In this document: one piece after another, positions 1 to 64,000 of the stretch | Position numbering within the stretch: position 1 is the first letter of the stretch | Layout of the letters: every line of letters starts with the position of its first letter | NCBI GenBank assembly: GCA_033344875.1 | Contig: JAWPMO010000001.1 | Coordinates: 372,001-436,000, forward strand | Reading direction: 5' to 3' | DNA: 64,000 bases | Origin: Ilumatobacteraceae bacterium | Lineage (GTDB): Bacteria > Actinomycetota > Acidimicrobiia > Acidimicrobiales > Ilumatobacteraceae | Notes under the pieces: model-generated | Databases searched by the model: none | The model's input: only the letters and a program-made list of their open reading frames with translations | Told to the model about the DNA's origin: nothing | Translations under genes and position numbers: made by a program

Positions 1-981
1 CGCCTCGATCATGGTGGTCACGACGGCCGACTCGGGGTCGGCGAGGTACGGGTTCTTGACGTCGACGAGTTCGACCTCGGCGCGGAACCGGTCGTCGCGG
101 GTCCTGGCCGCGTCGAGGCAGCGGTCGATCTCGGCGCGAACCGTTTCGACGCTGACCCCGGGCTGGGGACGGCAGTCGACGCGGATGACGCATTCGTCGG
201 GGATCATCGACGGTCCACCCGGCGGCAGGCCGCCGTAGACGCGGCCGGGCGCCATCATCGTCTCGGCGCCGAACAGGTGGAGGGTGCGGTCGTCGAGCGT
301 CGGCTCGAGGCGCGACTGGTCGAGCTCGACGATCGCGTGGGCGGCGAGCATGTTGGCGTTGATCGCGAGGTGCTTGTGGCAGGTGTGGGCCGATCGTCCC
401 TGGGTCGTGACGTCGAAGTAGTACCGGCCGCGGTGACCGAGGAAGATCTCGTTGTCGGACAGTTCGCCGAGCACGCACAGGTCGGCGGTGTAGTCTTCGA
501 AGTACCTGATGCTGCCGAGCTGGTCGCCCATGTGGTCGCTGACGGCCGCCATCGCCGCGGTGCCGTTGAGGGGCAGTCCGCTGGCTCGGACGGCTTCGAT
601 GGCGACGATCTGGCAGGCCAACGCTGCCTTCATGTCCATGATCCCGTGCCCATAGACGTGCCCGTCGATCAGGTCGCCCGAGAACGGATCGGTCTTACTC
701 CATCCGATCGAGACCGGCTTGGTGTCCATGTGTCCGGTCAGGACGACGCGCGGTCCGTCACCGAAGCGGACCTCGCCGATCGCGTTCGGTCGGTCGGGGA
801 CCACATCTTGGAGCTCGACCCCGTCGAACCCCGACTCGGCCATCGTGTCGGCGAGCAGTTTCGCGAGCGGACCCTCGTCGCCGAGCACGCTCGGGACTCG
901 ACACACCGCTCGGGTGAGTTCGATCGCTCGCTGGGTGTCGACGGCGGCCAGGACCTGTTCCGCGATTTCTGACGGTTGCAC
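1..981 (-). CDS. M20 family metallohydrolase (ArgE/DapE/YlmB-like), 3' end outside the window
   Basis: Zinc-dependent amidohydrolase of the M20 peptidase clan, cut by the window edge. The start is a GTG at 981 preceded by a purine-rich GGAAGAGAGG. The first metal-binding motif is present (GHMDTKP near residue 80) and so is the bridging Asp region (YGHGIMDMKAA). A GELS segment and GRSAHTCHKH of the dimerisation lid follow. The usual Asp-Glu-Glu motif that supplies the general base reads SDHMGDQLGS instead, so the catalytic Glu pair appears to be missing. Relatives remove acyl or formyl groups from amines (acetylornithine, succinyl-DAP, formyl-aminopyrimidine). It faces away from the ADH gene and shares the upstream region with the 1099 operator. 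Family assignment is firm; substrate and activity are not. Confidence 0.85.
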   Translation of the reverse strand, partial: MQPSEIAEQVLAAVDTQRAIELTRAVCRVPSVLGDEGPLAKLLADTMAESGFDGVELQDVVPDRPNAIGEVRFGDGPRVVLTGHMDTKPVSIGWSKTDPFSGDLIDGHVYGHGIMDMKAALACQIVAIEAVRASGLPLNGTAAMAAVSDHMGDQLGSIRYFEDYTADLCVLGELSDNEIFLGHRGRYYFDVTTQGRSAHTCHKHLAINANMLAAHAIVELDQSRLEPTLDDRTLHLFGAETMMAPGRVYGGLPPGGPSMIPDECVIRVDCRPQPGVSVETVRAEIDRCLDAARTRDDRFRAEVELVDVKNPYLADPESAVVTTMIEA

Positions 982-1098
982 GGAGTGCCTCTCTTCCTTG
1001 TTGCTGTGGTGTTGGCGGTTGGTGGGAAAGCTCCCGTCGCCACCGCCCGGTCCGAACGTGGGTGCTCGTGCGGTTCGCACGGGAGCGCTAGGTCTGGT

Positions 1099-1108
1099 AT
1101 CTTAGATC
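1099..1108 (+). promoter_or_regulatory. Candidate GntR-family operator ATCTTAGATC (copy 1)
   Basis: ATCTTAGATC lies between the divergent M20 hydrolase and the alcohol dehydrogenase. The same decamer occurs before the ALDH gene at 5011, in reverse complement at 10547-10556, and with one mismatch at 6555. The four copies all precede genes of this cluster. Confidence 0.6.
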
Positions 1109-1165
1109 CCACATGCGCCGTGTCAAACTGTGGCGGATGAATCAGCCGATGAGACGGAGGTACTG

Positions 1166-2278
1166 ATGGAGACGACGACAGCAGCGGTGATCCGTGAGTC
1201 CGGAGGGCAGTTCCAGCTCGAAGACCTCGCGCTCGACGACCTGCGTCCCCACGAGATCGTGGTGAGGGTCGCGGGCGCCGGAATCTGCCACACCGACCTC
1301 ATCTGCCGCGACCAGTGGTTCCCGGTGCCGCTCCCACTCGTGCTGGGTCACGAGGGCTCCGGCGTCGTCGAGGCGGTGGGTTCGGAGGTGACGCGCGTCG
1401 CCGAGGGCGACCGTGTGGTGATGAGCATCAACTCGTGCGGGCACTGCGAGTTCTGCCGGACGGCACCCCCTGGGTACTGCGTCCACCACTACGACCTGAA
1501 CTTCTCGGGCCGGCGGCCCGATGGCTCGGCAACCCTGCGCGACCGCGACGGCACCGACGTCAACGGACACTTCTTCGCCCAGTCGTCGTTCGCGACGCGG
1601 GCGGTCGCAACCGAATACAACGTCGTCAAGGTCGACGACGACCTCCCCCTCGAGCTGCTCGGACCCCTCGCCTGCGGCATCCAGACCGGTGCCGGCTCGG
1701 TCTTCAACTCGCTCGGGGTGAAGCCGGGTTCGTCGATCGCCGTGTTCGGAACCGGTGCCGTCGGCCTGAGTGCGATCATGGCCGCCGCTGCGCTCGGCGC
1801 GACGCGGATCATCGGGGTGGACGTGCACGATTCCCGGCTGGCGACCGCGACCGACCTCGGAGCAACCGATGTCGTCAACGGGTCGACGACGGACTCCGCC
1901 GCTGCGATCGCCGAGCTCACCGATGGCCGGGGTGTCGACTACACCCTCGAGACCACGGCGGTCCCCGCCGTCGCTCGACAAGCGGTCGAGTCACTCGCAC
2001 TCCTCGGGACCTGTGGACTCGTCGGTGTGCCGCCGGCGCGTACCGAGCTGGCACTCGACTATCACAGCGTCCTGTTCGGCAGGTTCGTCCGTGGCATCAT
2101 CGGTGGCGATGCTCGGGCCCACCTGTTCATCCCGCTCTTGCTCGACCTCTGGCGCCAGGGTTCGTTCCCGTTCGACAAGCTGATCACCACCTATCCGCTC
2201 GATCAGATCAACCAGGCCGCCCACGACGCCGAGACCGGTGTGGCCATCAAGCCAGTCATCGTGATGCCGACGGCCTGA
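1166..2278 (+). CDS. Zinc-dependent alcohol dehydrogenase, MDR family (aryl/benzyl alcohol dehydrogenase-like)
   Basis: NAD(P)-dependent oxidation of an alcohol to an aldehyde in the cytoplasm. The catalytic zinc site is visible (GICHTD, then GHEGSGVVEAVG), as is the four-Cys structural zinc loop (CGHCEFCRTAPPGYC). The Rossmann motif GTGAVGLSAI lies near residue 200. I chose the ATG at 1166 because ACGGAGGT precedes it at good spacing; a GTG at 1130 in the same frame has no ribosome site. A second ADH of the same family is at 9396, and each is close to an ALDH, so alcohol to aldehyde to acid oxidation is likely. Substrate unknown; aryl-alcohol type is inferred from overall resemblance. Confidence 0.9.
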   Translation: METTTAAVIRESGGQFQLEDLALDDLRPHEIVVRVAGAGICHTDLICRDQWFPVPLPLVLGHEGSGVVEAVGSEVTRVAEGDRVVMSINSCGHCEFCRTAPPGYCVHHYDLNFSGRRPDGSATLRDRDGTDVNGHFFAQSSFATRAVATEYNVVKVDDDLPLELLGPLACGIQTGAGSVFNSLGVKPGSSIAVFGTGAVGLSAIMAAAALGATRIIGVDVHDSRLATATDLGATDVVNGSTTDSAAAIAELTDGRGVDYTLETTAVPAVARQAVESLALLGTCGLVGVPPARTELALDYHSVLFGRFVRGIIGGDARAHLFIPLLLDLWRQGSFPFDKLITTYPLDQINQAAHDAETGVAIKPVIVMPTA

Positions 2279-2338
2279 TCGCCCGATCGGACGCGGCACG
2301 AACCACCAAGCACCTCCAGCATCGAGAAAGTGACGACC

Positions 2339-3154
2339 ATGACCATGACCGACACCGATCAGCCCCCGGCGTTCGAGCTCCGCGAGGTCTCGAAGCGCTT
2401 CTCGACCAAGAAAGGTCAACTCCCCGTCGTCCGCAGTGTCGAGATGCACGCCCGTCGGGGGGAGTTCATCAGCATCATCGGTCCGAGCGGCTGCGGCAAG
2501 AGCACCCTGTTCAAGATGATCGCCGGCCTCGAACAGCCGAGTGACGGCGAGATCAGGGTCGACGGCCATCTCGCGACCGGGCACACCGAAGAGTTCGCCT
2601 ACATGCCACAGAAGGACCTCCTGTTTCCCTGGCGGACGATCCTCGACAACACGACGATGGGGCTCGAGGTGCAGGGGATGAGCCGATCGGCGGCGCGGGC
2701 TAAGGCCCGGCCCCTGTTCGAGACCTTCGGTATCGCTGGATTCGAGGACTCGTACCCGTGGCAGCTGTCCGGCGGGATGCGTCAGCGCGCGGCGCTGCTG
2801 CGAACCGTGGTCCAGGACCGCCCGGTGCTCTTGCTCGACGAGCCCTTCGGTGCACTCGATTCACTGACACGGGTCGAGATGCAGGAGTGGTTGACCGAGG
2901 TCTGGGAACAGTTCCGATGGACCGTGGTGTTGATCACCCACGACATCCGAGAGGCGGTCTTCCTGTCGGACCGCGTCTATGTCCTGACGGCGCGGCCGGC
3001 GGGGGTGCGCGAGGTCCACGAGATCGATCTCGAGCGTCCACGCGACCTCGGCGTCGTCACCGACGCGCGGTTCGCCCAGTTCGAGGCCAGCCTGCTGGAA
3101 GCGCTGCGCGAAGAGTCGAGGGTGTCGCACGCACAAGACGACGTCGCACCCTGA
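2339..3154 (+). CDS. ABC transporter ATPase, nitrate/sulfonate/taurine (SsuB/TauB/ThiZ) type
   Basis: Cytoplasmic ATPase of an ABC importer. It has Walker A (GPSGCGKST), a Q-loop in the typical NitT/TauT form (MPQKDLLFPWRTILDN), the signature LSGGMRQRAAL, Walker B (LLLDEPFGALD) and the H-loop (ITHDIREAV). At about 271 residues it has normal length for the family. It follows the ADH by 60 nt and is probably cotranscribed. No permease or binding protein is encoded anywhere in the window, so its partners lie elsewhere or have been lost. The family imports sulfonates, nitrate or thiamine-pyrimidine precursors. The start at 2339 is favoured over the GTG at 2330, but no strong ribosome site separates them. 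Confidence 0.9.
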   Translation: MTMTDTDQPPAFELREVSKRFSTKKGQLPVVRSVEMHARRGEFISIIGPSGCGKSTLFKMIAGLEQPSDGEIRVDGHLATGHTEEFAYMPQKDLLFPWRTILDNTTMGLEVQGMSRSAARAKARPLFETFGIAGFEDSYPWQLSGGMRQRAALLRTVVQDRPVLLLDEPFGALDSLTRVEMQEWLTEVWEQFRWTVVLITHDIREAVFLSDRVYVLTARPAGVREVHEIDLERPRDLGVVTDARFAQFEASLLEALREESRVSHAQDDVAP

Positions 3155-3205
3155 CCCGGCGTCACCCGCGGTCGACGTGCCTCGACCGACGTCAGGGGAC
3201 CGACG

Positions 3206-4204
3206 TCAATGTGTCGACGTGTCGACCGACGTCATGATCGAGGTCGCGTCGACGGCGACGCCGTCGAGGGTCAGGGTCGCGTCGCGCATGACGCAGTCGA
3301 GGTGTGCCACGGCGGGGACCGCGCCGCCGTACGCGATCGAGTTGCCGAGTGCGATGTGCGCGGTACCGAGTGCGGACTCGGTTTCCATCGCCACGTCGCA
3401 AACACGGCCCGCCGGATTGAGCCCGAGTGACACCTCGGCAAAGTTCGTCATCCGGGGATCGTCACAGCGTTCGAGCATCGCGGTCAGTCGCTCGCTCTCC
3501 GGGCCCTCGACGTTCACGAGTCGTCCCTCGTCGAAGGTCAGGACGACCGGTTCCGGCAACGGCCCGACACCCATGAACAACAGGTCGGCGTCGATCACGG
3601 CAATGCCGTGGGTCGTCCCCTCGACCGGAGCGGTGCCGGCTTCGATGTCCGGCGGTGCCATATAGCTGCCCGACGTTCGGCAGATGCCGTGCAACACCCG
3701 GCCGGGACGGTCGGTGACGATGCCGCTGAGCGAGGTACCGGCGGGCGTTGTGAGGGAGAACTCGGTGGCGGCGTTCCAGCGCTCGCCGACCTGTTCGGCG
3801 GCGGCGCGCAGTTCGTCGAAGTCGACCGACATCGGCCCCCCGGGGCGAAAGGTCTCGAGCCGAACGCCGGGCATCGCAAGGTAGCGCACCCCGATGTCGG
3901 TCGCGTCGCGTCGCGCCTGGTTCGAGCCGATGAAGACCGAGGTCAGTTCGATCACGGCGTCGCTGTGCTTGATCGCCGCGGCGACGGCGATCGGCACGTC
4001 GGACCCGGGGATCACCGCGCGGGGCATCTCGAGGACGACCGGTACCGCCTCGGAGGCATCGATCCCGGTGACCAGCGCATCGACGACTCGACGATCGGTG
4101 TCGGAGTCGACCAGCACCGTGACCTGCTCGCCGGCCGCCACACCGAGGCAGCGGTGGAGGGCGTTGTGGATCGCTGGGCCACCAGGATGCGCTGGTGAGG
4201 TCAT
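3206..4204 (-). CDS. M29-fold / NicX-like protein (2,5-dihydroxypyridine dioxygenase family)
   Basis: Resembles the leucyl-aminopeptidase-fold proteins that include NicX, the non-heme iron enzyme that opens 2,5-dihydroxypyridine. Visible landmarks are the C-terminal AHLDCVMRDATLTLDG segment, whose His-x-Asp matches the HxD metal pair of this family, the FAEVSLGLNPAGR segment, and an N-terminal domain of about 150 residues with alternating strands and helices. At 332 residues it is close to NicX length. It lies 17 nt downstream of the GntR gene on the same strand and is probably cotranscribed, hence autoregulated with it. It could act as a peptidase instead; the ring-cleavage assignment is inference from family resemblance. 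Confidence 0.75.
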   Translation of the reverse strand: MTSPAHPGGPAIHNALHRCLGVAAGEQVTVLVDSDTDRRVVDALVTGIDASEAVPVVLEMPRAVIPGSDVPIAVAAAIKHSDAVIELTSVFIGSNQARRDATDIGVRYLAMPGVRLETFRPGGPMSVDFDELRAAAEQVGERWNAATEFSLTTPAGTSLSGIVTDRPGRVLHGICRTSGSYMAPPDIEAGTAPVEGTTHGIAVIDADLLFMGVGPLPEPVVLTFDEGRLVNVEGPESERLTAMLERCDDPRMTNFAEVSLGLNPAGRVCDVAMETESALGTAHIALGNSIAYGGAVPAVAHLDCVMRDATLTLDGVAVDATSIMTSVDTSTH

Positions 4205-4221
4205 CGTGTGATGCGCCCGGC

Positions 4222-4887
4222 TCAGCTGCCGTCGGCGAGTGCGAGCGCGAGCACCCGGTCCAGATGGTTCGTGAGCAGCTCGGCGGCGCGGTCTCTGTCG
4301 CGTTCTGCGAGTGCATCGACGATCGCGAGGTGCTCGTCGGTCGAGTCCTCGACACTATTGGTCAGCGACCCACTGATCGATCGCATCCGGGCGAGCGGCC
4401 CACCGAGCGCTGCGTACGAGCGACTCAGCCATGGGTTGTCGGCGAGGTCGATCAGGCCCGTGTGGAAGTCGCCGATCCGGCGCAGTGCGCCTTGATGGTC
4501 GCCGGCGGCCTCGGATGTCGCGCCCTGTGTGGCCAGTGCGCGCAAACCCTCGATCGATTCGAGGGTCGCATGCTCGGCGACTCGGCGCGCGGCGGCGATC
4601 TCGAGGACCGCCCTGACCTCCATCAGGTCGCGGGCGTCGGAGTCACGGGTTTCGGCCGCGAAGGTCCCCTTGAACGGGATCGTCTCGACGAGACCTTCCT
4701 GCTCGAGGCGGGTGAGTGCGTGGCGGATCGGTGTCTTGGAGATGCCGAGTTGGGAGACCAGCCAGTTCTCCGAGATCGGGGCGCCAGGCGGGAGGCGAAG
4801 GTCGGTGATCGCCTGTCGGATCTCGTCGTATGCGGTGTCCTTCAACTGTGATGACTGCAGCGGCGTCAATGCGGCCGGGTTACTCAT
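4222..4887 (-). CDS. GntR family transcriptional regulator, FCD subfamily
   Basis: DNA-binding regulator of 221 residues. An N-terminal winged helix-turn-helix (about 15-80: AYDEIRQAITDLRLPPG, then SQLGISKTPIRHALTRLEQEG) is joined to an all-helical FCD ligand-binding domain. FCD proteins usually bind small carboxylates or metal-ligand complexes and act as repressors. The ATG at 4887 follows GAAGGGAACC at a good distance; an earlier ATG at 4989 would overlap the divergent promoter. The gene is transcribed away from the ALDH gene at 5046, and an ATCTTAGATC operator lies between them. It is the obvious candidate to bind all four copies of that site. Confidence 0.93.
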   Translation of the reverse strand: MSNPAALTPLQSSQLKDTAYDEIRQAITDLRLPPGAPISENWLVSQLGISKTPIRHALTRLEQEGLVETIPFKGTFAAETRDSDARDLMEVRAVLEIAAARRVAEHATLESIEGLRALATQGATSEAAGDHQGALRRIGDFHTGLIDLADNPWLSRSYAALGGPLARMRSISGSLTNSVEDSTDEHLAIVDALAERDRDRAAELLTNHLDRVLALALADGS

Positions 4888-5010
4888 TCTGGTTCCCTTC
4901 TTCGCCCATGGTGGATCGCCCGACCGGCTGGCTCGATCGGCGGTGTGATGGGTCGGTGGTTGTTCGAATGGAGCCAGCCAATCATACAATCCCTGCGTGC
5001 CGGGTACGGT

Positions 5011-5020
5011 ATCTTAGATC
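5011..5020. promoter_or_regulatory. Candidate GntR-family operator ATCTTAGATC (copy 2)
   Basis: Exact copy of the decamer in the 158-nt divergent region between the GntR gene and the ALDH, 26 nt before the ALDH start. Position between the regulator and its neighbour is the classic autoregulatory arrangement. Confidence 0.65.
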
Positions 5021-5045
5021 CCGGCAAACGACACAGGAGTGAAAC

Positions 5046-6497
5046 ATGATGGAAACACACCCCACGTTGGCGCTGCCACAGCAGGGGATCTGGTTGGGTG
5101 GCGAACTGGTGTCGGCGGGTGGTGCGCCACGCCGACTGGTCGACCCGGCGAGCGGTGCCGTCCTCGCCGAGATCGCCGACGCGGACGTCGCCGATGTCGA
5201 TCACGCGGTCACCGCGGCGGTTGGTGCCCGCGCTGCGTGGGCCCGGACGACGCCGGCTGACCGAGCGTTGGTCCTCCTTCGCCTCGCCGACCGCATCGAG
5301 GCCGACATCGACAATCTGGCCATGCTCGAAGCGGCTAACACCGGTAAGCCGCTGGCGGCAGCGGCCGCGGAGATACCGTTCGCGGTCGACAATCTCCGCT
5401 TCTTCGCCGGTGCTGCCCGGACCCCGACGACGCAGGCGGCGGGCGAGTATGTCGCGGGCTACACCTCGATGCTGCGTCGTGAGCCGGTTGGTGTCGTCGC
5501 GGCGATTGCCCCGTGGAACTACCCGCTGATGATGGCGATCTGGAAGATCGGGCCCGCCCTCGCGGCGGGGAACCCGGTCGTGCTGAAGCCGGCGGAGTTG
5601 ACCCCGCTGACCGCGCTGCGCCTCGCCGAGCTCGCCGCCGACGTCGTCCCACCCGGGGTGTTCAGTGTCGTGACCGGCGACGGGGCGACGATCGGTTCGC
5701 ACCTGGTCGCCCACCCGGAGGTGGCGATGATCACCCTGACCGGTGAGGTCACGACCGGACAGGCGATCGCGACCGCCGCCGCGAACCGGCTTGCCCGAAC
5801 CCATCTCGAGTTGGGTGGCAAGGCCCCGATGATCGTGTTCGCCGACGCAGACGTGGAGGCGGTGGCGTTGCTGGCAGCGATGTGCGGCTTCGGCAACACG
5901 GGTCAGGACTGCACGGCGGCCTGCCGCGTCCTCGTCGCTCCCCAGATCCACGATGCGGTCGTCGAGGCGACCACCGCGGCCGCGGAGGGGGTGGTCGTCG
6001 GGGCACCCTTCGACGACGGTGCCGAGATCGGGCCGCTGATCTCCTCCGAGCACCGCGAGCGCGTCGCCGGCTTCGTCGACCGCGCCGTCGCCGCCGGTGC
6101 GCGAGCGACGATCGGCGGAGGATCACCCGATCGTGACGGGTGGTACTTCGAGCCGACGGTGCTCGTCGGCGCCGACCACGACGCCGAGATCGTCCAGCGC
6201 GAGGTCTTCGGGCCCGTCGTCACGGTGCACCCGGTCGACGAAGGAGACCTGGTCGAGATGGCGCAGGCGGTGCCGTATTCGCTGGCGGCCAGCGTCTGGA
6301 CCGGTGACGTCGGTCGGGCGATGCGGGTTGCCCGCGACCTCCACGTCGGCACGGTGTGGATCAACGACCACTTTCCCTTGATCTCGGAGATGCCGCACGG
6401 TGGATTCGGGTTGTCGGGCCACGGCAAGGATCTGTCGGCGGCATCGGTTGATGCCTATTCCGACCTCAAGCACGTGGTGGTCAATCTCGATCGCTGA
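5046..6497 (+). CDS. NAD-dependent aldehyde dehydrogenase
   Basis: Oxidises an aldehyde to the acid with NAD(P). The catalytic Glu lies in LELGGKAP and the nucleophilic Cys in GNTGQDC; the NAD-binding stretch reads IAPWNYPLMMAIWK. Length 483 residues is typical. CAGGAG six nt before the ATG fixes the start. The gene carries its own operator copy (5011) and is the first gene of the rightward set. Members of this class often act on betaine aldehyde, aminoaldehydes or aromatic aldehydes; the sequence does not decide which. A second, different ALDH is at 10609. Confidence 0.94.
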   Translation: MMETHPTLALPQQGIWLGGELVSAGGAPRRLVDPASGAVLAEIADADVADVDHAVTAAVGARAAWARTTPADRALVLLRLADRIEADIDNLAMLEAANTGKPLAAAAAEIPFAVDNLRFFAGAARTPTTQAAGEYVAGYTSMLRREPVGVVAAIAPWNYPLMMAIWKIGPALAAGNPVVLKPAELTPLTALRLAELAADVVPPGVFSVVTGDGATIGSHLVAHPEVAMITLTGEVTTGQAIATAAANRLARTHLELGGKAPMIVFADADVEAVALLAAMCGFGNTGQDCTAACRVLVAPQIHDAVVEATTAAAEGVVVGAPFDDGAEIGPLISSEHRERVAGFVDRAVAAGARATIGGGSPDRDGWYFEPTVLVGADHDAEIVQREVFGPVVTVHPVDEGDLVEMAQAVPYSLAASVWTGDVGRAMRVARDLHVGTVWINDHFPLISEMPHGGFGLSGHGKDLSAASVDAYSDLKHVVVNLDR

Positions 6498-6554
6498 ATC
6501 AGGGGTTCTCGGGGTTGCGCTTGCCGAGGTGACCTCGATGAGCTAGCGTGTGAG

Positions 6555-6564
6555 ATCTCAGATC
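6555..6564. promoter_or_regulatory. Candidate GntR-family operator, one-mismatch copy ATCTCAGATC (copy 3)
   Basis: Located between the ALDH stop and the diiron gene, 36 nt before its start. The surrounding GAGATCTCAGATCT is itself partly palindromic. One base differs from the copies at 1099 and 5011. Confidence 0.5.
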
Positions 6565-6600
6565 TTGGACCCGGGTTCTCCCCGGTGAGTGAGGAGCATG

Positions 6601-7539
6601 ATGACGTACACACTGGCACCGGTCGGCAGCGGCCGATCTCACGCGGTACTGGACCTGCCGGACCAGAACCTGCCACTCGAACTCGACGACGGCGTCGCCG
6701 GGGTTCGGACCCTGTACCGGCGAGCAAAGGCCGGTGAGTGGAATCCCGCGACCGACATCGACTGGGACCGACTCGACATCTCGAAGTACACCGACGAGCA
6801 GCTCTTCGCCGCCCGCCAGTACTGGTCGCGCCGGGCGTGGGGCGAGTACGGCGCGATCTCCGAGAGCCCGGCGCTGCTGCTTCGCTACGTCAAGGAGCGC
6901 CGCGAACCCGATCTCGCGATGTTCTGGACGATCCGGACCCAAGAAGAAGTCCGCCACGCCGACGTCTGCCGACGGATGGCTGACCATCTGGGCGGCTACC
7001 TCCCCGAACCGGTGAGCAAGGACCTCGAAGGGTCGGTCGCGACCCACGGCGTCCGAGGGATGAGCTTCGATGCCGACACCTCCCTCGAAGCGATCTTCGC
7101 CGCCCTGATCTGTTGCGCGGAGGTGATCGCGTACGACGTGTTCCGAGCACTGATCAAGATCACGACGGATCCGGTCGCGAAGCAGATCCTCCAGCTCATC
7201 TTCCGTGACGAGGTGCGACATTGCGAGTTCGGGTGGCAGTACATGGACTATCGCGTCCCGAACATGACACCGGCAGAACTCGACGAGGTGCGCGACAAGG
7301 TCGTCTGGATGATGGAGGCGGTCGAACTCAAGGGCTACCACTCGGCCTGGTTGGCCCCAGACCCCGACCTGTCCGAGATCGAGGCCGACCGGATCGTGTA
7401 CGAGGCCGGCCTCGGGGCCACGGTCGAAGAGCTCGAGCTGCCGATCTTGACCGAATCGGTCGCCGGGATCCGCGACCGCATGCGCGGCTGGGGCATCGAG
7501 CTCCCACCGTTCCACCATCCCAAGACCGGCACCTTCTGA
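6601..7539 (+). CDS. Ferritin-like diiron oxygenase-type protein with complete metal ligands
   Basis: Four-helix-bundle protein of 312 residues. Two carboxylate-histidine motifs are seen: EEVRHA (about 115-120) and DEVRHCEF (about 203-210). Glutamates in the other two helices are at about 82/88 and 174. This is the ligand set of ferritin-like diiron oxygenases and oxidases. The N-terminal signature EWNPATDIDW is shared with the neighbour at 7605 in altered form. The downstream gene is a degenerate paralogue, which suggests a heteromeric enzyme. GAGGAG precedes the ATGATG pair; 6601 has the better spacing. Likely role: O2-dependent oxidation step of the pathway; the substrate cannot be read from the sequence. 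Confidence 0.75.
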   Translation: MTYTLAPVGSGRSHAVLDLPDQNLPLELDDGVAGVRTLYRRAKAGEWNPATDIDWDRLDISKYTDEQLFAARQYWSRRAWGEYGAISESPALLLRYVKERREPDLAMFWTIRTQEEVRHADVCRRMADHLGGYLPEPVSKDLEGSVATHGVRGMSFDADTSLEAIFAALICCAEVIAYDVFRALIKITTDPVAKQILQLIFRDEVRHCEFGWQYMDYRVPNMTPAELDEVRDKVVWMMEAVELKGYHSAWLAPDPDLSEIEADRIVYEAGLGATVEELELPILTESVAGIRDRMRGWGIELPPFHHPKTGTF

Positions 7540-7604
7540 GCCCGAACCACGGGCGGCACCACCGACCTCGCACCACGAGCCCCACCACCAATCAAGGAAT
7601 CACG

Positions 7605-8516
7605 ATGACGTCAACGATGATCGCGACCGACCGGCAACACGAGTTCGCGCTCGGCACCGAGCAGCGCTTCCCGCTCGCGCTCGAATCCACACTCCCCGCC
7701 ATCTGGGACGCGTACGAGCGTTCGCTGGTCGATGTCTGGGACCCAGAGGCTGCGGTCCATTGGGACCGACTCGACGTCGCGGCGTGGGACGCCGACCAAC
7801 GCGCTGCCGGTGCACTGGTGTGGAGCCATCTCGCGTGGGTCGAGTTTCCGGCCATCGCCGAGTCCGAAGCGACCCTGGTTCGAGCCTGCCTCGACCTCGG
7901 CGTCGACATCGACATCAAGTACTGCTTGTCGATGCGGGCGGTGGAACGCGCCCGCTCCACCGACTACGGGCACCTCCTGGCGTCTCGCCTCGATCACTAC
8001 GAGTCGGGGTCCGACGACTCGGTCCTCGCCGGTCTGCTCGACGACGACCTCGCGCGACGAGTCCTCCACGTCGACACCGATCTCGATGCGTATCTCGCTG
8101 CCCACGTCCTCGCCCAGGCGATCGTCGACCTCCGGATGTGGGAGGCCACGGGTCGCCAGGCGGTGGCGCCGATCGCGAACGTCGTCGAGCTGATCGTGCG
8201 TGACAAGGCCCGGATGGTGGACGTTGCGGAACTCCATCTCGCCCACACCTTGCCATCACGGGATCAGGCCGATCGTGTGATGATCGCCGGTGTGGTCGAA
8301 CACGTCATGAACAACGAAGAGGCCGCCGGACGACGCGTGCCTGCCCTGCTCTCCGATGGCCCCCTCCGAGACCGGCTCCTCGCGGCGCACGGCATCGCCT
8401 CGTCAGCTGGCCTCGGCGGCGTCACCGACGATGCCCAATCCTCGATCTTCCGTGACGCATCCGGTGAGGTCACCCAGCGGCTGGCCGCGATCGGCGTCGA
8501 CGTGTCGATCGGGTGA
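7605..8516 (+). CDS. Ferritin-like paralogue that has lost the diiron ligands
   Basis: Same fold and length class as the preceding gene (303 residues), recognisable from AVHWDRLDVAAWDADQ and the helical pattern. The metal motifs are changed: the position of EEVRHA reads AVERAR, and DEVRH reads DKARM, so both histidines (to Arg117 and Met204) and the fourth-helix Glu (to Lys201) are gone. The third-helix Glu aligns with Ala. It should not bind iron. AAGGA precedes the ATG by about 7 nt. It overlaps the creatininase-family gene by 4 nt (GTGA), so the two are translationally coupled. Likely a structural or regulatory subunit of the active paralogue; that is inference. Confidence 0.65.
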   Translation: MTSTMIATDRQHEFALGTEQRFPLALESTLPAIWDAYERSLVDVWDPEAAVHWDRLDVAAWDADQRAAGALVWSHLAWVEFPAIAESEATLVRACLDLGVDIDIKYCLSMRAVERARSTDYGHLLASRLDHYESGSDDSVLAGLLDDDLARRVLHVDTDLDAYLAAHVLAQAIVDLRMWEATGRQAVAPIANVVELIVRDKARMVDVAELHLAHTLPSRDQADRVMIAGVVEHVMNNEEAAGRRVPALLSDGPLRDRLLAAHGIASSAGLGGVTDDAQSSIFRDASGEVTQRLAAIGVDVSIG

Positions 8517-9349
8517 GCGCGCCGATGCCCACCCGACTCGCGGAGCTGACCTGGCCCGAGGTCGAGTCGCTCGCGACTGCAGACGCCGTGGTGATCGTTC
8601 CGGTCGGCACGATCGAGCAGCACGGACCTCATCTCCCGCTCGATACCGACAACCGGATCGCGGAGGGGTTCGCGTCCCGCGCCGTGCGGGCGTCGGAGCC
8701 ATCGACCGTGATCGTCGGCCCGACCGTGCCGTTCGGTCTGAGTGAGCACCTCGCCGACTTCCCGGGTGCGGTGTTTCACTCGACCGACACCCTGATCGCG
8801 GTACTGACCGAGGTCTTCGTCGCCCTGGCACGCTCGGGGTTCCGTCGCGTCCTCGCGGTCAACGGCCACGGATCGAACGTCGCTCCCCTCGACCTCGCGT
8901 CGCGCGAGGCACTGTTCCGTTGCCCCGACCACCTGTTCGCGTCGGTCTCGTGGTGGGAACTCGCCGATGTCCGCGACGTCGCCGTCGAGCGGGGACCGGC
9001 GACCACCGCCAGTCACGCCTGCGCGTTCGAAACCTCCTTGATGATGGCCTTGGCACCCGAGCTGGTCCATCCCGACCGGATGGAGCCCGGGCAGGCGTTC
9101 CCGACATCACCCCACATCTGGAGGGACACGCTCGGGCGTCAACCCGACGAGAAATCCAAGCGGCCGATCCATATCACCGAGCCGTGGAGCGGGTGGTCCG
9201 ACAACGGGGTGCGCGGCGACCCTCGCGGGGCATCCGCGGAACTCGGCGAGGCGATGCTCGATGCCGGGGGTGCCGAACTGGCCGCCGTGGTGTCCGAGCT
9301 GCGCGCCCGCGCGATCATGACCGCCCGCTCGGTGTCATCGGACCACTGA
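8513..9349 (+). CDS. Creatininase family protein (metal-dependent amidohydrolase)
   Basis: Creatininase-fold hydrolase of 278 residues. The metal-binding stretch EQHGPHLPLDTD is intact near residues 37-48, followed by NGHGSN and a third ligand region HACAFETS. The family opens cyclic amides or hydrolyses formamides (creatininase, FAPy deformylase ArfB/MftE-like, 3-dehydro-scyllo-inosose hydrolase). It starts on a GTG inside the stop of the preceding gene; an ATG at 8525 is an alternative. In this operon it would fit a ring-opening or deformylation step after oxidation. Substrate unknown. Confidence 0.88.
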   Translation: MSAPMPTRLAELTWPEVESLATADAVVIVPVGTIEQHGPHLPLDTDNRIAEGFASRAVRASEPSTVIVGPTVPFGLSEHLADFPGAVFHSTDTLIAVLTEVFVALARSGFRRVLAVNGHGSNVAPLDLASREALFRCPDHLFASVSWWELADVRDVAVERGPATTASHACAFETSLMMALAPELVHPDRMEPGQAFPTSPHIWRDTLGRQPDEKSKRPIHITEPWSGWSDNGVRGDPRGASAELGEAMLDAGGAELAAVVSELRARAIMTARSVSSDH

Positions 9350-9395
9350 GCCGCCGCGGTTCGACGACCATCCCCACCCAACAAGGAGTAGACCC

Positions 9396-10478
9396 ATGAA
9401 AGCAGCCGTCTTGCGCTCGGTGCCCGGCACCATCACCATCGAGGATGTCGCGATCGACCGTCCCGGTCCGCGCGAAGTGCTCGTCCGGACGTCGGCAGCC
9501 GGTGTCTGTCACAGTGACAAGCACTACCTGACCGGCGCCTACGACACGCCGGTACCGACGGTGATGGGCCACGAGTCGGCCGGCATCGTCGAGGCGGTCG
9601 GGGACCAGGTGACCTATGTGCAGCCCGGGGACCATGTCATCACCTCGTTGTCGGTGTTCTGCGGCCACTGCGAGTACTGCTTGAGTGGGCGGATGGCGTT
9701 GTGCCCCCACGAGGACACGATGCGACCACCGGGTGCGGCCCCTCGACTGTCGCAGAACGGCGAGGAGATGTACCAATACGCCGACGTCTCGTCGTTCGCC
9801 GAGCAGTTGCTGGTGCATGAGCACGCCCTCGTCAAGGTCCACCCGGAGATGCCCCTCGACCGCGCCGCGTTGATCGGTTGTGCGGTCACGACGGGCCTCG
9901 GCGCGGTGTTCCGGACCGCTCGGGTCTCGCCCGGTGAGACCGTTGCGGTGATCGGCTGTGGTGGGGTCGGACTGAGCGCGATCCAAGGAGCTCGCATCGC
10001 GGGTGCCGGCCGGATCATCGCGATTGACATCGTCGACGCCAAGCTCGACATGGCCAAGACCTTCGGGGCGACCGACGTCGTCAACTCGTCGTCGTCCGAT
10101 CCGGTCGCGGAGGTGATCGAGATGACCCAAGGTGGTGTCCACCACGGGTTCGATGCGATCGGGCTCGCGTTCACCCCGGGCCAGGCGTTCGGGATGCTGC
10201 AGCCAGGTGGGACCGCGACGGTGATCGGCATGATCCCGCTCGGGACCAAGATCGAGCTGCCCGGCGTCGACTTCCTGGCCGAGAAGCGGATCCAGGGATC
10301 CTGTATGGGGAGCAACCAGTTCCGGATCGATGCCCCACGATTCGTCGACTTCTACTTCGACGGCCGACTGGATCTCGATTCGCTGGTGACGGGTCGTGTC
10401 CCGCTCGACCAGGTCGGTGACGCCCTCGATGCGCTCGGCGGTGGCGAGGTCGCCCGAACCGTCGTGACCTTCGACTGA
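9396..10478 (+). CDS. Zinc-dependent alcohol dehydrogenase, MDR family (second copy)
   Basis: Second MDR alcohol dehydrogenase in the cluster, 360 residues. Catalytic zinc region GVCHSDKHY and GHESAGIVEAVG; structural zinc loop CGHCEYCLSGRMALC; nucleotide motif GCGGVGLSAIQGA. AAGGAG before the ATG supports the start. It resembles the class III-like, Zn-dependent ADHs used on small or acylated alcohols, and is clearly divergent from the copy at 1166, so the two probably serve different steps. An operator copy downstream (10541) separates it from the ALDH at 10609. Confidence 0.92.
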   Translation: MKAAVLRSVPGTITIEDVAIDRPGPREVLVRTSAAGVCHSDKHYLTGAYDTPVPTVMGHESAGIVEAVGDQVTYVQPGDHVITSLSVFCGHCEYCLSGRMALCPHEDTMRPPGAAPRLSQNGEEMYQYADVSSFAEQLLVHEHALVKVHPEMPLDRAALIGCAVTTGLGAVFRTARVSPGETVAVIGCGGVGLSAIQGARIAGAGRIIAIDIVDAKLDMAKTFGATDVVNSSSSDPVAEVIEMTQGGVHHGFDAIGLAFTPGQAFGMLQPGGTATVIGMIPLGTKIELPGVDFLAEKRIQGSCMGSNQFRIDAPRFVDFYFDGRLDLDSLVTGRVPLDQVGDALDALGGGEVARTVVTFD

Positions 10479-10540
10479 CGGCGCCACCGGAGCCGGTCAA
10501 CGTGGTGGTGGGTCATCGGTTTCACGAGACGATGTCCATC

Positions 10541-10556
10541 ATCTAAGATCTAAGAT
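10541..10556. promoter_or_regulatory. Candidate GntR-family operator, tandem ATCTAAGATCTAAGAT (copy 4)
   Basis: The right ten bases (10547-10556) are the exact reverse complement of ATCTTAGATC; the left ten (10541-10550) match it with one change, giving overlapping half-sites. It is the strongest copy of the four and marks an internal promoter before the second ALDH. Confidence 0.65.
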
Positions 10557-10608
10557 GTCAACTTTGGATGGGTCGCCATCGGGCCCAGCTACGTGAAAGG
10601 CGAACAGC

Positions 10609-12081
10609 ATGCAACTCCTCGATCCCGTCAACCGGTTCGTCGCCGCCGACCGCGGTGGCCTGATCGGAGGCGAGTGGGTCCCGGGCTCCGGTGGCACCAT
10701 CGACGTCGAGAACCCCGCGACGGGAACGATCCTGACCTCCGTCGCGAACATGACCGCGACCGATGTCGACGCAGCTGTCGACGCGGCGCGCCGGGCGCTC
10801 CCGGTCTGGCGAGGACTCCCACCCACCGAGCGAGCCCAGCTGATGTGGCGGCTCGGTGACCTGATCGCCGAGCGCGCCGACGAACTCGCCCAGCTCGACG
10901 CGCTCGACAACGGCAAGACGGTCGGTGACGCGCTCGCCGTCGACCTCCCCCTCACGATCGAGATCTTCCGGTACTACGCCGGGTGGGTGACCAAGATCGA
11001 GGGACGCCAACTCCCCATCTCGATCCCCGACTTCCATGCGTACACCCGTCGGGAGCCGATGGGCGTCGTCGGTGCGATCGTGCCGTGGAACTTCCCCCTC
11101 CTGATGTGTGCCTACAAGCTCGGACCGGCATTGGCGGCCGGGAACACCGTGGTGCTGAAACCGGCCGAGCAGACCCCCCTGTCGGCGCTCCGTCTCGGCG
11201 AGCTCATCATCGAGGCCGGCTTCCCGCCCGGCGTCGTGAACATCATTACTGGCGACGGCCCGACGACCGGCGCCCCACTCGCGGCTCACACGGGGGTCGA
11301 CAAGGTGTCGTTCACCGGCGACTACCAGACCGGCCGCAAGATCCTCGATGCCTCCCAGGGCAACCTCAAGCGCGTCACCCTCGAACTCGGCGGCAAATCG
11401 CCCAACATCGTGTTTCCCGACGCACAACTCGAGGCCGCCGTCGACGGAGCGTTCGGGTCGGTCTTCTTCAACCAGGGTCAGTGCTGCATCGCTGGATCAC
11501 GCTTGTTCGCGCACGAGGCGATCGCCGACGAACTCGTCGAACGGCTGGTGGCCAAGGCTGAGGGGATCGTGCTGGGCAGCGGGCTCGACGACCGGACTGA
11601 CATGGGGCCGCTTGTGTCGGCGGTCCAACTCGATCGGGTCCTCGGCCACGTCGAACGAGCCCGACAAGATGGGGCGACGGTACTGACCGGCGGTGAACGC
11701 GGCGAGGGGACCCTTGCCGCAGGCCACTTCGTGCGACCGACCGTGGTGACCGACGTCGATTCGTCGATGCCGATCATGAACGACGAGGTGTTCGGCCCGG
11801 TCGTCGCGGTCTCCCGGTTCACCGACGAGGCCGACGTGGTCGAGCGCGCCAACGACATCCGGTTCGGCCTCGCAGCGGGCATCTGGACCACTGACGTACG
11901 GCGCACCCACCGCGTCGCGGCGGCGCTGCAAGCCGGCACCGTGTGGGTCAACACCTATGGCATGTTCGACGTCGCCGCGCCCTACGGGGGCTACAAGATG
12001 AGTGGCTACGGTCGTGAACTCGGCGAGGAGTCGCTCGACGCCTACCTCCAATCCAAGACGGTGTGGGTCAACCTCGCCTGA
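10609..12081 (+). CDS. NAD-dependent aldehyde dehydrogenase (second copy)
   Basis: Aldehyde dehydrogenase of 490 residues: VPWNFPLLMCAYK for cofactor binding, ELGGKSPNIVF with the general-base Glu, and FNQGQCCIAGS with the catalytic Cys. Overall it resembles the betaine/phenylacetaldehyde/ALDH2-like group. AAAGG lies upstream of the ATG at moderate distance. It starts a rightward run ALDH-TenA-RidA-YeiH with short gaps, preceded by the tandem operator at 10541. The two ALDHs are not close duplicates. Confidence 0.94.
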   Translation: MQLLDPVNRFVAADRGGLIGGEWVPGSGGTIDVENPATGTILTSVANMTATDVDAAVDAARRALPVWRGLPPTERAQLMWRLGDLIAERADELAQLDALDNGKTVGDALAVDLPLTIEIFRYYAGWVTKIEGRQLPISIPDFHAYTRREPMGVVGAIVPWNFPLLMCAYKLGPALAAGNTVVLKPAEQTPLSALRLGELIIEAGFPPGVVNIITGDGPTTGAPLAAHTGVDKVSFTGDYQTGRKILDASQGNLKRVTLELGGKSPNIVFPDAQLEAAVDGAFGSVFFNQGQCCIAGSRLFAHEAIADELVERLVAKAEGIVLGSGLDDRTDMGPLVSAVQLDRVLGHVERARQDGATVLTGGERGEGTLAAGHFVRPTVVTDVDSSMPIMNDEVFGPVVAVSRFTDEADVVERANDIRFGLAAGIWTTDVRRTHRVAAALQAGTVWVNTYGMFDVAAPYGGYKMSGYGRELGEESLDAYLQSKTVWVNLA

Positions 12082-12123
12082 ATGCGACCACCGCTGACGA
12101 ACCGAATGACGAGGAGTCGACAG

Positions 12124-12816
12124 ATGCCGACCTTTGCTGACCAACTGCGCGCACCGAACGACGACATCTGGAACGCCCTGCTCGCCAACCGGTTCGTCGC
12201 CGCGATGGCCGACGGAACCCTTCCCCCCGACGCGTTCCGCTACTACATCGAGCAGAACCTGTACTACCTCCCCGAATATGCACGAGCGATGGGGCTCGGC
12301 CTCGCCCGGGCCACCTCCGACGCTGTCATGGCCCGGTTCGCCCGATCGTTGGCCCAGATCGTCGACGTCGAACTCGGCAACAACCAGGCCCTACGTGATG
12401 CCGTCGTCGACCTCGGCGCCGGTGACCACGGAGGCGCGCTCGAGATGGCGCCGGCGACCCAGGCGTACACGAACTTCCTGCTGGCGACGGCATCGACCGG
12501 CGACGAGGTCGACGTCCTGGCGGCGATCCTGCCGTGTGCGTGGAGTTATCGCGAGATCGCGATCCAGTACCGGGACCCGGTGCAACACCCGGTCTACAGC
12601 GATTGGTTGCGGTTCTTCTCGAGCGACGAGTACTCGAACTACCTCGAACGGCTGCTCGACGAACTCGACGACCTCGTCGGCCCAGTCGCACCCGAGCGCT
12701 TGTCGCGCCTCGGCCACCTGTTCCGGACCGGGGCGCGCTACGAGCTCGCATTCTGGGAGCAGGGATTCACCCTGTCGACCTGGCCCGACCGGTCCCCGAA
12801 CAGGTCGGCACGATGA
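12124..12816 (+). CDS. tenA: TenA family protein (thiaminase II / aminopyrimidine aminohydrolase-like)
   Basis: All-helical TenA-fold protein of 230 residues. The residues used in thiaminase II chemistry are present: an Asp in DAFRYYIEQ, the nucleophilic Cys in LPCAWSYREIA, and the C-terminal Glu in ELAFWEQGF. It therefore belongs to the class with both Cys and Glu. Known members hydrolyse thiamine or 4-amino-5-aminomethyl-2-methylpyrimidine. GAGGAG eight nt before the ATG at 12124 sets the start; the in-frame ATG at 12082 lacks one. Its presence inside a catabolic operon with an M20 hydrolase and a ThiZ-like ATPase hints at a pyrimidine or thiamine-like substrate, but TenA proteins also act on other amines. 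Confidence 0.87.
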   Translation: MPTFADQLRAPNDDIWNALLANRFVAAMADGTLPPDAFRYYIEQNLYYLPEYARAMGLGLARATSDAVMARFARSLAQIVDVELGNNQALRDAVVDLGAGDHGGALEMAPATQAYTNFLLATASTGDEVDVLAAILPCAWSYREIAIQYRDPVQHPVYSDWLRFFSSDEYSNYLERLLDELDDLVGPVAPERLSRLGHLFRTGARYELAFWEQGFTLSTWPDRSPNRSAR

Positions 12817-12862
12817 ACGGTGTGGCGACCAGCGCGACGCCAGCCAGCGAAAGGACCAACTG

Positions 12863-13273
12863 ATGTACCGCACTCCCGTCGTCCCCCAGGGCGTGACCCC
12901 GCCGCTCGGCGCCTACTCGCCCGCGATCTCGCTCGACGTCGGCGACACCCGACTGGTGTTCGTCAGCGGGCAGATCCCGCTCGACCCGAACGGCGTCCTC
13001 GTCTCCGACGACATCGAGGATCAGACCCGGTTCGTGTTCGATCAGATCGCGGCGGTGCTCGCCGCAGCTGGTGGGACCCTCGATGACCTCGTCAAGGTGC
13101 AGATCTATCTCACCGACATCGGCGAGTATCCAGCGGTGTCCGCGATCCGGAACGAGTATCTCGCGGCGTCGAGACCGGTGAGCACCCTGATCGAAGCACC
13201 AACTCTGGTCCACCCGGGCTGCCGGATCGAGATCGATGCGGTGGCCGCTGTCGCGGCCGATGTCAGCGCCTGA
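12863..13273 (+). CDS. RidA family reactive-imine/enamine deaminase
   Basis: YjgF/YER057c/UK114-type protein of 136 residues. FVSGQIPLDPNG and the C-terminal GCRIEIDAVAAV carry the conserved Arg that binds the substrate carboxylate. It releases ammonia from enamine/imine intermediates, and subfamily members open pyrimidine or aminoacrylate intermediates. The gene follows TenA by 46 nt with AAAGGA upstream, and its 3' end overlaps the exporter gene. A role in deaminating a breakdown product of the pathway is plausible. Confidence 0.9.
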   Translation: MYRTPVVPQGVTPPLGAYSPAISLDVGDTRLVFVSGQIPLDPNGVLVSDDIEDQTRFVFDQIAAVLAAAGGTLDDLVKVQIYLTDIGEYPAVSAIRNEYLAASRPVSTLIEAPTLVHPGCRIEIDAVAAVAADVSA

Positions 13274-14333
13274 CGCCCGCCGCAAGTGGCCGGTCACCGC
13301 CGTCGGTCACCGGGTTGGGGACCGGTCGCGGGAGGCCGGAACGTCGATCGCCGATGTCGGGCCCGGACTGGTCGTCGCCGTCGCGATCGCACTCCTAGCG
13401 GTTGCAGTCCACGACCGCGTCGAGCTCGCGTCCGCCCATGTCGTCAGCGTCGGCCTGGCACTCGTCATCGGCAACCTCGGCCTGCTCCCCGTCGCCGCCC
13501 GCCCAGGCCTCGCGTTCGCCTCGAAGCACGTCTTGCGAGTCGGTGTCGTGTTCGTCGGGTTTCGACTCTCGATGTCGGACCTGTTGTCACTCAGTGCCCG
13601 CGGGTTGGTGCTGGTGGTCGCGGTCGTCGCGACGAGCTTCATGCTCACCAGGTGGGTTGCGGCGAAGCTGGGCCTCTCCCGGCCGCTCGGCCTGCTCTTG
13701 GCGACGGGGACCTCAATCTGTGGGGTGTCCGCGATCGCTGCCGCCGCGCCCGCCGTCCGACCCCGCGATGACGAACTCGCCTACGCGATCGGGCTCGTCA
13801 CCCTCTGTGGGACGCTGGCGATCGGGCTCGTTCCCGCACTCGGCTCGATCCTCGGGCTCGGTGACTCGACGCTCGGAGCGTGGATCGGCGCCTCGATCCA
13901 TGATGTCGGACAGGTGGTCGCCGCGGCGTCGACGACCAACGAACGCTCGCTCGAGATCGCCGTGGTCGTCAAGCTCGCCCGCGTCCTCATGCTGGCTCCG
14001 GTGCTCGCAGCGCTCACCATCGCCGATCGACGCGATCCCGATCGCGTCGGCGAGGTCGGGCGCGAGCGGACTCCCCTGGTGCCTGGGTTCATCGCCGCGT
14101 TCATCGTCGCCGTGGCCATCCGGTCGTCGGGGGTGATGCCGTCCTCGCTGCTCGGCGACATCCGCGACCTCGAGACCATCCTGTTGGCGGCCGGCTTGGC
14201 GGGCGCCGCAGCCGGAGTCTCGCTCAACCGCCTCCGGCGCCTCGGGGCGCGTCCGCTCGTGGCCGGTCTCGTCAGTTGGGCCCTCGTCCTGATTGTCACC
14301 TTAGTCGGTTCGTCGCTCGCGTTCGGAGCCTGA
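13260..14333 (+). CDS. YeiH-type integral membrane protein (putative sulfate/sulfite exporter, UPF0324)
   Basis: Polytopic membrane protein of about 357 residues with roughly ten hydrophobic segments. The family-typical motif SICGVSAIAAAAPAV lies in the middle, with SIHDVGQVVAAA after it. The family is annotated as putative sulfate exporters and appears near sulfonate-utilisation genes. The ATG at 13260 overlaps the RidA stop by 14 nt; an ATG at 13236 is also in frame. As the last gene of the cluster it suggests that an anion, possibly sulfur-derived, is expelled. Confidence 0.85.
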   Translation: MSAPDARRKWPVTAVGHRVGDRSREAGTSIADVGPGLVVAVAIALLAVAVHDRVELASAHVVSVGLALVIGNLGLLPVAARPGLAFASKHVLRVGVVFVGFRLSMSDLLSLSARGLVLVVAVVATSFMLTRWVAAKLGLSRPLGLLLATGTSICGVSAIAAAAPAVRPRDDELAYAIGLVTLCGTLAIGLVPALGSILGLGDSTLGAWIGASIHDVGQVVAAASTTNERSLEIAVVVKLARVLMLAPVLAALTIADRRDPDRVGEVGRERTPLVPGFIAAFIVAVAIRSSGVMPSSLLGDIRDLETILLAAGLAGAAAGVSLNRLRRLGARPLVAGLVSWALVLIVTLVGSSLAFGA

Positions 14334-14676
14334 CATCCGCGCTGAGCTTGCCGGCGTGGCGTTGCGTTCGGTCCCCCGCGAGAGGCGCGACCAGATACGC
14401 CGACGGAACCCGTCCGGCAGTCGCCGCCGCCACGCACGTGGCCCAACCCGACCTCGCGGCAGTCGAACCTGTACCTCCGCACTCGACCATCGCCGCACGG
14501 GAACCACGCTCGCCGGTCCGTGGGGCGTGTTCGTCGATCCGGGCGGTCAACTTGGCCTCGATCAGCCGCTGGAATGCAGCCGCCAAGATGTCGGCGATCG
14601 AGTTCGTTAGGGTGCCGTCGGTGCCGAGCAGTCGACTCGACAGATCCGACAGGGCAGACTTGTGGATGGTCATCAT
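14296..14676 (-). pseudogene. N-terminal remnant of an IS256-family (Mutator) transposase, fragment 1
   Basis: The first 45 or so codons resemble the start of IS256-type transposases (AAAFQRLIEAKLTARI followed by a degenerate ERTGER-like stretch). After that the homology continues only weakly in another frame. No catalytic DDE domain is present. The fragment overlaps the 3' end of the YeiH-like gene by 38 nt, so that gene's last codons may have been altered by the insertion. Confidence 0.4.
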
Positions 14677-15019
14677 GCAGTGTTCCTCTCAGATGCTTGG
14701 TCGCTGTTGAAGCGCACGACGGCCATGAGAACCTGGCTATGCCGACGAACTCTTGCACCACGAGTTAGGACTCACTCTCAAGCGCTGCAGCGTCGGCTGC
14801 GCAAGCGCGACATCGACACCTGTCCAGCATCCGAGCCACCGCCGACGACCCCGACAACCACCGCGCACTCTTTGCCCGGCACAACCGCGCAGTCTTCGGG
14901 CAGCACCGACAGGCTCGCCGCGCCGCGCCTCGAATCCGACCGAACCACCCCTTGACAACCAAGCGGCTTCGTTCAGAGGCACGCATATCGGCATGAGCCG
15001 ATGACCGATCGGGGAGGGA

Positions 15020-15600
15020 CACACGCCGTCGAGTGGTCGGTGCTGCCTGCTGCATGTCGTCGAAGACGGCGTCGGTGATCCGGCTGATCGTGTCCGGGGG
15101 AGATGTCGGTGTCGTAGATCTCCGCGAGGTGCGCCAGGATGTCGCCGGTCGTCATGCCCTTCGCATACAACGAGATCACGTTCCCGCTGAACCCGTCGAG
15201 ACGACGCTGCCCCTTCGGGATCGTCGCCGGCTCGAAGCTCGCGTTGCGGTCCCGCGATACGTCGAGTCGGACCTTGCCGACCTCGGTTGTCACCGTCTTC
15301 GGATACGAGCCGTTGCGAGAGTTGCCGGTGTTGCGCCCATCGGCAGCGTGGCGTTCATAGCCGAGGTGATCGGTCATCTCGACCTCCAACCCGGTCCGCA
15401 ACTCCTGCTGCACCAGCGCGGTCAAACAGTCCGTCGTCGCCGGTCAACTCGACGCCGTCACGGCGAGCCCGCTCCACGAGCTCGGCCGCCCACTCGCGCA
15501 TCGCCGGCTCGTCTCCCACCAACCGGACACTACGCGGCGGCCCCGCCCGACCCGACGGGGTCGATCCGTTCGTTGTCGTGATGTCTGTGTTCGTAGTCAT
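15020..15600 (-). pseudogene. IS256-family transposase pseudogene, frameshifted and truncated
   Basis: Starts MTTNTDITTTNG and proceeds to VELTGDDGL. A one-base insertion near 15430 moves the reading frame to LTALVQQELRTGLEVEMTDH and GYERHAADGRNTGNSRNG, which are signature IS256 segments. A second shift lies at a run of five G (15096-15100), after which ISRITDAVFDDM is in the third frame. Homology fades soon after HRPLDGV. The C-terminal catalytic part is absent. The rest of 14334-15968 contains no convincing gene. Confidence 0.8.
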
Positions 15601-15968
15601 CGGAGTGATCCTCTCCAGCCCACCCCTTCCGGTGGTGGACCCCTCAGATCACGTCCCGGTTAAACACCGAATCGGACGGTCCCCCGATCGACCCGTCAGG
15701 GTTTGGCACTTATCATGCGACACGCGTGGATGACGCGCGATATGCGTTGCTACGTAGCGGGACCGACGGCGATGGCGCGTGAGCCGTTCGTGGAGGTTGG
15801 ATCTTGCGAAACAACTGGGCATCCGGGCCAACCGCCCCGGGTGGGGTCACTAGAAACCGCGTCGGCGGCTCCTCCCTTGTGCCTGTCCAGGCGGGGTGAC
15901 GATGGCTGCGACTGCCATGAAACCCGCGCCAACGCCGCGAGCCGTGGCGCGACGAGGTGTCCCTCTGG
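15601..15968. other. Intergenic sequence with no recognisable gene
   Basis: Nothing supportable was found here on either strand; short reading frames lack homology and ribosome sites. It lies between the IS256 remnant and the integrase. Confidence 0.5.
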
Positions 15969-17069
15969 CTATGTCCTCGGGGCCGCCGACAGGCGGGCGC
16001 CGATCGCGTCGGCGATCTCGCGGTCTCGATCTTCTGCGGCCTTCAGGTACCGCAGGGCGGCGTTGCTGGATTGGTGACCCATCCTGGCCATCACTTCGCG
16101 TAGCGAGCCGCCGGCGCTCGCGGCTGCGGTGCCGGCAAGGTGTCGGAGGTCGTGAAAGCGGACCGAGTCGTCGATGCCGGCCTCGCGCTTGGCGCGAACC
16201 CAGTACGGGGAGAAGTACCGGCGGAGCAACAGGCTTCCCTTCGCGGACCTGAACACCATCGCCTCGTCACCGGGCTCCACGAACTCATGCATGTGAGCCT
16301 CGAGCAGATCGCAGATCACCGGGGGGACCGTGACCGTGCGATACGCGGCAAGCGACTTCGGCGGGCCGAAGGTGGCACCGACACCCTTCGCCGATGTGAG
16401 TGCTCGGTCCACGCGGATCGTTCCCGCTTCGAGATCCACGCGCTTCCGGTCGAGTGCTGCCAGCTCGCCGAAGCGAAGCCCGGCAACCGCCGCGGTCCAC
16501 ACCATTGCGCTGAACCTCGGGTCGATCGCCTCCGCCAGTCGCTCGACCTCGTCCCAGTCGAGCAGCGGTCGCTCTGCGATTCGCTCGGTCGAGGCTCCCT
16601 TGATAGCGACGGGATTGGAGCGGAGCATTCCGTCCTCGACCGCGGTTGCCATGATCGTTCGGAACATCCGGTACACCTTGGCGACCGTGTTCGCACTCAA
16701 CCCGGAGCGGTTCATGCGTCCGTGCCACTGGCGTACGTCGTAGGCCGTGATCTCGCCGAGCTGTGCGTGTCGGAACGTCTTCAGGATGTGGTCGAGCTGC
16801 GACTCGTACGTCTCACGGGTGCGCGGTCGAAGCTGGCGGTCGGCGAGCCATTGCTTCGCAAACCGCTCGAACGGAACGTCGCCGTTCGCCTGTTCGACGT
16901 GAACGCCACGCTTGAGTTCGGTCTCGACCGACGACAGCCACGCGCGTGCCTCCCGCTTTGTGGCGAACGTGGAGTCCGCCGCGACCTGCCGACCGAGGTG
17001 GTAGTAGCGCGCTTGGTAGCGGCCGCTCGACGTCTGACGGATCGTGCCGAAAGGGCGTGCTCGTGCCAC
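15969..17069 (-). CDS. Tyrosine recombinase / phage-type integrase
   Basis: 366-residue site-specific recombinase. N-terminal arm-binding domain (SSGRYQARYYHLGRQ), core-binding SAM-like domain (about 65-150), and a catalytic domain with Arg in GLRFGELAAL, a Lys in GPPKSLAAYR, HDLRH (HxxR), GHQSSNAALRY with the second His and the Tyr nucleophile. All catalytic residues are intact. The start ATG at 17069 is followed upstream by an 11-bp-spaced TTCTAGGCAT pair and a tRNA-Gly 3' half. It probably integrated its element into tRNA-Gly; what remains to its left is mostly IS debris. Confidence 0.93.
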   Translation of the reverse strand: MARARPFGTIRQTSSGRYQARYYHLGRQVAADSTFATKREARAWLSSVETELKRGVHVEQANGDVPFERFAKQWLADRQLRPRTRETYESQLDHILKTFRHAQLGEITAYDVRQWHGRMNRSGLSANTVAKVYRMFRTIMATAVEDGMLRSNPVAIKGASTERIAERPLLDWDEVERLAEAIDPRFSAMVWTAAVAGLRFGELAALDRKRVDLEAGTIRVDRALTSAKGVGATFGPPKSLAAYRTVTVPPVICDLLEAHMHEFVEPGDEAMVFRSAKGSLLLRRYFSPYWVRAKREAGIDDSVRFHDLRHLAGTAAASAGGSLREVMARMGHQSSNAALRYLKAAEDRDREIADAIGARLSAAPRT

Positions 17070-17091
17070 GAGTTACCTCCAGTGTCCGGAG

Positions 17092-17112
17092 TTCTAGGCA
17101 TTTTCTAGGCAT
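17092..17112 (+). repeat. Tandem TTCTAGGCAT pair, 11-bp period, upstream of the integrase
   Basis: Two exact copies of TTCTAGGCAT start at 17092 and 17103. They sit between the integrase start and the tRNA-Gly fragment. The second integrase of the window has a comparable pair with the same 11-bp period, so these are likely arm-type recombinase or excisionase sites. Confidence 0.6.
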
Positions 17113-17173
17113 AGACGCCGGGTTGCACTCGACGCACCTGAGCCTGTTAGCCAGTCTACCAGGACTTATGGAG

Positions 17174-17221
<48 letters not shown>

Positions 17222-17243
17222 GTGGGGCGAATGATCCCGCCGT

Positions 17244-19046
17244 CTACGAGTCCGTGAACCAGATGCGGTCGATGTCGACGGTTCTTCCTTCGAGGGTGAT
17301 GGGGTCGAACCGCAGGCGGACGATCTTGCCGTTCCAGTCGGGCATCGTCGAGAGGTCGAGTACGTAGTCGTGGAACTCGCCGTCGTCGACCAGGTCGAAG
17401 ATCAACAGCTTCCGCCCGTCGTAATCGGCGTCGTCGTCGGTCACGAAGAAGAGTTCGGCAGCCACGTCCTCCGGCCCCGGTTCGGCACGCAGGCGGATGC
17501 GCAGCGTCGAGAACTCGGCGGGCAGGTTCAGCGCCGGCGACAGGAAGATCGGGTCGCCGCCCGACGACCGGAACGTCAGGCTCCCATCGGCGACCACGGG
17601 GTCGGCGATGTCGAACTCGGGGATCCAACCCTCGAAGTCGTCGCCCGTGTCGAACGTCCAGTCGGGTGCGGTGATCTCCACGTCCTGCACCTCGACCGGG
17701 AAGCGCAGCAGGTCGCGGTCGAGGCTGTTCCCGCCGAAGTTGAAACGCGACACGTAGAAGTACATCTGGCCGTCGCTCGTCGAGAAGTTGAGTGACGGGC
17801 TGTCGGGGTCGATGATCGCCGGGTACGCATGGACGGTGTCGTTGTCGGGGTCGCCGACCGACGGGTTGATCGGCAAGTCGATGAGCAGCTGGCGCGTCGA
17901 CCAGGTGACCAGGTCGGGCGACGTCGAGTAGTAGAAGCCCCAGTCGGTACCGCCGGCGCCTGGCGAGGCGGACGCGCCGACCATCACGTACTGCCCGAGC
18001 GCCTCGTCGAACACGATGCTCTCGTTGATGCCCCCGCTGAGCTGGGGGAATGCGAGCGGCTCACACTTGTCGTCGTCGGGGTCGACGGGCTCGAGGTACG
18101 GGTTCTTCCACACACCGGCGAACTCGTCGCCGTCCCAGAACCGCCACGACGACGGGTCGGCGAGGTCGTCCGTGCGCATCGCGCACACCCACTGTCGCTC
18201 CGCCGGCTGATCGCTCACGTTGCCGAACAGGTAGAAGAACCCGTCGGGCCCCTCGATGATGTTGCTGGGCTGCCGGATCCCCGACGGCACCGAGTCGTCG
18301 ATGTACTCGTACGGCAGCGACGCGATCAGGTGGTTCGGTGGGGGAGCGATGTCGGTGAACGAGTCACCGCCGTCGGTCGAGACGGCCATCGTGAACGACG
18401 TGTCGAGGCACGGGAGCCGCTGCCCCGAAGGGCACTGGCCCGGCCGGGCACCCGTGTGGGTGTCGCCGCGATACTCGTTGTGCACGACCGCGTAGATCGT
18501 CTCGCCGTCGAACGTGAACGGCGCCCCCATCCACTCGGAGTCGTTGAACTGCGCCGGGTCGGGATCGAAGTCGGACGACATCTGGACCGTCCCGCAATCG
18601 GAGGTCAGCTCGTTCAGGTTCGGTCCGACCATGCTGTACGTGTTCCAATGCCCGATCGTCAGGTGCACCTCACCGGCGGCGTCGCGATACGCCCGCGCGG
18701 CGATGTCGGGGATGTGCTCGGGCTCGCACTGGTCGGTGGTCCAGTCGAACACGACCTCCTCCGGCCCGGACACCACGATCCGCTGTTCGATGATCGGATC
18801 GGGGGAGCGCGGCGCCTGCGTGGTCGTCGGCGCCGGCGCGGTGGTCGGGGCCGTGGTCGGCCGGCTCGTGGTGGTGGGTACGTCGGAGGTGGTCGTTGCG
18901 GTCGTTCCGTCGGTGGTGGCCGTGGTCCCGGCCGTTTCGGCGGTGGTCGGGGCCGGACCGGCGTCGTCGCCCCCGGAGCAGGCGGTCAGCGCCAACACCG
19001 CTGCTGCAACCCCCGCTGTCTTCGTCCGCCATCGGTCGACCGACAT
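17244..19046 (-). CDS. Secreted lipoprotein with Thr-rich linker and beta-propeller (sialidase/GH43-like) domain
   Basis: Begins with a lipoprotein signal ending LALTAC, then a Thr/Ala/Pro-rich linker of about 60 residues. A propeller-like domain follows, with repeated segments such as FTMAVSTDGGDSFTDI and WGFYYSTSPDLVTW, as in exo-sialidases and five-bladed glycoside hydrolases. The C-terminal 150 residues look like a carbohydrate-binding beta-sandwich (TFDTGDDFEGW onward). GGGAGG lies five nt before the ATG at 19046. No catalytic residues could be assigned with confidence. Probably displayed on the outer face of the membrane; substrate unknown. Confidence 0.8.
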   Translation of the reverse strand: MSVDRWRTKTAGVAAAVLALTACSGGDDAGPAPTTAETAGTTATTDGTTATTTSDVPTTTSRPTTAPTTAPAPTTTQAPRSPDPIIEQRIVVSGPEEVVFDWTTDQCEPEHIPDIAARAYRDAAGEVHLTIGHWNTYSMVGPNLNELTSDCGTVQMSSDFDPDPAQFNDSEWMGAPFTFDGETIYAVVHNEYRGDTHTGARPGQCPSGQRLPCLDTSFTMAVSTDGGDSFTDIAPPPNHLIASLPYEYIDDSVPSGIRQPSNIIEGPDGFFYLFGNVSDQPAERQWVCAMRTDDLADPSSWRFWDGDEFAGVWKNPYLEPVDPDDDKCEPLAFPQLSGGINESIVFDEALGQYVMVGASASPGAGGTDWGFYYSTSPDLVTWSTRQLLIDLPINPSVGDPDNDTVHAYPAIIDPDSPSLNFSTSDGQMYFYVSRFNFGGNSLDRDLLRFPVEVQDVEITAPDWTFDTGDDFEGWIPEFDIADPVVADGSLTFRSSGGDPIFLSPALNLPAEFSTLRIRLRAEPGPEDVAAELFFVTDDDADYDGRKLLIFDLVDDGEFHDYVLDLSTMPDWNGKIVRLRFDPITLEGRTVDIDRIWFTDS

Positions 19047-19202
19047 CATGACCTCCCTGTGCCGGGTCCATGATGGCCGATCGCCGATCACGATTCGGGG
19101 GTTTCATGCGCCACCACCACGTGCCTCGGTACGTTCACCGGTCGACACAGTCGATCGCCGTGGGAGTGATCGCACAAGTGCCGCTATCGTGTCGGCTGCA
19201 TT

Positions 19203-19276
19203 GCGGGTGTAGCTCAATGGTAGAGCCGCAGGTTTCCAACCTGCTGACCGGGGTTCGATTCCCCGTACCCGCTCCA
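19203..19276 (+). tRNA. tRNA-Gly (anticodon TCC)
   Basis: Full cloverleaf of 74 nt including encoded CCA: acceptor GCGGGTG/TACCCGC, D arm GCTC..GAGC, anticodon stem GCAGG/CCTGC with loop TTTCCAA, T arm CGGGG TTCGATT CCCCG. The sequence differs from the tRNA-Gly fragment at 17174. Confidence 0.95.
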
Positions 19277-19283
19277 TCGGAGC

Positions 19284-19311
19284 AGAGCCCCGACCTCACG
19301 GTCGGGGCTCT
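19284..19311 (+). terminator. Hairpin terminator after tRNA-Gly
   Basis: Perfect 12-bp stem (AGAGCCCCGACC / GGTCGGGGCTCT) with a TCAC loop, starting 8 nt after the tRNA. There is no strong T tract after it, so termination efficiency is uncertain. Confidence 0.65.
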
Positions 19312-19389
19312 CGCATGTGGGGCCCGACGGGTCGGTCCGCACGAGGGTGCCCGCAACCCTGTGGCAGCCCTCTGCGAAGATGTGGTCGC

Positions 19390-20106
19390 ATGACTCCCGA
19401 CACGCTCGACGCCGGCCTGCTCGCCAAGGTCCGCAAGCTGCTCGCCATGGCCGAGCGGTCGCCGAACCCCAACGAAGCCGACGCGTTCTCACGCAAGGCC
19501 GCCGAGCTGATCGCCGCGCACCGGATCGACCCCGAACGGTTGCGGGCCGAGGCCGACGACGCGCTCTCGGTGCTCGAGGTCGCACTCGGTCGCGGTGCCT
19601 ACGTGCGCGGTCGGCTCGGGCTGCTGCAGGTCATCGCCGAAGCGCACGGTTGCCGGGTCGTGTTCGAGGTGCGCGACCGGGGCACCGTCGCCTTCGTCGC
19701 CGGGTTCCGGAGCGACCTTGACACCACCGAGTTGCTCTACAACTCGCTCCACACCCAGGCATCGTCACGGATGGCGGGCGAGAAGCGTGCCACCGGTGCC
19801 GCCACGCAGCAATGGCGCCGGTCGTTCCTGTTCGGCTTCGCCGACGAGATCCGCCAGATGCTCGACGCCTCGGCCAGAGAAGCGAAGCGGCACGTGCATC
19901 CCGCGTCGTCGTCGCTGCCGGCGCTGCGGGCACGCGATCGGCGTGTCGCCGAGTTCGCCCGGCAGCGGTGGGGCAGGGTCAGTGCCGCCCGTCGGCCCAA
20001 GCCGGCCACCGTCACCGGGTTCGAGGCCGGCCGCCGGGCAGCGGCCCGCGCCGACCTCGGTCGCCGGCGCGTGGGTGGCCTCCGGGCGATCGGGCGAGGT
20101 GCATGA
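19390..20106 (+). CDS. DUF2786 domain protein
   Basis: 238 residues. The N-terminal 40 residues (LLAKVRKLLAMAERSPNPNEADAF then KAAELIAAHRID) are the DUF2786 signature. The rest is a mixed domain ending in a basic Arg-rich tail. Function unknown. The ATG at 19390 was chosen because the DUF2786 motif begins right after it; the longer frame from 19315 would run through the tRNA terminator. Its stop overlaps the next start (ATGA), so it is coupled to the metallopeptidase-like gene. Confidence 0.85.
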   Translation: MTPDTLDAGLLAKVRKLLAMAERSPNPNEADAFSRKAAELIAAHRIDPERLRAEADDALSVLEVALGRGAYVRGRLGLLQVIAEAHGCRVVFEVRDRGTVAFVAGFRSDLDTTELLYNSLHTQASSRMAGEKRATGAATQQWRRSFLFGFADEIRQMLDASAREAKRHVHPASSSLPALRARDRRVAEFARQRWGRVSAARRPKPATVTGFEAGRRAAARADLGRRRVGGLRAIGRGA

Positions 20107-20573
20107 GCGCCGACATCGGTCGCGAGGCCGTGTACGCCGCCGAGATCTCGGCGTTCGAGGGCACGTCCTTCGAGTCGGTCACGCCGTTCCCGGAGTTGCT
20201 CGAACTCGCAGCGCTGATCGTCGCTGCCGACTGGTGGCCGCACAGCGAGATCGAGGTCGTGCCAGCCCGTGCCGATGCCGGGTCGTCGTCCACCCGTCAG
20301 CGCACCGGCGCCGCGCCGGTCGTGCGGCTGGCAGCACCACAGATGACGCCGGCCACCGTCGTCCACGAGTTCGCGCATGTGCTCGCGGGTGTCGGCCAGG
20401 GCCACGGCGACGTGTTCCGTCGGGCCCACGTCGATCTCGTCGGCTACGCATTCGGCGACGAGCCCGCCGGCTGGCTGCTCGACGGCTACACCGCGATGGG
20501 GCTCGAGCCGGGCCGCCGGGCGTGGGAAGCGCCGCCGGTCCGTCGACACGCAGGCGGGCCGGTCGCACTGTGA
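20103..20573 (+). CDS. Putative zinc metallopeptidase-like protein (HExxH)
   Basis: 156 residues with VVHEFAHVLAGVGQGHG, an HExxH zinc motif followed by a further His and FRRAH, as in SprT-like or related minimal metallopeptidases. No signal peptide is seen. Translationally coupled by an ATGA overlap to the DUF2786 gene, a pairing that suggests shared function. The target is unknown. Confidence 0.75.
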   Translation: MSADIGREAVYAAEISAFEGTSFESVTPFPELLELAALIVAADWWPHSEIEVVPARADAGSSSTRQRTGAAPVVRLAAPQMTPATVVHEFAHVLAGVGQGHGDVFRRAHVDLVGYAFGDEPAGWLLDGYTAMGLEPGRRAWEAPPVRRHAGGPVAL

Positions 20574-20618
20574 GCAGGCGTCCCAGATCAACCACCACCA
20601 GTCGAGGAGACTGACACC

Positions 20619-20948
20619 ATGGCATTCGGTCAATCATCAGGTCCCGCCGCGGGTTCGCGGCTCGTCAACGAGTTGCTCGAACTGCTCAACGCCGCCGGCC
20701 ACAGCGACTTCCGCGATGCGCGCGGACCGATGGGGTTCACGCAGCGTCAGGCGGCCGGCAAGTTCACCGTCGACGAGGCACAGGCCTTCATCGACGAGCT
20801 GCAAGAGGCCCAGCACCGTGGTGAGATCCCCGACGCCCCGCCCGCTCCCGAACAGCTGTCGCCTGCCGAACAGGCGATCCGCGAGATCTCCGACGCACTG
20901 CTCGCCGCCGAACTCCAGCGGCGCGGTTGGATCGTCGTCGAACCCTGA
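20619..20948 (+). CDS. Hypothetical protein, 109 residues
   Basis: Small acidic protein with a GFTQRQAAGKFTVDEAQAF segment and a C-terminal ALLAAELQRRGWIVV. The ATG at 20619 follows GAGGAG. No family recognised. It is followed by a hairpin terminator (20962-20988), so it closes the DUF2786 operon. Confidence 0.7.
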   Translation: MAFGQSSGPAAGSRLVNELLELLNAAGHSDFRDARGPMGFTQRQAAGKFTVDEAQAFIDELQEAQHRGEIPDAPPAPEQLSPAEQAIREISDALLAAELQRRGWIVVEP

Positions 20949-20961
20949 CCACCGCGCCCTG

Positions 20962-20988
20962 ACGCTCGCCCGTCCACGGGGCGAGCGT
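20962..20988 (+). terminator. Hairpin terminator
   Basis: Ten-bp stem ACGCTCGCCC / GGGCGAGCGT with a 7-nt loop and TT following, placed 13 nt after the preceding stop. Confidence 0.65.
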
Positions 20989-21133
20989 TTCACCACGAGC
21001 TCCGACGGGTACGCCGTCGATGTCCGCGACCCCGAGGAGCCCACGTGCGCACCACGACCCCCCATCACGCCACCGGCGCGACCACCCACGCTGCCGGCCA
21101 CCACGACGCCGCCCACCGGGCGGTGAGCGGATC

Positions 21134-21781
21134 ATGATCGTCTCCATCGTCGGCGGGCACGGCTCGATCGCCCGTCAGCTCACCCGGCTCCTGGTCGCCC
21201 GCGGCCACCGTGTGCGCGGAATCGTCCGCAACGACGATCAGTTCGGCGACCTCCGAGCCGATGGGGCCGAGCCCGTGCTCTGCGACCTCGAGCAGGCGAC
21301 GTCCGGCGACGTCGACGATGCCCTCCGGGGGAGCGACCTCGTGGTGTTCGCCGCCGGTGCCGGGCCCGACAGCGGCCCCGACCGAAAGCAGTCGCTCGAC
21401 CGTGACGGTGCCATCAAGTCGGTCGACTCCGCCGTCCGGATCGGTGCCGGTCGGTTCGTGATCATCAGCTCGATGGGGGCCGACGAGCCGCCCGACGACG
21501 ACGAGACGTTCAGTGTCTACCTCCGGGCCAAGGCCGCCGCCGACGACGCCGTGCGTGAGGCGCACATCGACGCGATCGTGGTGCGACCGGGCAGGCTCAC
21601 TGACGACGATCCCACGCGAACCGTCGACATCGGCGCCAAGGTCGACCGCGGCGAGATCCCGCGTGCCGACGTCGCCGCCGTGCTCGCCGAACTCGTCGAG
21701 GTCGCCGACGGGGTCAACACGACGATCGAAGTCGTGTCGGGTTCGCTCCCGATCCGCAACGCCGTCGCCCAGCTCCTCTGA
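21134..21781 (+). CDS. NAD(P)-binding atypical SDR (YhfK-like, NmrA-type)
   Basis: 215-residue Rossmann protein. GGHGSIARQLTRLLV is the glycine-rich nucleotide motif; VVFAAGAG, FVIISSMGAD and YLRAKAAADDAV (the Tyr-x-x-x-Lys pair is replaced by YLRAK) follow. This is the short atypical SDR group found in actinobacteria. Physiological substrate unknown. The start ATG at 21134 is the first in the frame with the glycine motif. Confidence 0.85.
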   Translation: MIVSIVGGHGSIARQLTRLLVARGHRVRGIVRNDDQFGDLRADGAEPVLCDLEQATSGDVDDALRGSDLVVFAAGAGPDSGPDRKQSLDRDGAIKSVDSAVRIGAGRFVIISSMGADEPPDDDETFSVYLRAKAAADDAVREAHIDAIVVRPGRLTDDDPTRTVDIGAKVDRGEIPRADVAAVLAELVEVADGVNTTIEVVSGSLPIRNAVAQLL

Positions 21782-21816
21782 GCCGCCACGGGCGATCGAC
21801 CCCGAAAACGACGAAA

Positions 21817-21840
21817 GCCGCCGACCCGGAGGTCGGCGGC
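21817..21840 (-). terminator. Intrinsic terminator of the cold-shock gene
   Basis: Perfect 10-bp stem GCCGCCGACC / GGTCGGCGGC with a CGGA-type tetraloop; on the minus strand it is followed by a T-rich stretch (TTTCGTCGTTTTC). It also serves the converging SDR gene. Confidence 0.85.
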
Positions 21841-21860
21841 TCTCGAACGAGATCAGGTGA

Positions 21861-22058
21861 TCAGGCGGGGCGGACGTTCTGGGCTTCGTCACCCTTGCGG
21901 CCCTGGCCGATGTCGAACTCGACCTTCTGGCCTTCGTCGAGGGACTTGTAGCCCTCGCCCGCGATGTTGGAGTGGTGGACGAACACGTCGTCTCCACCCT
22001 CGCGTGAGATGAAGCCGAAGCCCTTCTCGCTGTTGAAGAATTTCACTGTGCCTTGCAT
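21861..22058 (-). CDS. Cold-shock protein (CspA family)
   Basis: 65-residue OB-fold RNA/ssDNA chaperone starting [20 protein letters not shown]1 (KGFGFI) and RNP2 (VFVHHSNI) motifs are present. The ATG at 22058 was chosen because CspA proteins begin exactly there; the frame extends upstream without homology. It is divergent from the MFS transporter and ends at a strong intrinsic terminator. Confidence 0.96.
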
Positions 22059-22182
22059 GGCTCTACTTTCGTTTCGACAGACCAACGTGGGCTGCCGTGC
22101 GGCAACCCTACGGGCGAAACGTTCGCAAACCTTGCCGGTGATGACCATTGTCACGTCTCGCCAACGCCGGGGGGCCTGCCGT

Positions 22183-22188
22183 TAGGGT
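22183..22188 (+). promoter_or_regulatory. -10 hexamer TAGGGT of a leaderless gene
   Basis: TAGGGT is followed by 7 nt and the GTG at 22196, with no Shine-Dalgarno sequence. It belongs to the TAnnnT-N7-start set described in the findings. Confidence 0.65.
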
Positions 22189-22195
22189 CGCCACG

Positions 22196-23488
22196 GTGCA
22201 CCCCCCAGCATCGCCGGCAACGGCTTCACGCGACGACTTTCCGCTGAGCCGCGGCGAACTCCTGGCCATGATCTCGGCGATCATGGCGCTCACGGCGATG
22301 GCGATCGACCTGATGCTGCCGGCGTTCGACGAGATCCGCGAGACCTTCGACCTGCGCGACGGTTCGGCCGACACCGGGCGGGTGGTGACCTACTTCTTCT
22401 TCGGGCTCGCCGTCGCCCACCTGGCCTACGGTCCGCTGACCGACCGGTTCGGACGGAAACGGATCCTGTATCTCGGGATGGCGATCTACGTGATCGGCGC
22501 GATCGGGTCGGCCGTCGCTCCCACGTTCGGTCTGCTCCTCGCCAGCCGGTTCGTCTGGGGTGTCGGCGCCGCAGGAGCCCGGGTGATCGCCACCGCCATC
22601 GTGCGCGACCGATTCGAAGGGGCGGTGATGGCGAAGGCGATGTCGCAGGTGATGGCCGTCTTCGTCCTCGTCCCGGTGTTCGCGCCGGCGATCGGCGCCG
22701 GCATCATCACGGTGCTGCCGTGGCAGGCATCGTTCTGGTTCTGCGTCGTGTTCGCCGTTGCCATCGGCCTGTGGACACTGCGGCTGCCCGAGACGCTCGA
22801 CGAGTCGGACCGACGGCCCCTCAGCGCGGCGTCGACCGGTCGCGGGTTCGTCGAGGTCGCCCGCACCCGTGTCACCGGTGGCTACACGATCGCCTCGGTG
22901 TTCCTCCAGGGGATCATGACCGTGTATCTGGCCACGAGCGAGGCGGTCATCAGCGACATCTTCGGGCGTCGCGACCAGTTCCCGATCATCTTCGGCGCGG
23001 TCGCGGTCGGCTTCGGACTGACCGCGATCGTCAACGGTCGACTGGTGCAGCGGTTCGGCGTCGACCGTGTCGTCGCCGGGGGATACGCGTGGATGATCTC
23101 GCTCAGTGTGCTCCTGGTGATCGAGACCCTCGGTGCCGAGCAGCCCAACTTCTGGGTGTTCATGCCGACGTTGGGGCTGCTGCTCGCTTCGTTCATGTTC
23201 CTCATGCCGAACCTCAATTCGGCAGCGATGGATCCCGTCGGCCACCTCGCCGGTACGGCGTCGGCACTCACCGGGGCCGTTCGCCTCGCCGGCGGTGCCG
23301 CGCTCGGCACGCTGATCAGCGGCCAGGTCACCGACTCGGTGCGCCCGTTCGCCATCGGTGTGTCGGCGATGGTCGGGTGCTCCGCGCTCACCGTGCTCGT
23401 GGTCGTCGTCCGCGAGCGCCGCCGGACTCGACCCGCTGCAGCGCCGGGTGACACGCCCGTCGTCGCCGCCCTCGCCGGCCGGCGCTGA
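22196..23488 (+). CDS. MFS drug-resistance transporter, Bcr/CflA family
   Basis: Polytopic membrane protein of about 430 residues with 12 predicted segments. The MFS motif A reads GPLTDRFGRKRILYLG, and SRFVWGVGAAGARVIATAIVRD is the Bcr/CflA motif C region. LMLPAFDEIRETF near the start is typical of the family. Exports small toxic compounds by proton antiport. I place the start at the GTG at 22196 because of the leaderless -10 in front; a TTG at 22148 is possible but would lengthen the protein with unconserved residues. Confidence 0.9.
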   Translation: MHPPASPATASRDDFPLSRGELLAMISAIMALTAMAIDLMLPAFDEIRETFDLRDGSADTGRVVTYFFFGLAVAHLAYGPLTDRFGRKRILYLGMAIYVIGAIGSAVAPTFGLLLASRFVWGVGAAGARVIATAIVRDRFEGAVMAKAMSQVMAVFVLVPVFAPAIGAGIITVLPWQASFWFCVVFAVAIGLWTLRLPETLDESDRRPLSAASTGRGFVEVARTRVTGGYTIASVFLQGIMTVYLATSEAVISDIFGRRDQFPIIFGAVAVGFGLTAIVNGRLVQRFGVDRVVAGGYAWMISLSVLLVIETLGAEQPNFWVFMPTLGLLLASFMFLMPNLNSAAMDPVGHLAGTASALTGAVRLAGGAALGTLISGQVTDSVRPFAIGVSAMVGCSALTVLVVVVRERRRTRPAAAPGDTPVVAALAGRR

Positions 23489-23580
23489 GTCCCCTCATGC
23501 GTCGCTGAGGCGTTTCGCTCGGCGCGCTCCCCGGGTACGGCTCGAACGTTCTCGAGACCGCCACATGGTGAGGAGCGACG

Positions 23581-24234
23581 ATGACCGACCAAACCGCACG
23601 ACCCGACGGCGACACATCCCGTGTCGACCCCGACGACCCGACGCCGACCGACCGCACCGAGCGGCAGGGGCACGACGATGACCCGACGAGTGACGATGGC
23701 TCATCGGGTGGGGTCCGGCACTACTGGCGATTCGGCGCCATGATCCTGACGTCGATGGTCGCCATGTTCCTGCTGACCTACGCCAACTCGTACCGACTCG
23801 GCGACGCTCGCTGGAGCGAGACCCGCTTCTTCATGACGTTCGTGATGGGTGCGGCGATGGCCGTCATCATGCTCTCGTTCATGCTCGGCATGTACCGGAG
23901 CAAGGTCGTGAACGCGGCGATCTTCCTCGGGAGCGCGCTGGTGTTCGTGCTCGCGCTCTGGCTGGTCCGGAGCCAAGCCACCGTCGACGACCAGTCGTAC
24001 ATGCGGGCGATGATCCCGCACCACTCGATCGCGATCCTGACGAGCTCACGAGCCGACATCGACGACGTCCGCGTGCGCGAACTCGCCGATGCGATCATCG
24101 AGGCACAGAAGCGTGAGATCGAAGAGATGAACTGGTTGATCGACGACATCGACGAGAACGGCGTCGCCGACACCGAAGCCGATGCCGCCGCCCGGCCGGT
24201 CCCCGAGTTCACACCGGCGGACTACGACGACTGA
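23581..24234 (+). CDS. DUF305-containing membrane protein
   Basis: 217 residues: an Asp-rich N-terminal tail, three hydrophobic segments (about 50-125), then the DUF305 motif MRAMIPHHSIAILTSS and EIEEMNWLI with His residues suited to metal contact. DUF305 proteins cluster with copper-handling genes and may scavenge copper. GAGGAG precedes the ATG. It converges on the cupredoxin gene through a shared terminator, and opens the copper module. Confidence 0.85.
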   Translation: MTDQTARPDGDTSRVDPDDPTPTDRTERQGHDDDPTSDDGSSGGVRHYWRFGAMILTSMVAMFLLTYANSYRLGDARWSETRFFMTFVMGAAMAVIMLSFMLGMYRSKVVNAAIFLGSALVFVLALWLVRSQATVDDQSYMRAMIPHHSIAILTSSRADIDDVRVRELADAIIEAQKREIEEMNWLIDDIDENGVADTEADAAARPVPEFTPADYDD

Positions 24235-24262
24235 CCGCACCCCGAGACACCGGGGACTCGGT

Positions 24263-24297
24263 GACCGCCGGGTGGACGAACAGCCCACCCGGCGGTC
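24263..24297. terminator. Bidirectional hairpin between converging genes
   Basis: Perfect 13-bp stem (GACCGCCGGGTGG / CCACCCGGCGGTC) with a 9-nt loop, between the DUF305 and cupredoxin stops. Confidence 0.75.
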
Positions 24298-24302
24298 GCC
24301 GC

Positions 24303-24767
24303 TCACGTCACATTGACATCGAGTTGCATGCCGGCCTCCCAGTGGCCGGGCTCGTGGCAACCGATCATCGAGACGCCGCTCGCGCCGAAAGTGTGTGTGA
24401 CCTCGATGGCCGAGCCCGGTTCGAGCGCGACGGCATGGAGTTCGCCGTGGTCGTCCGTCGGGTCGTCACCGGCTTCCATGTCGGACATGTCGTGGTCGGC
24501 GGCCGATCCGCCCGACATCTCCTCATGGTGGGTGAGTTGTTCGGTGAGATCACCGAACACTGCCTCGTGGCGGACGGTGCCATCGTTGCGGAACCGCAAC
24601 GTGACGGTGTCGCCGGCGGCGACGTCGATGGACGACGGCGTGAAGGCCATGTCGGTCATCACGACCTCGATGACCGTGTCATCGGTGGGGGTCGACGTCG
24701 TCGGGCCCGATGCACATGCGGTGGTGCCGACGGCGAGCGCGCCGACGAGCAGATTGAAGGTCTTCAT
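24303..24767 (-). CDS. Cupredoxin-like (plastocyanin/azurin-type) lipoprotein
   Basis: 154 residues: signal ending VGTTAC (lipobox), short linker, then a cupredoxin domain. Copper ligands are visible as His in TVRHEAVFGD and as Cys, His and Met in MIGCHEPGHWEAGM, the type 1 copper arrangement. A His/Met/Asp-rich insertion (THHEEMSGG then HDMSDMEAGDD) lies between them and may bind extra copper. AAGGAG is well placed before the ATG. Probably an extracytoplasmic electron carrier or copper chaperone; it lies downstream of the small His-rich membrane protein. Confidence 0.87.
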   Translation of the reverse strand: MKTFNLLVGALAVGTTACASGPTTSTPTDDTVIEVVMTDMAFTPSSIDVAAGDTVTLRFRNDGTVRHEAVFGDLTEQLTHHEEMSGGSAADHDMSDMEAGDDPTDDHGELHAVALEPGSAIEVTHTFGASGVSMIGCHEPGHWEAGMQLDVNVT

Positions 24768-24802
24768 GTTGACTCCTTGAGAACGGTTGATGATGGAACG
24801 GT

Positions 24803-25180
24803 TCAGGAGTGAGTGCGAGGGACGGGAGGCTCAGGCCCGGAGATGATCAAGGGAACCGAAATCGTCTCCGGCTCGGCGTTGGGTTCGGACACGAGCATGA
24901 CCTCGAGATCCGCCACCCGAAGCGTGATGTCGATCAGACAGGCCATGCTCGCGTGGTGGGGGACCACCACGTCGGATCCTCCGTCGTGTCCGACATGATC
25001 TGCCGGCCGGACGTGCGCGGTGCTCATCGATACATCAGCGCTCGCGTGAGCGTGACCTGAGCCCGTGAAGCCGGAGCATGTCAGCGCGCCGATCAGGAGG
25101 CCGCCGACGATCGCTGTCGCGGCGACAACGCTCGCGCGCCGCCGTCTGCGCCCCTCGTCGCGGGCGACATATCGGATCAT
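24803..25180 (-). CDS. Small membrane-anchored protein with His/Met-rich region
   Basis: 125 residues with one hydrophobic segment (about 18-38) and an external portion rich in His and Met (GHAHASADVSMSTAHV, VVVPHHASMACL). No family recognised. It precedes the cupredoxin by 35 nt on the same strand, so they form a pair. The ATG at 25180 is preceded by a TATCGT hexamer seven nt upstream (leaderless). Copper binding is an inference from composition and place. Confidence 0.65.
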   Translation of the reverse strand: MIRYVARDEGRRRRRASVVAATAIVGGLLIGALTCSGFTGSGHAHASADVSMSTAHVRPADHVGHDGGSDVVVPHHASMACLIDITLRVADLEVMLVSEPNAEPETISVPLIISGPEPPVPRTHS

Positions 25181-25187
25181 CGCGGCG

Positions 25188-25193
25188 ACGATA
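25188..25193 (-). promoter_or_regulatory. -10 hexamer TATCGT of a leaderless gene
   Basis: On the minus strand TATCGT, 7 nt, then the ATG at 25180. Confidence 0.6.
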
Positions 25194-25223
25194 CCGGTGC
25201 ACCGGGGCCGTCAGGGGCGCGGG

Positions 25224-26102
25224 TCATCCCGGACAGACGATGTGGAGGAGGCCGAGACTGTGGTGAAGTTGCACGGCCGCTGCCACGGCCACGATTACCG
25301 TCGCCGACGAGAACGTGGCGCGCCAGGCTGCGTGGTGATCGAGGTCCGGCGGTCGGAGCAGGGCCTCGACCCGGGCCGCCACACCGAGCCCGTTGAACCC
25401 GAGCGGAAATGCCGCCCGTTCGTCGGCCAGGAGCGCCACGTGGGCGAGGGTCTCGGCGACAATTCGTCGGTCGCCATCGGTCTCGCGAACCGCCGCCTCG
25501 TCTGCCCAGCGTTCGAGTTCGAACCGGAGCCGTCGTCGAACTGGCGCCAGCGGTGGAACGATCGCCGCCGCGAGGTCGCCCAGGAGGGCGTACCGGTCGT
25601 GTCGGTGCCGTGCATGTGCCCGTTCGTGGGCGACGACGACGGCGAACTGGGTGGGATCCAGCGCGGAGATGAGGCCGGTCGACACGAGAACTCGCCCGCC
25701 GGCCCCCGGCATCGTGAACGCGTACGGCACCTCGTCGTCGACGACCTCCATCTCGCCGACGTCGTCGCGTCGCAGACGCCGAGTCGAACGCACCACTCGG
25801 ATCACGCGCCAGACGGCGATCGTGCTCCACAGGGTTGCAGCGGCTCCGAGCCACGGATCGATGTAGGGATGCACACCGAACATCTCGTGACACCACGCCA
25901 TGCTGCCGCCGAACGCCGGTGGGTGGGCCACGAAACCCGCTGCGGCGACGAGCGCCGACGGGACTGCGGCGACGAGCGTGATGCCCATGACCGCGGCGAG
26001 GAGCGTCGCCGACGCCGCCGGCCGGATTCGTCGGTGTGCGCCCGACGCGAGGACGCCGACGACCACCGCGATCCCGAGCGGTGCCAGCCGGCCGAGACTC
26101 AC
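25224..26102 (-). CDS. M56 family (BlaR1/MecR1-type) membrane metallopeptidase
   Basis: 292 residues with several hydrophobic segments and the zinc motif VVVAHERAHARHRHD (HExxH). Downstream ELERWADEAAV carries the third ligand. There is no penicillin-binding sensor domain, so it is the short form. It begins on a GTG that overlaps the BlaI-like stop by four bases (GTGA). In BlaR1/BlaI systems the protease relays a signal that removes the repressor; here the input may be copper-related because of the neighbours. Confidence 0.88.
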   Translation of the reverse strand: MSLGRLAPLGIAVVVGVLASGAHRRIRPAASATLLAAVMGITLVAAVPSALVAAAGFVAHPPAFGGSMAWCHEMFGVHPYIDPWLGAAATLWSTIAVWRVIRVVRSTRRLRRDDVGEMEVVDDEVPYAFTMPGAGGRVLVSTGLISALDPTQFAVVVAHERAHARHRHDRYALLGDLAAAIVPPLAPVRRRLRFELERWADEAAVRETDGDRRIVAETLAHVALLADERAAFPLGFNGLGVAARVEALLRPPDLDHHAAWRATFSSATVIVAVAAAVQLHHSLGLLHIVCPG

Positions 26103-26458
26103 GGAGACTCCGGCCCGAGCAGCCGACGCAGCGCTGCGCGATCGCGTCGGTCGAGTCGACTGACAAAGCCACTCAGTGCCTCGGTGCGGTCTCTCGACGA
26201 CGCGAGTTCGGTGCGCATGCGCGACGCGACCAGTTCTGACTCGGTGACCGTGGCGGTGTAGGCGAACGCACGGCCACGTCGCTCCCGGTGGGTGAGGCCC
26301 TTGTCGTGCAGTCGACTCAGCACCGTCATCACCGTGGTGTACGCGAGCTCGCCGTCGATCTGCCCGAGGACGTCGGTCGGGGTCATGGCCGCGCCGTCAC
26401 CGTCCCACAGCACGGCCAAGACTTCTCGCTCCAACGCCCCGTCTGCACGTCGCGCCAT
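26099..26458 (-). CDS. BlaI/MecI/CopY family repressor
   Basis: Winged-helix repressor of 119 residues: ALEREVLAVLWDGDGAAMTPTDVL, then LAYTTVMTVLSRLHDKGLTHRERRGRAFAY, the canonical recognition helix and wing of this family, and a helical dimerisation tail. AGGAGG six nt before the ATG at 26458 fixes the start over the TTG at 26461. It forms an operon with the M56 peptidase and lies back-to-back with the CopC-CopD gene, which it may control. Confidence 0.93.
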   Translation of the reverse strand: MARRADGALEREVLAVLWDGDGAAMTPTDVLGQIDGELAYTTVMTVLSRLHDKGLTHRERRGRAFAYTATVTESELVASRMRTELASSRDRTEALSGFVSRLDRRDRAALRRLLGPESP

Positions 26459-26570
26459 CAATGACCTCCTGTGATCGGCGACGATTGCAGCCTACGCAGC
26501 GACCTTCCGTCGAGCCGGGGAAGTGGGGACCGAACTACGACGATCTGTAGCAGTCGCTGGTCGCTGTCGT

Positions 26571-26576
26571 TAGTGT
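26571..26576 (+). promoter_or_regulatory. -10 hexamer TAGTGT
   Basis: TAGTGT, 9 nt, then the ATG at 26586 of the CopC-CopD gene; no Shine-Dalgarno sequence is present. Confidence 0.5.
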
Positions 26577-26585
26577 GTCGGTTTC

Positions 26586-28082
26586 ATGACAGACCGTCCG
26601 ATCCTTGCGCGGCTGCGCTTGGCGCTCGCCGGCGCGATGGTGCTGTTCGTCGCGGTGTTCGCCGTGCCCGGAACTGCGTCGGCGCACACCGACTTCGACT
26701 CGTCGATGCCCGCCGACGGCAGCACGGTCGAGGGCCCGCTCACGACCGTGACGGTCAACTTCACCAACCCCGCCGTCGAATCGGGCGAGGGCTTCGAGCT
26801 GCTCGGCCCCGACGGAGTGATGCGCGAACCGATCTCGCTCGACCCGACCGACGGCACGACGTTCGTCGCGACGTTCGACCCGCCCCTCGACGCGGGCGAG
26901 TACGGGTTCCGGTGGGATGTGCAGGCCGGCGATGCACACCCGATTCAGGGGTCGTTCCAGTTCACCGTCGTGGTACCGACCACCTCGGAGGAGGCCGTGC
27001 CCGACCCCACGGCGGAGGACGCCGCAACACCCGCGACGACACCCACGACGTCCACAGCGGTCGGCGAGGGCAGCGGCTCGGCCGAACCGGCGTCGCTCGA
27101 CGAGTTCCTGGAGGTCGGGAACGACACCGGTTCCGTCGTCGGCCGGGTCGGGCGCACGATGTCGACGGCCGGGACGATCTTCGCCGCCGGCGTCATCGCC
27201 GCGCTCGTCGCCTTCGTGCGCGGCCGACGCGACGAACTGCGCACCCTCATCGGTTGGGTGCGGCTCGCTGGGCTCGTGATCGTCGCTGGTGCCGTCACCG
27301 AGTTCGCAGCGCTCGACGAGACACAATCGGCGGGAGTGGTCGATGTGCTCGGTACCAAACCGGGAACGGCCACACTCCTCAAGCTCGTCGCCGGGGTGCT
27401 CATCTTCGTCGGGTTCGGCGATCGAGCGGGGAAGGTCGTCGGCGCGCCTCGCGATCTGTCGTCGGCAGCAGCCGTCGAGCTCGATGGGCGCACCGACATG
27501 TCGACCCGAGCCGAGCATCACGCCGACGCCAACTGGACACCGGACTCGACCGCAACGATCGGGCTCGCCGGGCTGGCGCTGGCGCTCGCGTCCTACTGGT
27601 TCGACGGACACACCGTCAGCCGTGGCCCGTGGCTCGTGCATGCGCTCGTGAACCTGGTGCACGTCGGCGCGGCGGCGGTCTGGGTCGGCGGCGTGTTCGC
27701 CATGACGGCGCTCGTGCTCCTGCGACGTCGACGCACCGAACCGACCGGTCTCGCTGCGATGGTCGTCAGGTTCTCCGGCATCGCAGCAGTGTCGCTCGGC
27801 GCGCTCGCCGTGGCCGGCGCGGTGATGACCTGGCTGGTCATCGACGGACCCTCCGACCTGTGGTCGACCGACTGGGGGCAGGTCCTGATCGCCAAGGTCG
27901 CGGTCGTCGCCGTGGCCGCGGGCATGGGTGGCTACAACCACTTTTCGTTGCGGCCGGCGCTCGAGCAGCGGCCCGCGGACCCGGCGGTGGTCAGGCACCT
28001 CCGGATCTCGCTGTCGATCGAGTCGGCGGCGTTGCTCGGGGTGATCCTGCTGACCGCCGTGCTGGTCGGATCTGCCACTTGA
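26586..28082 (+). CDS. CopC-CopD fusion (copper resistance/import protein)
   Basis: 498 residues. Signal peptide ending TASA is followed by mature AHTDFDSS, whose N-terminal His is the copper ligand of CopC; GDAHPIQGSFQF provides the other CopC histidine. After a Thr/Pro linker (about 140-180) comes a CopD-type membrane domain with about eight segments (HALVNLVHVGAAAVWVGG). CopC binds Cu(II) outside and CopD moves copper across the membrane. Its stop codon lies in the -35 of the next gene's promoter. Part of the copper module with CopB and the MerR regulator. Confidence 0.92.
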   Translation: MTDRPILARLRLALAGAMVLFVAVFAVPGTASAHTDFDSSMPADGSTVEGPLTTVTVNFTNPAVESGEGFELLGPDGVMREPISLDPTDGTTFVATFDPPLDAGEYGFRWDVQAGDAHPIQGSFQFTVVVPTTSEEAVPDPTAEDAATPATTPTTSTAVGEGSGSAEPASLDEFLEVGNDTGSVVGRVGRTMSTAGTIFAAGVIAALVAFVRGRRDELRTLIGWVRLAGLVIVAGAVTEFAALDETQSAGVVDVLGTKPGTATLLKLVAGVLIFVGFGDRAGKVVGAPRDLSSAAAVELDGRTDMSTRAEHHADANWTPDSTATIGLAGLALALASYWFDGHTVSRGPWLVHALVNLVHVGAAAVWVGGVFAMTALVLLRRRRTEPTGLAAMVVRFSGIAAVSLGALAVAGAVMTWLVIDGPSDLWSTDWGQVLIAKVAVVAVAAGMGGYNHFSLRPALEQRPADPAVVRHLRISLSIESAALLGVILLTAVLVGSAT

Positions 28083-28110
28083 CCTTCCAGTCGACTGGAA
28101 GGTGTACAAC
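28079..28110 (+). promoter_or_regulatory. MerR/CueR-type promoter-operator of the copper ATPase
   Basis: A perfect 22-bp palindrome at 28082-28103 (ACCTTCCAGTC and its complement) lies between -35 TTGACC (28079) and -10 TACAAC (28105). The spacing is 19-20 bp, longer than normal, the hallmark of MerR-activated promoters. It matches the CueR operator pattern ACCTTCC-N8-GGAAGGT. The transcription start would fall near 28117. Confidence 0.88.
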
Positions 28111-28116
28111 GGGAGC

Positions 28117-30267
28117 ATGACGATGCAAGACACTCATCGTCCGGGTTCCGAACCCGGCGATCACCCGACGGAACACAGCGTGCACGGCCACGACCGACAT
28201 GCCGGCCACGACCAGCACGCGGGGCACGACCACCACCACGACCACCACGACCACCACGACGGCCACGACAAGCACGCCGGCCACGACCCGGAGATGTTCC
28301 GGCGACTCTTCTGGTGGAACGTCGTCCTCGCGATCCCCGTCCTGGTGTTCTCGAAGCAGATCCAGGAGTGGTTCGGGTACTCGATCGACGGGGATTGGGC
28401 GGCGTGGCCCGCGCCACTGATCGGCACGGTCATCTTCGTGTGGGGCGGTCAACCCTTCCTGAAGGGGGCGGTGTCGGAGGTCCGCGACCGACAGCCCGGC
28501 ATGATGCTGCTGATCGCCTTGGCGATCACGGTCGCCTACGTGTCGTCGCTCGCGAGCTCGCTCGGTTGGGGCGACCTGAACTTCTGGTGGGAACTCGCCG
28601 CGCTGATTGTCGTCATGCTGCTCGGGCACTGGCAGGAGATGAAGGCGATCGGGCAGGCACAAGGTGCGCTCGCCGCCTTGGCGGAGCTACTGCCCGACAC
28701 CGCCGAACGAGTCACCGACGTCGGCGTCGAGGACGTCGCGATCGCGGCCCTCGCCGTCGATGACGTCGTGCTCGTGCGGCCGGGCGGCCGGGTGCCCGCC
28801 GACGGCGTGATCGTCGACGGCGAGGCGCACTTCGACGAGTCGATGATCACCGGTGAGAGCCGTTCGGTGCACCGTGGCGACGGCGAGCGGGTCGTCGCCG
28901 GCACCGTCTCGACCGACTCGTCGGTGCGGGTGCGGATCGACGCCGTCGGTGACGACACGGCGCTGGCGGGCATCCAGCGGCTGGTGAGCGATGCGCAGTC
29001 GTCGCAGTCGCGGACGCAGGCGCTGGCCGACCGAGCGGCGGCAGCGCTGTTCTACCTCGCCGCAGGTTCGGCGATCGTCACGATGCTCGTGTGGTCGTTA
29101 CTGGGGGAGCCGTCCGACGGCGTGATCCGCACCGTCACCGTGCTCGTGATCGCCTGCCCCCACGCGCTCGGCCTGGCGATCCCGCTCGTGATCTCGATCT
29201 CGACGGCGAGCGCGGCGAACGCCGGCATCCTCGTGAAGAACCGCTTGGCGCTCGAGCGCATGCGGACCGTCGACGTGGTGCTGTTCGACAAGACCGGCAC
29301 GCTGACCCGAGGCAACCATGCCGTCGTCGATCACGTGGCCGTCGCCGGGGTCGACGCCGACGAGATGCTGGCGCTCGCGGCTGCGGCCGAGTCCGACAGC
29401 GAGCACCCGGTCGCCCGGGCAATCGTCGCTGCCGCCGAAGAACGTGGCCTCGCCGTCGCTGCCGCCGCCGACTTCGCGGCGATCACCGGGCGTGGCGTGA
29501 CGGCGACCGTGAACGGTACGAGCGTGTCGGTCGGCGGCCCGGCGCTGCTCGAACACCTCGACCTGGCCGAACCGGACGAACTCGCCGACACGACCGACCG
29601 GTGGAGCGACGGTGGCGGCTCCGTGCTGTACGTCGTCGCCGACGGCGACGTCATCGGAGCGCTCACCGAAGCCGACGAGATCCGACCCGAATCACGTCTC
29701 GCGGTGGACGACCTCCACGATCGGGGGGTGCGGGTCGCGATGATCACGGGCGACGCACGACAGGTCGCCGACGCGGTGGCCCGCGAGTTGGGCATCGACG
29801 AGGTGTTCGCCCAGGTGCTCCCCGAGGACAAGGACGCCAAGGTCGCCGAACTGCACGACCGCGGCCTCGCTGTCGCGATGGTCGGCGATGGCGTGAACGA
29901 CGCACCGGCCCTTGCCCGTGCCAACGTCGGCATCGCGATCGGCGCCGGCACCGACGTGGCCATCGAGTCCGCCGGTGTGGTGCTCGCATCCAGCGACCCG
30001 CGATCGGTCACCGGTGTGATCGATCTCTCGCGGGCCAGCTACCGCAAGATGCGGCAGAACCTCGTCTGGGCGACCGCCTACAACCTGCTGGCGATCCCGG
30101 TCGCCGCCGGCGTGTTCGAGTTCGCCGGCATCACGATGCCACCCGCTGCGGCGGCCGTGGCGATGAGCCTCTCGACGATCATCGTGGCTGCGAACGCCCA
30201 GCTGCTCAGGCGGCTGGACCTGCGTCCGGCGACACTGCGGAACGGAGGCGATCATGCGGATCGGTGA
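28117..30267 (+). CDS. copB: P1B-type copper-translocating ATPase, CopB (CPH) type
   Basis: 716 residues. The N-terminus is a His-rich tail (about 20-60, runs of His/Asp/Gly) in place of ferredoxin-like metal domains. Eight membrane segments; the sixth carries CPH (ACPHALGLA, about 346), typical of P1B-3 copper/silver pumps, not CPC. DKTGTLT phosphorylation site near 391, [10 protein letters not shown], and [12 protein letters not shown] are intact. ATG at 28117 coincides with the predicted start of transcription, so it may be leaderless; ATG 28123 has GGGAG before it. It overlaps the MerR gene by 14 nt. Exports copper from the cytoplasm. Confidence 0.93.
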
Positions 30268-30661
30268 ACTCGCATCGCAGGCGGGGGTCAGTACGAAGAC
30301 GATTCGCTACTACGAGTCGATCGGCCTGCTCGACGAGCCGGAGCGGACCCCGTCGGGCTATCGCGACTACACGGAGGAGGCCGTCGACCGGCTCGGCTTC
30401 ATCCGGGACGCCCAGGCGAGCGGCCTCACGTTGGCCGAGATCACATCGGTCATCGAACTCAAGAGCGCCGGGGAATCGACCTGCGAGCACACGCGCGACC
30501 TCCTCCAACGCCATCTCGCCGACCTCGATGCCCAGATCATGCGGCTGCAGGCGACACGCGACCAGATCGCGCAGTTGACGAGCAGGGCCGAACAGCTCGA
30601 TCCCGTCGACTGTGTCGACGACCAGCGGTGCCAGGTCATCGCCACCGGAACCGGCACGTAG
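30254..30661 (+). CDS. MerR family metal-responsive regulator (CueR/ZntR-like)
   Basis: 135 residues: winged helix [21 protein letters not shown], a long dimerisation helix, and a C-terminal metal loop with DCVDDQRC (Cys120 and Cys126). A further Cys at 77 (STCEHT) lies where copper sensors have Ser and divalent-metal sensors have Cys, so ligand choice is open. AGGCG before the ATG; it overlaps the ATPase end. It should bind the palindrome at 28082-28103 and activate the operon it is part of. Confidence 0.92.
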   Translation: MRIGELASQAGVSTKTIRYYESIGLLDEPERTPSGYRDYTEEAVDRLGFIRDAQASGLTLAEITSVIELKSAGESTCEHTRDLLQRHLADLDAQIMRLQATRDQIAQLTSRAEQLDPVDCVDDQRCQVIATGTGT

Positions 30662-30694
30662 CAGACGACCTGACCGCCCGGTCGGGCAGAAGGC

Positions 30695-32095
30695 TCAGGG
30701 GAGTCCACCGTCACAGAGCATCGGGTTCGGTCGCACCTGTGCGCCGATCGACCAGATCTGTCCGTCGATCGGCGCCCGGAAGAACAACCCCAGTTCGTCG
30801 GACTCGATGAAGAGTTGGTCGATGGTGTCGTGCTCGTCGGTGAGCGACATCTCCTCCATCGGATCGTCGCAGCGTGGTGCGTACACCGTCGCGTGCAGTT
30901 CGGCGGCGTCGGCGGCCGTCATCCCGATCCTCAATCCGTCGGGGGTGGTCGCGGTCGCGGGTGCTCCGGTCGGCGTCCACTCGGGGAGGACGAACCGGGC
31001 TTCGTCGTCGTCGCCGGTCTCGATGTCGAACGGGCGGGCCAGCTCGTACGAGGCGAAGAAGAGTTCGTTGCCACCCTGGAAGTCGACGCGGAGTTCGCCC
31101 CACTGCGCCGTTGCGAGCGTGCCGAGGCCCGGTTGGAAGGTCGGGTCGCTGACGAAGTCGGGCGGGCCGAGCACATCGGTGAGGATCGCCACGGTCTCGC
31201 CCATCGGGGCGTCGAATGCCACCAGTCCGAGCCCGTCGGCTGCGAGCACCAGGCCATCGTCGATCGGCGCGGCCGTGGTCGGCGCGGCCGTGGCCGGCGC
31301 GGTGGTGTCGGGCGGTTCGGTGGTCGCGGTCGTGGACGAGGGAGGCGGCGGCGGGGGAGGCGGGGCGATCGTGTCGGTCGCGTCGGCTTGATCCTCGGTT
31401 GCCGGCTCGCTGGTGGTCGGGGAGGTCTCGTCGCCGACGTCGAGGTCGCCGATGCCCAACTCCTCTGGGGTCCCGAAACCGGCGGCAGCGAAGTCGTCGA
31501 CCGTGTCGGCCACGGCGGCGATCACCGTTGAATCGACGAGCTGTTCGTCGACCTCGAACAGGCCGCCGCAGAACGAGCACGGCGCCGCGAAGTCGAATCG
31601 CAGCTCGTCGACGGCGATTTCACCGACGGTGGCGAGGTACCCGCAGAACCGGATCGTGACCGTCTGGCTGGGCTCGATCTCGCCACGGCGCGGCACGGTC
31701 CCGCAGTCCACCAGATCGCTGCCCGCTCGCTCGAACGTGCCGTCGAAACGGTCATCCAGACGCGTGGCCCAGATCGTCTGGTTGTACTCGCGGTGGTTCT
31801 CGACCTCGAGGTACAGGGTCGCCTCGATGCCGCTCGTGTTGACCGGATCGCCCGTCTCGGGACGATCGATCGTGGACCCGACGTATCGAACGGTCATCGC
31901 ATCGTCGACCAGGGTGGTTCCGGTCGGGATGGGCGCCCCCAACGCGCAGCCGACCCGGTCGAAATCGTCGGTCTCGCAGCGCTCCTCGATCGAGAGCGGC
32001 AGCTCCAGCCCGGTGCCGTCGCCGGCCGGGTCGTCACCGCCGCCGCATCCCGCCATCACCAGTAGCGCACACGCGCTGAACTTACCGAGTTTCAT
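30695..32095 (-). CDS. Secreted lipoprotein of unknown function
   Basis: 466 residues: lipobox LVMAGC at the N-terminus, an immunoglobulin-like first half with paired cysteines (AAPCSFCGGLF), a Pro/Thr-rich linker with a run of eight Pro, and a C-terminal domain of about 190 residues. GAGGAGCAGG before the ATG. I recognise no catalytic family. Its 3' end faces the MerR gene's. Probably a surface protein. Confidence 0.75.
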   Translation of the reverse strand: MKLGKFSACALLVMAGCGGGDDPAGDGTGLELPLSIEERCETDDFDRVGCALGAPIPTGTTLVDDAMTVRYVGSTIDRPETGDPVNTSGIEATLYLEVENHREYNQTIWATRLDDRFDGTFERAGSDLVDCGTVPRRGEIEPSQTVTIRFCGYLATVGEIAVDELRFDFAAPCSFCGGLFEVDEQLVDSTVIAAVADTVDDFAAAGFGTPEELGIGDLDVGDETSPTTSEPATEDQADATDTIAPPPPPPPPSSTTATTEPPDTTAPATAAPTTAAPIDDGLVLAADGLGLVAFDAPMGETVAILTDVLGPPDFVSDPTFQPGLGTLATAQWGELRVDFQGGNELFFASYELARPFDIETGDDDEARFVLPEWTPTGAPATATTPDGLRIGMTAADAAELHATVYAPRCDDPMEEMSLTDEHDTIDQLFIESDELGLFFRAPIDGQIWSIGAQVRPNPMLCDGGLP

Positions 32096-32222
32096 CCTGC
32101 TCCTCGCCGGGTCGAGCCGCCATTGCTGGTCCCAACTGTCTCAGATGTGCATGCATGGCACCGAACCGACCAAGCCCAGGTGGACGACCGAACGGAGCGA
32201 CCGGGCCCACTGCGTTCGGTGA

Positions 32223-33494
32223 TCAGACGGCGGATTCGAGGGCGGTGTCCGGGTGGCGTCGTGCGTCGAGGCGAGCGAGAACCGGGGTGGCAGCGACGCC
32301 GTGCACGACGATCGAGACAAGGATGGTCATCACCGCGATCGCCCACACGACGCTCGCAGCCGGGAATCGCTCCTCGTTGACCGCGTGGGCGAGGTAGTAG
32401 ATCGTGCCCATGCCGCGGATGCCGAAGAACGCGATGGCGCTCCGGGCGGCGGCGCCGTGCGGGCTTCCGATGAGTCCGATCCAGCCGGCCAGCGGGCGAA
32501 CGACGATCACGATCGCGACCGCGAGGGCGAATCCGGCCGGCGTCAGCGACCTCAGCGCACCGTCGACCGCAGCACCGCCGAGGAGGAGCAGGAACAGGAT
32601 GGACGCCAGCTGCTCGAGGGTCTCAGCGAACTCGTGGAGACGTTCGTGGTAGTCGTGGTCGAGTTCGGAACGGCGGATCACGACGGCAGCGACGAACACC
32701 GCCAGGAATCCGTAGCCGTGCACCAACTCACAGATGCCGTACACGGCGAGTGTCGCCCCGAGCGCGACGAAACCCTGTTGCGTGCGGGCGAGCGCGTACT
32801 GCGACCGGCGGTTGAACATCGCCCAACCGATCAACCGGCCGAGCACCACGCCGGTCAGCAGGCCGACCGACAGTTTGACGACGACATCGTCGATGACCCA
32901 CCCCACGAACCAGCTGCCGCCGGCGGCGATCGCGATCGCGAGGTTCGTGATCGGGAACGCGAGGCCATCGTTCAATCCGGCCTCCGAGGTGAGCGCGAAG
33001 CGGACCTCGTCGTCGGCGTCGTCGGCATCGCCGTCGGCGCCGGGTCCAGCCAGTTGGACCTCGGACGCGAGCACCGGGTCGGTGGGGGCGAGCACCGCGC
33101 CGAGCAGGATCGCCGTGGCGACCGGCAGGCCGATCACGCTGCCGGCCAGTACGGCGATCGCCACGACCGTGAGCGGCATCGTCACTGCCAGGAGCCGCCA
33201 CGTCGTGGCCCAGGACCGCCACCCGGGGGAGCGGCGCAGTTTCAGACCCGCACCCATGAGCGACACGATCACGACGAACTCGGTGAGGCGCTCGGCGGCC
33301 ACATCGTCGGCATACGGGCGTGGCCCGTCGAGCGACAGGGGCAGCGAGAAGATCAGCATGCCGATCCCGACGATCACGATCGGGAGCGAGACGGGTAGCC
33401 GCGCGATTGCGTTCGGCAGCACGGCCGCACCGAGCACGGCGATCCCCAACACGGCGAGCAATAGCGGATAGGCGCCCATACGACGCCGACCCAT
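32223..33494 (-). CDS. Na+/H+ antiporter, CPA1/NhaP family
   Basis: 423 residues, about 12 membrane segments. LLGAVLAPTDPVLASEVQ and SEAGLNDGLAFPITNLA are the ion-binding segments of the CPA1 family, with the Asp-Pro and Asn-Asp residues intact. FFGIRGMGTIYYLAHA is the C-terminal signature. Start at ATG 33494 (33479 is an alternative); the frame extends upstream into tRNA-derived sequence, which cannot be coding. It is the last chromosomal gene before the tRNA-Pro att site. Confidence 0.9.
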   Translation of the reverse strand: MGRRRMGAYPLLLAVLGIAVLGAAVLPNAIARLPVSLPIVIVGIGMLIFSLPLSLDGPRPYADDVAAERLTEFVVIVSLMGAGLKLRRSPGWRSWATTWRLLAVTMPLTVVAIAVLAGSVIGLPVATAILLGAVLAPTDPVLASEVQLAGPGADGDADDADDEVRFALTSEAGLNDGLAFPITNLAIAIAAGGSWFVGWVIDDVVVKLSVGLLTGVVLGRLIGWAMFNRRSQYALARTQQGFVALGATLAVYGICELVHGYGFLAVFVAAVVIRRSELDHDYHERLHEFAETLEQLASILFLLLLGGAAVDGALRSLTPAGFALAVAIVIVVRPLAGWIGLIGSPHGAAARSAIAFFGIRGMGTIYYLAHAVNEERFPAASVVWAIAVMTILVSIVVHGVAATPVLARLDARRHPDTALESAV

Positions 33495-33534
33495 ACCCGC
33501 ATTCACACCACGGCACGCCTCGGTGTTGCCGGGG

Positions 33535-33565
33535 CGAACGGAGCGAACCGGGTTCGCTCCGTTCG
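33535..33565 (-). terminator. Hairpin, likely the ancestral terminator of tRNA-Pro
   Basis: Perfect 15-bp inverted repeat (CGAACGGAGCGAACC and its complement) around one base. It sits 14 nt left of the att repeat, exactly where the leftward-reading tRNA-Pro would have ended before the element inserted. Confidence 0.55.
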
Positions 33566-33578
33566 GCGGCGTCGAGTC

Positions 33579-33623
33579 GTCGGGATGGGGAGATTCGAAC
33601 TCCCGACCCCCTGCTCCCAAAGC
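33579..33623 (+). repeat. attL: 45-bp direct repeat, 3' part of tRNA-Pro
   Basis: 45 bases identical to 49427-49471. They comprise the discriminator, acceptor 3' strand, T arm, variable loop and anticodon loop of tRNA-Pro on the minus strand. The D arm is absent, so this copy is a scar of site-specific insertion. Confidence 0.93.
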
Positions 33624-33652
33624 CGAAAATGACCAACATCAGCCAGTTTCGA

Positions 33653-33866
33653 GATGTATCAATCGATGCCGAAATGTGTCAATGAACTGGGGTGATGCGC
33701 GGACGGGCTGACACCGTCCGGACCGGTTGAAACAGCCTGGCGCACCCTGGATTGATACATCTCTGATACATCGATTTCGTCGTCAGCGACGTCTGCGACC
33801 CCCTGCACGGCCAGATCGGGACGCGGCCTCGCGGCTCGCGATGTATCAGATTGCATCGATGTATCA
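33653..33866. repeat. Left-end cluster of TGATACATC repeats (candidate integrase arm sites)
   Basis: Copies of TGATACATC or its complement GATGTATCA: 33653-33661 (-), 33753-33761 (+), 33764-33772 (+), 33840-33848 (-), 33858-33866 (-). The two plus-strand copies are 11 bp apart. The 321 bases from 33624 to 33944 contain no gene; these repeats are their main content. Confidence 0.75.
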
Positions 33867-33944
33867 GATCCGTCGGCGCGACCGCCTGTCAGATGGCGGG
33901 TTCGCCGAGTCGACCAGTCGGGCTGACCTACCAATCGACTCGGC

Positions 33945-34496
33945 TCAGCTGTCGGGTCGATGAAGCCCTCGGCGGAGTTCGTTGAGTTCGGGGAGAGCCT
34001 CGCGGTCCTTCGCTCTGTCGGCGCTGATCTTCGATTCGATGATGTCGTCGAGCGAGGCGACGGGAATGCGCAACTCGCCCGTCGGGGCGAACGTGGCACG
34101 CGCTCGAAGCGTGTCGTATGAGACTGATTCGCCGGCCGCATCGGGGATGCCGCTCAGGAAGTCGACGCTGCCGCTGTCAGTTCGCCAGGTCGAGGCAGCG
34201 GTCCGAGCGAAGAAGTCCGGATGCAACAGTTGCTGGGACAGTTCGACTGCTGCCGCGTCGTCGACACCTTCGATTCGCAGGCGCGGGTTGCCCATCTGTC
34301 TGAGTGCGTCGCAGACCCGTCGGTGATTCTCGACTGTCTGGTGGGCCACGCAATCAACATCTCGGGTCGCACGTTGGGCACCCCACAGAATCGCCGCGCT
34401 GCCGCCGACGACGACGTACTCGACGCCGTGATCGTCGAGCGCCTGGAAGATCTTCGTCTCGTCGAGCTCGCCGTACTCGTCGGCCGGTTCGGTCAC
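33945..34496 (-). CDS. Nucleotidyltransferase-fold protein (AbiEii/DUF6036-like)
   Basis: 183 residues. The segment YVVVGGSAAILWGAQRATRDVDCV has the GG-S and D-x-D layout of the nucleotidyltransferase superfamily found in AbiEii, MNT and DUF6036 proteins. Later SLDDIIESKISADRAKDREAL matches the helical part of that group. Its ATG overlaps the stop of the XRE gene upstream (four bases), so the two are one unit, the layout of type IV or MNT-like toxin-antitoxin and anti-phage pairs. Which partner is toxic cannot be told from sequence. Confidence 0.75.
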   Translation of the reverse strand: MTEPADEYGELDETKIFQALDDHGVEYVVVGGSAAILWGAQRATRDVDCVAHQTVENHRRVCDALRQMGNPRLRIEGVDDAAAVELSQQLLHPDFFARTAASTWRTDSGSVDFLSGIPDAAGESVSYDTLRARATFAPTGELRIPVASLDDIIESKISADRAKDREALPELNELRRGLHRPDS

Positions 34497-34849
34497 GTCG
34501 CCAGGAGGCCCTCATCGCGGAGTTCAGCTGCGAACGCTTCGAGGTCGGCAGCGGTTCGCAACTCCCGGCCGTCGTTCGTCCGCGTGACATCGTCGGCCGT
34601 TGGGCCTTCTTGGGCTTCGAACCGGTGGCCGATCGCTTCTCGCGACGCGGGCAGTCCAACCGGCTGGGCCCGGAGTTCTCGGCCGCACGCGTGGAGCAGT
34701 CGGTTCAACGTCTCAACGCCAGGGTCGACCAACCCGTTCTCGTACCTCGAGATGGTCGGCTTCGAGCTGCCCGCGCGCTCAGCGAGCTCGGCCATCGTCA
34801 GGCCAGCGGCTTGCCTGGCCTCCCGAATCAGCTCTGCTGCCACGCCCAT
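34493..34849 (-). CDS. XRE-family helix-turn-helix regulator (antitoxin-like)
   Basis: 118 residues: IREARQAAGLTMAELAERAGSSKPTISRYENGLVDP is a standard Cro/C1 HTH. The C-terminal 50 residues are charged and could contact the partner. The ATG at 34849 has TAACAT six nt upstream (minus strand), suggesting a leaderless autoregulated operon. It overlaps the nucleotidyltransferase gene by four bases. Together with that gene it likely forms an addiction or defence module of the element. Confidence 0.85.
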   Translation of the reverse strand: MGVAAELIREARQAAGLTMAELAERAGSSKPTISRYENGLVDPGVETLNRLLHACGRELRAQPVGLPASREAIGHRFEAQEGPTADDVTRTNDGRELRTAADLEAFAAELRDEGLLAT

Positions 34850-34957
34850 GATGGGATGTTATCAGATCACACAACCGCCGGGTCGTTGCGGGGCTGAAGG
34901 GTCGACCGGTCAGTTCTCGGTCGAGCTTTCCGAACCCGGGAACTGGAAGGCCACGAC

Positions 34958-34963
34958 TAACGT
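34958..34963 (+). promoter_or_regulatory. -10 hexamer TAACGT of the serpin gene
   Basis: TAACGT, 7 nt, then GTG at 34971; it decides the start codon. No Shine-Dalgarno sequence is seen. Confidence 0.65.
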
Positions 34964-34970
34964 CAAAATC

Positions 34971-36332
34971 GTGATGCGCAGACGTATGGGAATCGGAGTG
35001 CTCGCTGCCATGGTGCTCGTCGCAGCCTGTGGAGGCGACGACGTCGCGGATCGAACGCCTGAGTCGGTTGCCGATTCGCACCCGGACGGGCCGGCTGATG
35101 AGCAGTCCACGGTCGTAACGACCGAGCCCTCTGAAGACATATCTGACGAAGCGTTGCCGCTGCGGTTCGGTGCGTTGTCAGAGCGGTCGGTCGATGGTGG
35201 AGCGGATGGTCGGAACGCGACGGCAGCCATCGCAGGGATGAACGAGTTCGCCGTCGACCTCTATCGCGTCGTGGCCGCCGACGAAGCTGGAAACACGGTG
35301 GTGAGCCCGTACAGCGTCACCTTCGCGCTCGGGATGATCTACGCGGGCGCCCGAGGGCAGACCGCAACGGAGATGGCTGACGTCCTCCACGTTGGCGACC
35401 TGGAACCGGAAGCGTGGCACGAAGGCATCAACGCGTACGACCTCACGTTGGATGCACGCACGGTCGGAAGCCCCACGGTGTGGACCGCTGCCAACAAAGT
35501 GTGGACGAAGCCGGGTCTCGCGTTGCTCGACGACTACCTGGACGTGCTGACCGGCGCGTACGGCTCGCCTCTGGCGGAGGCTGACTTCGGTGCCGACCCA
35601 GAGGCGATGCGCAATCTGGTCAACGGCTGGGTCGAGGAACGAACGAACGACCTGATCCCAGAGCTGTTCCCGCCTGCGTCGTTCGACGGGTCGACGCAGA
35701 TGGTGTTGGTCAATGCCGTTGCGCTGGATGCGCCATGGGAGTTTCCGTTCGATCCGGCAGCGACGCGCACGGAGCCGTTCACGCGCGCCGACGGCTCGAC
35801 GGTGAACGTACCGATGATGCACTACGACGAGTTCCTGCCGTCGGCGTGGACGGAGGACGCCCTGGCGGTGGAGGTGCCCTATGGAGGTGGTGCACTGTCG
35901 ATGGTGGTCATCGTCCCGAACGACCTCGCTGCATTCGAATCCGAGTTGACGACCGAGTCACTCGCTGCGGTGATCGATGGCATCACCGACGGCGGTATCC
36001 ATCTGTCATTGCCGAAGTGGACCGCTCGCACCCACGTACAACTCAACGACGTTCTGACCGGGTTGGGTATGCCGGCAGCGTTCGGTGGCGGCGCTGACTT
36101 CTCCGGCATGACGGAGGGTGGCGGACTCTTCCTCGACCAGGTCGAACACGAAGCGGTCGTCGAGGTCGACGAGCAAGGCACACGCGCCGCCGCCGCGACC
36201 GGAGGTGAGATGGCGGACTCGCACGGACCCACGATCGAGGTCAACCGCCCCTTCCTGTACCTGATCCGTGACCGAGGCGCAGGAACGATCCTCTTCATCG
36301 GTCGCGTCACCGACCCGGCCGTGGTTCCCTGA
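34971..36332 (+). CDS. Serpin-family lipoprotein (serine/cysteine protease inhibitor)
   Basis: 453 residues. Signal peptide with lipobox LVAAC, a linker of about 50 residues, then a full serpin domain: NEFAVDLYRVV, VVSPYSVTFALGMIYAGARGQT, and the C-terminal NRPFLYLIRDRGAGTILFIGRVTDP. The reactive-centre loop hinge VDEQGTRAAAAT (about 398-409) follows the E-x-G-T-x-A-A-A-A-T rule of inhibitory serpins, and GGEMADSHGP is the likely cleavage region. It should trap a serine or cysteine protease at the cell surface. The GTG start follows from the -10. A serpin on a mobile element is unusual. Confidence 0.93.
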   Translation: MMRRRMGIGVLAAMVLVAACGGDDVADRTPESVADSHPDGPADEQSTVVTTEPSEDISDEALPLRFGALSERSVDGGADGRNATAAIAGMNEFAVDLYRVVAADEAGNTVVSPYSVTFALGMIYAGARGQTATEMADVLHVGDLEPEAWHEGINAYDLTLDARTVGSPTVWTAANKVWTKPGLALLDDYLDVLTGAYGSPLAEADFGADPEAMRNLVNGWVEERTNDLIPELFPPASFDGSTQMVLVNAVALDAPWEFPFDPAATRTEPFTRADGSTVNVPMMHYDEFLPSAWTEDALAVEVPYGGGALSMVVIVPNDLAAFESELTTESLAAVIDGITDGGIHLSLPKWTARTHVQLNDVLTGLGMPAAFGGGADFSGMTEGGGLFLDQVEHEAVVEVDEQGTRAAAATGGEMADSHGPTIEVNRPFLYLIRDRGAGTILFIGRVTDPAVVP

Positions 36333-36397
36333 AGAACGGGTTGGACCAGGCACTGGGCGGACGGTGAACTCCGGTCCCTGGAAGAAGCGTGCGTCCG

Positions 36398-36703
36398 TCA
36401 ACTTGACCGCGAGAACGCCACGGTGACCTTCAGATCCAACGCTCCGGCGACCTTCTGGAGGCTCGTGAGCGTCGCGCCGGTTCCCCCGGCTTCGAGTCGA
36501 GCGACGGCGGCTTGGCTCGTCCCCATCCGTGCTGCCAGCTCGCGTTGAGTGAGGCCGGCCGCTTCTCGGGCGGTGCGCACTTGGTCGCCGACCTCGATGG
36601 CGAGTCGCGTGGCGTCGTAGGTCTGATCGAACTCGGCTCGCTCGTCGGCGGTCAGAGCGGCGAGGTGTCGTCGCTTCACGTCATCAATCGTTGTTTGCTT
36701 CAT
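36398..36703 (-). CDS. XRE-family HTH protein (HigA-like antitoxin type)
   Basis: 101 residues. TAREAAGLTQRELAARMGTSQAAVARLEAGG is a Cro/C1 HTH, and ALDLKVTVAFSR is the C-terminal beta strand of HigA/RelB-associated regulators. AGGAGG lies upstream of ATG 36703 at good spacing. No toxin gene accompanies it: the neighbouring frames do not look like RelE or HigB, so it may be solitary or its partner was lost. Confidence 0.8.
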   Translation of the reverse strand: MKQTTIDDVKRRHLAALTADERAEFDQTYDATRLAIEVGDQVRTAREAAGLTQRELAARMGTSQAAVARLEAGGTGATLTSLQKVAGALDLKVTVAFSRSS

Positions 36704-36832
36704 CAGAAGTCCTCCTCGATCGGGTCGAAAGTTCAACGGACCGGTTGACATCAAAGATGATGTCACGTGCTGCGAGGCGTTCGCAGGATTGTCATGCAAC
36801 GAAAGCGGCGGTCGTGGTGCTTTCACGTCGTG

Positions 36833-37177
36833 ATGGACTCTGCTCGATGTGACCGTTGTGGGAGCGCCGGCCTCGCGCCGGATCTGCTCACCGTCGCCGA
36901 GGTCGTCGTCGTCCTGCGGATCAGCCGGACGAAGGTCTACGAACTCGCCGCTGAGTGGCGGACGACCGACGGTCACTCTGGCATTCGGTCGGCCTTCGTC
37001 GGTGGACAGATCCGATTCCCACGGCTCGCGATCGAGGAGATCGTCGGCGGACCACTGACATGGCCTCCGGTCATCGTCGACGCGTTCGCTGACGATCCCG
37101 ACCCGACAGCCCGGCCAACGCTGACCGGACCGACGGCCGCCCGTCGCGCCGCACCTCGCCGACTCCGCCAGGTCTGA
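36833..37177 (+). CDS. Excisionase-like HTH protein
   Basis: About 114 residues. LLTVAEVVVVLRISRTKVYELA matches the winged-helix start of MerR-like excisionases, followed by a basic and Pro-rich tail. CDRCGSAG near the N-terminus might bind zinc. The start is uncertain: no ribosome site or leaderless hexamer is clear, and GTG 36767 is also in frame. Excisionases sharply direct integrases to excise, which fits this place inside the element. Confidence 0.6.
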   Translation: MDSARCDRCGSAGLAPDLLTVAEVVVVLRISRTKVYELAAEWRTTDGHSGIRSAFVGGQIRFPRLAIEEIVGGPLTWPPVIVDAFADDPDPTARPTLTGPTAARRAAPRRLRQV

Positions 37178-37256
37178 GGCCTCCCATGCACGACACCTCA
37201 CGTCAACCATCACACTTCAAGAACAGACAAGTGCCCGCGGGCGGGGGAGGGGCGCC
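37178..37256 (+). other. Gap before the relaxase gene, possible oriT region
   Basis: 79 bases between the excisionase-like gene and the relaxase, ending in a ribosome site (GGGGGAGGGG). It contains a small palindrome CCCGCGGG. Relaxase genes often have their oriT just upstream, but no known nic motif is recognised here. Confidence 0.3.
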
Positions 37257-40200
37257 GTGCTGCGGGTGACGACGCTCTACGCATCATCGGCTGCGGCGTC
37301 GGCCGGCTACTACACGCAGTACCTGACCGACGCGCCCGGCGAGCAGCCCGGCATCTGGTGCGGCAGGCAGGCCGACCTGCTCGGGCTCGGCGGCCCGGTG
37401 AACGGCGAACAGCTGCAGGCGCTACTCGAGGGCCGTGACCCAGTTTCTGGGACACCGCTCGGGATGTCGCTCGTCGACCGGGTGACAAAAGATGGCGGCA
37501 CGGTGCGCGCCGTCGCTGGGTTCGATGCGACGTTCTCGGCGCCGAAGTCGGTGAGTGTGCTGTGGGCGCTCACCTGTGACGCCGGCTACCTCGAAGCGCA
37601 CGACGCCGCGGTGACCGCAGCGCTCGGTTACCTGGAACGGTTCGGATCGACCACCAGGATCCGATCGAACGGTCGCCGGCTGCACCCTGACTCGCAGGGC
37701 TTGATCATGGCGACATTCCGTCAGTCGACGTCACGGGCCGACGACCCACAACTCCACACCCACGCCGTCATCTCAGCAAAGGTCCAAACCGCTGAGGGCC
37801 GATGGCTCGCACTCGACGCCCGGTTCCTCAAGAAGCACCAGCGGATGCTCGGTGGCCTCTATCAGTCGGTGTTGCGATCGGAACTCGCCAACCGCTTCGG
37901 GGTCGCGTGGCAGCCGATCGAGAACGGGCAGGCCGAGATCGCCGGCATGCCAGCACAACTGTTGGAGCAGTTCTCGAAGCGCACCGTCGAGGTCGAGCAC
38001 GCGCTCGACGACAAGCTCGACGACTTCCGCCAACGGGAGGGACGCGACCCGACCAGCATCGAACGAGCAGCACTCACACGCCAAGCCGCCGTCGACACCC
38101 GCAGCCGCAAGACGGGTCACGGTGTCCCGGATCTGCAGACACGGTGGCAACGCGAGGCCAACCGTCTCGGGTGGTCCGCCGAAGATGTCGATCGCCTCGT
38201 GTCGAAGCCGAGCCTCGATGAAGCACATGCACCGGCTGTCACCGTCGCCGGTGTCGTCGATCAGCTCTCCGCTCGCGGGTCGACGTGGGCGCGAGCCGAC
38301 GTCATGCGCACGATCTGTGATCTCCAACCGGCTGTGCCGAACATGTCAGCCGACCGATGGCTCGCCGCACTCGAACGAGCGAGTGACCGGATCATCGACG
38401 AGTGCGCTCAACTCGACCCGGAGGTCATGAACCGTCAACGAGCGTCCGACGGTCGATCGGAGTGGCTCGAACCGATCGCAGCGAATCTGACGTCCGACAT
38501 GATCCTCGACGAGGAAGCCCGCGTATTCGCGTGGGCGCTCGACGCCGAGATTAACCAGCCGCAACCATCGGACACCGTCGACACGACCGGGCTCGACGTA
38601 CTCCAAGCCGACGTCGCAGCAGCAGTCGCCGGCCACGACCGGCTCGTCCTCGCCGTCGGGCCGGCAGGGACCGGCAAGACCACCACCCTGCGAGCCGCCG
38701 CCAACGACATCTGGCGAGCCGACCGCATCGTGTTCGGCCTCGCACCATCTGCCAAAGCAGCTCGCGTACTCGAACGCGAGACCGGCATCCCCTCGGACAC
38801 CGTCCACAAGCTCCTGTACGAACATCTCCAAACCGAGCGGCCGCCGAACGCCCGCTACCAACTCCCACCCGGAGCGACCGTCATCGTCGACGAAGCCGGC
38901 ATGCTCGGAACCGCCAGCCTCGCCCAGCTCGCAGCGCTGGCCGAGCAGCACCGGTGGCGAGTCGTGCTGATCGGCGACCCACACCAGCTCCAAGCGGTCG
39001 GACGCGGCGGCATGTTCCACGAACTCTGCGCGACCGGCCGCACGCTCGAACTCCAGAAGATCCACCGGTTCACGAACGCTTGGGAGGCCGCCGCGTCCCT
39101 CCAACTGCGACACGGCGATCCCGACGCGATCGACACCTACATCGACCAAGGCCGCATCTGTGCCGGCCCCTTCGACGAGCACATCGACGCCATCGCCGGC
39201 GCCTGGATGTTCTTCGACGGCAACGGCGACTCAGTCGCGATCACAGCATCGACGAACGAGCACGTCGACCGAATCAACCAAGCCATCCAGCGTCGCCGGT
39301 TCGCCGGCCACCGAATCGACCCAGCCGACACGGCCGTCATCGCCGACGGCGCCATCGCCCACGTAGGCGACCGTGTCGTCACACGACGGAACGACCGGAC
39401 ACTCACCACCACGACCGGTGAACCGGTCCGCAACCGCGACCACTGGACCGTGTCGGCAATTCACCCCGACGGATCGATGACCGTTGACTCTCAGCTGGAT
39501 GCAGGAACGGTCACACTGCCGGTCGAGTACGTACATCAGCACGTTCAACTCGGCTACGCCGCCACCGAACACGGCAACCAAGGCGACACCGTCACCATCG
39601 GCATCGAACTCGCCACCCCAGCCACCAGCCGACGCGGCCTCTACGTCGGCGCCACGCGAGGTCGAACGCTCAACATGATCCACGTCGTCACCGAAACCAG
39701 CGACCGTGAGGAAGCGAGGTCGGTCCTGCGCGGAATCCTGGCCAACGACCGAGTGGACCTCCCAGCGCTCGCCCAGCGCCGAGAGCTCGCGCAGGCGGTT
39801 CCTGCGACATCACCGTCAACCATCCAGCCGAGGTGTGAGATCCCGCCGTGGTTCAACGACGTTCGACAACGCCTCGTCGACGAGATGAACGACTCGATTC
39901 GCGCGATCGAAGCCCGCAATGCCGATCGAGCACTTCGTCGAGAGGCAGCCGACGAGGCCCGCGACCTGCTTCCGGCCGCAGCCGCGGATGCCGGCCCGTT
40001 CGAAGCGGCCGCTCGTGCCGCAAGCGACGACCGCTACGACGCATGGCGCGATGTCGAGGCGGCGACGCAAGTCGCGGGCGCGGCGGGCCCGCTCCACAGA
40101 AGGAGAGATCGGGCAGCGCTGGCCGACGCCAAACTGCGCCTCGACCGGGCCGAGCAAGCCGTTGCGAGTGCGGAAGAACGGGCCCGGCCAACTCGAGAAC

Positions 40201-40718
40201 GAGTGAACGCCCTTCGTCAAACGATCAAAGACGAGTACGACCGCACGGGCGACATCCTGCACCAGTGGGCCGACCATGACGGGCGCATCGACCGCTCACG
40301 GCGGACCGTTGAAGCACTCGATACCTGGCAGCACTGGGCAGCCGGCGACGATCTCGCACTCGACCAAGTCGTCGCAACGCTTGAAGTGCTTCGCAGTGAG
40401 CGCGACAGCCTCCTCGCAAGTCTCGGAGAAGAACTGAACCTGTGGCTCCAGACTCAGCCCCAGGCAGTCCAGTCGAACGTGCGCATCAGCATCGTCTGGC
40501 AAAGGCTCCAGAGATTGAGTTGCCGGGGTGACTGGACGACTTCCGCTGCGGGCCAGGTGTGCATCGCGCCGGGATCATCTCGTGTCCCGGTCGGGCCGAA
40601 CTCGGTCACCCTTCGCCTGCTCGGCCGGGTGATTGAGTGTCCAAGTTGTGTGGCTGGCCGGAGCGTGAGGGGTGCGCGCGTGGGTCCGTTGGGACGCGAT
40701 CAGCCAGCCGGTGGTTAG
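37257..40718 (+). CDS. MobF-family relaxase with helicase domain (TrwC/TraA-like)
   Basis: 1153 residues. N-terminal TrwC relaxase domain with paired Tyr (AGYYTQYL, Tyr18/19) and the metal-binding His (HTHAVIS, near 167-171). A helicase domain has Walker A GPAGTGKTTT (near 467), Walker B VIVDEAGML and GDPHQLQAV. The last 250 residues are coiled-coil-like and then poorly structured. Nicks oriT and unwinds DNA for conjugative transfer. GTG start with a strong ribosome site. Its stop overlaps the stop of the convergent membrane protein by four bases. Confidence 0.95.
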   Translation: MLRVTTLYASSAAASAGYYTQYLTDAPGEQPGIWCGRQADLLGLGGPVNGEQLQALLEGRDPVSGTPLGMSLVDRVTKDGGTVRAVAGFDATFSAPKSVSVLWALTCDAGYLEAHDAAVTAALGYLERFGSTTRIRSNGRRLHPDSQGLIMATFRQSTSRADDPQLHTHAVISAKVQTAEGRWLALDARFLKKHQRMLGGLYQSVLRSELANRFGVAWQPIENGQAEIAGMPAQLLEQFSKRTVEVEHALDDKLDDFRQREGRDPTSIERAALTRQAAVDTRSRKTGHGVPDLQTRWQREANRLGWSAEDVDRLVSKPSLDEAHAPAVTVAGVVDQLSARGSTWARADVMRTICDLQPAVPNMSADRWLAALERASDRIIDECAQLDPEVMNRQRASDGRSEWLEPIAANLTSDMILDEEARVFAWALDAEINQPQPSDTVDTTGLDVLQADVAAAVAGHDRLVLAVGPAGTGKTTTLRAAANDIWRADRIVFGLAPSAKAARVLERETGIPSDTVHKLLYEHLQTERPPNARYQLPPGATVIVDEAGMLGTASLAQLAALAEQHRWRVVLIGDPHQLQAVGRGGMFHELCATGRTLELQKIHRFTNAWEAAASLQLRHGDPDAIDTYIDQGRICAGPFDEHIDAIAGAWMFFDGNGDSVAITASTNEHVDRINQAIQRRRFAGHRIDPADTAVIADGAIAHVGDRVVTRRNDRTLTTTTGEPVRNRDHWTVSAIHPDGSMTVDSQLDAGTVTLPVEYVHQHVQLGYAATEHGNQGDTVTIGIELATPATSRRGLYVGATRGRTLNMIHVVTETSDREEARSVLRGILANDRVDLPALAQRRELAQAVPATSPSTIQPRCEIPPWFNDVRQRLVDEMNDSIRAIEARNADRALRREAADEARDLLPAAAADAGPFEAAARAASDDRYDAWRDVEAATQVAGAAGPLHRRRDRAALADAKLRLDRAEQAVASAEERARPTRERVNALRQTIKDEYDRTGDILHQWADHDGRIDRSRRTVEALDTWQHWAAGDDLALDQVVATLEVLRSERDSLLASLGEELNLWLQTQPQAVQSNVRISIVWQRLQRLSCRGDWTTSAAGQVCIAPGSSRVPVGPNSVTLRLLGRVIECPSCVAGRSVRGARVGPLGRDQPAGG

Positions 40719-42445
40719 CGCTCGAACGGCTCGAGTGCCGCAACGATGGTTCGTAGGCCATCCGGGCTGCGGTAGGGAAGCTCGGGTGTCGGCGGGCTGA
40801 GGCAGTTGTAGCAGAAGGCAGGGTTCACCCTGATGTAGAGGTCATCGACCTCGACGGTCGCCATCCACACGTTCGGCTCGCCAGCGGGGCACTCTCCGGA
40901 CGTGAGTTCGCCCCACCCATCACGCATTCCGTCGGCGGGTGGGCTGAAGAACTCGTCGGGGATGTGTCGACCGAGCAGCAGCGACGTGCCGGGGCCTTCG
41001 ATGGGTTCGGTCACGGTGCACGGGGAGTCAAACAGCTCGGCGGTCACGGCGAGCATCTGGTCGGGTTCACTTCCAGATGGCACCGCGGAGAGATCAAACA
41101 CTTGGATCCGGGCGCCGTCGTAGTCGAGATCGACCATCCCGTCTTGGGTGTACGACCTATACAGCTCCATCGGCGGGAACCCGGGCGGCATGAACGCCCC
41201 ACCGACCCACCACGGGATGAACGTTGCTTGTTCGAGACCGACCAAACGGTCTTCGTCGATGCCGTCTGGAACAGCGACCGGGCGAAGCATCCGCTCGTGC
41301 TGGACGCCGGCCAAGCGAGCGGCCTCGACCGCTGCGCCCGATGAGCTGTCGAATTGCAGCACCGAGACGGCGCCGACCAACGTCCCGGCACGCCAGCCGT
41401 GCACCGCGGATGTGTCGGTTGCGGACGCTGCACCTATTGCCTCGGCACCGGGACCGACCGCTTCTGCAAGCGTGCCGATCGGGTCCGCGTTGCAGCAGTC
41501 GAGCCCGTAGTAGCGGATCACACCGGCAAACCCGTCGGCCGTCAGAGCCCGGACAGCGAGTTCCTCGGAGGGGAACGACAAGACCAAGCTGTTGACGAAC
41601 GTCTCGGGCGCCTCGAGTTGGATGAAGCAGCTCTCGATCGCCCCGCCGGCTTCCACAACGAGATCGAGAAACGCGTCGCTGTCGCCCTCGGTGCCCAGCC
41701 CGCCACCGCAGTGACTGTCATCGCCGATCGTGGCCCCGTCCGGGCCGTCGGGGAGATGCAGGATCATTCCCGACATCAACTCAACATCTACAGCGTCTGG
41801 TGTTGATCGAGGGTCTGAATCCGCCTCGTCTCCGCGGCCAGGTCCCGCTCGGAGTGATGCGACGAATCGGTCGAGTTCATCGCGATCGAATCCGGTAGCG
41901 ACCACCATCGCGAACGCATCATCGAACACAGACGTGTACCGAGCCTGGTCGTCAGTGATCTCCACGAACCATTCGACCCCGCCCATGACCCGGAGTTCAC
42001 CCGCAGGATCCATCTGATCGACGTTGCCGAAACCGACGACCACGCCACCATCAGCACCAACACTTGGATCCCGAAACCGTTGACTCAAGTTGCCATCAGT
42101 GACCTCGGTCGCGTCAATGACCCAACCGTCAGGCACGTCGGTCGCGACAACGTTCTGTCCCTCAACGATCGACCCCAACGGCAACAACTCAACCGGCGAC
42201 GTTGTCGCTGTAACCGTCGTCGATGGTGGGCCCGCCGGAGCGGATTCGCCGTCGCGTGCAACGACCGCGAGCACAACCACGAGCCCTCCAATCAGCGCCA
42301 CGGTCACTGCGGCCACCAGTCCGACACGAACCCGCCGCCTCCGCGACAGGTCTTCCCCGGCAGCGGCCATCGCGTCGTCGACCACCGACTCAGGATCGCG
42401 AAACGGTCCTCGCTGTGCGAGACGTTCCAGCTCATCAACGATCAT
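40715..42445 (-). CDS. Membrane-anchored protein with large external domain, partner of ECF sigma factor (anti-sigma-like)
   Basis: 576 residues. A short cytoplasmic N-terminus (about 40 residues, helical) is followed by one membrane segment (VGLVAAVTVALIGGLVVVLAVV) and a long external part with several Cys pairs (CCNADP, CYNCLSPP). The start overlaps the ECF sigma gene by four bases. The sigma-plus-single-span partner order is that of anti-sigma factors. No ZAS domain was seen, so the anti-sigma role is inference; the external domain matches no family I know. Confidence 0.7.
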   Translation of the reverse strand: MIVDELERLAQRGPFRDPESVVDDAMAAAGEDLSRRRRVRVGLVAAVTVALIGGLVVVLAVVARDGESAPAGPPSTTVTATTSPVELLPLGSIVEGQNVVATDVPDGWVIDATEVTDGNLSQRFRDPSVGADGGVVVGFGNVDQMDPAGELRVMGGVEWFVEITDDQARYTSVFDDAFAMVVATGFDRDELDRFVASLRAGPGRGDEADSDPRSTPDAVDVELMSGMILHLPDGPDGATIGDDSHCGGGLGTEGDSDAFLDLVVEAGGAIESCFIQLEAPETFVNSLVLSFPSEELAVRALTADGFAGVIRYYGLDCCNADPIGTLAEAVGPGAEAIGAASATDTSAVHGWRAGTLVGAVSVLQFDSSSGAAVEAARLAGVQHERMLRPVAVPDGIDEDRLVGLEQATFIPWWVGGAFMPPGFPPMELYRSYTQDGMVDLDYDGARIQVFDLSAVPSGSEPDQMLAVTAELFDSPCTVTEPIEGPGTSLLLGRHIPDEFFSPPADGMRDGWGELTSGECPAGEPNVWMATVEVDDLYIRVNPAFCYNCLSPPTPELPYRSPDGLRTIVAALEPFER

Positions 42446-42924
42446 GGCGTGACCCCCTCGTGAAGACGAAGTTCCCGGCGGGCACGAGCAGCGATCTGCC
42501 GTACCGCAGGCGAACGAAGATCGAGCAGTGCGGCGATCTGCTCGAAACTGCGACCCTCGACGTAGTGCATGAACAACACGGCCCTGGACCGCGGATCAAG
42601 CTTCGTGAGATGGGAAAGATCCGACGGATACGCATCGCGAGCGCTCTGTGCGTCGATTTCAGCCCGCACTCGAACGAGTGCCAAGCGCCGACGACCGAGG
42701 CGACGACGCTCGTTCGCTGCCCGGTTCACGATCGATCGACGCAGGTACGCCTCGACGTCATCGACCTGAGCGAAGCGGTCACCGCTCAACGCAGTGACGA
42801 TCACATCGTGGACCAGATCGTCCGGCGACATGTCGGGCGAACCCACAACCGCCGCGAATCGGCGCAGCGACGGGTACACGGCCAACAGCCGCTCCCGTTC
42901 TGCACTCCGCGTCAAGCCCTGCAT
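42442..42924 (-). CDS. ECF-type sigma factor (sigma-70 family)
   Basis: 160 residues with region 2 (SPDDLVHDVIVTALSGDR, YLRRSIVNRAANERRR) and region 4 (LDPRSRAVLFMHYVEGRSFEQIAALLDL). This is a small ECF or SigE-like factor. It is cotranscribed with the membrane partner through a four-base overlap. ATG 42924 or GTG 42927; neither has a clear ribosome site. Mobile elements seldom carry both a sigma factor and its partner; it may drive the element's lipoprotein genes. Confidence 0.88.
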   Translation of the reverse strand: MQGLTRSAERERLLAVYPSLRRFAAVVGSPDMSPDDLVHDVIVTALSGDRFAQVDDVEAYLRRSIVNRAANERRRLGRRRLALVRVRAEIDAQSARDAYPSDLSHLTKLDPRSRAVLFMHYVEGRSFEQIAALLDLRSPAVRQIAARARRELRLHEGVTP

Positions 42925-43180
42925 CACTACTCAAGACACCGCACAGCCCCCGATCGTGACACCAAATCATGATCGCCGCGCACAGCCTGGAGAATCGGAG
43001 TCCCGGCACATCCGCTCAGGAACACTCAAGTTCCCCCGGCTACAAGGCCAACGGCTGCCGCCAGTTCGGCGAGGCGAGCGTGATTTCCGGGCACCACAGT
43101 TGGGCCGAAGCGTGCGGGTCATCCCGGAACCGACGACGGATTGTCGGGCGGCGATACCGAGCGGTTTGGACGATGGTCCA
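42925..43180. other. Intergenic, no gene seen
   Basis: 256 bases between the sigma factor start and the 43181 gene. No reading frame with homology and no repeat or hairpin stood out; it must hold the sigma operon promoter on the minus strand. Confidence 0.4.
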
Positions 43181-43633
43181 ATGCTTGCGGAGCGCGCCAA
43201 GATCGGGCAATCTGCTCGGGTGCCGGACCCAAACAACTACTGGCTGACGGTCTACGCCGAACCACCGCTCGATCGTTTGGAACGGCTGCCAGACGACGCC
43301 GTGTTCGCCTGGCTCAATCGCGAGATGCACCGTGTCGGGTCGAAGATCGACTGGACCCGTTTCGCAGATTCTCGTCGTCATTGGTTTGTGTCGTCGGCCG
43401 ACGAACTACGGGCAGTGCTGGACGAATTCCTTGCGGCTCTGCCCGCCGGGGACCACGTCGACCACGGTGGAGATGCGTTGTCGCCGTTCGACGTACGCAT
43501 CGAAGGTGCGGAGCTCGCCAGCGTTGTCCAGGCTCTGCTCGCGATTCCTGAGCACCACTACTTCGTCGCGGCGGACCGCTCGTGGGTTGCTGCATTCACG
43601 ATGGAAGGCGACGTCGACCTCGCGTTCCTGTGA
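43181..43633 (+). CDS. Hypothetical protein, immunity-protein-like size
   Basis: 150 residues, acidic, no signal peptide. Segment WFVSSADELRAVLDEFLAAL and repeated Trp-rich stretches suggest an alpha/beta fold. Not recognised. The ATG at 43181 is a choice among two (GTG 43220), with no ribosome site. It stands alone inside the element. Confidence 0.55.
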   Translation: MLAERAKIGQSARVPDPNNYWLTVYAEPPLDRLERLPDDAVFAWLNREMHRVGSKIDWTRFADSRRHWFVSSADELRAVLDEFLAALPAGDHVDHGGDALSPFDVRIEGAELASVVQALLAIPEHHYFVAADRSWVAAFTMEGDVDLAFL

Positions 43634-43728
43634 GCGCTTCCGAACTGCCCATGTGCGCTTCTCCTCGCGGGACGAATCGGCGACGCGGCCGAGTGATTAC
43701 CGGGTGCGCTGCTCGGGCCGAAGCGTGC

Positions 43729-43785
43729 GGGTAGCGAGAGCCCGACCGGCGGGCTACGGCGCTCGCGCTATGTGCGTCGCTACCC
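43729..43785 (+). other. Long inverted repeat between cargo genes
   Basis: Outer arms GGGTAGCGA (43729-43737) and TCGCTACCC (43777-43785) enclose an inner AGCCCG/CGGGCT stem. It could form an extended hairpin, a terminator for the upstream gene or a structural element. Function not established. Confidence 0.4.
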
Positions 43786-43872
43786 GAACTGTTGTTGCGC
43801 GCGTGTGCCGGATCCCGAGCGGGTTGCTGCGGTCCTCCTGGGCGATGATCCGCATGCCTTCGATCAGATGCG

Positions 43873-43878
43873 TAGCGT
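43873..43878 (+). promoter_or_regulatory. -10 hexamer TAGCGT of a leaderless lipoprotein gene
   Basis: TAGCGT, 7 nt, then GTG at 43886; this gives a protein beginning directly with a lipoprotein signal. Confidence 0.65.
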
Positions 43879-43885
43879 GGATTCG

Positions 43886-44497
43886 GTGAGAGTGGCCGTC
43901 GGAGTGGCGTTGACCCTGATGCTCATCGGCTGTGGGGACGGAACGGATCGGCCCGACTCGGACATATCGCCGGATCCACCCACAGGAACGAACGAGGAGG
44001 ACGAGCCGTGGCCAACCTTGCCGGACGGACCGCCCGACACGTCCGCCACAGCGTTGGCCGCGCTCGACGTGCTGCGGGAATCCTGGGTGTGGGACGAGAT
44101 GGGCGCGCCCGAGGACGCCAAAGTGTTGTTCCACCAAGTCGACGATCAGATCGCTCTGATCACGTTCCGGGTTGACCCAGAAATCTCGTTCGAGGGCTGG
44201 TTGCCGAATCATGTCGCCGCTGACGTTCCCGTGTACAACATCGGTCTCCCACGTCCGAACCGGCCCGATTGCTCGTTCCAATACGACGGCGGAGAACAGC
44301 GTGTCGCACGGGTCTACCCATATGTGATCGAGATCGGCATCACGTTTGCCGCTGTCGTGAATCTGGCCGACGGTTGCGTGGCCAGCATCGATTTCCCAGA
44401 GCCTCCGAAACCGAACGCCGACCCCCAGCGTGGCGACTTCACAGTCCGTTACAGCAATGGCTACGAGAGCGAGGAGCCGACCGGACCCGGCGACTGA
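43886..44497 (+). CDS. Small lipoprotein of unknown function
   Basis: 203 residues. Signal RVAVGVALTLMLIGC ends in a lipobox Cys; then an acidic linker and a beta-rich domain. The start at 43886 was set by the -10 hexamer and gives a compact signal peptide, whereas the longer frame from 43772 would add 38 unhydrophobic residues. No family recognised. Cargo of the tRNA-Pro element. Confidence 0.7.
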   Translation: MRVAVGVALTLMLIGCGDGTDRPDSDISPDPPTGTNEEDEPWPTLPDGPPDTSATALAALDVLRESWVWDEMGAPEDAKVLFHQVDDQIALITFRVDPEISFEGWLPNHVAADVPVYNIGLPRPNRPDCSFQYDGGEQRVARVYPYVIEIGITFAAVVNLADGCVASIDFPEPPKPNADPQRGDFTVRYSNGYESEEPTGPGD

Positions 44498-44524
44498 CAA
44501 GGGTCGAGGGGCACCGTCTGGGAT

Positions 44525-45892
44525 TCACGGTTCCGGGCAGATGATGGCTTCGCTGACTCGCCAGGTCGTACCGCCGTCGCCGGTGAGCTTGATCACCGCC
44601 TGGGAGCGGCCCTCCGCGTCAACGAGGTTGGCGATCGGGTCGAAGGGGGTGGCGACGAGCTGGAGTTCGGCGATGTCGCTGCGCTCACCAGCCGCTCGTG
44701 TGAACCAATCCGTGACCGCCTCGGCGATGCTGGGGAAGGTGGCACCGTCGTCGTACTGCTCAACGCTTGGCTCGCTCGACTGGCTCGTGCAGTCGAGCGA
44801 ATCGGTCGGAACCGAGCCTTCTGCGAGGGCGTTTGCGCCGGTGGTGGCGAGCGTGAAGCACGCCTCGAGGAGCGGGACGTCGGCGGTCGCATCGGTGCGG
44901 AGGTAGATCTCGACGATCATCACTCCGTCGACGTTCGGGACGAGCAGGCCCTGTCCGGTCTGTGACGCCGCGGGCACCATGTCGCCGGTGCCGCCGGGTG
45001 GGTTGATCCACCACCAGGGCTCGATCACGTCGTCGGCCACTGCCTCGCCTCCGACCGTGACGATCTCACCCGGGGTTGCCGACAAGTCGGCCCGATCGAG
45101 CCGGCACGAGCCCAGCGGGTGTGTCGGCGCGTCCACACCGGCCGCCGACACGGTCAGGCCCTCGACGGCCGGGGTCCCGCCGGACTGCGCCATCGCAGTT
45201 TCGATCGCATCCGCCCACACCTCGCCGACGACGCGGTCGGACAGTTGTGCGCGCTCGACGCCGTATGGGAACGAGGTCGACAAGCCGTCGGCGTGGACGA
45301 ACTCGACGAAGTAGCGCGTGCCCTCGCTCAGTCCGTCGAACGAGGTCTCCTGATCGACAGCACGGGCAGCGTCCACGAGGCGTGCGATCACCTCCGGGTC
45401 GTCGATCGTCGCGAAGCGTGTCGTGCCGTCGTACTCGCTGTTGATACCGATCGCGACCACTTCGTCGTCGAGCGCATTGGTCAGCGAGAGCGAGTCAGGG
45501 GATCGGAACACCGCGACCTTGCCGCGGGACACGGTGGCAAGTGCCTCGTCGACGCGCCGCGTGCCGAACCGGCGGACCTCGCTCCCGTCGGGGATGCCGG
45601 TCGCGAACACCCCATCGCCGAGCTGCTCCGCAGCGACGTAGCAGTCCCACGGCCCGTCGACCGTCCCGACGACCTCGCCGAGCTCACTCTCCTCGGGTGC
45701 CGGGCTGTTCCAGTCAGGCCGATACCAAACACCGTCGACCACGAGTCCGCCAGCACAGTCCGCGGCGGCGCCACTGGACGATCCGAGCGCACCGCCGTCG
45801 TCGCCGTCGCCGCCGTCGCCGCCGCATGCCGTGAGCCCGAGGGTCGCCGCGAGCAGGGAGCCGATCAGGAGACGTGAGCGCCGCATAAACAT
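44525..45892 (-). CDS. Lipoprotein of unknown function
   Basis: 455 residues: MFMRRSRLLIGSLLAATLGL then a lipobox TAC, a Gly/Asp-rich linker, and two domains with Cys pairs. The start at ATG 45892 was preferred because it places the signal peptide at the N-terminus; the frame runs further but without hydrophobic lead. No family recognised. One of three lipoproteins in a row in the element. Confidence 0.7.
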   Translation of the reverse strand: MFMRRSRLLIGSLLAATLGLTACGGDGGDGDDGGALGSSSGAAADCAGGLVVDGVWYRPDWNSPAPEESELGEVVGTVDGPWDCYVAAEQLGDGVFATGIPDGSEVRRFGTRRVDEALATVSRGKVAVFRSPDSLSLTNALDDEVVAIGINSEYDGTTRFATIDDPEVIARLVDAARAVDQETSFDGLSEGTRYFVEFVHADGLSTSFPYGVERAQLSDRVVGEVWADAIETAMAQSGGTPAVEGLTVSAAGVDAPTHPLGSCRLDRADLSATPGEIVTVGGEAVADDVIEPWWWINPPGGTGDMVPAASQTGQGLLVPNVDGVMIVEIYLRTDATADVPLLEACFTLATTGANALAEGSVPTDSLDCTSQSSEPSVEQYDDGATFPSIAEAVTDWFTRAAGERSDIAELQLVATPFDPIANLVDAEGRSQAVIKLTGDGGTTWRVSEAIICPEP

Positions 45893-46029
45893 CTGACGTC
45901 CGACGATACGCCGTTGTTCCCGAACGACCGCAGGACCATCGGGTCGGGTCGTCGTCACCCACCACTGTCGATATGCGCTGTGAGTATCACCTGGCCGGTC
46001 GGCTGAGGTCGGCCAGGGTGGGTGCCGGC

Positions 46030-46473
46030 CTACTCGTCGATACCTCTCGCATCTACCCCGATCTCGATCTGCGCAACGGACCAGTTGTCCAGGCCGAGAC
46101 TGATCCGCTCACGATCTCTCGTAAACATCGCCGCCAAGATGTCGTCGCACGGCGATGAGTCGTCGAGGCAGCCCCTGTCGATCGTCGCCTCACTCCATCC
46201 GGAAAGCTGGTCGTGATACGCCTCGATCAGCGAATCTGGAGTGTAGAGGTCGGTATCGACCGACGCGACGATTCGAGCACTGCTGCGGTCGTCGCCGAAC
46301 AGGCACGTATCACCGCTGCAGTAGCTCCCGTGTTCTTCGCTGATCACGTCGACGCCGTCGAGGTTCGGCAGTTCGTCGAGGATCGCGCGGTTCTCGTCTT
46401 CGTACCCTCCGGCGCATCCGACGAGTACAAGCGTCGAGCATGCTGCGAAGAGAAGGCTGCAGCCTCTACGCAT
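46030..46473 (-). CDS. Small lipoprotein of unknown function
   Basis: 147 residues, signal RRGCSLLFAACSTLVLVGC with lipobox, mature part acidic with a CSGDTCLFGDD loop. TACCGT seven nt upstream (46481-46486, minus strand) marks the ATG at 46473 as a leaderless start. No family recognised. Confidence 0.7.
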   Translation of the reverse strand: MRRGCSLLFAACSTLVLVGCAGGYEDENRAILDELPNLDGVDVISEEHGSYCSGDTCLFGDDRSSARIVASVDTDLYTPDSLIEAYHDQLSGWSEATIDRGCLDDSSPCDDILAAMFTRDRERISLGLDNWSVAQIEIGVDARGIDE

Positions 46474-46480
46474 AGCTGTC

Positions 46481-46486
46481 ACGGTA
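46481..46486 (-). promoter_or_regulatory. -10 hexamer TACCGT of a leaderless lipoprotein gene
   Basis: TACCGT on the minus strand, 7 nt, then ATG at 46473. Confidence 0.6.
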
Positions 46487-46600
46487 TCCGTCAGAGCTCG
46501 CGATGATGCCGGGGCTGCCGGGGACTACTCGCAGTACGGACGTAGTCTGCATCGGCTCAGATCCGGCACACCGATCGGTCGCTCGCACCCACGCGATAAT

Positions 46601-46860
46601 CCCGAGCCGAGAACCTCACCCAAGCGAGGGATATCCGGCCTCTTGTCATAGTTGACGGTGATCCGGGGGCTCGGCCAGCCTTTGGGTCGGGGTTCTGGAT
46701 GGTTCGCTCGGTATTCCGGCTGCCCGACGCGTTGTAGCGCGGCGTGGCTCTGCTTTCGGCTTGCGGCCTGAACCTCGAGACGGGGTCGTGGCTGAAGAGA
46801 GGTCTGCACAGCTCAAAGAGGCGTTGCCCTGCTCCGTCGCACAACCTGCAACGAGAGAAG
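46601..46860 (+). ncRNA. Candidate bridge-RNA region of the IS110-family element
   Basis: The stretch between the GATAAT box and the transposase is non-coding, as in IS110-type elements whose left end encodes a bridge RNA that pairs with donor and target DNA. Position and length (about 260 nt) fit. No loops were folded here, so this is a place where the RNA may be, not a structure call. Nothing else occupies 46474-46870. Confidence 0.35.
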
Positions 46861-46870
46861 GGAATCTGTG

Positions 46871-48019
46871 ATGTTGAACGAAGTCGTGATCGGTCTCGAT
46901 CCGCACAAGGTGTCGAACACGATCGTCGTGTTGGAACGCGACGAGACGTTGTTAACGAGACGCCGATTTGTCCATGACGACGACGGCCTGGCCGCGATGT
47001 TCGCGGCGGTGGCCGAGTTCCCGAAGCGGGTCTGGGCGGTCGAGGGTGCGAATGGGATGGGCCGCAACATCGCCCAACGGCTTGTCGCCGCGGGTGAGAC
47101 GGTGATCGATGTGCCGGCGAAGTTGTCGACTCGGGTGAGGGTGTATTCGACCGGGCACGGCACCAAGACCGATCACACCGACGCGGTCGCGATCGCTCGT
47201 GCTGCGATCCACTCCAAGCATCTGCGTCGGGTGCAGCCTGACGGTCCGAACGTGGCGTTGAAACTGTTGTCGGATCGACGCACCGAACTCGTGCGGTCAC
47301 GCACCTCCGCGGTGTGCCGGCTGCACAGGTTCTTGCGCGAACTGATCTCGGGTGGGGCGCGACTGTCACTGTCAGCTGAGCATGCGTTTGACCTGCTCAC
47401 AGCACTTGAGGTCGACAACGTCGCCGATCAGATGCGGGTTGAGCTCGCGATGGAGTTGATCGACGACATCGCCCGGCTGGATCTGAAGATCGATGAGATC
47501 ACCAAGCGCATCAACGCCACCGTGAAGGCGTCGGGCACCACGTTGACGCGGGTGTATGGGGTCGGGCCGATCAACGCTGCGTTGATTCTCGGTGAGGTCG
47601 AAGACGTCTCCCGTTTCGCCACCCGTGATCACTTCGCGAGCTACTGCGGGACCGCCCCGATCGCAGTGTCATCCGGTGATGTGAACCGGCATCGACTGTC
47701 ACGTTCCGGGAACCGTCAACTCAACCGAGCCATCCACATGGCTGCGGTCACCCAGATCAGATTCGACACCCCCGGACGGGACTACTACCGCCGCAAGATC
47801 GCCGAAGGCAAGAGCCGCCTCGAAGCACTCCGCTGTCTGAAACGACGTGTGACCGACGCCGTGTGGCGCCAACTCCAAGTCGACCGGCAAGACGACCAAA
47901 CCCAAGACGACACCTGGCCACGCCGGCCATCGACACGACAAGGTGAACCGTCGTATCGGTCACCAGCGACACTGCGGATGAACGGCAAGCCGATGCAACC
48001 ACGACCGACCCCGGTCTAA
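46871..48019 (+). CDS. IS110-family transposase (DEDD recombinase)
   Basis: 382 residues. N-terminal RuvC-like DEDD residues: VIGLDPHK, WAVEGANGMG, DHTDAVAIAR. C-terminal transposase_20 domain: VYGVGPINAALILGEV and HRLSRSGNRQLNRAIHMAA with the catalytic Ser. AGAAGGGAA precedes GTGATG; ATG 46871 has the better spacing. Complete and undisrupted, so the element may be active. It lies within the tRNA-Pro island next to the integrase. Confidence 0.93.
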   Translation: MLNEVVIGLDPHKVSNTIVVLERDETLLTRRRFVHDDDGLAAMFAAVAEFPKRVWAVEGANGMGRNIAQRLVAAGETVIDVPAKLSTRVRVYSTGHGTKTDHTDAVAIARAAIHSKHLRRVQPDGPNVALKLLSDRRTELVRSRTSAVCRLHRFLRELISGGARLSLSAEHAFDLLTALEVDNVADQMRVELAMELIDDIARLDLKIDEITKRINATVKASGTTLTRVYGVGPINAALILGEVEDVSRFATRDHFASYCGTAPIAVSSGDVNRHRLSRSGNRQLNRAIHMAAVTQIRFDTPGRDYYRRKIAEGKSRLEALRCLKRRVTDAVWRQLQVDRQDDQTQDDTWPRRPSTRQGEPSYRSPATLRMNGKPMQPRPTPV

Positions 48020-48201
48020 CCTCGGCGTCGGGTTCGGGGTGTGGCCGCAACGAAGAATCAGCCTCGAGGTGCGAGCTGATCACGCGGACGGCACACGCCA
48101 ACAGACGTCCTCATATGCCCACCCCGAACCCACCTCTTGACAGAGAGGAGCCGAAGTGTTGGAGGTCGGCGGGAGAAGGGGGCGCTGCATAATCACGCCA
48201 T

Positions 48202-49326
48202 TCAGGGTCGCCTGAGTCGTTCGACGACGGCCGCCTGGCTGTTCGGCAGGGCATGGGCGTAGGTGTTCATCAGCATTTCGGGACTGTGGCCGAGCAGGTC
48301 GGCGATAGCCCTCAATTCGCCGAGGTCGCTGGCACCTTGAACCATGTGAGACGCCGCCGTGTGGCGGAGGCCGTGGGACGTCAGCCGAGGCAAGCCGATG
48401 TTGTCGACGATCCTCGCCAGCGCGCGGTCGTAGGAGCGGGGGAGCACCAACCCGCCCTGCCGCGTCGTGATGATGAGGTTGTTGTCCTCCCACTCGCTGC
48501 CGGCCGCGAGCCGCTCGGCTGCCTGTTCGGCTCGGCGCTTGGCGAACACGCGCATCGTGTCGTCGTCGATCGGGATCGTGCGCCTCGATCGTTCGTTCTT
48601 GGCGTTTCCCCACGCAGCACCGGTGTTCGTCGCGACCAGGCTCTCGTCGATCCGTAACGTGCTCGCCTTCGTGTCGACGTCGTCCCATCGCAACGCGAGC
48701 ACCTCGCTGCGACGCAGCCCGTAGAGCACGCCGATGCGGAAGGCGATCGCCCAGCGATGGTCGGCGGTCACGGCGAGGAAGCGGTCGACCTGTTCGGCGG
48801 TCCACGCCACGGTCTCCTTCTCCTTCACCGGCTTCGCCACCACACGAGGCAGACCAACTCGAGCAGCAGGGGAGCGCGGGATCAAACCCTCGTCGACCGC
48901 CTCGGACAACGCCGCCCGCAGCACTGTGCGACAGATCTGCACACTGCGCTTCGACAAACGGCCACCGGCGGCGAGCGCGTCGATCCACCGTGCGACGTCC
49001 GCTCGATCCAGCGTCGCAAGCGGGATCGCACCCAACCCGTTCTCGATGTGGGGGATCGCCCACTCGTACTGCTGCTGCGCCTTCTCGGTGATGTCGGTCC
49101 GGCCGGCGACGTAGCGGCGAACCAACCAACTCACGGTGCCTCGTTCGGTCGAGCGGTCGTCTGCCTTCATCGACCGGGCAGCGGTCGTCGCGGAGCGTTG
49201 CGACGGGTACGTCCCGACCTGACGAGGCCGGTGCTTGCCGGTCACCGTGTCGATGCCGTCGACGCGCACGACCCACTTGTCGCGCTGTTTGCGGACCGTC
49301 GGCTGCCCCGTTGCCTTCCACCCCAT
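48202..49326 (-). CDS. Tyrosine recombinase integrase of the tRNA-Pro element
   Basis: 374 residues: arm-binding N-terminus (KWVVRVDGIDTVTGKHRPRQ), SAM-like core-binding domain, catalytic domain with Arg in YGLRRSEVLAL, Lys in NAKNERSRRTIPI, HGLRHTAA, and LGHSPEMLMNTYAH with the nucleophile Tyr. Fully intact. TCGGAGA before ATG 49326 supports the start. Immediately upstream are two TGATACATC repeats and then the intact tRNA-Pro, the usual layout of an integrase that excises and inserts at a tRNA 3' end. Confidence 0.95.
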   Translation of the reverse strand: MGWKATGQPTVRKQRDKWVVRVDGIDTVTGKHRPRQVGTYPSQRSATTAARSMKADDRSTERGTVSWLVRRYVAGRTDITEKAQQQYEWAIPHIENGLGAIPLATLDRADVARWIDALAAGGRLSKRSVQICRTVLRAALSEAVDEGLIPRSPAARVGLPRVVAKPVKEKETVAWTAEQVDRFLAVTADHRWAIAFRIGVLYGLRRSEVLALRWDDVDTKASTLRIDESLVATNTGAAWGNAKNERSRRTIPIDDDTMRVFAKRRAEQAAERLAAGSEWEDNNLIITTRQGGLVLPRSYDRALARIVDNIGLPRLTSHGLRHTAASHMVQGASDLGELRAIADLLGHSPEMLMNTYAHALPNSQAAVVERLRRP

Positions 49327-49359
49327 GTCGTCTCCGAGCACTCGTCGTGCCTCAGAGTC

Positions 49360-49379
49360 TGATACATCGCTGATACATC
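49360..49379. repeat. Right-end pair of TGATACATC repeats (candidate integrase arm sites)
   Basis: TGATACATC at 49360-49368 and 49371-49379, 11 bp apart, the same spacing and orientation as the left-end pair (33753/33764). They lie between the integrase start and the att core. Confidence 0.75.
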
Positions 49380-49426
49380 GTCAACCCGGCGACTCGATCG
49401 CCGGTGGAAGACACCAGCTAGATCCA

Positions 49427-49471
49427 GTCGGGATGGGGAGATTCGAACTCCCGACCCCCTGCTCCCAAAGC
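49427..49471 (+). repeat. attR: 45-bp direct repeat within tRNA-Pro
   Basis: Identical over 45 bases to 33579-33623. The repeat covers the 3' part of tRNA-Pro as far as the anticodon stem, so recombination leaves the gene whole at this side. Confidence 0.93.
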
Positions 49472-49501
49472 AGGTGCGCTACCAGGCTGCGCCACATCCC
49501 G
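49428..49501 (-). tRNA. tRNA-Pro (anticodon TGG)
   Basis: Cloverleaf on the minus strand: acceptor CGGGATG/CATCCCG, D arm GCGC..GCGC, anticodon stem CCTGC/GCAGG with loop TTTGGGA, T arm GGGAG TTCGAAT CTCCC. Discriminator A; CCA is not encoded (the next bases are CTG). It is the intact integration target of the element to its left. Confidence 0.95.
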
Positions 49502-49527
49502 TGATTCGGGCGAAAGCGTACCGGGCG

Positions 49528-50859
49528 TCAGCCGTCGCGGTGGAGGGTGATCGTGTGCCGCTCGCCGTCGGCGGTGACGAACGTGGTCACGAACTGGTTC
49601 GGCGTGACGTCGCACACCAGATAGCCGTGGCGATCGAGATCGAGATGGTCGATGCCCGGGTTCAGCCGCTGCAACCAGCGTCGCACGAGACCCGACGGCA
49701 CCGGAAGTCGCAGGGCGTCGCGCACGGCCTCGGCATAGGTGGTGCCGCTGATCGATGGTGACGTGAACTCGTGCGCGACGGCACCGTCGCCGTCCGACAG
49801 TGTCCGTGACCAGCCCGAATGCAGGTCGCCGGACAGGACGACCGAGCGTCCGGCTGCGGCCCGGAGCTTCCCGTACAGCCGTTCACGGTCGGCCTCGTAG
49901 CCATCCCACTGGTCGGGGTTGACGACACGTCGCCAGGGCGCCCACCGCAGTGCCGGCCGGGCGGCGAGCGTCATCGGGCCCACCTGGACCTGATTCGCGA
50001 CGACGAACCAGGGAGCGGCCGAAGTCGCCGCCGCGCCGTCGATCGATCGCCACTGCTCCTCGTCGAGCAGCGAACCCGGGGCACCGTCCTCGGGGCCCGG
50101 CCCGTCGACCTCGTTGGGGCGACGTCCGGCGAGTCGGCTGTCGACCAGCAGCAGGTCGACCAGTCCCCGGATGAGCCAGCGTCGATGCAGCCCGTCGGTG
50201 TCGCTCATCCGGCGGGTCGGCATCCACTCCATCCACGCCTGCTGACCGGCTCGCCGCCGTTCGGTCTCACCCGGATCGGGCGCATTGTCGACCACCTCGT
50301 GGTCGTCCCACACGACGTTCATCGGGACGTCGGCGAGCAGGCGTCGCAACGACGGGTTCGACCGGTGCTGCCGGTAGCGCCGCCGATAGTCGTCGAGCGA
50401 GCGGCAGTCCCAAGGAGGGTCGGTGGCGACGCCCTCGGTTGGCATCTCGCCGATCTCGTAGATCGAGTCGCCGAGGTGGAGGAGCAGATCGGGCGTCTCG
50501 TCCGCGATCGCATCGAACAGCTCGAAGCCGGGCCACCCCCAACGCGAGCAGCAGGCGACGGCGAACCGGAACCGGTCGGCGTTCTCGGGGAGGGTGCGGG
50601 TCCGGCCGCTGATCGTCGCATCGCCGCAGGTGAACGCGAACTCGTAGTCGGTCGCTGGTTCGAGTTCGTCGACGATGACGCGGACGGTGTGGTCGGCCGA
50701 CGAGGTCGCGTCGACGCGGCCGGACCGGACCACGACGCCGTCGGACGAGGCGAGCTCCCAATCGACCACGGCAGGCCCGGCGCCGACACTGTGCGCCCGG
50801 GTCCACAACACGACCGAGGTAGCGTCGACGTCGCCGCTCGCGACACCGGAGGCGAACAC
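49528..50859 (-). CDS. PhoD-like alkaline phosphatase
   Basis: 443 residues. Fibronectin-like N-terminal part (FASGVASGDVDATSVVLWTR) then the calcineurin-like phosphatase core with LLHLGDSIYE, NVVWDDHEVVDN and VVLSGDLHSGW, the metal-binding segments of PhoD. It lacks the usual Tat signal at the N-terminus, so it may be cytoplasmic or the start may lie elsewhere. GTG 50859 with AGGTGA close to it. Hydrolyses phosphodiesters or phosphomonoesters with Ca/Fe. Divergent from the propeller gene. Confidence 0.88.
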   Translation of the reverse strand: MFASGVASGDVDATSVVLWTRAHSVGAGPAVVDWELASSDGVVVRSGRVDATSSADHTVRVIVDELEPATDYEFAFTCGDATISGRTRTLPENADRFRFAVACCSRWGWPGFELFDAIADETPDLLLHLGDSIYEIGEMPTEGVATDPPWDCRSLDDYRRRYRQHRSNPSLRRLLADVPMNVVWDDHEVVDNAPDPGETERRRAGQQAWMEWMPTRRMSDTDGLHRRWLIRGLVDLLLVDSRLAGRRPNEVDGPGPEDGAPGSLLDEEQWRSIDGAAATSAAPWFVVANQVQVGPMTLAARPALRWAPWRRVVNPDQWDGYEADRERLYGKLRAAAGRSVVLSGDLHSGWSRTLSDGDGAVAHEFTSPSISGTTYAEAVRDALRLPVPSGLVRRWLQRLNPGIDHLDLDRHGYLVCDVTPNQFVTTFVTADGERHTITLHRDG

Positions 50860-50971
50860 GTCACCTGCGACGTCGGCTGGTGAGGAAGGCCGGGTGGTGT
50901 CGATGCCACGTGTCTACCCCGTGGATCGCCGCCCGAACCGCCCGCACCGCAGTAGCCCCGGGTAGCCGCAC

Positions 50972-50977
50972 TACGAT
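50972..50977 (+). promoter_or_regulatory. -10 hexamer TACGAT before a possible ATC start
   Basis: TACGAT, 7 nt, then ATC at 50985 in frame with the propeller gene. The spacing matches the other leaderless genes exactly. Confidence 0.5.
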
Positions 50978-50984
50978 CGCGCCC

Positions 50985-52265
50985 ATCGATCGCCGACTCG
51001 TCGTCCTCGGGCCTTTGGCAGCCTTGGCCCTCGGGCTCGTCGTGCTCGCATCGACCCGTGACACCGAGTCGAAGCGCATCGTCGACCCGGCCCCGACCGC
51101 AGAACTCCTCGCGGCGACCGCTTCGGCGAGCGTGCCACCGGGTGGCCCGTTGCCGTCGACGGCCCCCGGCGAGACCGCCGCACCGGCCATCGGCTCCACC
51201 ACGACCACCTCGACGACGTCCACCGTGCCGGTCACCCTGGCGCCCGACGACGGCAAGACGTCGAGCGAACGCACTCTGGTCGACGCGTTCACCGTGCAGG
51301 ACGACGACCTGCAACCGAAGTCGATCGTCGCGTCGGGCGACGGGCTGTTCTTCGCGCAGAACATGATGTACCGCCACAACGTCGCGGTCTACGACCGTTC
51401 GGGAGCCAAGGTCGGCGCGATCCCCGACGACGTCGTCCCCGCCGACTTCGGGCTCGATTCGTCGGCCCAATTGCAGGGATCACCGGTCGAGGCGGCCTTC
51501 ACGCCCGACGGCCGGTACGTCTACGTGTCGAACTACAAGATGTTCGGGAGTGGCTACAACCCGGTCGCCGACGACAGCTGCGACCGGGGGAGTTGGGACG
51601 ACAGCTACGTCTACAAGATCGACGTCGCCACGCTGGAGATCGTCGCGATCGTGCCGACGGGCGCCGTCCCGAAGTTCCTCCAGGTGACGCCCGACGGCAC
51701 CAAGCTCGTCGTGTCCAACTGGTGCGGCTTCGACGTGTCGATCATCGACACGGCGTCCGACACCGAGCTCGGCCGCGTCGACGTCGGACGCCACCCGCGC
51801 GGCATCGCGATCGACAGCGACAGCGAGGTCGCGTACGTCACCGTGATGGGCGAGGCCCGCATCGACGTGATCGGGCTCCAGTCGCTCACCGTGATCCGCT
51901 CGATCGAGGACGCCGCCGGCTCGACGCCGCGCCACCTCGTTCTGTCCGACGACGACCGGTACCTGTACGTCTCGAACCACAGGATGAACTCGGTCCGCAA
52001 GATCGACCTCCAGGCGAACTCCGTCGTCGGCACGGCGAGCACCGGCACCGAGACCCGCACGATGGCGCTGTCCGACGACGGCGAGAGCCTGTACGTCGTC
52101 AACTACCAGGACGGCACGGTCAGCAAGGTCCGCACGAGCGACATGGAGATCCTGCAGACCGTGTACTCGGGTGTGCACCCCGTCGGCATCACCTACGACG
52201 CCGACACCCGCCAGATCTGGGTGGCCAACTACGCCGGCAGCCTCCGCGTCTTCACCGACGAATAG
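50985..52265 (+). CDS. Secreted YncE-like beta-propeller protein, possible ATC start
   Basis: About 426 residues. A hydrophobic N-terminal anchor (RRLVVLGPLAALALGLVVLAS), a Thr/Ala/Pro linker, then repeated propeller blades (GRYVYVSNYKMF, GTKLVVSNWCGFDVSIID, SEVAYVTVMGEARIDVIG, DRYLYVSNHRMNSVRKID, ESLYVVNYQDGTVSKV). Function unknown; YncE-type proteins bind ligands outside the membrane. Upstream GTG starts at 50880 and 50910 exist but add unhydrophobic residues, and no ribosome site precedes them. The TACGAT-N7-ATC arrangement puts translation at ATC 50985, which would be a rare start codon. Confidence 0.75.
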   Translation: MDRRLVVLGPLAALALGLVVLASTRDTESKRIVDPAPTAELLAATASASVPPGGPLPSTAPGETAAPAIGSTTTTSTTSTVPVTLAPDDGKTSSERTLVDAFTVQDDDLQPKSIVASGDGLFFAQNMMYRHNVAVYDRSGAKVGAIPDDVVPADFGLDSSAQLQGSPVEAAFTPDGRYVYVSNYKMFGSGYNPVADDSCDRGSWDDSYVYKIDVATLEIVAIVPTGAVPKFLQVTPDGTKLVVSNWCGFDVSIIDTASDTELGRVDVGRHPRGIAIDSDSEVAYVTVMGEARIDVIGLQSLTVIRSIEDAAGSTPRHLVLSDDDRYLYVSNHRMNSVRKIDLQANSVVGTASTGTETRTMALSDDGESLYVVNYQDGTVSKVRTSDMEILQTVYSGVHPVGITYDADTRQIWVANYAGSLRVFTDE

Positions 52266-52277
52266 GCGAGCCGCCGC

Positions 52278-52283
52278 TACCGT
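52278..52283 (+). promoter_or_regulatory. -10 hexamer TACCGT
   Basis: TACCGT, 8 nt, then ATG at 52292; no Shine-Dalgarno sequence. Confidence 0.55.
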
Positions 52284-52291
52284 CACGCGCC

Positions 52292-53392
52292 ATGGCCGAC
52301 GCACTCAAGGACCACGTCGATGCCGGCGTCGTCGACGACTTGGCCCGTCGCTTCTCGGCGGCCGACAGCGGATTCGATGCGGACGGATTCTGCGAGCGCA
52401 CCACCCCGCACCTGGACGGCCTGGAACTCAAGGCCCGGGTCGAGCTGATCGCCCGCGAGCTGTGGCGCTCGCTCGGCGACCGTGACCCGGCCGAGTCGCT
52501 GTCGGTGCTGGTCGACGTGGCGCGGGCCGAACCGCACGTCGAAGGATGGGCCGCCTGGCCCCTGGCGACCGTGGTCGAGCTGTTCGGACCGGCGTGTCCG
52601 AGCGAAGCGCTCGCCGCGATGGAACACGTGACCCAGCGGATGAGCTGCGAGTTCGCCGTGCGCCCGTTCCTGCGCGACCACTACGACGAGACGTACCGCA
52701 CACTGGCCGAGTTCACCGACCACCCCGACGAGCGGGTCCGCCGACTCCCGTCGGAAGGCACACGGCCGCGGCTCCCGTGGGGCATGAAGGTCCAGCGGCT
52801 CGTCGACGACCCTCGGCCCGGCCTCGCACTGCTGCACCGGCTCCGCCACGACCCGTCGGAGACGGTGCGTCGCTCGGTCGCCAACCACCTCAACGACGTC
52901 GCCAAGGATCGGCCCGAACTCGTCGTCGAGACGGTCGCCGACTGGATGGGGGAGCCCGAGACCGACCGTCGGATGGTCGCTCACGGCCTCCGCACGCTGG
53001 TCAAACGCGGCGACCCGGGCGCGCTGTCGGTGTTGGGCTTCACCACCGAGCCGGAGGTCGAGGTCGAACGGTTCGACGTGACCCCGGCCGCGATCGAGAT
53101 GGGCGCGCGCATCACCCTCGCCGCCGACCTGAGGTCGACGTCCGCAGGGCCGCAACGGCTCGTCGTCGACTTCGTGATCCACCACGTCAACGCCTCGGGC
53201 GCGACGTCGCCCAAGGTGTTCAAGTGGACGACCGTCGAACTCGGGGCGGGGGAGCGTCGCTCGTTGGGCAAGCGCCGGTTGATCCGGCAGGCATCGACCC
53301 GGACCTATCGGGCCGGCACCCACCGCGTGGAACTCCAGGTCGCCGGTCGGGTGCTCGCTGCGACGGCGTTCGACATCAGGCTCGGCGAATAG
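52292..53392 (+). CDS. DNA alkylation repair protein, AlkC-like
   Basis: 366 residues. HEAT-like repeat helices in the first 240 residues (WPLATVVELFGPA, RRLPSEGTRPRLPWGMKVQRLVDDP) are characteristic of AlkC/AlkD alkylpurine glycosylases; the last 110 residues form an Ig-like beta domain (ITLAADLRSTSAGPQRLVVDFV), as in some AlkC proteins. Removes 3-methyladenine or 3-methylcytosine without base flipping. Start fixed by the leaderless hexamer. Its TAG stop is the beginning of the next gene's -10. Confidence 0.85.
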   Translation: MADALKDHVDAGVVDDLARRFSAADSGFDADGFCERTTPHLDGLELKARVELIARELWRSLGDRDPAESLSVLVDVARAEPHVEGWAAWPLATVVELFGPACPSEALAAMEHVTQRMSCEFAVRPFLRDHYDETYRTLAEFTDHPDERVRRLPSEGTRPRLPWGMKVQRLVDDPRPGLALLHRLRHDPSETVRRSVANHLNDVAKDRPELVVETVADWMGEPETDRRMVAHGLRTLVKRGDPGALSVLGFTTEPEVEVERFDVTPAAIEMGARITLAADLRSTSAGPQRLVVDFVIHHVNASGATSPKVFKWTTVELGAGERRSLGKRRLIRQASTRTYRAGTHRVELQVAGRVLAATAFDIRLGE

Positions 53393-53395
53393 CGT
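53390..53395 (+). promoter_or_regulatory. -10 hexamer TAGCGT overlapping a stop codon
   Basis: The TAG stop of the AlkC-like gene (53390-53392) begins TAGCGT; seven nt later is the GTG at 53403. Confidence 0.65.
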
Positions 53396-53402
53396 GCAGC
53401 GG

Positions 53403-53837
53403 GTGGAGCGGTCGTTCTTCCATCAGGTGCAGGACGTGTTCGAGGGGTTCGTCTCCGACGTCCCGGGAGCACTGCACGCGACCGCCCACCAACGGGGCAT
53501 CAAGGTCTGGTACGACGACGCGACCCGCGAGCACTACGAGGCGCAGCTGATCCGACTCGACGGTGAGGCAGCGCTCGAGGTCGGCTTCCACGTCGAGTAC
53601 CCGAAGGTCGGCCAGAACGAGGTCGTGCTCGCCCGTCTGCTCGACGAGGAGGCGACCTGGCGGCGCGACCTGGGCGACGAACCCGAGGCCGGTCCGTTCC
53701 TCGGTGCCGATCGGTGGCGGCGGATCTCGGAGACGTGGGAGGTGCCCGACCCCGACGACGTCGACGCGGCGATCGAGGTAGCGGCACGACTCGCCGACTA
53801 CGTCACCGCGATCGAACCGCTGCGGCGCGAGGCCTGA
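53403..53837 (+). CDS. Hypothetical protein, 144 residues
   Basis: Soluble alpha/beta-looking protein (FFHQVQDVFEGFVSDVPGAL, HATAHQRGIKVWYDDATREHYEAQLI). No family recognised. The GTG at 53403 is set by the -10 embedded in the previous stop codon; a CTG-like start at 53394 was rejected. Converges with the next gene. Confidence 0.7.
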   Translation: MERSFFHQVQDVFEGFVSDVPGALHATAHQRGIKVWYDDATREHYEAQLIRLDGEAALEVGFHVEYPKVGQNEVVLARLLDEEATWRRDLGDEPEAGPFLGADRWRRISETWEVPDPDDVDAAIEVAARLADYVTAIEPLRREA

Positions 53838-53847
53838 ACGGCCGGAT

Positions 53848-55071
53848 TCAGGACGTCTCGACGACGTCGAAGGTGAGGCCCGCGTGCTCGACGAGCCGCT
53901 CGATCAGCATGTCGCCGAACGCGGTCGCCGGTGTCCAGAACCCGCCCGGTGTGGTCGTGCGACGAACATCGAGAAACGCCAGCGCCGCTTCGGCGAGCAT
54001 CTTCGCGGTCGATCCGTAGCCGGGGTCGCGGTCGCCGGTCACCTTGGTGACGATCGTGCGCCCGTCGGCCGTCGTGCCGTACAGCCGGACGTCGAAGAAG
54101 CCGGCCTCCTGCGCCTCGGGGCTCGGGCCCTCACCCGGCTCGGGCAGCACCATGCCGAGCAGCTTGCGGCCGGGGCCGAACGCCGCCATGCCGGCGAACG
54201 CACCCATGCCGCCCGTGACGGCGGCCGCCTTCATCGCGCCGACCGGTCCGCCGCCGACCAGCATCGCCTCGTCGTACTCGAACCCGTCGCCCCACGGGCG
54301 CCCCAACAGCGCATGTGTGCGCTGGACGACCCTGGTGTTGGTCGCCGCCATGATGAACGGCGCCGCCCACTGGCCCGACGCCTCGTCGCGCTGCGGCACG
54401 GTCACGTTCGGCTGCTTCGGGCCTTCCCGCATGCCTTCCGGGGCCAACGCGTACGGATTGCCGAGGATCTTGCGGAGCGCCGGGTCGTTGCGGGCCTCCT
54501 CGATCATGTTGAGACCGCTGGCGATCGTGCCGCCGCTGGCGCCGCCCTTCATCGCCTTCACCCGCAGCGCGACCGAGGTGCACGGCGCCCCGAACTCGGC
54601 GAGGGCCTGCTGCTGGGTGAACCACACACCCAGGTCGGACGGGATCGAGTCGAACCCGCAGGCGTGCACGATGCGGGCGCCACTGACCTCGGCATCGGCC
54701 TGGTGGGCGTCGATCATCGCCCGCATCCAGTGCGGCTCGCCGGTGAGGTCGCAGTAGTCGGTGCCGGCCGCGGCGACGGCGGCCACGAGGGGAGAGCCGT
54801 ACAGGGCGTACGGGCCCACGGTGGACACGATCACCCGGGTCGACTCGGCGAGCGAGCGCATGGCGTCGGCATCGGCGGCATCGGCGACGATCCGGTCGCA
54901 CAGGGCATCGGTCTCGGCCGCGACGTGGCCGAGCTTCTCGGCGCTGCGCCCGGCGATCGCCCACCGGACGCCGCCGTCGTTGCCGATCCGGTCGACGAGA
55001 TGCCGGGTCAGGATCTGCCCGACGAAGCTGGTCGCACCGAAGATGACGAGGTCGTACTGGCGATCGGGCAT
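53848..55071 (-). CDS. Saccharopine dehydrogenase-like NAD(P)-binding protein (trans-acting enoyl reductase type)
   Basis: 407 residues. N-terminal Rossmann motif VIFGATSFVGQILTRHL, then VRWAIAGRSAEKL; VSTVGPYALYGSPLVAAVAAAGTDYCDLTGEPHWM and HACGFDSIPSDLGVW are the signature of the actinobacterial saccharopine-dehydrogenase-like reductases that help polyketide synthases in cell-wall lipid assembly (Rv2449c/Rv2953 type). Start at ATG 55071; the frame runs further upstream without homology. Substrate unknown. Confidence 0.87.
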   Translation of the reverse strand: MPDRQYDLVIFGATSFVGQILTRHLVDRIGNDGGVRWAIAGRSAEKLGHVAAETDALCDRIVADAADADAMRSLAESTRVIVSTVGPYALYGSPLVAAVAAAGTDYCDLTGEPHWMRAMIDAHQADAEVSGARIVHACGFDSIPSDLGVWFTQQQALAEFGAPCTSVALRVKAMKGGASGGTIASGLNMIEEARNDPALRKILGNPYALAPEGMREGPKQPNVTVPQRDEASGQWAAPFIMAATNTRVVQRTHALLGRPWGDGFEYDEAMLVGGGPVGAMKAAAVTGGMGAFAGMAAFGPGRKLLGMVLPEPGEGPSPEAQEAGFFDVRLYGTTADGRTIVTKVTGDRDPGYGSTAKMLAEAALAFLDVRRTTTPGGFWTPATAFGDMLIERLVEHAGLTFDVVETS

Positions 55072-55141
55072 ACCCGAGTGTGTCACGGGATCGGACCGAG
55101 ATGCGCCGCGCCCGGAAAGTGTGTAACACCCCTCGTGCACC

Positions 55142-55369
55142 ATGGGACGCATGAACGAGATGAACGAGCAGCGCCTCACGATCTCCTGCGACGACTGCTC
55201 GATGCAGTGCACGTCGGCATGTGACGACTGCGTCGTCACCTTCGTCATGGGAGACACGACCCCGGCCGAGCACGAGCCGTTGATCCTCGACCTCGAACAG
55301 GCCCGCGTGGTGCGGATGTTCAGTCGAGCCGGTTTGATCCCCGATCTGAAGTTCCAAGAGGCCGGCTGA
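55142..55369 (+). CDS. Small Cys-rich protein
   Basis: 75 residues with C-x-x-C, C-x-x-x-C and C-x-x-C spacings (CDDCSMQCTSACDDC near residues 16-30). The layout suggests a metal or iron-sulfur site or a redox protein. Start 55142 is uncertain (ATG 55151 is also possible). It is divergent from the saccharopine-dehydrogenase-like gene and lies just before queG. Family not recognised. Confidence 0.6.
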   Translation: MGRMNEMNEQRLTISCDDCSMQCTSACDDCVVTFVMGDTTPAEHEPLILDLEQARVVRMFSRAGLIPDLKFQEAG

Positions 55370-55377
55370 TCGGCCCG

Positions 55378-55383
55378 TAGCCT
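55378..55383 (+). promoter_or_regulatory. -10 hexamer TAGCCT of queG
   Basis: TAGCCT, 7 nt, then GTG at 55391. Confidence 0.65.
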
Positions 55384-55390
55384 GGGGTGG

Positions 55391-56452
55391 GTGCGCCGGC
55401 CCCAACCGCTCCCGACGTGGGAGGAGATCACCGAGATCGCAGCCGAACACGGCATCGCGCATCTCGGTGTCGCTCCTGCCGACGTGCTCGAGCGGGCCCG
55501 GGCCGCCCTGCTCGACCGGAAAGACGCCGGGCTCCACGCCGACATGGGGTTCACCTACCGGAACCCGGAGCGGTCCACCGAACCGCGACGGGCGGTCGAG
55601 CACGCCCGCAGCATCATCGTCGCCGCCCGGCCGTACCGAGCGGTCGACGAACCCGACCGTCCGGCCGGCGCGCAGGCCCGAGTCGGTCGCTACGCGTGGG
55701 TCGACCACTACGCGCCGCTCCGGACAGGACTGCGAGCGATCGTCACCCGGATCCGCCGGGCCGACCACCGGGCCGTCGCGTTCGCCGACGACAACTCGGT
55801 CGTCGACCGCGAGGTCGCCTACCTCGGCGGGCTCGGCTGGTTCGGCAAGAACGCCAACATCCTGATTCCGGGCGCCGGCAGCTTCTTCGTGCTCGGCTCG
55901 GTCATCACCACCGCCGAGTATCCGGTGAGCGAGCCGGTCGCCGACGGATGCGGCACCTGCCGTCGCTGCCTCGACGGGTGCCCGACCGGGGCGATCGTCG
56001 CCCCGGGCGTCGTCGACGCGAACAAGTGCCTCGCGTGGCTCGCCCAGCGGCCCGGCACGTTCCCGATCGAGTTCCGCGAAGCGCTCGGCGACCGCCTGTA
56101 CGGCTGCGACGACTGCCAGGAGGTCTGTCCGCCGTCGGTCCGCCTCGGCGAGAAGCACCGCGTCGACCTCACCGCCTCGGCCGGCGAGCCGGTGCAGGCG
56201 TGGGTCGACGTGCTCGACCTGCTCGACGCCACCGACGACGAACTGATCGACCGCTACGGCCGCTGGTACCTGGCCGAACGCAACCCGGTCTGGTGGCGAC
56301 GCAACGCCCTGGTCGTGCTCGGCAACGTCGGCGACCCCGACGACCGGCGCACGCAGCGAACCCTCGCCCGGTACCGCGGCTCCGACGACGAGATGCTGCG
56401 CGAGCACGCCGAGTGGGCCACGACCCAGCTCTCGGCCCGGGCGGCCGTGTGA
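55391..56452 (+). CDS. queG: Epoxyqueuosine reductase
   Basis: 353 residues. Reduces epoxyqueuosine in tRNA to queuosine using cobalamin and iron-sulfur clusters. Two 4Fe-4S motifs: CGTCRRCLDGCPTGAI and CDDCQEVCP. The N-terminal cobalamin-binding half contains SIIVAARPY and YLGGLGWFGKNANIL, and a short HEAT-like tail follows. The GTG start follows a -10 hexamer by 7 nt. Ends in the start of the next gene (GTGA overlap). Other queuosine genes are not in the window. Confidence 0.96.
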   Translation: MRRPQPLPTWEEITEIAAEHGIAHLGVAPADVLERARAALLDRKDAGLHADMGFTYRNPERSTEPRRAVEHARSIIVAARPYRAVDEPDRPAGAQARVGRYAWVDHYAPLRTGLRAIVTRIRRADHRAVAFADDNSVVDREVAYLGGLGWFGKNANILIPGAGSFFVLGSVITTAEYPVSEPVADGCGTCRRCLDGCPTGAIVAPGVVDANKCLAWLAQRPGTFPIEFREALGDRLYGCDDCQEVCPPSVRLGEKHRVDLTASAGEPVQAWVDVLDLLDATDDELIDRYGRWYLAERNPVWWRRNALVVLGNVGDPDDRRTQRTLARYRGSDDEMLREHAEWATTQLSARAAV

Positions 56453-57579
56453 AACACCTGCTCGTCACCAACGACTACCCACCCAAGATCGGCGGCATCC
56501 AGAACCTGCTGTGGGAGTGGTGGCGTCGACTGCCGCCCGAACAGTTCGCGGTGCTCACCAGCCCGTACGCCGGTGCGGCCGAGTTCGACGCCGAGCAGGC
56601 CTACCGCATCGAACGTGTCCGCGAGCCCTTGCTGCTGCCGCATCCGCTGATGGTCAAGCGGGTCGACGAACTCGCGGCCGACTTCGGCGCCGAGCTGATC
56701 GTGCTCGACCCGGCCGTCCCGCTGGGGCTGATCGGTCCGTCGCTCGACCTGCCCTACGACGTGGTGCTCCACGGCGCCGAGGTCACCGTGCCCGGACGTC
56801 TGCCCGGTGCCAAACAGGCGCTCGGTCACGTGCTGCGCAACGCCCGCCATGTCATCGCTGCCGGTCGGTACTCGCTCGACGAGGCCAACCTCGCCGCCGG
56901 CCGCGATCTCCCGGCCACCGTCGTCCCGCCCGGCGTCGACGTCGAGCGGTTCCGCGTGCTCACCGAGTCGCAACGTGCCGACGCTCGCCGCCATCTCGGC
57001 CTGCCGATCGACGCCCAGATCATCGCCGGCGTGTCCCGACTCGTGCCGCGCAAGGGGTTCGACACCGCGATCCGGGCCGCCGCCCGCATGCGCAGCACGC
57101 ACCCCGACCTCGTGCTCGCGATCGCCGGCACCGGTCGCGACGAATCCCGATTGCAGCAACTCGCCGAGGAGCTCGAGGCACCGGTCACGTTCCTCGGCCG
57201 CGTCGCCCACGACGACCTCCCACTCGTGTTCGGCTGCGCCGACATCTTCACGATGCTCTGCCGCAACCGGTGGGGCGGGCTCGAACAGGAGGGGTTCGGC
57301 ATCGTGTTCGTCGAGGCAGCCGCGTGCGGCGTGCCACAGGTCGCCGGCAACAGCGGGGGAGCGGCCGAGGCGGTCGAGCACGACCACACCGGCATCATCG
57401 TCGACGACCCCGGTGGAGACCGGGCGGTCGACGACACCGTCGATGCGTTCACCCGACTGCTGGCCGACGACGCGCTCCGCCGTCGGATGGGCGCCGTCGC
57501 CCGCGAACGTGCGGTCGAACACTTCTCGTACGACGTGTTGTCGGCCCGGCTGGGCGCAGCTCTGGGTGTGAACCCGTAA
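56449..57579 (+). CDS. GT4-family glycosyltransferase, PimB-like mannosyltransferase
   Basis: 376 residues with GT-B fold. LLVTNDYPPKIGGIQNLLWE is the N-terminal glycine-rich donor-side loop; LVPRKGFDTAIRAA and EGFGIVFVEAAACGVPQVAG carry the E-x7-E motif of GT4 enzymes. Strong resemblance to mycobacterial PimB' and CgMshA, used in PIM and lipoglycan synthesis. GTG start overlaps the queG stop. Acceptor unproven; a phosphatidylinositol mannosyltransferase is the favoured reading. Confidence 0.88.
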   Translation: MKHLLVTNDYPPKIGGIQNLLWEWWRRLPPEQFAVLTSPYAGAAEFDAEQAYRIERVREPLLLPHPLMVKRVDELAADFGAELIVLDPAVPLGLIGPSLDLPYDVVLHGAEVTVPGRLPGAKQALGHVLRNARHVIAAGRYSLDEANLAAGRDLPATVVPPGVDVERFRVLTESQRADARRHLGLPIDAQIIAGVSRLVPRKGFDTAIRAAARMRSTHPDLVLAIAGTGRDESRLQQLAEELEAPVTFLGRVAHDDLPLVFGCADIFTMLCRNRWGGLEQEGFGIVFVEAAACGVPQVAGNSGGAAEAVEHDHTGIIVDDPGGDRAVDDTVDAFTRLLADDALRRRMGAVARERAVEHFSYDVLSARLGAALGVNP

Positions 57580-57582
57580 CCT
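57577..57582 (+). promoter_or_regulatory. -10 hexamer TAACCT
   Basis: TAACCT begins within the previous gene's stop and is followed 7 nt later by GTG at 57590. Confidence 0.65.
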
Positions 57583-57589
57583 GGGGCAC

Positions 57590-58081
57590 GTGGAGATCAA
57601 CGACGCGATCATCCGGGCGAACCTGGTCCTGACCGCGATCTTCACCGCCACCGCTGCGTACGCGGCGGCCGTGTTCTCCACACCGAGCCAATGGGTCGGT
57701 GCCGTCACGGCGATGGTGCTGTTCGCGATCGGTGTGTTCGCGTTCATCTGGTCGTACTGGAACGCCGTCCAGCGGAGCCGGACCGACGAGATCTCGGTCA
57801 CCCAGCTCTATCTGCTGATGGGCGACGCGATCCCGGCACCCGTGCGCCGCACGATGAACCTCACACTGCTCGTCCAGGTCGCCGTGGCGATCTCGACCAC
57901 GCTGGCACGTCCCGACGGACCCGACGGCAACCCCGGTTCGTCGCTCGCGGTCGGATTCCTGGTGCCCATGCTCGGCTTCGGCCTCAACGGTCTGTGGGCC
58001 GCGTCGCACGGCAACTTCGCCACGCGCACGAACCTCCCCCCTTCGCAGAAAGAAATCAGGCAGAATGCAGACCATGGCTGA
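57590..58081 (+). CDS. Hypothetical membrane protein
   Basis: 163 residues with four hydrophobic segments (FTATAAYAAAVF, VTAMVLFAIGVFAFIW, LTLLVQVAVAIST, VGFLVPMLGFGLNGLW). No known family. Leaderless GTG. The C-terminus overlaps the SRPBCC gene by 8 nt. Confidence 0.75.
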   Translation: MEINDAIIRANLVLTAIFTATAAYAAAVFSTPSQWVGAVTAMVLFAIGVFAFIWSYWNAVQRSRTDEISVTQLYLLMGDAIPAPVRRTMNLTLLVQVAVAISTTLARPDGPDGNPGSSLAVGFLVPMLGFGLNGLWAASHGNFATRTNLPPSQKEIRQNADHG

Positions 58082-58508
58082 GACCGCGACCGAGAAGATC
58101 ACCATTGCGGCGCCCCACGAGCAGGTGTGGGAGATCGCCACCGATCTCGAGCGATACCCCGAATGGGCGCACGATGTGAAAGACGTCGTCATCACCAGCC
58201 GCGACGACGACGGTCGGCCACACCAGGTCGAGTTCCGCACGTCGGCACTCGGACGGAGCACCCACTACACCCTCGAATACGACTACTCCCAGGCGCCCGG
58301 TGCGCTCGCGTGGACCATGGTCAAAGGCGACATCCAACGCTCGATCGAAGGCGCCTACCGGTTCACGCCGACCGACGACGGCGGCACCGAGGTGCAGTAC
58401 GACCTCGCGATCGAACTCGTCGTGCCGTTGCCCGGCTTCGTCAAGCGTCGGGCCGAGCGCCGGATCCTCAACGCGATCAAAGAGCTCAAAGCGTTCGCCG
58501 AGGCGTGA
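58074..58508 (+). CDS. SRPBCC (polyketide cyclase/START-like) protein
   Basis: 144 residues: EKITIAAPHEQVWEIATDLERYPEWAHDVKDVV is the classic opening of the family, and the C-terminal helix is VKRRAERRILNAIKEL. Helix-grip fold with a hydrophobic ligand cavity. CAGAAT seven nt before ATG 58074 (which lies inside the previous gene) supports this start over 58065. The stop overlaps the next start (GTGA). Likely binds a lipid or acts in envelope biosynthesis; not established. Confidence 0.87.
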   Translation: MAETATEKITIAAPHEQVWEIATDLERYPEWAHDVKDVVITSRDDDGRPHQVEFRTSALGRSTHYTLEYDYSQAPGALAWTMVKGDIQRSIEGAYRFTPTDDGGTEVQYDLAIELVVPLPGFVKRRAERRILNAIKELKAFAEA

Positions 58509-59455
58509 ACGGTCGGACCGTCGGCATCGATGTCGGCGGCACCAAGTGCCTCGGCGTCGCCCTCGACGGCAACGGCGAGATCATCGCGGAAGACCGGCGG
58601 CCGACACCCCGCGGCGGCGGGAGCCTCCCCAAACTGATCGACACGTTGGCCGAACTCGCCGGCGCCCTCGGCCCGTACGACCAGCTCGGCGTCGGCGTGC
58701 CGGGCCTCGTGACCCACCAGGGTGTCCTACGCGCCGCTCCCAACCTCGACGGTGTCGCCGACTTCGACGTCGCCGGCTTGCTCGGCGAGCGGGTCGGTCA
58801 CCACGTGTTCGTCGACAACGACGCCACCTGCGCCGCGGTGTCCGAATGGATGTACGGCGCGGGCGAGGGTGCGACCGACATGGTGCTCGTCACGTTGGGC
58901 ACCGGCATCGGCGGCGGACTCGTCGCCGGCGGCAGACTCCAGCGCGGCAACCACGGATTCGCCGGTGAGTTCGGCCACATGGTCGTCGACCCCGACGGAC
59001 CACCGTGCCCGTGCGGCCGCCGAGGCTGCTGGGAGCGCTATGCCTCCGGCTCCGGTCTCGCCCGCCTGGCGCGCGAAGCGGCGATCGGCCGCCGGGTCAG
59101 CCGCGTGCTCGAGATCGCCGATGGCGACCCCGAGGCCGTGCGGGGCGAGATGGTGCAGCAGGCAGCCCGCGAGGGTGACGCCGACGCCCTCGCGGTGATC
59201 GACGACTTCGGTCGGTGGGTCGCGCTCGGCCTCGTCAACCTCACCAACGTGCTCGACCCCGAACGGTTCGTGCTCGGTGGCGGCCTCGCCGCCGGCGCCG
59301 ACCTGTACCTCGACCCGATCCGCAAGTGGTTCCGCGAGTTGATCTACCAGCCCGAGCTGCGGCCGATGCCCGAGGTCGCGTTCGCCCGCTGGAACGAGCG
59401 AGCCGGCGCCGTGGGCGCCGGTCTGCTGTACTCGGTTCACGAGTCGGCGACGTAG
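58505..59455 (+). CDS. ROK-family sugar kinase (glucokinase-like)
   Basis: 316 residues. ATP site GIDVGGTKCLGVALDGNG, catalytic region FVDNDATCAAVSEW, and the zinc loop CPCGRRGCWERYASG typical of ROK glucokinases. VLGGGLAAGADLYLDPI closes the fold. Phosphorylates glucose or a related hexose in the cytoplasm. GTG start overlaps the SRPBCC stop; the 3' end overlaps the converging pyrophosphatase gene by 19 nt. Confidence 0.93.
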   Translation: MNGRTVGIDVGGTKCLGVALDGNGEIIAEDRRPTPRGGGSLPKLIDTLAELAGALGPYDQLGVGVPGLVTHQGVLRAAPNLDGVADFDVAGLLGERVGHHVFVDNDATCAAVSEWMYGAGEGATDMVLVTLGTGIGGGLVAGGRLQRGNHGFAGEFGHMVVDPDGPPCPCGRRGCWERYASGSGLARLAREAAIGRRVSRVLEIADGDPEAVRGEMVQQAAREGDADALAVIDDFGRWVALGLVNLTNVLDPERFVLGGGLAAGADLYLDPIRKWFRELIYQPELRPMPEVAFARWNERAGAVGAGLLYSVHESAT

Positions 59456-59943
59456 TTCGCCCTCGCCTGCTTGATCTCTTCCCAGGCGGCATCGCGTCCG
59501 GCCATGCCTTCGGCCGATGCGTACTTGTTCGGTTCGAGCGCCTTGTAGACCTCGAAGAAGTGGCGGATCTCAGCTCGCAGCTGCGGCGTGAGGTCGTCGA
59601 TGTCGTTGACGTTGGCCCAGCGAGGCTCCTTGGGCGGCACGCAGATCAGCTTGGCGTCCTCGCCGGCCTCGTCGGTCATGTAGAGCACGCCGACGGGGCG
59701 AGCCTCGACCCACACGCCGGGATACACCGGGTCCTCGAGCAGCACGAGGGCGTCGAGCGGGTCGCCGTCGCCCGCCAACGTGTCGGGAAGAAACCCGTAG
59801 TCGGCCGGGTACGTGGTGGCGGTGAACAGCCGACGATCGAGGTACACCCGCCCGTCGTGGTGGTCGATCTCGTACTTGTTCCGACTCCCGCGCGGGATCT
59901 CGATCACCACGAAGATGCAATCTGGGGACGGTTCCTTACCCAT
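59437..59943 (-). CDS. ppa: Inorganic pyrophosphatase
   Basis: 168 residues: IEIPRGSRNKYEIDHHDGR, YPADYGFLPDTLAGDGDPLDALVL (the Asp cluster that holds Mg). Hydrolyses pyrophosphate to phosphate, driving biosynthesis. Start ATG at 59943; the frame extends upstream into the aminotransferase promoter. Overlap with the ROK gene at the 3' ends indicates tight packing. Confidence 0.96.
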   Translation of the reverse strand: MGKEPSPDCIFVVIEIPRGSRNKYEIDHHDGRVYLDRRLFTATTYPADYGFLPDTLAGDGDPLDALVLLEDPVYPGVWVEARPVGVLYMTDEAGEDAKLICVPPKEPRWANVNDIDDLTPQLRAEIRHFFEVYKALEPNKYASAEGMAGRDAAWEEIKQARANYVADS

Positions 59944-59967
59944 CGCGGCATCATTCCACACCCCGGG

Positions 59968-59973
59968 TAGCGT
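59968..59973 (+). promoter_or_regulatory. -10 hexamer TAGCGT of the aminotransferase gene
   Basis: TAGCGT, 7 nt, then ATG at 59981. Confidence 0.65.
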
Positions 59974-59980
59974 GCGCAGT

Positions 59981-61186
59981 ATGGAGTTTCGGCGCATCGA
60001 GAACTTGCCCCCGTACGTCTTCACGATCATCAACAGTCTGAAGATCGAGGCACGCCGGGCCGGTAACGATGTGATCGACCTCGGGTTCGGCAACCCCGAC
60101 ATCCCGTCACCCGACATCGCGGTCGAAAAGCTCGCCGAAGCGGCACGCAACCCGAGGAACCACCGCTACTCGATCAGCCGCGGCCTGCCGAAGCTGCGCG
60201 AGGCGATGGCGAACTACTACAAGAACACGTGGGACGTCGACATCGATCCCGAGCTCGAGATCACCAACACGATCGGCTCGAAGGAGGGCTTCAGCCACCT
60301 GATGTGGGTGCTCCTCGACCGCGGCGACGCCGCGATCGTGCCGACGCCGAGCTACCCGATCCACATGTACGGCCCGCTGTTCGCCGGTGCCGACCTGCGC
60401 CAGGTGCCGATCCGCGGCCTGACGCATCCCGACGAACGCGACGACTTCACCGAGAATTTCTTCGAGAGCCTGCACACGGCGTACGACGTCGGCTGGCCGA
60501 AGCCCCGGGTGCTCGTCATCTCGTTCCCGCACAACCCGACCGGTGCCTGCGTCGACCTGCCGTTCATGCAGCGGGTGGTCGATTTCTGTCGCGAGCGCGA
60601 CATGATCGTCGTGCACGACTTCGCCTACGCCGATGTGGGCTTCGACGGCGTCCAGCCGCCCAGCATCCTCCAGGCCGAGGGTGCCAAAGACGTGGCGGTC
60701 GAGCTGTACTCGATGACCAAGAGCTTCTCGATGGCGGGGTGGCGGAGCGCCTTCCTGCTCGGCAACGCCGAGGTCGTCCAGGCGCTCGTCAAGCTCAAGA
60801 GCTATCTCGACTACGGCATGTTCCAGCCGGTCCAGATCGCATCGACCGTGACGCTCAACGAGGCGGCCGACTACCCCAAGGAGATCTGCGCCACCTACGA
60901 GAGTCGCTGCGACGCGCTGATCGACGGCCTCGGCCGGATCGGGTGGGACGTCCCGAAGCCGGGCGGCACCATGTTCGTGTGGGCGCCGATCCCCGAGGCG
61001 TACGCCGAGATGGACTCGGTCGAGTTCTGCTCGATGGTCGTCAACGAATGCGACGTCGCGCTGTCGCCGGGTGTCGGTTTCGGCCCCGGTGGTGAGGGCT
61101 ACGCCCGATTCGCGCTGATCGAGAACGAGCAGCGCATCCAGCAGGCCGTCCGCAACCTGCGCCGCGGGCTGACCAAGCTGGGCTGA
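59981..61186 (+). CDS. PLP-dependent aminotransferase class I/II (alanine/aspartate type)
   Basis: 401 residues. SMTKSFSMAGWR contains the PLP Lys; ISFPHNPTGACVDLPF carries the Asn-Pro-x-Gly motif, and DFAYADVGFDG the Asp that pairs with PLP. Fold-type I transaminase, closest in look to AlaC/AlaT-type enzymes in which the N-terminus starts at RRIENLPPYVFTIIN. Alanine-pyruvate transamination is the likely activity, unproven. The start follows a leaderless hexamer. Confidence 0.9.
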   Translation: MEFRRIENLPPYVFTIINSLKIEARRAGNDVIDLGFGNPDIPSPDIAVEKLAEAARNPRNHRYSISRGLPKLREAMANYYKNTWDVDIDPELEITNTIGSKEGFSHLMWVLLDRGDAAIVPTPSYPIHMYGPLFAGADLRQVPIRGLTHPDERDDFTENFFESLHTAYDVGWPKPRVLVISFPHNPTGACVDLPFMQRVVDFCRERDMIVVHDFAYADVGFDGVQPPSILQAEGAKDVAVELYSMTKSFSMAGWRSAFLLGNAEVVQALVKLKSYLDYGMFQPVQIASTVTLNEAADYPKEICATYESRCDALIDGLGRIGWDVPKPGGTMFVWAPIPEAYAEMDSVEFCSMVVNECDVALSPGVGFGPGGEGYARFALIENEQRIQQAVRNLRRGLTKLG

Positions 61187-61241
61187 GGCGAGTTCTCCCA
61201 AGCCGTCACCGGCTCGTCACGCTCCCGTCACACGCCATGTC

Positions 61242-61247
61242 TACGCT
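61242..61247 (+). promoter_or_regulatory. -10 hexamer TACGCT
   Basis: TACGCT, 7 nt, then GTG at 61255, eighteen bases inside the longer open frame that begins at 61237. Confidence 0.65.
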
Positions 61248-61254
61248 CGATCCC

Positions 61255-61887
61255 GTGCACACCGTCGTCGTCCGCGTCTGGCTGCCCGACCGCCCCGGTG
61301 CCCTCGGGCAGGTCGCCAGCCGCATCGGCTCCGTCCGGGGTGACGTCCTCGCGATCGAGATCCTCGAGGTCGGCGGGGGCCGCGTCATCGACGAACTCGT
61401 CGTCGCGCTGCCCGACGCATCGCTCGTCGATCTGATGATGAACGAGGTGCATGCGATCGACGGCGTGTCGGTCGAACACGTCCGCGAGACGAGCGACGGC
61501 CACGTCGACGCCAGCGTCCTGTCGCTGTCGGCTGCGGCCGAGCTGGCCGAGAGCGATCCCGAAGACCGGGTGGAGCGTTTCCTCGACGGCGTCGGCCGGC
61601 TCACCGAGCCGACGTGGATGATGGTGGCGCACGACGGTGAGGTGGTCGCCTCCCGCGGCGACGACGTGCCGACGGCCGAGTGGGTCACATCGCTCCTGGC
61701 CGGCAGCAGCCACCTCGGCGACCCGCACGCCACGTCGAGCGACATGTTCTGGAGCGATCTGCCGCGGTCGCGCATGTGGGTCGCGGCCGGACGCGAGGGG
61801 CGAACGGTCCACGATCGCGAACGGGTTCGCCTCGACCTGTTCGCCCGGGTCGCGGATTCGTTGATGATCGGTGTCCCGGTTCGCTGA
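61255..61887 (+). CDS. ACT-domain regulatory protein
   Basis: 210 residues. The first 80 (VVVRVWLPDRPGALGQVASRIG, EILEVGGGRVIDELVVALP) form an ACT amino-acid-binding domain; the rest (WMMVAHDGEVVASRGDD) is GAF-like. Probably senses an amino acid or related ligand. GTG 61255 chosen by the hexamer; the ATG at 61237 would place the hexamer inside the coding region. Confidence 0.8.
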   Translation: MHTVVVRVWLPDRPGALGQVASRIGSVRGDVLAIEILEVGGGRVIDELVVALPDASLVDLMMNEVHAIDGVSVEHVRETSDGHVDASVLSLSAAAELAESDPEDRVERFLDGVGRLTEPTWMMVAHDGEVVASRGDDVPTAEWVTSLLAGSSHLGDPHATSSDMFWSDLPRSRMWVAAGREGRTVHDRERVRLDLFARVADSLMIGVPVR

Positions 61888-61988
61888 CCGCGCCGGAGCG
61901 AAACGACCCATTGCCACAGCACTCGCGCAGGAGTACGTTGCGAGATGCGGCGTTGCCGCACGACCACACACTCATACGGGGGTTTGAG

Positions 61989-62285
61989 ATGAAGAAGGCC
62001 ACCATCTGTGCCGCGCTCGCGGCCACGATCACGATCGGATTCGGCGGAGCCGTGTCCGCAGGCGAATACAACGGCAAGGGCGAGCCGGTGCCGGGCGGGG
62101 TCAACGGGCGATCCGAGTGTTCGTACTCGGGTCGCGACATCGACGATGCGGTCGAGGGCAACCCGCCGGGCTTCGACGACGACGCCATCGCGATCCGCGG
62201 CGCGCAGAGCTACGGACAGTACGTGAGTCAGGGGCTGAAGGGCGTGGTGCCGAGTCCCGGTCAGGCCTGTCGCGGCAACCACTGA
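61989..62285 (+). CDS. Small secreted protein
   Basis: 98 residues: signal MKKATICAALAATITIGFGG cleaved after VSAG, then a Gly-rich mature peptide with two Cys (SECSYSGRD, GQACRGNH) that could form a disulfide. GGGGGTTTGAG precedes the ATG. Not recognised. It is divergent from nothing and faces the glpK 3' end. Confidence 0.7.
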   Translation: MKKATICAALAATITIGFGGAVSAGEYNGKGEPVPGGVNGRSECSYSGRDIDDAVEGNPPGFDDDAIAIRGAQSYGQYVSQGLKGVVPSPGQACRGNH

Positions 62286-62310
62286 TCGGCCCGCAGGGAG
62301 CTCGCGACGC

Positions 62311-63810
62311 TCAGTGCTCGACCCAGCCGCGACTGCGTTCGACGGCTCGGAGCCACTGGGCGTACGCCAGGTCGGTGAACGTGCGGTCGGGCTCGGGCTC
62401 GAACGTGGCGTCGAGTTGCCACGCGTCTTGGATCGCCTCCAGATTCGGCCACACACCTTCGGCGAGGCCGGCGAGGTAGGCCGCGCCCAGCGCGGTCGTC
62501 TCCTGGTCGGACGGGCGGCGCACGGTCACACCGAGCTGGTCGGACTGCATCTGCAGCATGAAGTCCATGACCGATGCCCCGCCGTCGACGCGCAGTTCGG
62601 CGAGCGGCGTACCGCTCGCAGCGGTCATCGCGTCGACCACGTCGCGGGTCTGGTACGTCATCGACTCGACGACGGCTCGCACGAGATGGGCGCGGGTGGT
62701 GCCACGGGTGATCCCGACGATCGTGCCGCGCGCGTACGGGTCCCACCACGGTGAGCCCAGCCCGGTGAATGCGGGCACGATCACGACGCCGCCCGAGTCG
62801 GGCACGCTCTCGGCGAGCGGGCCGGTCTCCGCGGCGTCGTCGATGACGTCGAGGCCGTCGCGCAGCCACTGGATCGCGGCGCCGGTGACGAAGATCGCCC
62901 CTTCGAGTGCGTACGCGACCGTGCCGTCGGCGAGTTCCCACGCGATGGTGGTCAACATGCCCTCGGTCGGCGGCGGACACGAGTCGCCGACGTTGAGGAG
63001 GACGAAGCTGCCGGTGCCGTACGTGTTCTTCGCCATGCCGGGTTCGAAGCAGGCCTGACCGAACAGGGCCGCCTGCTGGTCGCCGGCGACACCGCTCACC
63101 GGGATGCCGGCCGGTGCACCGCATCGATCGGAGGTGACACCGAACCGTCCGCTCGACGGTCGGACCTCGGGGAGGGCCTCGAGCGGCACCCCGAGCAGGT
63201 CGCACATCTCCGGGCTCCACTCCCGCACGCCGATGTCGAACAGCATGGTGCGGCTGGCGTTGGTCACGTCGGTGACGAAGGCGTCGCCGCCGGTCAGGTT
63301 CCAGATCAGCCAGGTGTCGATCGTGCCGAGGGCCAGGTCGGGCCCGGTCGGGATCTCGCGTTCGCGCAGGAGCCACTCGAACTTCGTGCCGCTGAAGTAC
63401 GGGTCGAGCACGAGCCCGGTCGTGCGTCGGACGAGATCGAGGTGACCGGCGGCTTCGAGCTCGTCACATCGGGCCGCTGTGCGTCGGTCTTGCCACACGA
63501 TCGCCGTGCCGTACGGTTCGCCGGTCGTGCGGTCCCAGGCCAGGACGGTCTCGCGCTGGTTGGTGATGCCGATCGCGGCGACGTGCTCGCGACCGACCTG
63601 CTCGATCACGTCGTTCAGGGTGGCGACGACCGCCTGCCAGATCTCGGTCGCGTCGTGCTCGACCCAGCCGGGCTCCGGGTAGTGCTGCTCGAACTCGCGG
63701 TACGAGGCCACGGTGTCGCGTTCGTCGACGAAGACGGCCCGACTCCGCACGCCGGTGGTCCCGGCGTCGATCGCGATGACACAGGTGTCTGAGGAGAACT
63801 CGCTGCTCAC
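62311..63810 (-). CDS. glpK: Glycerol kinase
   Basis: 499 residues. AIDAGTTGVRSRAVF at the start, AIGITNQRETVLAWD, the FGGY C-terminal signature around GGASVMDFMLQMQSDQLGVTV. Phosphorylates glycerol to sn-glycerol-3-phosphate. The GTG at 63810 has TACGGT six nt upstream (minus strand, 63817-63822). An upstream extension of the frame lacks homology. No glpF or glpD in the window. Confidence 0.95.
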   Translation of the reverse strand: MSSEFSSDTCVIAIDAGTTGVRSRAVFVDERDTVASYREFEQHYPEPGWVEHDATEIWQAVVATLNDVIEQVGREHVAAIGITNQRETVLAWDRTTGEPYGTAIVWQDRRTAARCDELEAAGHLDLVRRTTGLVLDPYFSGTKFEWLLREREIPTGPDLALGTIDTWLIWNLTGGDAFVTDVTNASRTMLFDIGVREWSPEMCDLLGVPLEALPEVRPSSGRFGVTSDRCGAPAGIPVSGVAGDQQAALFGQACFEPGMAKNTYGTGSFVLLNVGDSCPPPTEGMLTTIAWELADGTVAYALEGAIFVTGAAIQWLRDGLDVIDDAAETGPLAESVPDSGGVVIVPAFTGLGSPWWDPYARGTIVGITRGTTRAHLVRAVVESMTYQTRDVVDAMTAASGTPLAELRVDGGASVMDFMLQMQSDQLGVTVRRPSDQETTALGAAYLAGLAEGVWPNLEAIQDAWQLDATFEPEPDRTFTDLAYAQWLRAVERSRGWVEH

Positions 63811-63816
63811 GGCCAC

Positions 63817-63822
63817 ACCGTA
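63817..63822 (-). promoter_or_regulatory. -10 hexamer TACGGT of glpK
   Basis: TACGGT on the minus strand, 6 nt, then GTG at 63810. Confidence 0.55.
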
Positions 63823-63832
63823 CCCGAGGACC

Positions 63833-64000
63833 TCAGCGACGCTTGCGTCCGCCACCGCCGGGGCGACCCGACCCGCCACCGCCCGTGCGCTTCGTCGGAG
63901 CCGGCCGCGCTCGCGCCACCGGAGCGGTGCTGCCGGCGGCATCGGCGTCGTTGCGGTCGCGTCGTGGTGGACGCGGTTCGGCGCGGAGTTCCTTGAGTGA
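63833..64000 (-). CDS. C-terminal tail of a basic protein, start outside the window
   Basis: 55 residues ending in an Arg/Gly/Pro-rich tail (GGGGSGRPGGGGRKRR) with stop at 63833-63835. Such tails are typical of RNA helicases and other RNA-binding proteins. The rest of the gene is beyond the window, so the identity cannot be given. It is followed by glpK on the same strand. Confidence 0.5.
   Translation of the reverse strand, partial: SLKELRAEPRPPRRDRNDADAAGSTAPVARARPAPTKRTGGGGSGRPGGGGRKRR

Follow-up and report, generated by a model that had tools for sequence, protein, structure and literature searches.

The serpin gene at 34971-36332 of the window (the whole 64-kb stretch of DNA analysed) probably encodes a lipid-anchored inhibitory serpin and belongs to the cargo of an integrative mobilizable element inserted at a tRNA-Pro gene. 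The parts of this reading that can be read from the sequence are the complete serpin domain, the lipobox, the hinge, the loop length, the element boundaries, the foreign composition and the absence of this serpin type from the nine other genus genomes. The best reading of the protein is that of a membrane-tethered suicide inhibitor, with its inhibition, its target and its ecological role as predictions that build on these features.

The predicted lipoprotein serpin and its reactive loop

The gene is real, as had been claimed, and its frame is intact: the Serpin family PF00079 matches it end to end (residues 90-449 out of 453 in the frame, against profile positions 3-370 of 370; E 8.4e-96), and the C-terminal serpin strands are complete, in agreement with the original prediction. 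The start claimed at 34971 is a GTG codon one codon upstream of an ATG at 34974; we counted 452 residues from this ATG and the residue numbers given here follow this count. A whole-genome Pfam serpin search in the genome of the organism (4.97 Mb, a single contig) returned the window gene as the only match. The N-terminus from the ATG, MRRRMGIGVLAAMVLVAAC, reads by eye as a lipoprotein signal with the lipobox VAAC at Cys19, which upholds the lipobox noted earlier, and the same pattern is present in all six relatives checked (L166, L167, L121, L102, L101 and L098, of which L121 is a fragment at a contig end with the loop outside it). Actinobacteria are taken to be monoderm, and the anchor would therefore fix the serpin to the cytoplasmic membrane from the outside. 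The location on the cell surface that had been suggested thus stands as far as the predicted outward-facing lipid anchor is concerned, but exposure at the surface is not implied by it.

An AlphaFold2 model built from eight aligned rows has the serpin fold (mean pLDDT 77.5, pTM 0.74), with a linker after the signal that is of low confidence (pLDDT <50 up to residue 77). Residues 402-415 appear as a strand, which corresponds to the relaxed state, and the three top PDB matches of the model are cleaved, loop-inserted serpins (1hle, Z 43.8; MENT, Z 43.7 and 43.4), with cleaved miropin of Tannerella forsythia close behind (5ncw, Z 42.4; 5ncu, Z 41.9). AlphaFold2 often draws serpins in this inserted or relaxed state. 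The model shows that the hinge can be placed in sheet A and says nothing on actual inhibition.

By sequence, the best PDB match is conserpin (5cdx and 5cdz, E 1e-56), which we take to be a designed consensus serpin; the third PDB match is 8gxv, annotated as 'Proteinase inhibitor I4 serpin'. The hinge of the window serpin features Thr at P14, Ala at P12 and P10 and Thr at P8, with small residues from P12 to P9 as in inhibitors, and an Arg at P13 where Glu is usual. In the alignment its loop, TGGEMADSHGPTIEVNRPF, equals the conserpin loop, TGVEIVPRSPPEFKADRPF, in length, with 15 residues from P8 to the R-P-F of the distal strand, and the distance from the hinge to P1 is about 17 residues as in conserpin, a criterion for inhibitory serpins. 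From the equal loop length P1 is assigned to Ser416 and P1' to His417; the scissile bond may also lie one residue earlier, after Asp415. In contrast to the window serpin, conserpin has no lipid anchor, and its P1 according to the alignment is presumably Arg (VPR/SPP), whereas the window serpin has a Ser in ADS/HGP. The corresponding loop segment in most other acidimicrobial serpins collected has 18-21 residues and is of the type AVVMxxTSAP; the Ser at P1 and the Gly residues at P7 and P6 are unusual compared with the Ala-Val-Val that is common in the other serpins collected. A Ser at P1 would suit proteases that accept small residues. The full domain, the hinge EQGTRAAAAT and the conserpin-like loop length agree with the inhibitory type that had been predicted from the sequence, and we regard the window serpin as a good candidate inhibitor.

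The residues from P1 to P4', Ser-His-Gly-Pro-Thr (SHGPT), are invariant in all seven clade members with a readable loop, the window serpin included. The short loop and SHGPT are shared with six other pieces (L098, L101, L102, L166, L167 and L171), and these six only were found when the 92 collected serpin pieces, which include loci fetched twice and of which 85 (duplicates included) reach residue 420, were scanned for the motif. Among the five full members, two of which are ≈40% identical to the window serpin, 85 of 366 domain columns are invariant; SHGPT is the longest invariant run and exceeds the AAAA of the hinge; P7-P2 vary in the same five proteins. Members with the invariant P1-P4' block come from at least three families. 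Serpin reactive loops usually diverge fast, and the invariance of this block therefore points to one constant partner.

The integrative element at tRNA-Pro

The location on a mobile element that had been predicted was confirmed by a perfect 45-bp repeat, an integrase gene beside the tRNA gene and a TrwC relaxase gene inside (Table 1). The element comprises 15.8 kb (33579-49471) at tRNA-Pro(TGG) and the serpin gene is situated just inside attL, after a nucleotidyltransferase gene and an XRE gene (33945-34849) that are a possible toxin-antitoxin pair, type IV-like, with the nucleotidyltransferase as the toxin. The 64-kb window contains five exact copies of TGATACATCG, each of them within ≈300 bp of an att site; those at the left end are probably integrase arm sites. 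The relaxase-helicase presumably belongs to class MobF. The possible anti-sigma protein has CU044_5270 as its sole match, below cut-off, and the element also encodes putative lipoproteins. Its GC content is 65.1%, whereas the flanks have 68.3-69.5% (the first 14.4 kb of the window 67.4%), and the GC3 values of the 12 element genes measured (0.69-0.85; serpin 0.775) compare with 0.85-0.92 in 13 outside genes. A Pfam scan of 15 frames of the element did not detect any type IV secretion family, and we therefore call the element mobilizable; it looks like an integrative mobilizable element that is not self-transmissible.

Table 1 Features of the serpin gene and of the element in the window
Feature	Position	Strand	Basis or remark
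attL, exact 45-bp copy of the tRNA-Pro 3' half	33579-33623		exact repeat scan
left-end TGATACATCG copies, one exact on +, two exact on -	33753-33870		probable integrase arm sites, by inference
DUF6036/AbiEii-like nucleotidyltransferase	33945-34496	-	Pfam PF19502 E 2e-8, over cut-off; PF08843 below cut-off
XRE regulator, possible antitoxin	34493-34849	-	Pfam HTH_3 E 4e-16
lipoprotein serpin, 452 aa	34974-36332	+	Pfam E 8e-96, fold model, PDB matches
lipoprotein signal peptide and lipobox V-A-A-Cys19	34974-35030	+	sequence
RCL hinge P17-P8, EQGTRAAAAT	36171-36200	+	alignment to conserpin 5cdx; relatives
reactive centre P1-P4', Ser-His-Gly-Pro-Thr, residues 416-420 (predicted)	36219-36233	+	invariant in clade
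XRE/HipB-like regulator	36398-36721	-	HTH_3 E 9e-13 on the longer frame 36398-37213; NCBIfam HipB-type below cut-off
HTH_17 excisionase-like protein	36767-37177	+	PF12728 E 4e-6; TIGR01764 below cut-off
TrwC relaxase-helicase	37257-40718	+	PF08751 E 3e-74, AAA_30 E 5e-55
ECF sigma factor (42442-42927) and downstream protein (40715-42445), possible anti-sigma	40715-42927	-	sigma-70 families
IS110-family insertion sequence, transposase 46868-48019	46634-48157	+	Pfam; identical copy in sister element
tyrosine integrase	48202-49341	-	PF00589 E 5e-20
right-end TGATACATCG direct repeat, two exact copies on +	49360-49380		exact-copy search
tRNA-Pro(TGG), intact; attR is its 3' half (49427-49471)	49427-49501	-	ARAGORN

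To the right of tRNA-Pro the DNA is conserved in six of the eight genus genomes whose tRNA region was fetched (G001, G002, G003, G004, G007 and G009). The left flank of the window was not found beside tRNA-Pro in any genome examined: on this side either another sequence is present or the region is out of view (the contig of G009 ends there), and an empty site was thus not directly observed. A near-perfect palindrome just outside attL (33534-33567), with 12 other copies in the genome among the matches listed, belongs to a dispersed repeat or terminator family. Elsewhere in the window, a second tyrosine integrase gene (14973-17254) lies beside tRNA-Gly(TCC) together with a Mutator-family transposase fragment and marks an older or a second island end, and ARAGORN reports overlapping tRNA-Gly and tRNA-Ile genes on opposite strands at 19203-19312, of which at least one is probably false. 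Left of the element, a copper-type cluster (24303-30661) comprises cupredoxin, CopC-CopD, P-type ATPase and MerR genes, and the DNA of its ATPase region has a 76% identical stretch near C1:3904000-3907000 of the same genome.

The same genome harbours a second element at tRNA-Ala (G000:C1:3090615 to 3106984) with an exact att repeat of 52 bp. Its HTH_17 protein, relaxase and integrase are 45%, 56% and 88% identical to those of the window element, respectively, and the IS110 copies of both elements are 100% identical over 1524 bp. At the position of the serpin gene, the sister element has two unassigned frames together with genes for a TIGR04255 protein and a nucleotidyltransferase of the Polbeta type (the latter below cut-off), and the serpin thus occupies a variable cargo slot. 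Looking for the gene on related elements, as had been proposed, has shown other cargo in this slot of the sister element. Like the window element, the sister element begins with a nucleotidyltransferase gene (the Polbeta-type one, below cut-off), and the stretch that covers it (L088, G000:C1:3088500-3108400) contains two further tyrosine recombinase genes at 10382-12426. A genus relative without a serpin match, G003 (L068, L069), has two exact copies of the 45-bp att sequence and a 92% identical integrase; we interpret this locus as a relative of the window element that carries different cargo and may be present in tandem.

Distribution, relatives and origin of the serpin

Serpins occur sporadically, as had been expected: any serpin was found in 22 of 100 genomes, the window's included (3/10 in the genus, 19/61 in the family and 3/39 elsewhere in the order). 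None of the nine other genus genomes has the window serpin type, which speaks against a fixed chromosomal gene of the genus, also in line with the original prediction; the other genus serpins (G002, G007) belong to a different lineage with 32-34% identity. At class level a match to the window serpin at E 1e-30 is found in 74 of 395 sampled genomes, one of them being that of the window itself. When the closest relative, with the loop left out, was used as query for a phylum-wide sample of 396 genomes at E 1e-70, the window's genome alone matched; G460 and G451 were not among the matches and are evidently missing from that sample.

The nearest kin are 67-72% identical, two of them from another family and one unplaced. 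This other family of the order contributes G460 (69%), G451 (67%) and a broken copy in G475 (59-71% over pieces), and 12 of its 39 genomes match at 1e-40. L098, from an Acidimicrobiales MAG of unstated family, has a serpin of 71% identity, and G132 a serpin fragment of 65% identity at a contig end. The same cut-off of 1e-40 is reached by 12 of 50 genomes in the family of G319, and among the loops seen there SHGPT is present in G319 only. The reading frames of the SHGPT serpins in L098 (10001-11313) and L181 (4038-5206) are broken, by decay or by assembly error.

A tree calculated without the loop columns from 76 pieces and the window serpin (15 pieces were dropped as duplicates, broken fragments or, in one case, L022, plus one of less than 300 residues) groups the window serpin with G460 and G451 (support 100/98) and with L102 (100/85). 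Strict monophyly of SHGPT is not supported, as a Bacteroides row on a long branch and without SHGPT (L099) nests among the SHGPT rows (93/72). The tree alone is compatible with a serpin that may have been present anciently and was lost many times. The tree grouping together with the location on the element and the composition favours a horizontal gain of the serpin gene by the element, and the most likely donor is a lineage of Acidimicrobiia outside the family.

In the neighbourhoods of 27 other serpin genes (20 of the 21 other serpin genomes, with G035 left out, and seven clade loci; stretches of 6.5-21 kb, several of them whole short contigs) no matching tyrosine integrase, relaxase or IS110 was detected. 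The integrase profile used was built from five integrases only and does not reach serine recombinases and remote families; as a positive control, the same scan recovers both window integrases and divergent ones. Within the reach of that scan, the serpin is thus not normally an element gene and looks like occasional cargo rather than a standing gene of such elements. The neighbours in L098 are, judging from their sequences, presumably recR, ybaB, dnaX-like and fusA-like genes, and the locus also has an HNH/DUF222 gene. The serpin gene of L180 is located near genes for a biotin carboxylase and an ABC transporter, and that of L179 adjoins a second serpin gene, which is divergent, with genes of the ArsC and RecC types in the vicinity; the context of L154 is known from the integrase, relaxase and IS110 scan alone. 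Note that the two adjoining serpins of L179 (2558-5478, genome G460) are of different lineages and lie on opposite strands.

Serpin-like genes are present in 108 plasmid records. The Sphingobium MOBQ plasmid pCFD-2-6, which is typed as mobilizable, has a serpin gene near its relaxase gene with two genes between them and is a precedent for serpin cargo on mobile DNA; its serpin is 33% identical, and it is a replicating plasmid, in contrast to the integrated tRNA element of the window. A viral origin was considered and rejected. The serpin query alone found no relative on viral contigs, and a profile found four distant serpins on viral contigs (L184-L187; 28-36%), none of them with SHGPT in the alignment. 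A phage collection yielded two records only (MT835510.1 and MT835777.1, phages from human faeces; 30-33%), and none of the 23 viral stretches that matched a DNA pattern of the hinge encodes a serpin according to tblastn.

Predicted function and significance

In the mechanism that we propose, export and lipidation would leave the serpin tethered to the cytoplasmic membrane from the outside. Once a serine (or cysteine) protease cuts the loop after Ser416, the hinge would insert into sheet A and the protease would be trapped covalently, with the invariant SHGPT at P1-P4' presumably selecting one conserved target class; the element itself would have acquired the gene horizontally. Miropin, a bacterial inhibitory serpin, has a loop that presumably differs from that of the window serpin. 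It is described in PMC4404884 as likely preventing damage by secreted serine proteases, whereas no such protease is linked to the window serpin. Chloropin of Chlorobium limicola is, according to PMC10090351, a bacterial serpin with the canonical fold that acts by suicide inhibition and inhibits thrombin and KLK7; its P1 is Arg383 as compared to the predicted Ser416 of the window serpin.

The conserved motif would also fit a docking site, and the protein could have the serpin fold without inhibitory activity, as a binding or structural lipoprotein whose loop motif is conserved because it binds a partner rather than because it baits a protease. The invariance of SHGPT next to a variable P7-P2 segment, the Gly-Gly at the start of the loop and the Arg at P13 are consistent with this. 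Spence et al. 2021 (PMC8233489) describe a Streptomyces clade that deviates in breach and shutter and is suspected to be non-inhibitory, even though many of its members keep the hinge. However, Thr at P14, Ala at P12 and P10, Thr at P8 and the conserpin-like loop length are all inhibitor-like, and we consider a non-inhibitory protein unlikely. That the gene is decaying cargo on its way to loss is very improbable: the frames of its kin in L098 and G475 are broken, but these two come from MAG or draft assemblies, in which errors are possible, and the frame in the window is intact.

Different roles would be compatible with a membrane-tethered inhibitor. The serpin may restrain an envelope or secreted protease of the cell itself, with the copy on the element adding dosage or protecting during transfer, a role that we put forward tentatively as a reasonable possibility. 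The membrane tether and the invariance of P1-P4' across members of at least three families argue for it; no partner protease is linked, though, and seven of the ten genus genomes (some of them incomplete) are without any serpin, so that the cell would have to be able to do without such a target or would seldom need to regulate it. The original prediction had instead proposed defence against the proteases of predators, hosts or competitors. The outward-facing anchor and the sporadic distribution (22/100 genomes) would suit such a protection of the cell, but nothing was found in its support. No linked protease or secretion gene was detected, and no protease or defence system was recognised either in the element or in a scan of ten proteins encoded next to kin genes; the only defence-like genes are the toxin-antitoxin-like pair, and PADLOC matched in the element only the helix-turn-helix of its two XRE proteins. 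The annotated neighbours of kin genes resemble ordinary metabolic or repair genes, and the literature found with serpin and predation terms does not mention a serpin among the matches listed. An arms race with predators or hosts is less in keeping with an invariant reactive centre than is a constant target, and a defensive role appears rather doubtful. The constant target is perhaps an extracytoplasmic protease of the organism itself or one that is common in the community. At its most far-reaching, this line of thought would make the SHGPT serpins a dedicated membrane-tethered lineage with a reactive centre frozen against a single conserved extracytoplasmic protease, spread among the Acidimicrobiia by mobile elements as immunity; we regard this as speculative.

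Serpin-like genes on plasmids and membrane-anchored prokaryotic serpins were known before, the latter according to PMC8233489. New in this study are the SHGPT lineage and the finding that an integrative mobilizable element carries a member of it, neither of which was seen among the matches listed from the open literature: the combination of 'SHGPT' and 'serpin' retrieved nothing there, and one of the matches for serpin, relaxase and integrase (PMC8190616) concerned an author's name and not the protein. What selects for bacterial serpins is stated as an open question in PMC8233489. A small lineage with a reactive centre that is fixed from P1 to P4' makes this question testable, as it provides one bait sequence with which the protease can be fished, and the location on an integrative element shows that mobile DNA can carry the serpin trait.
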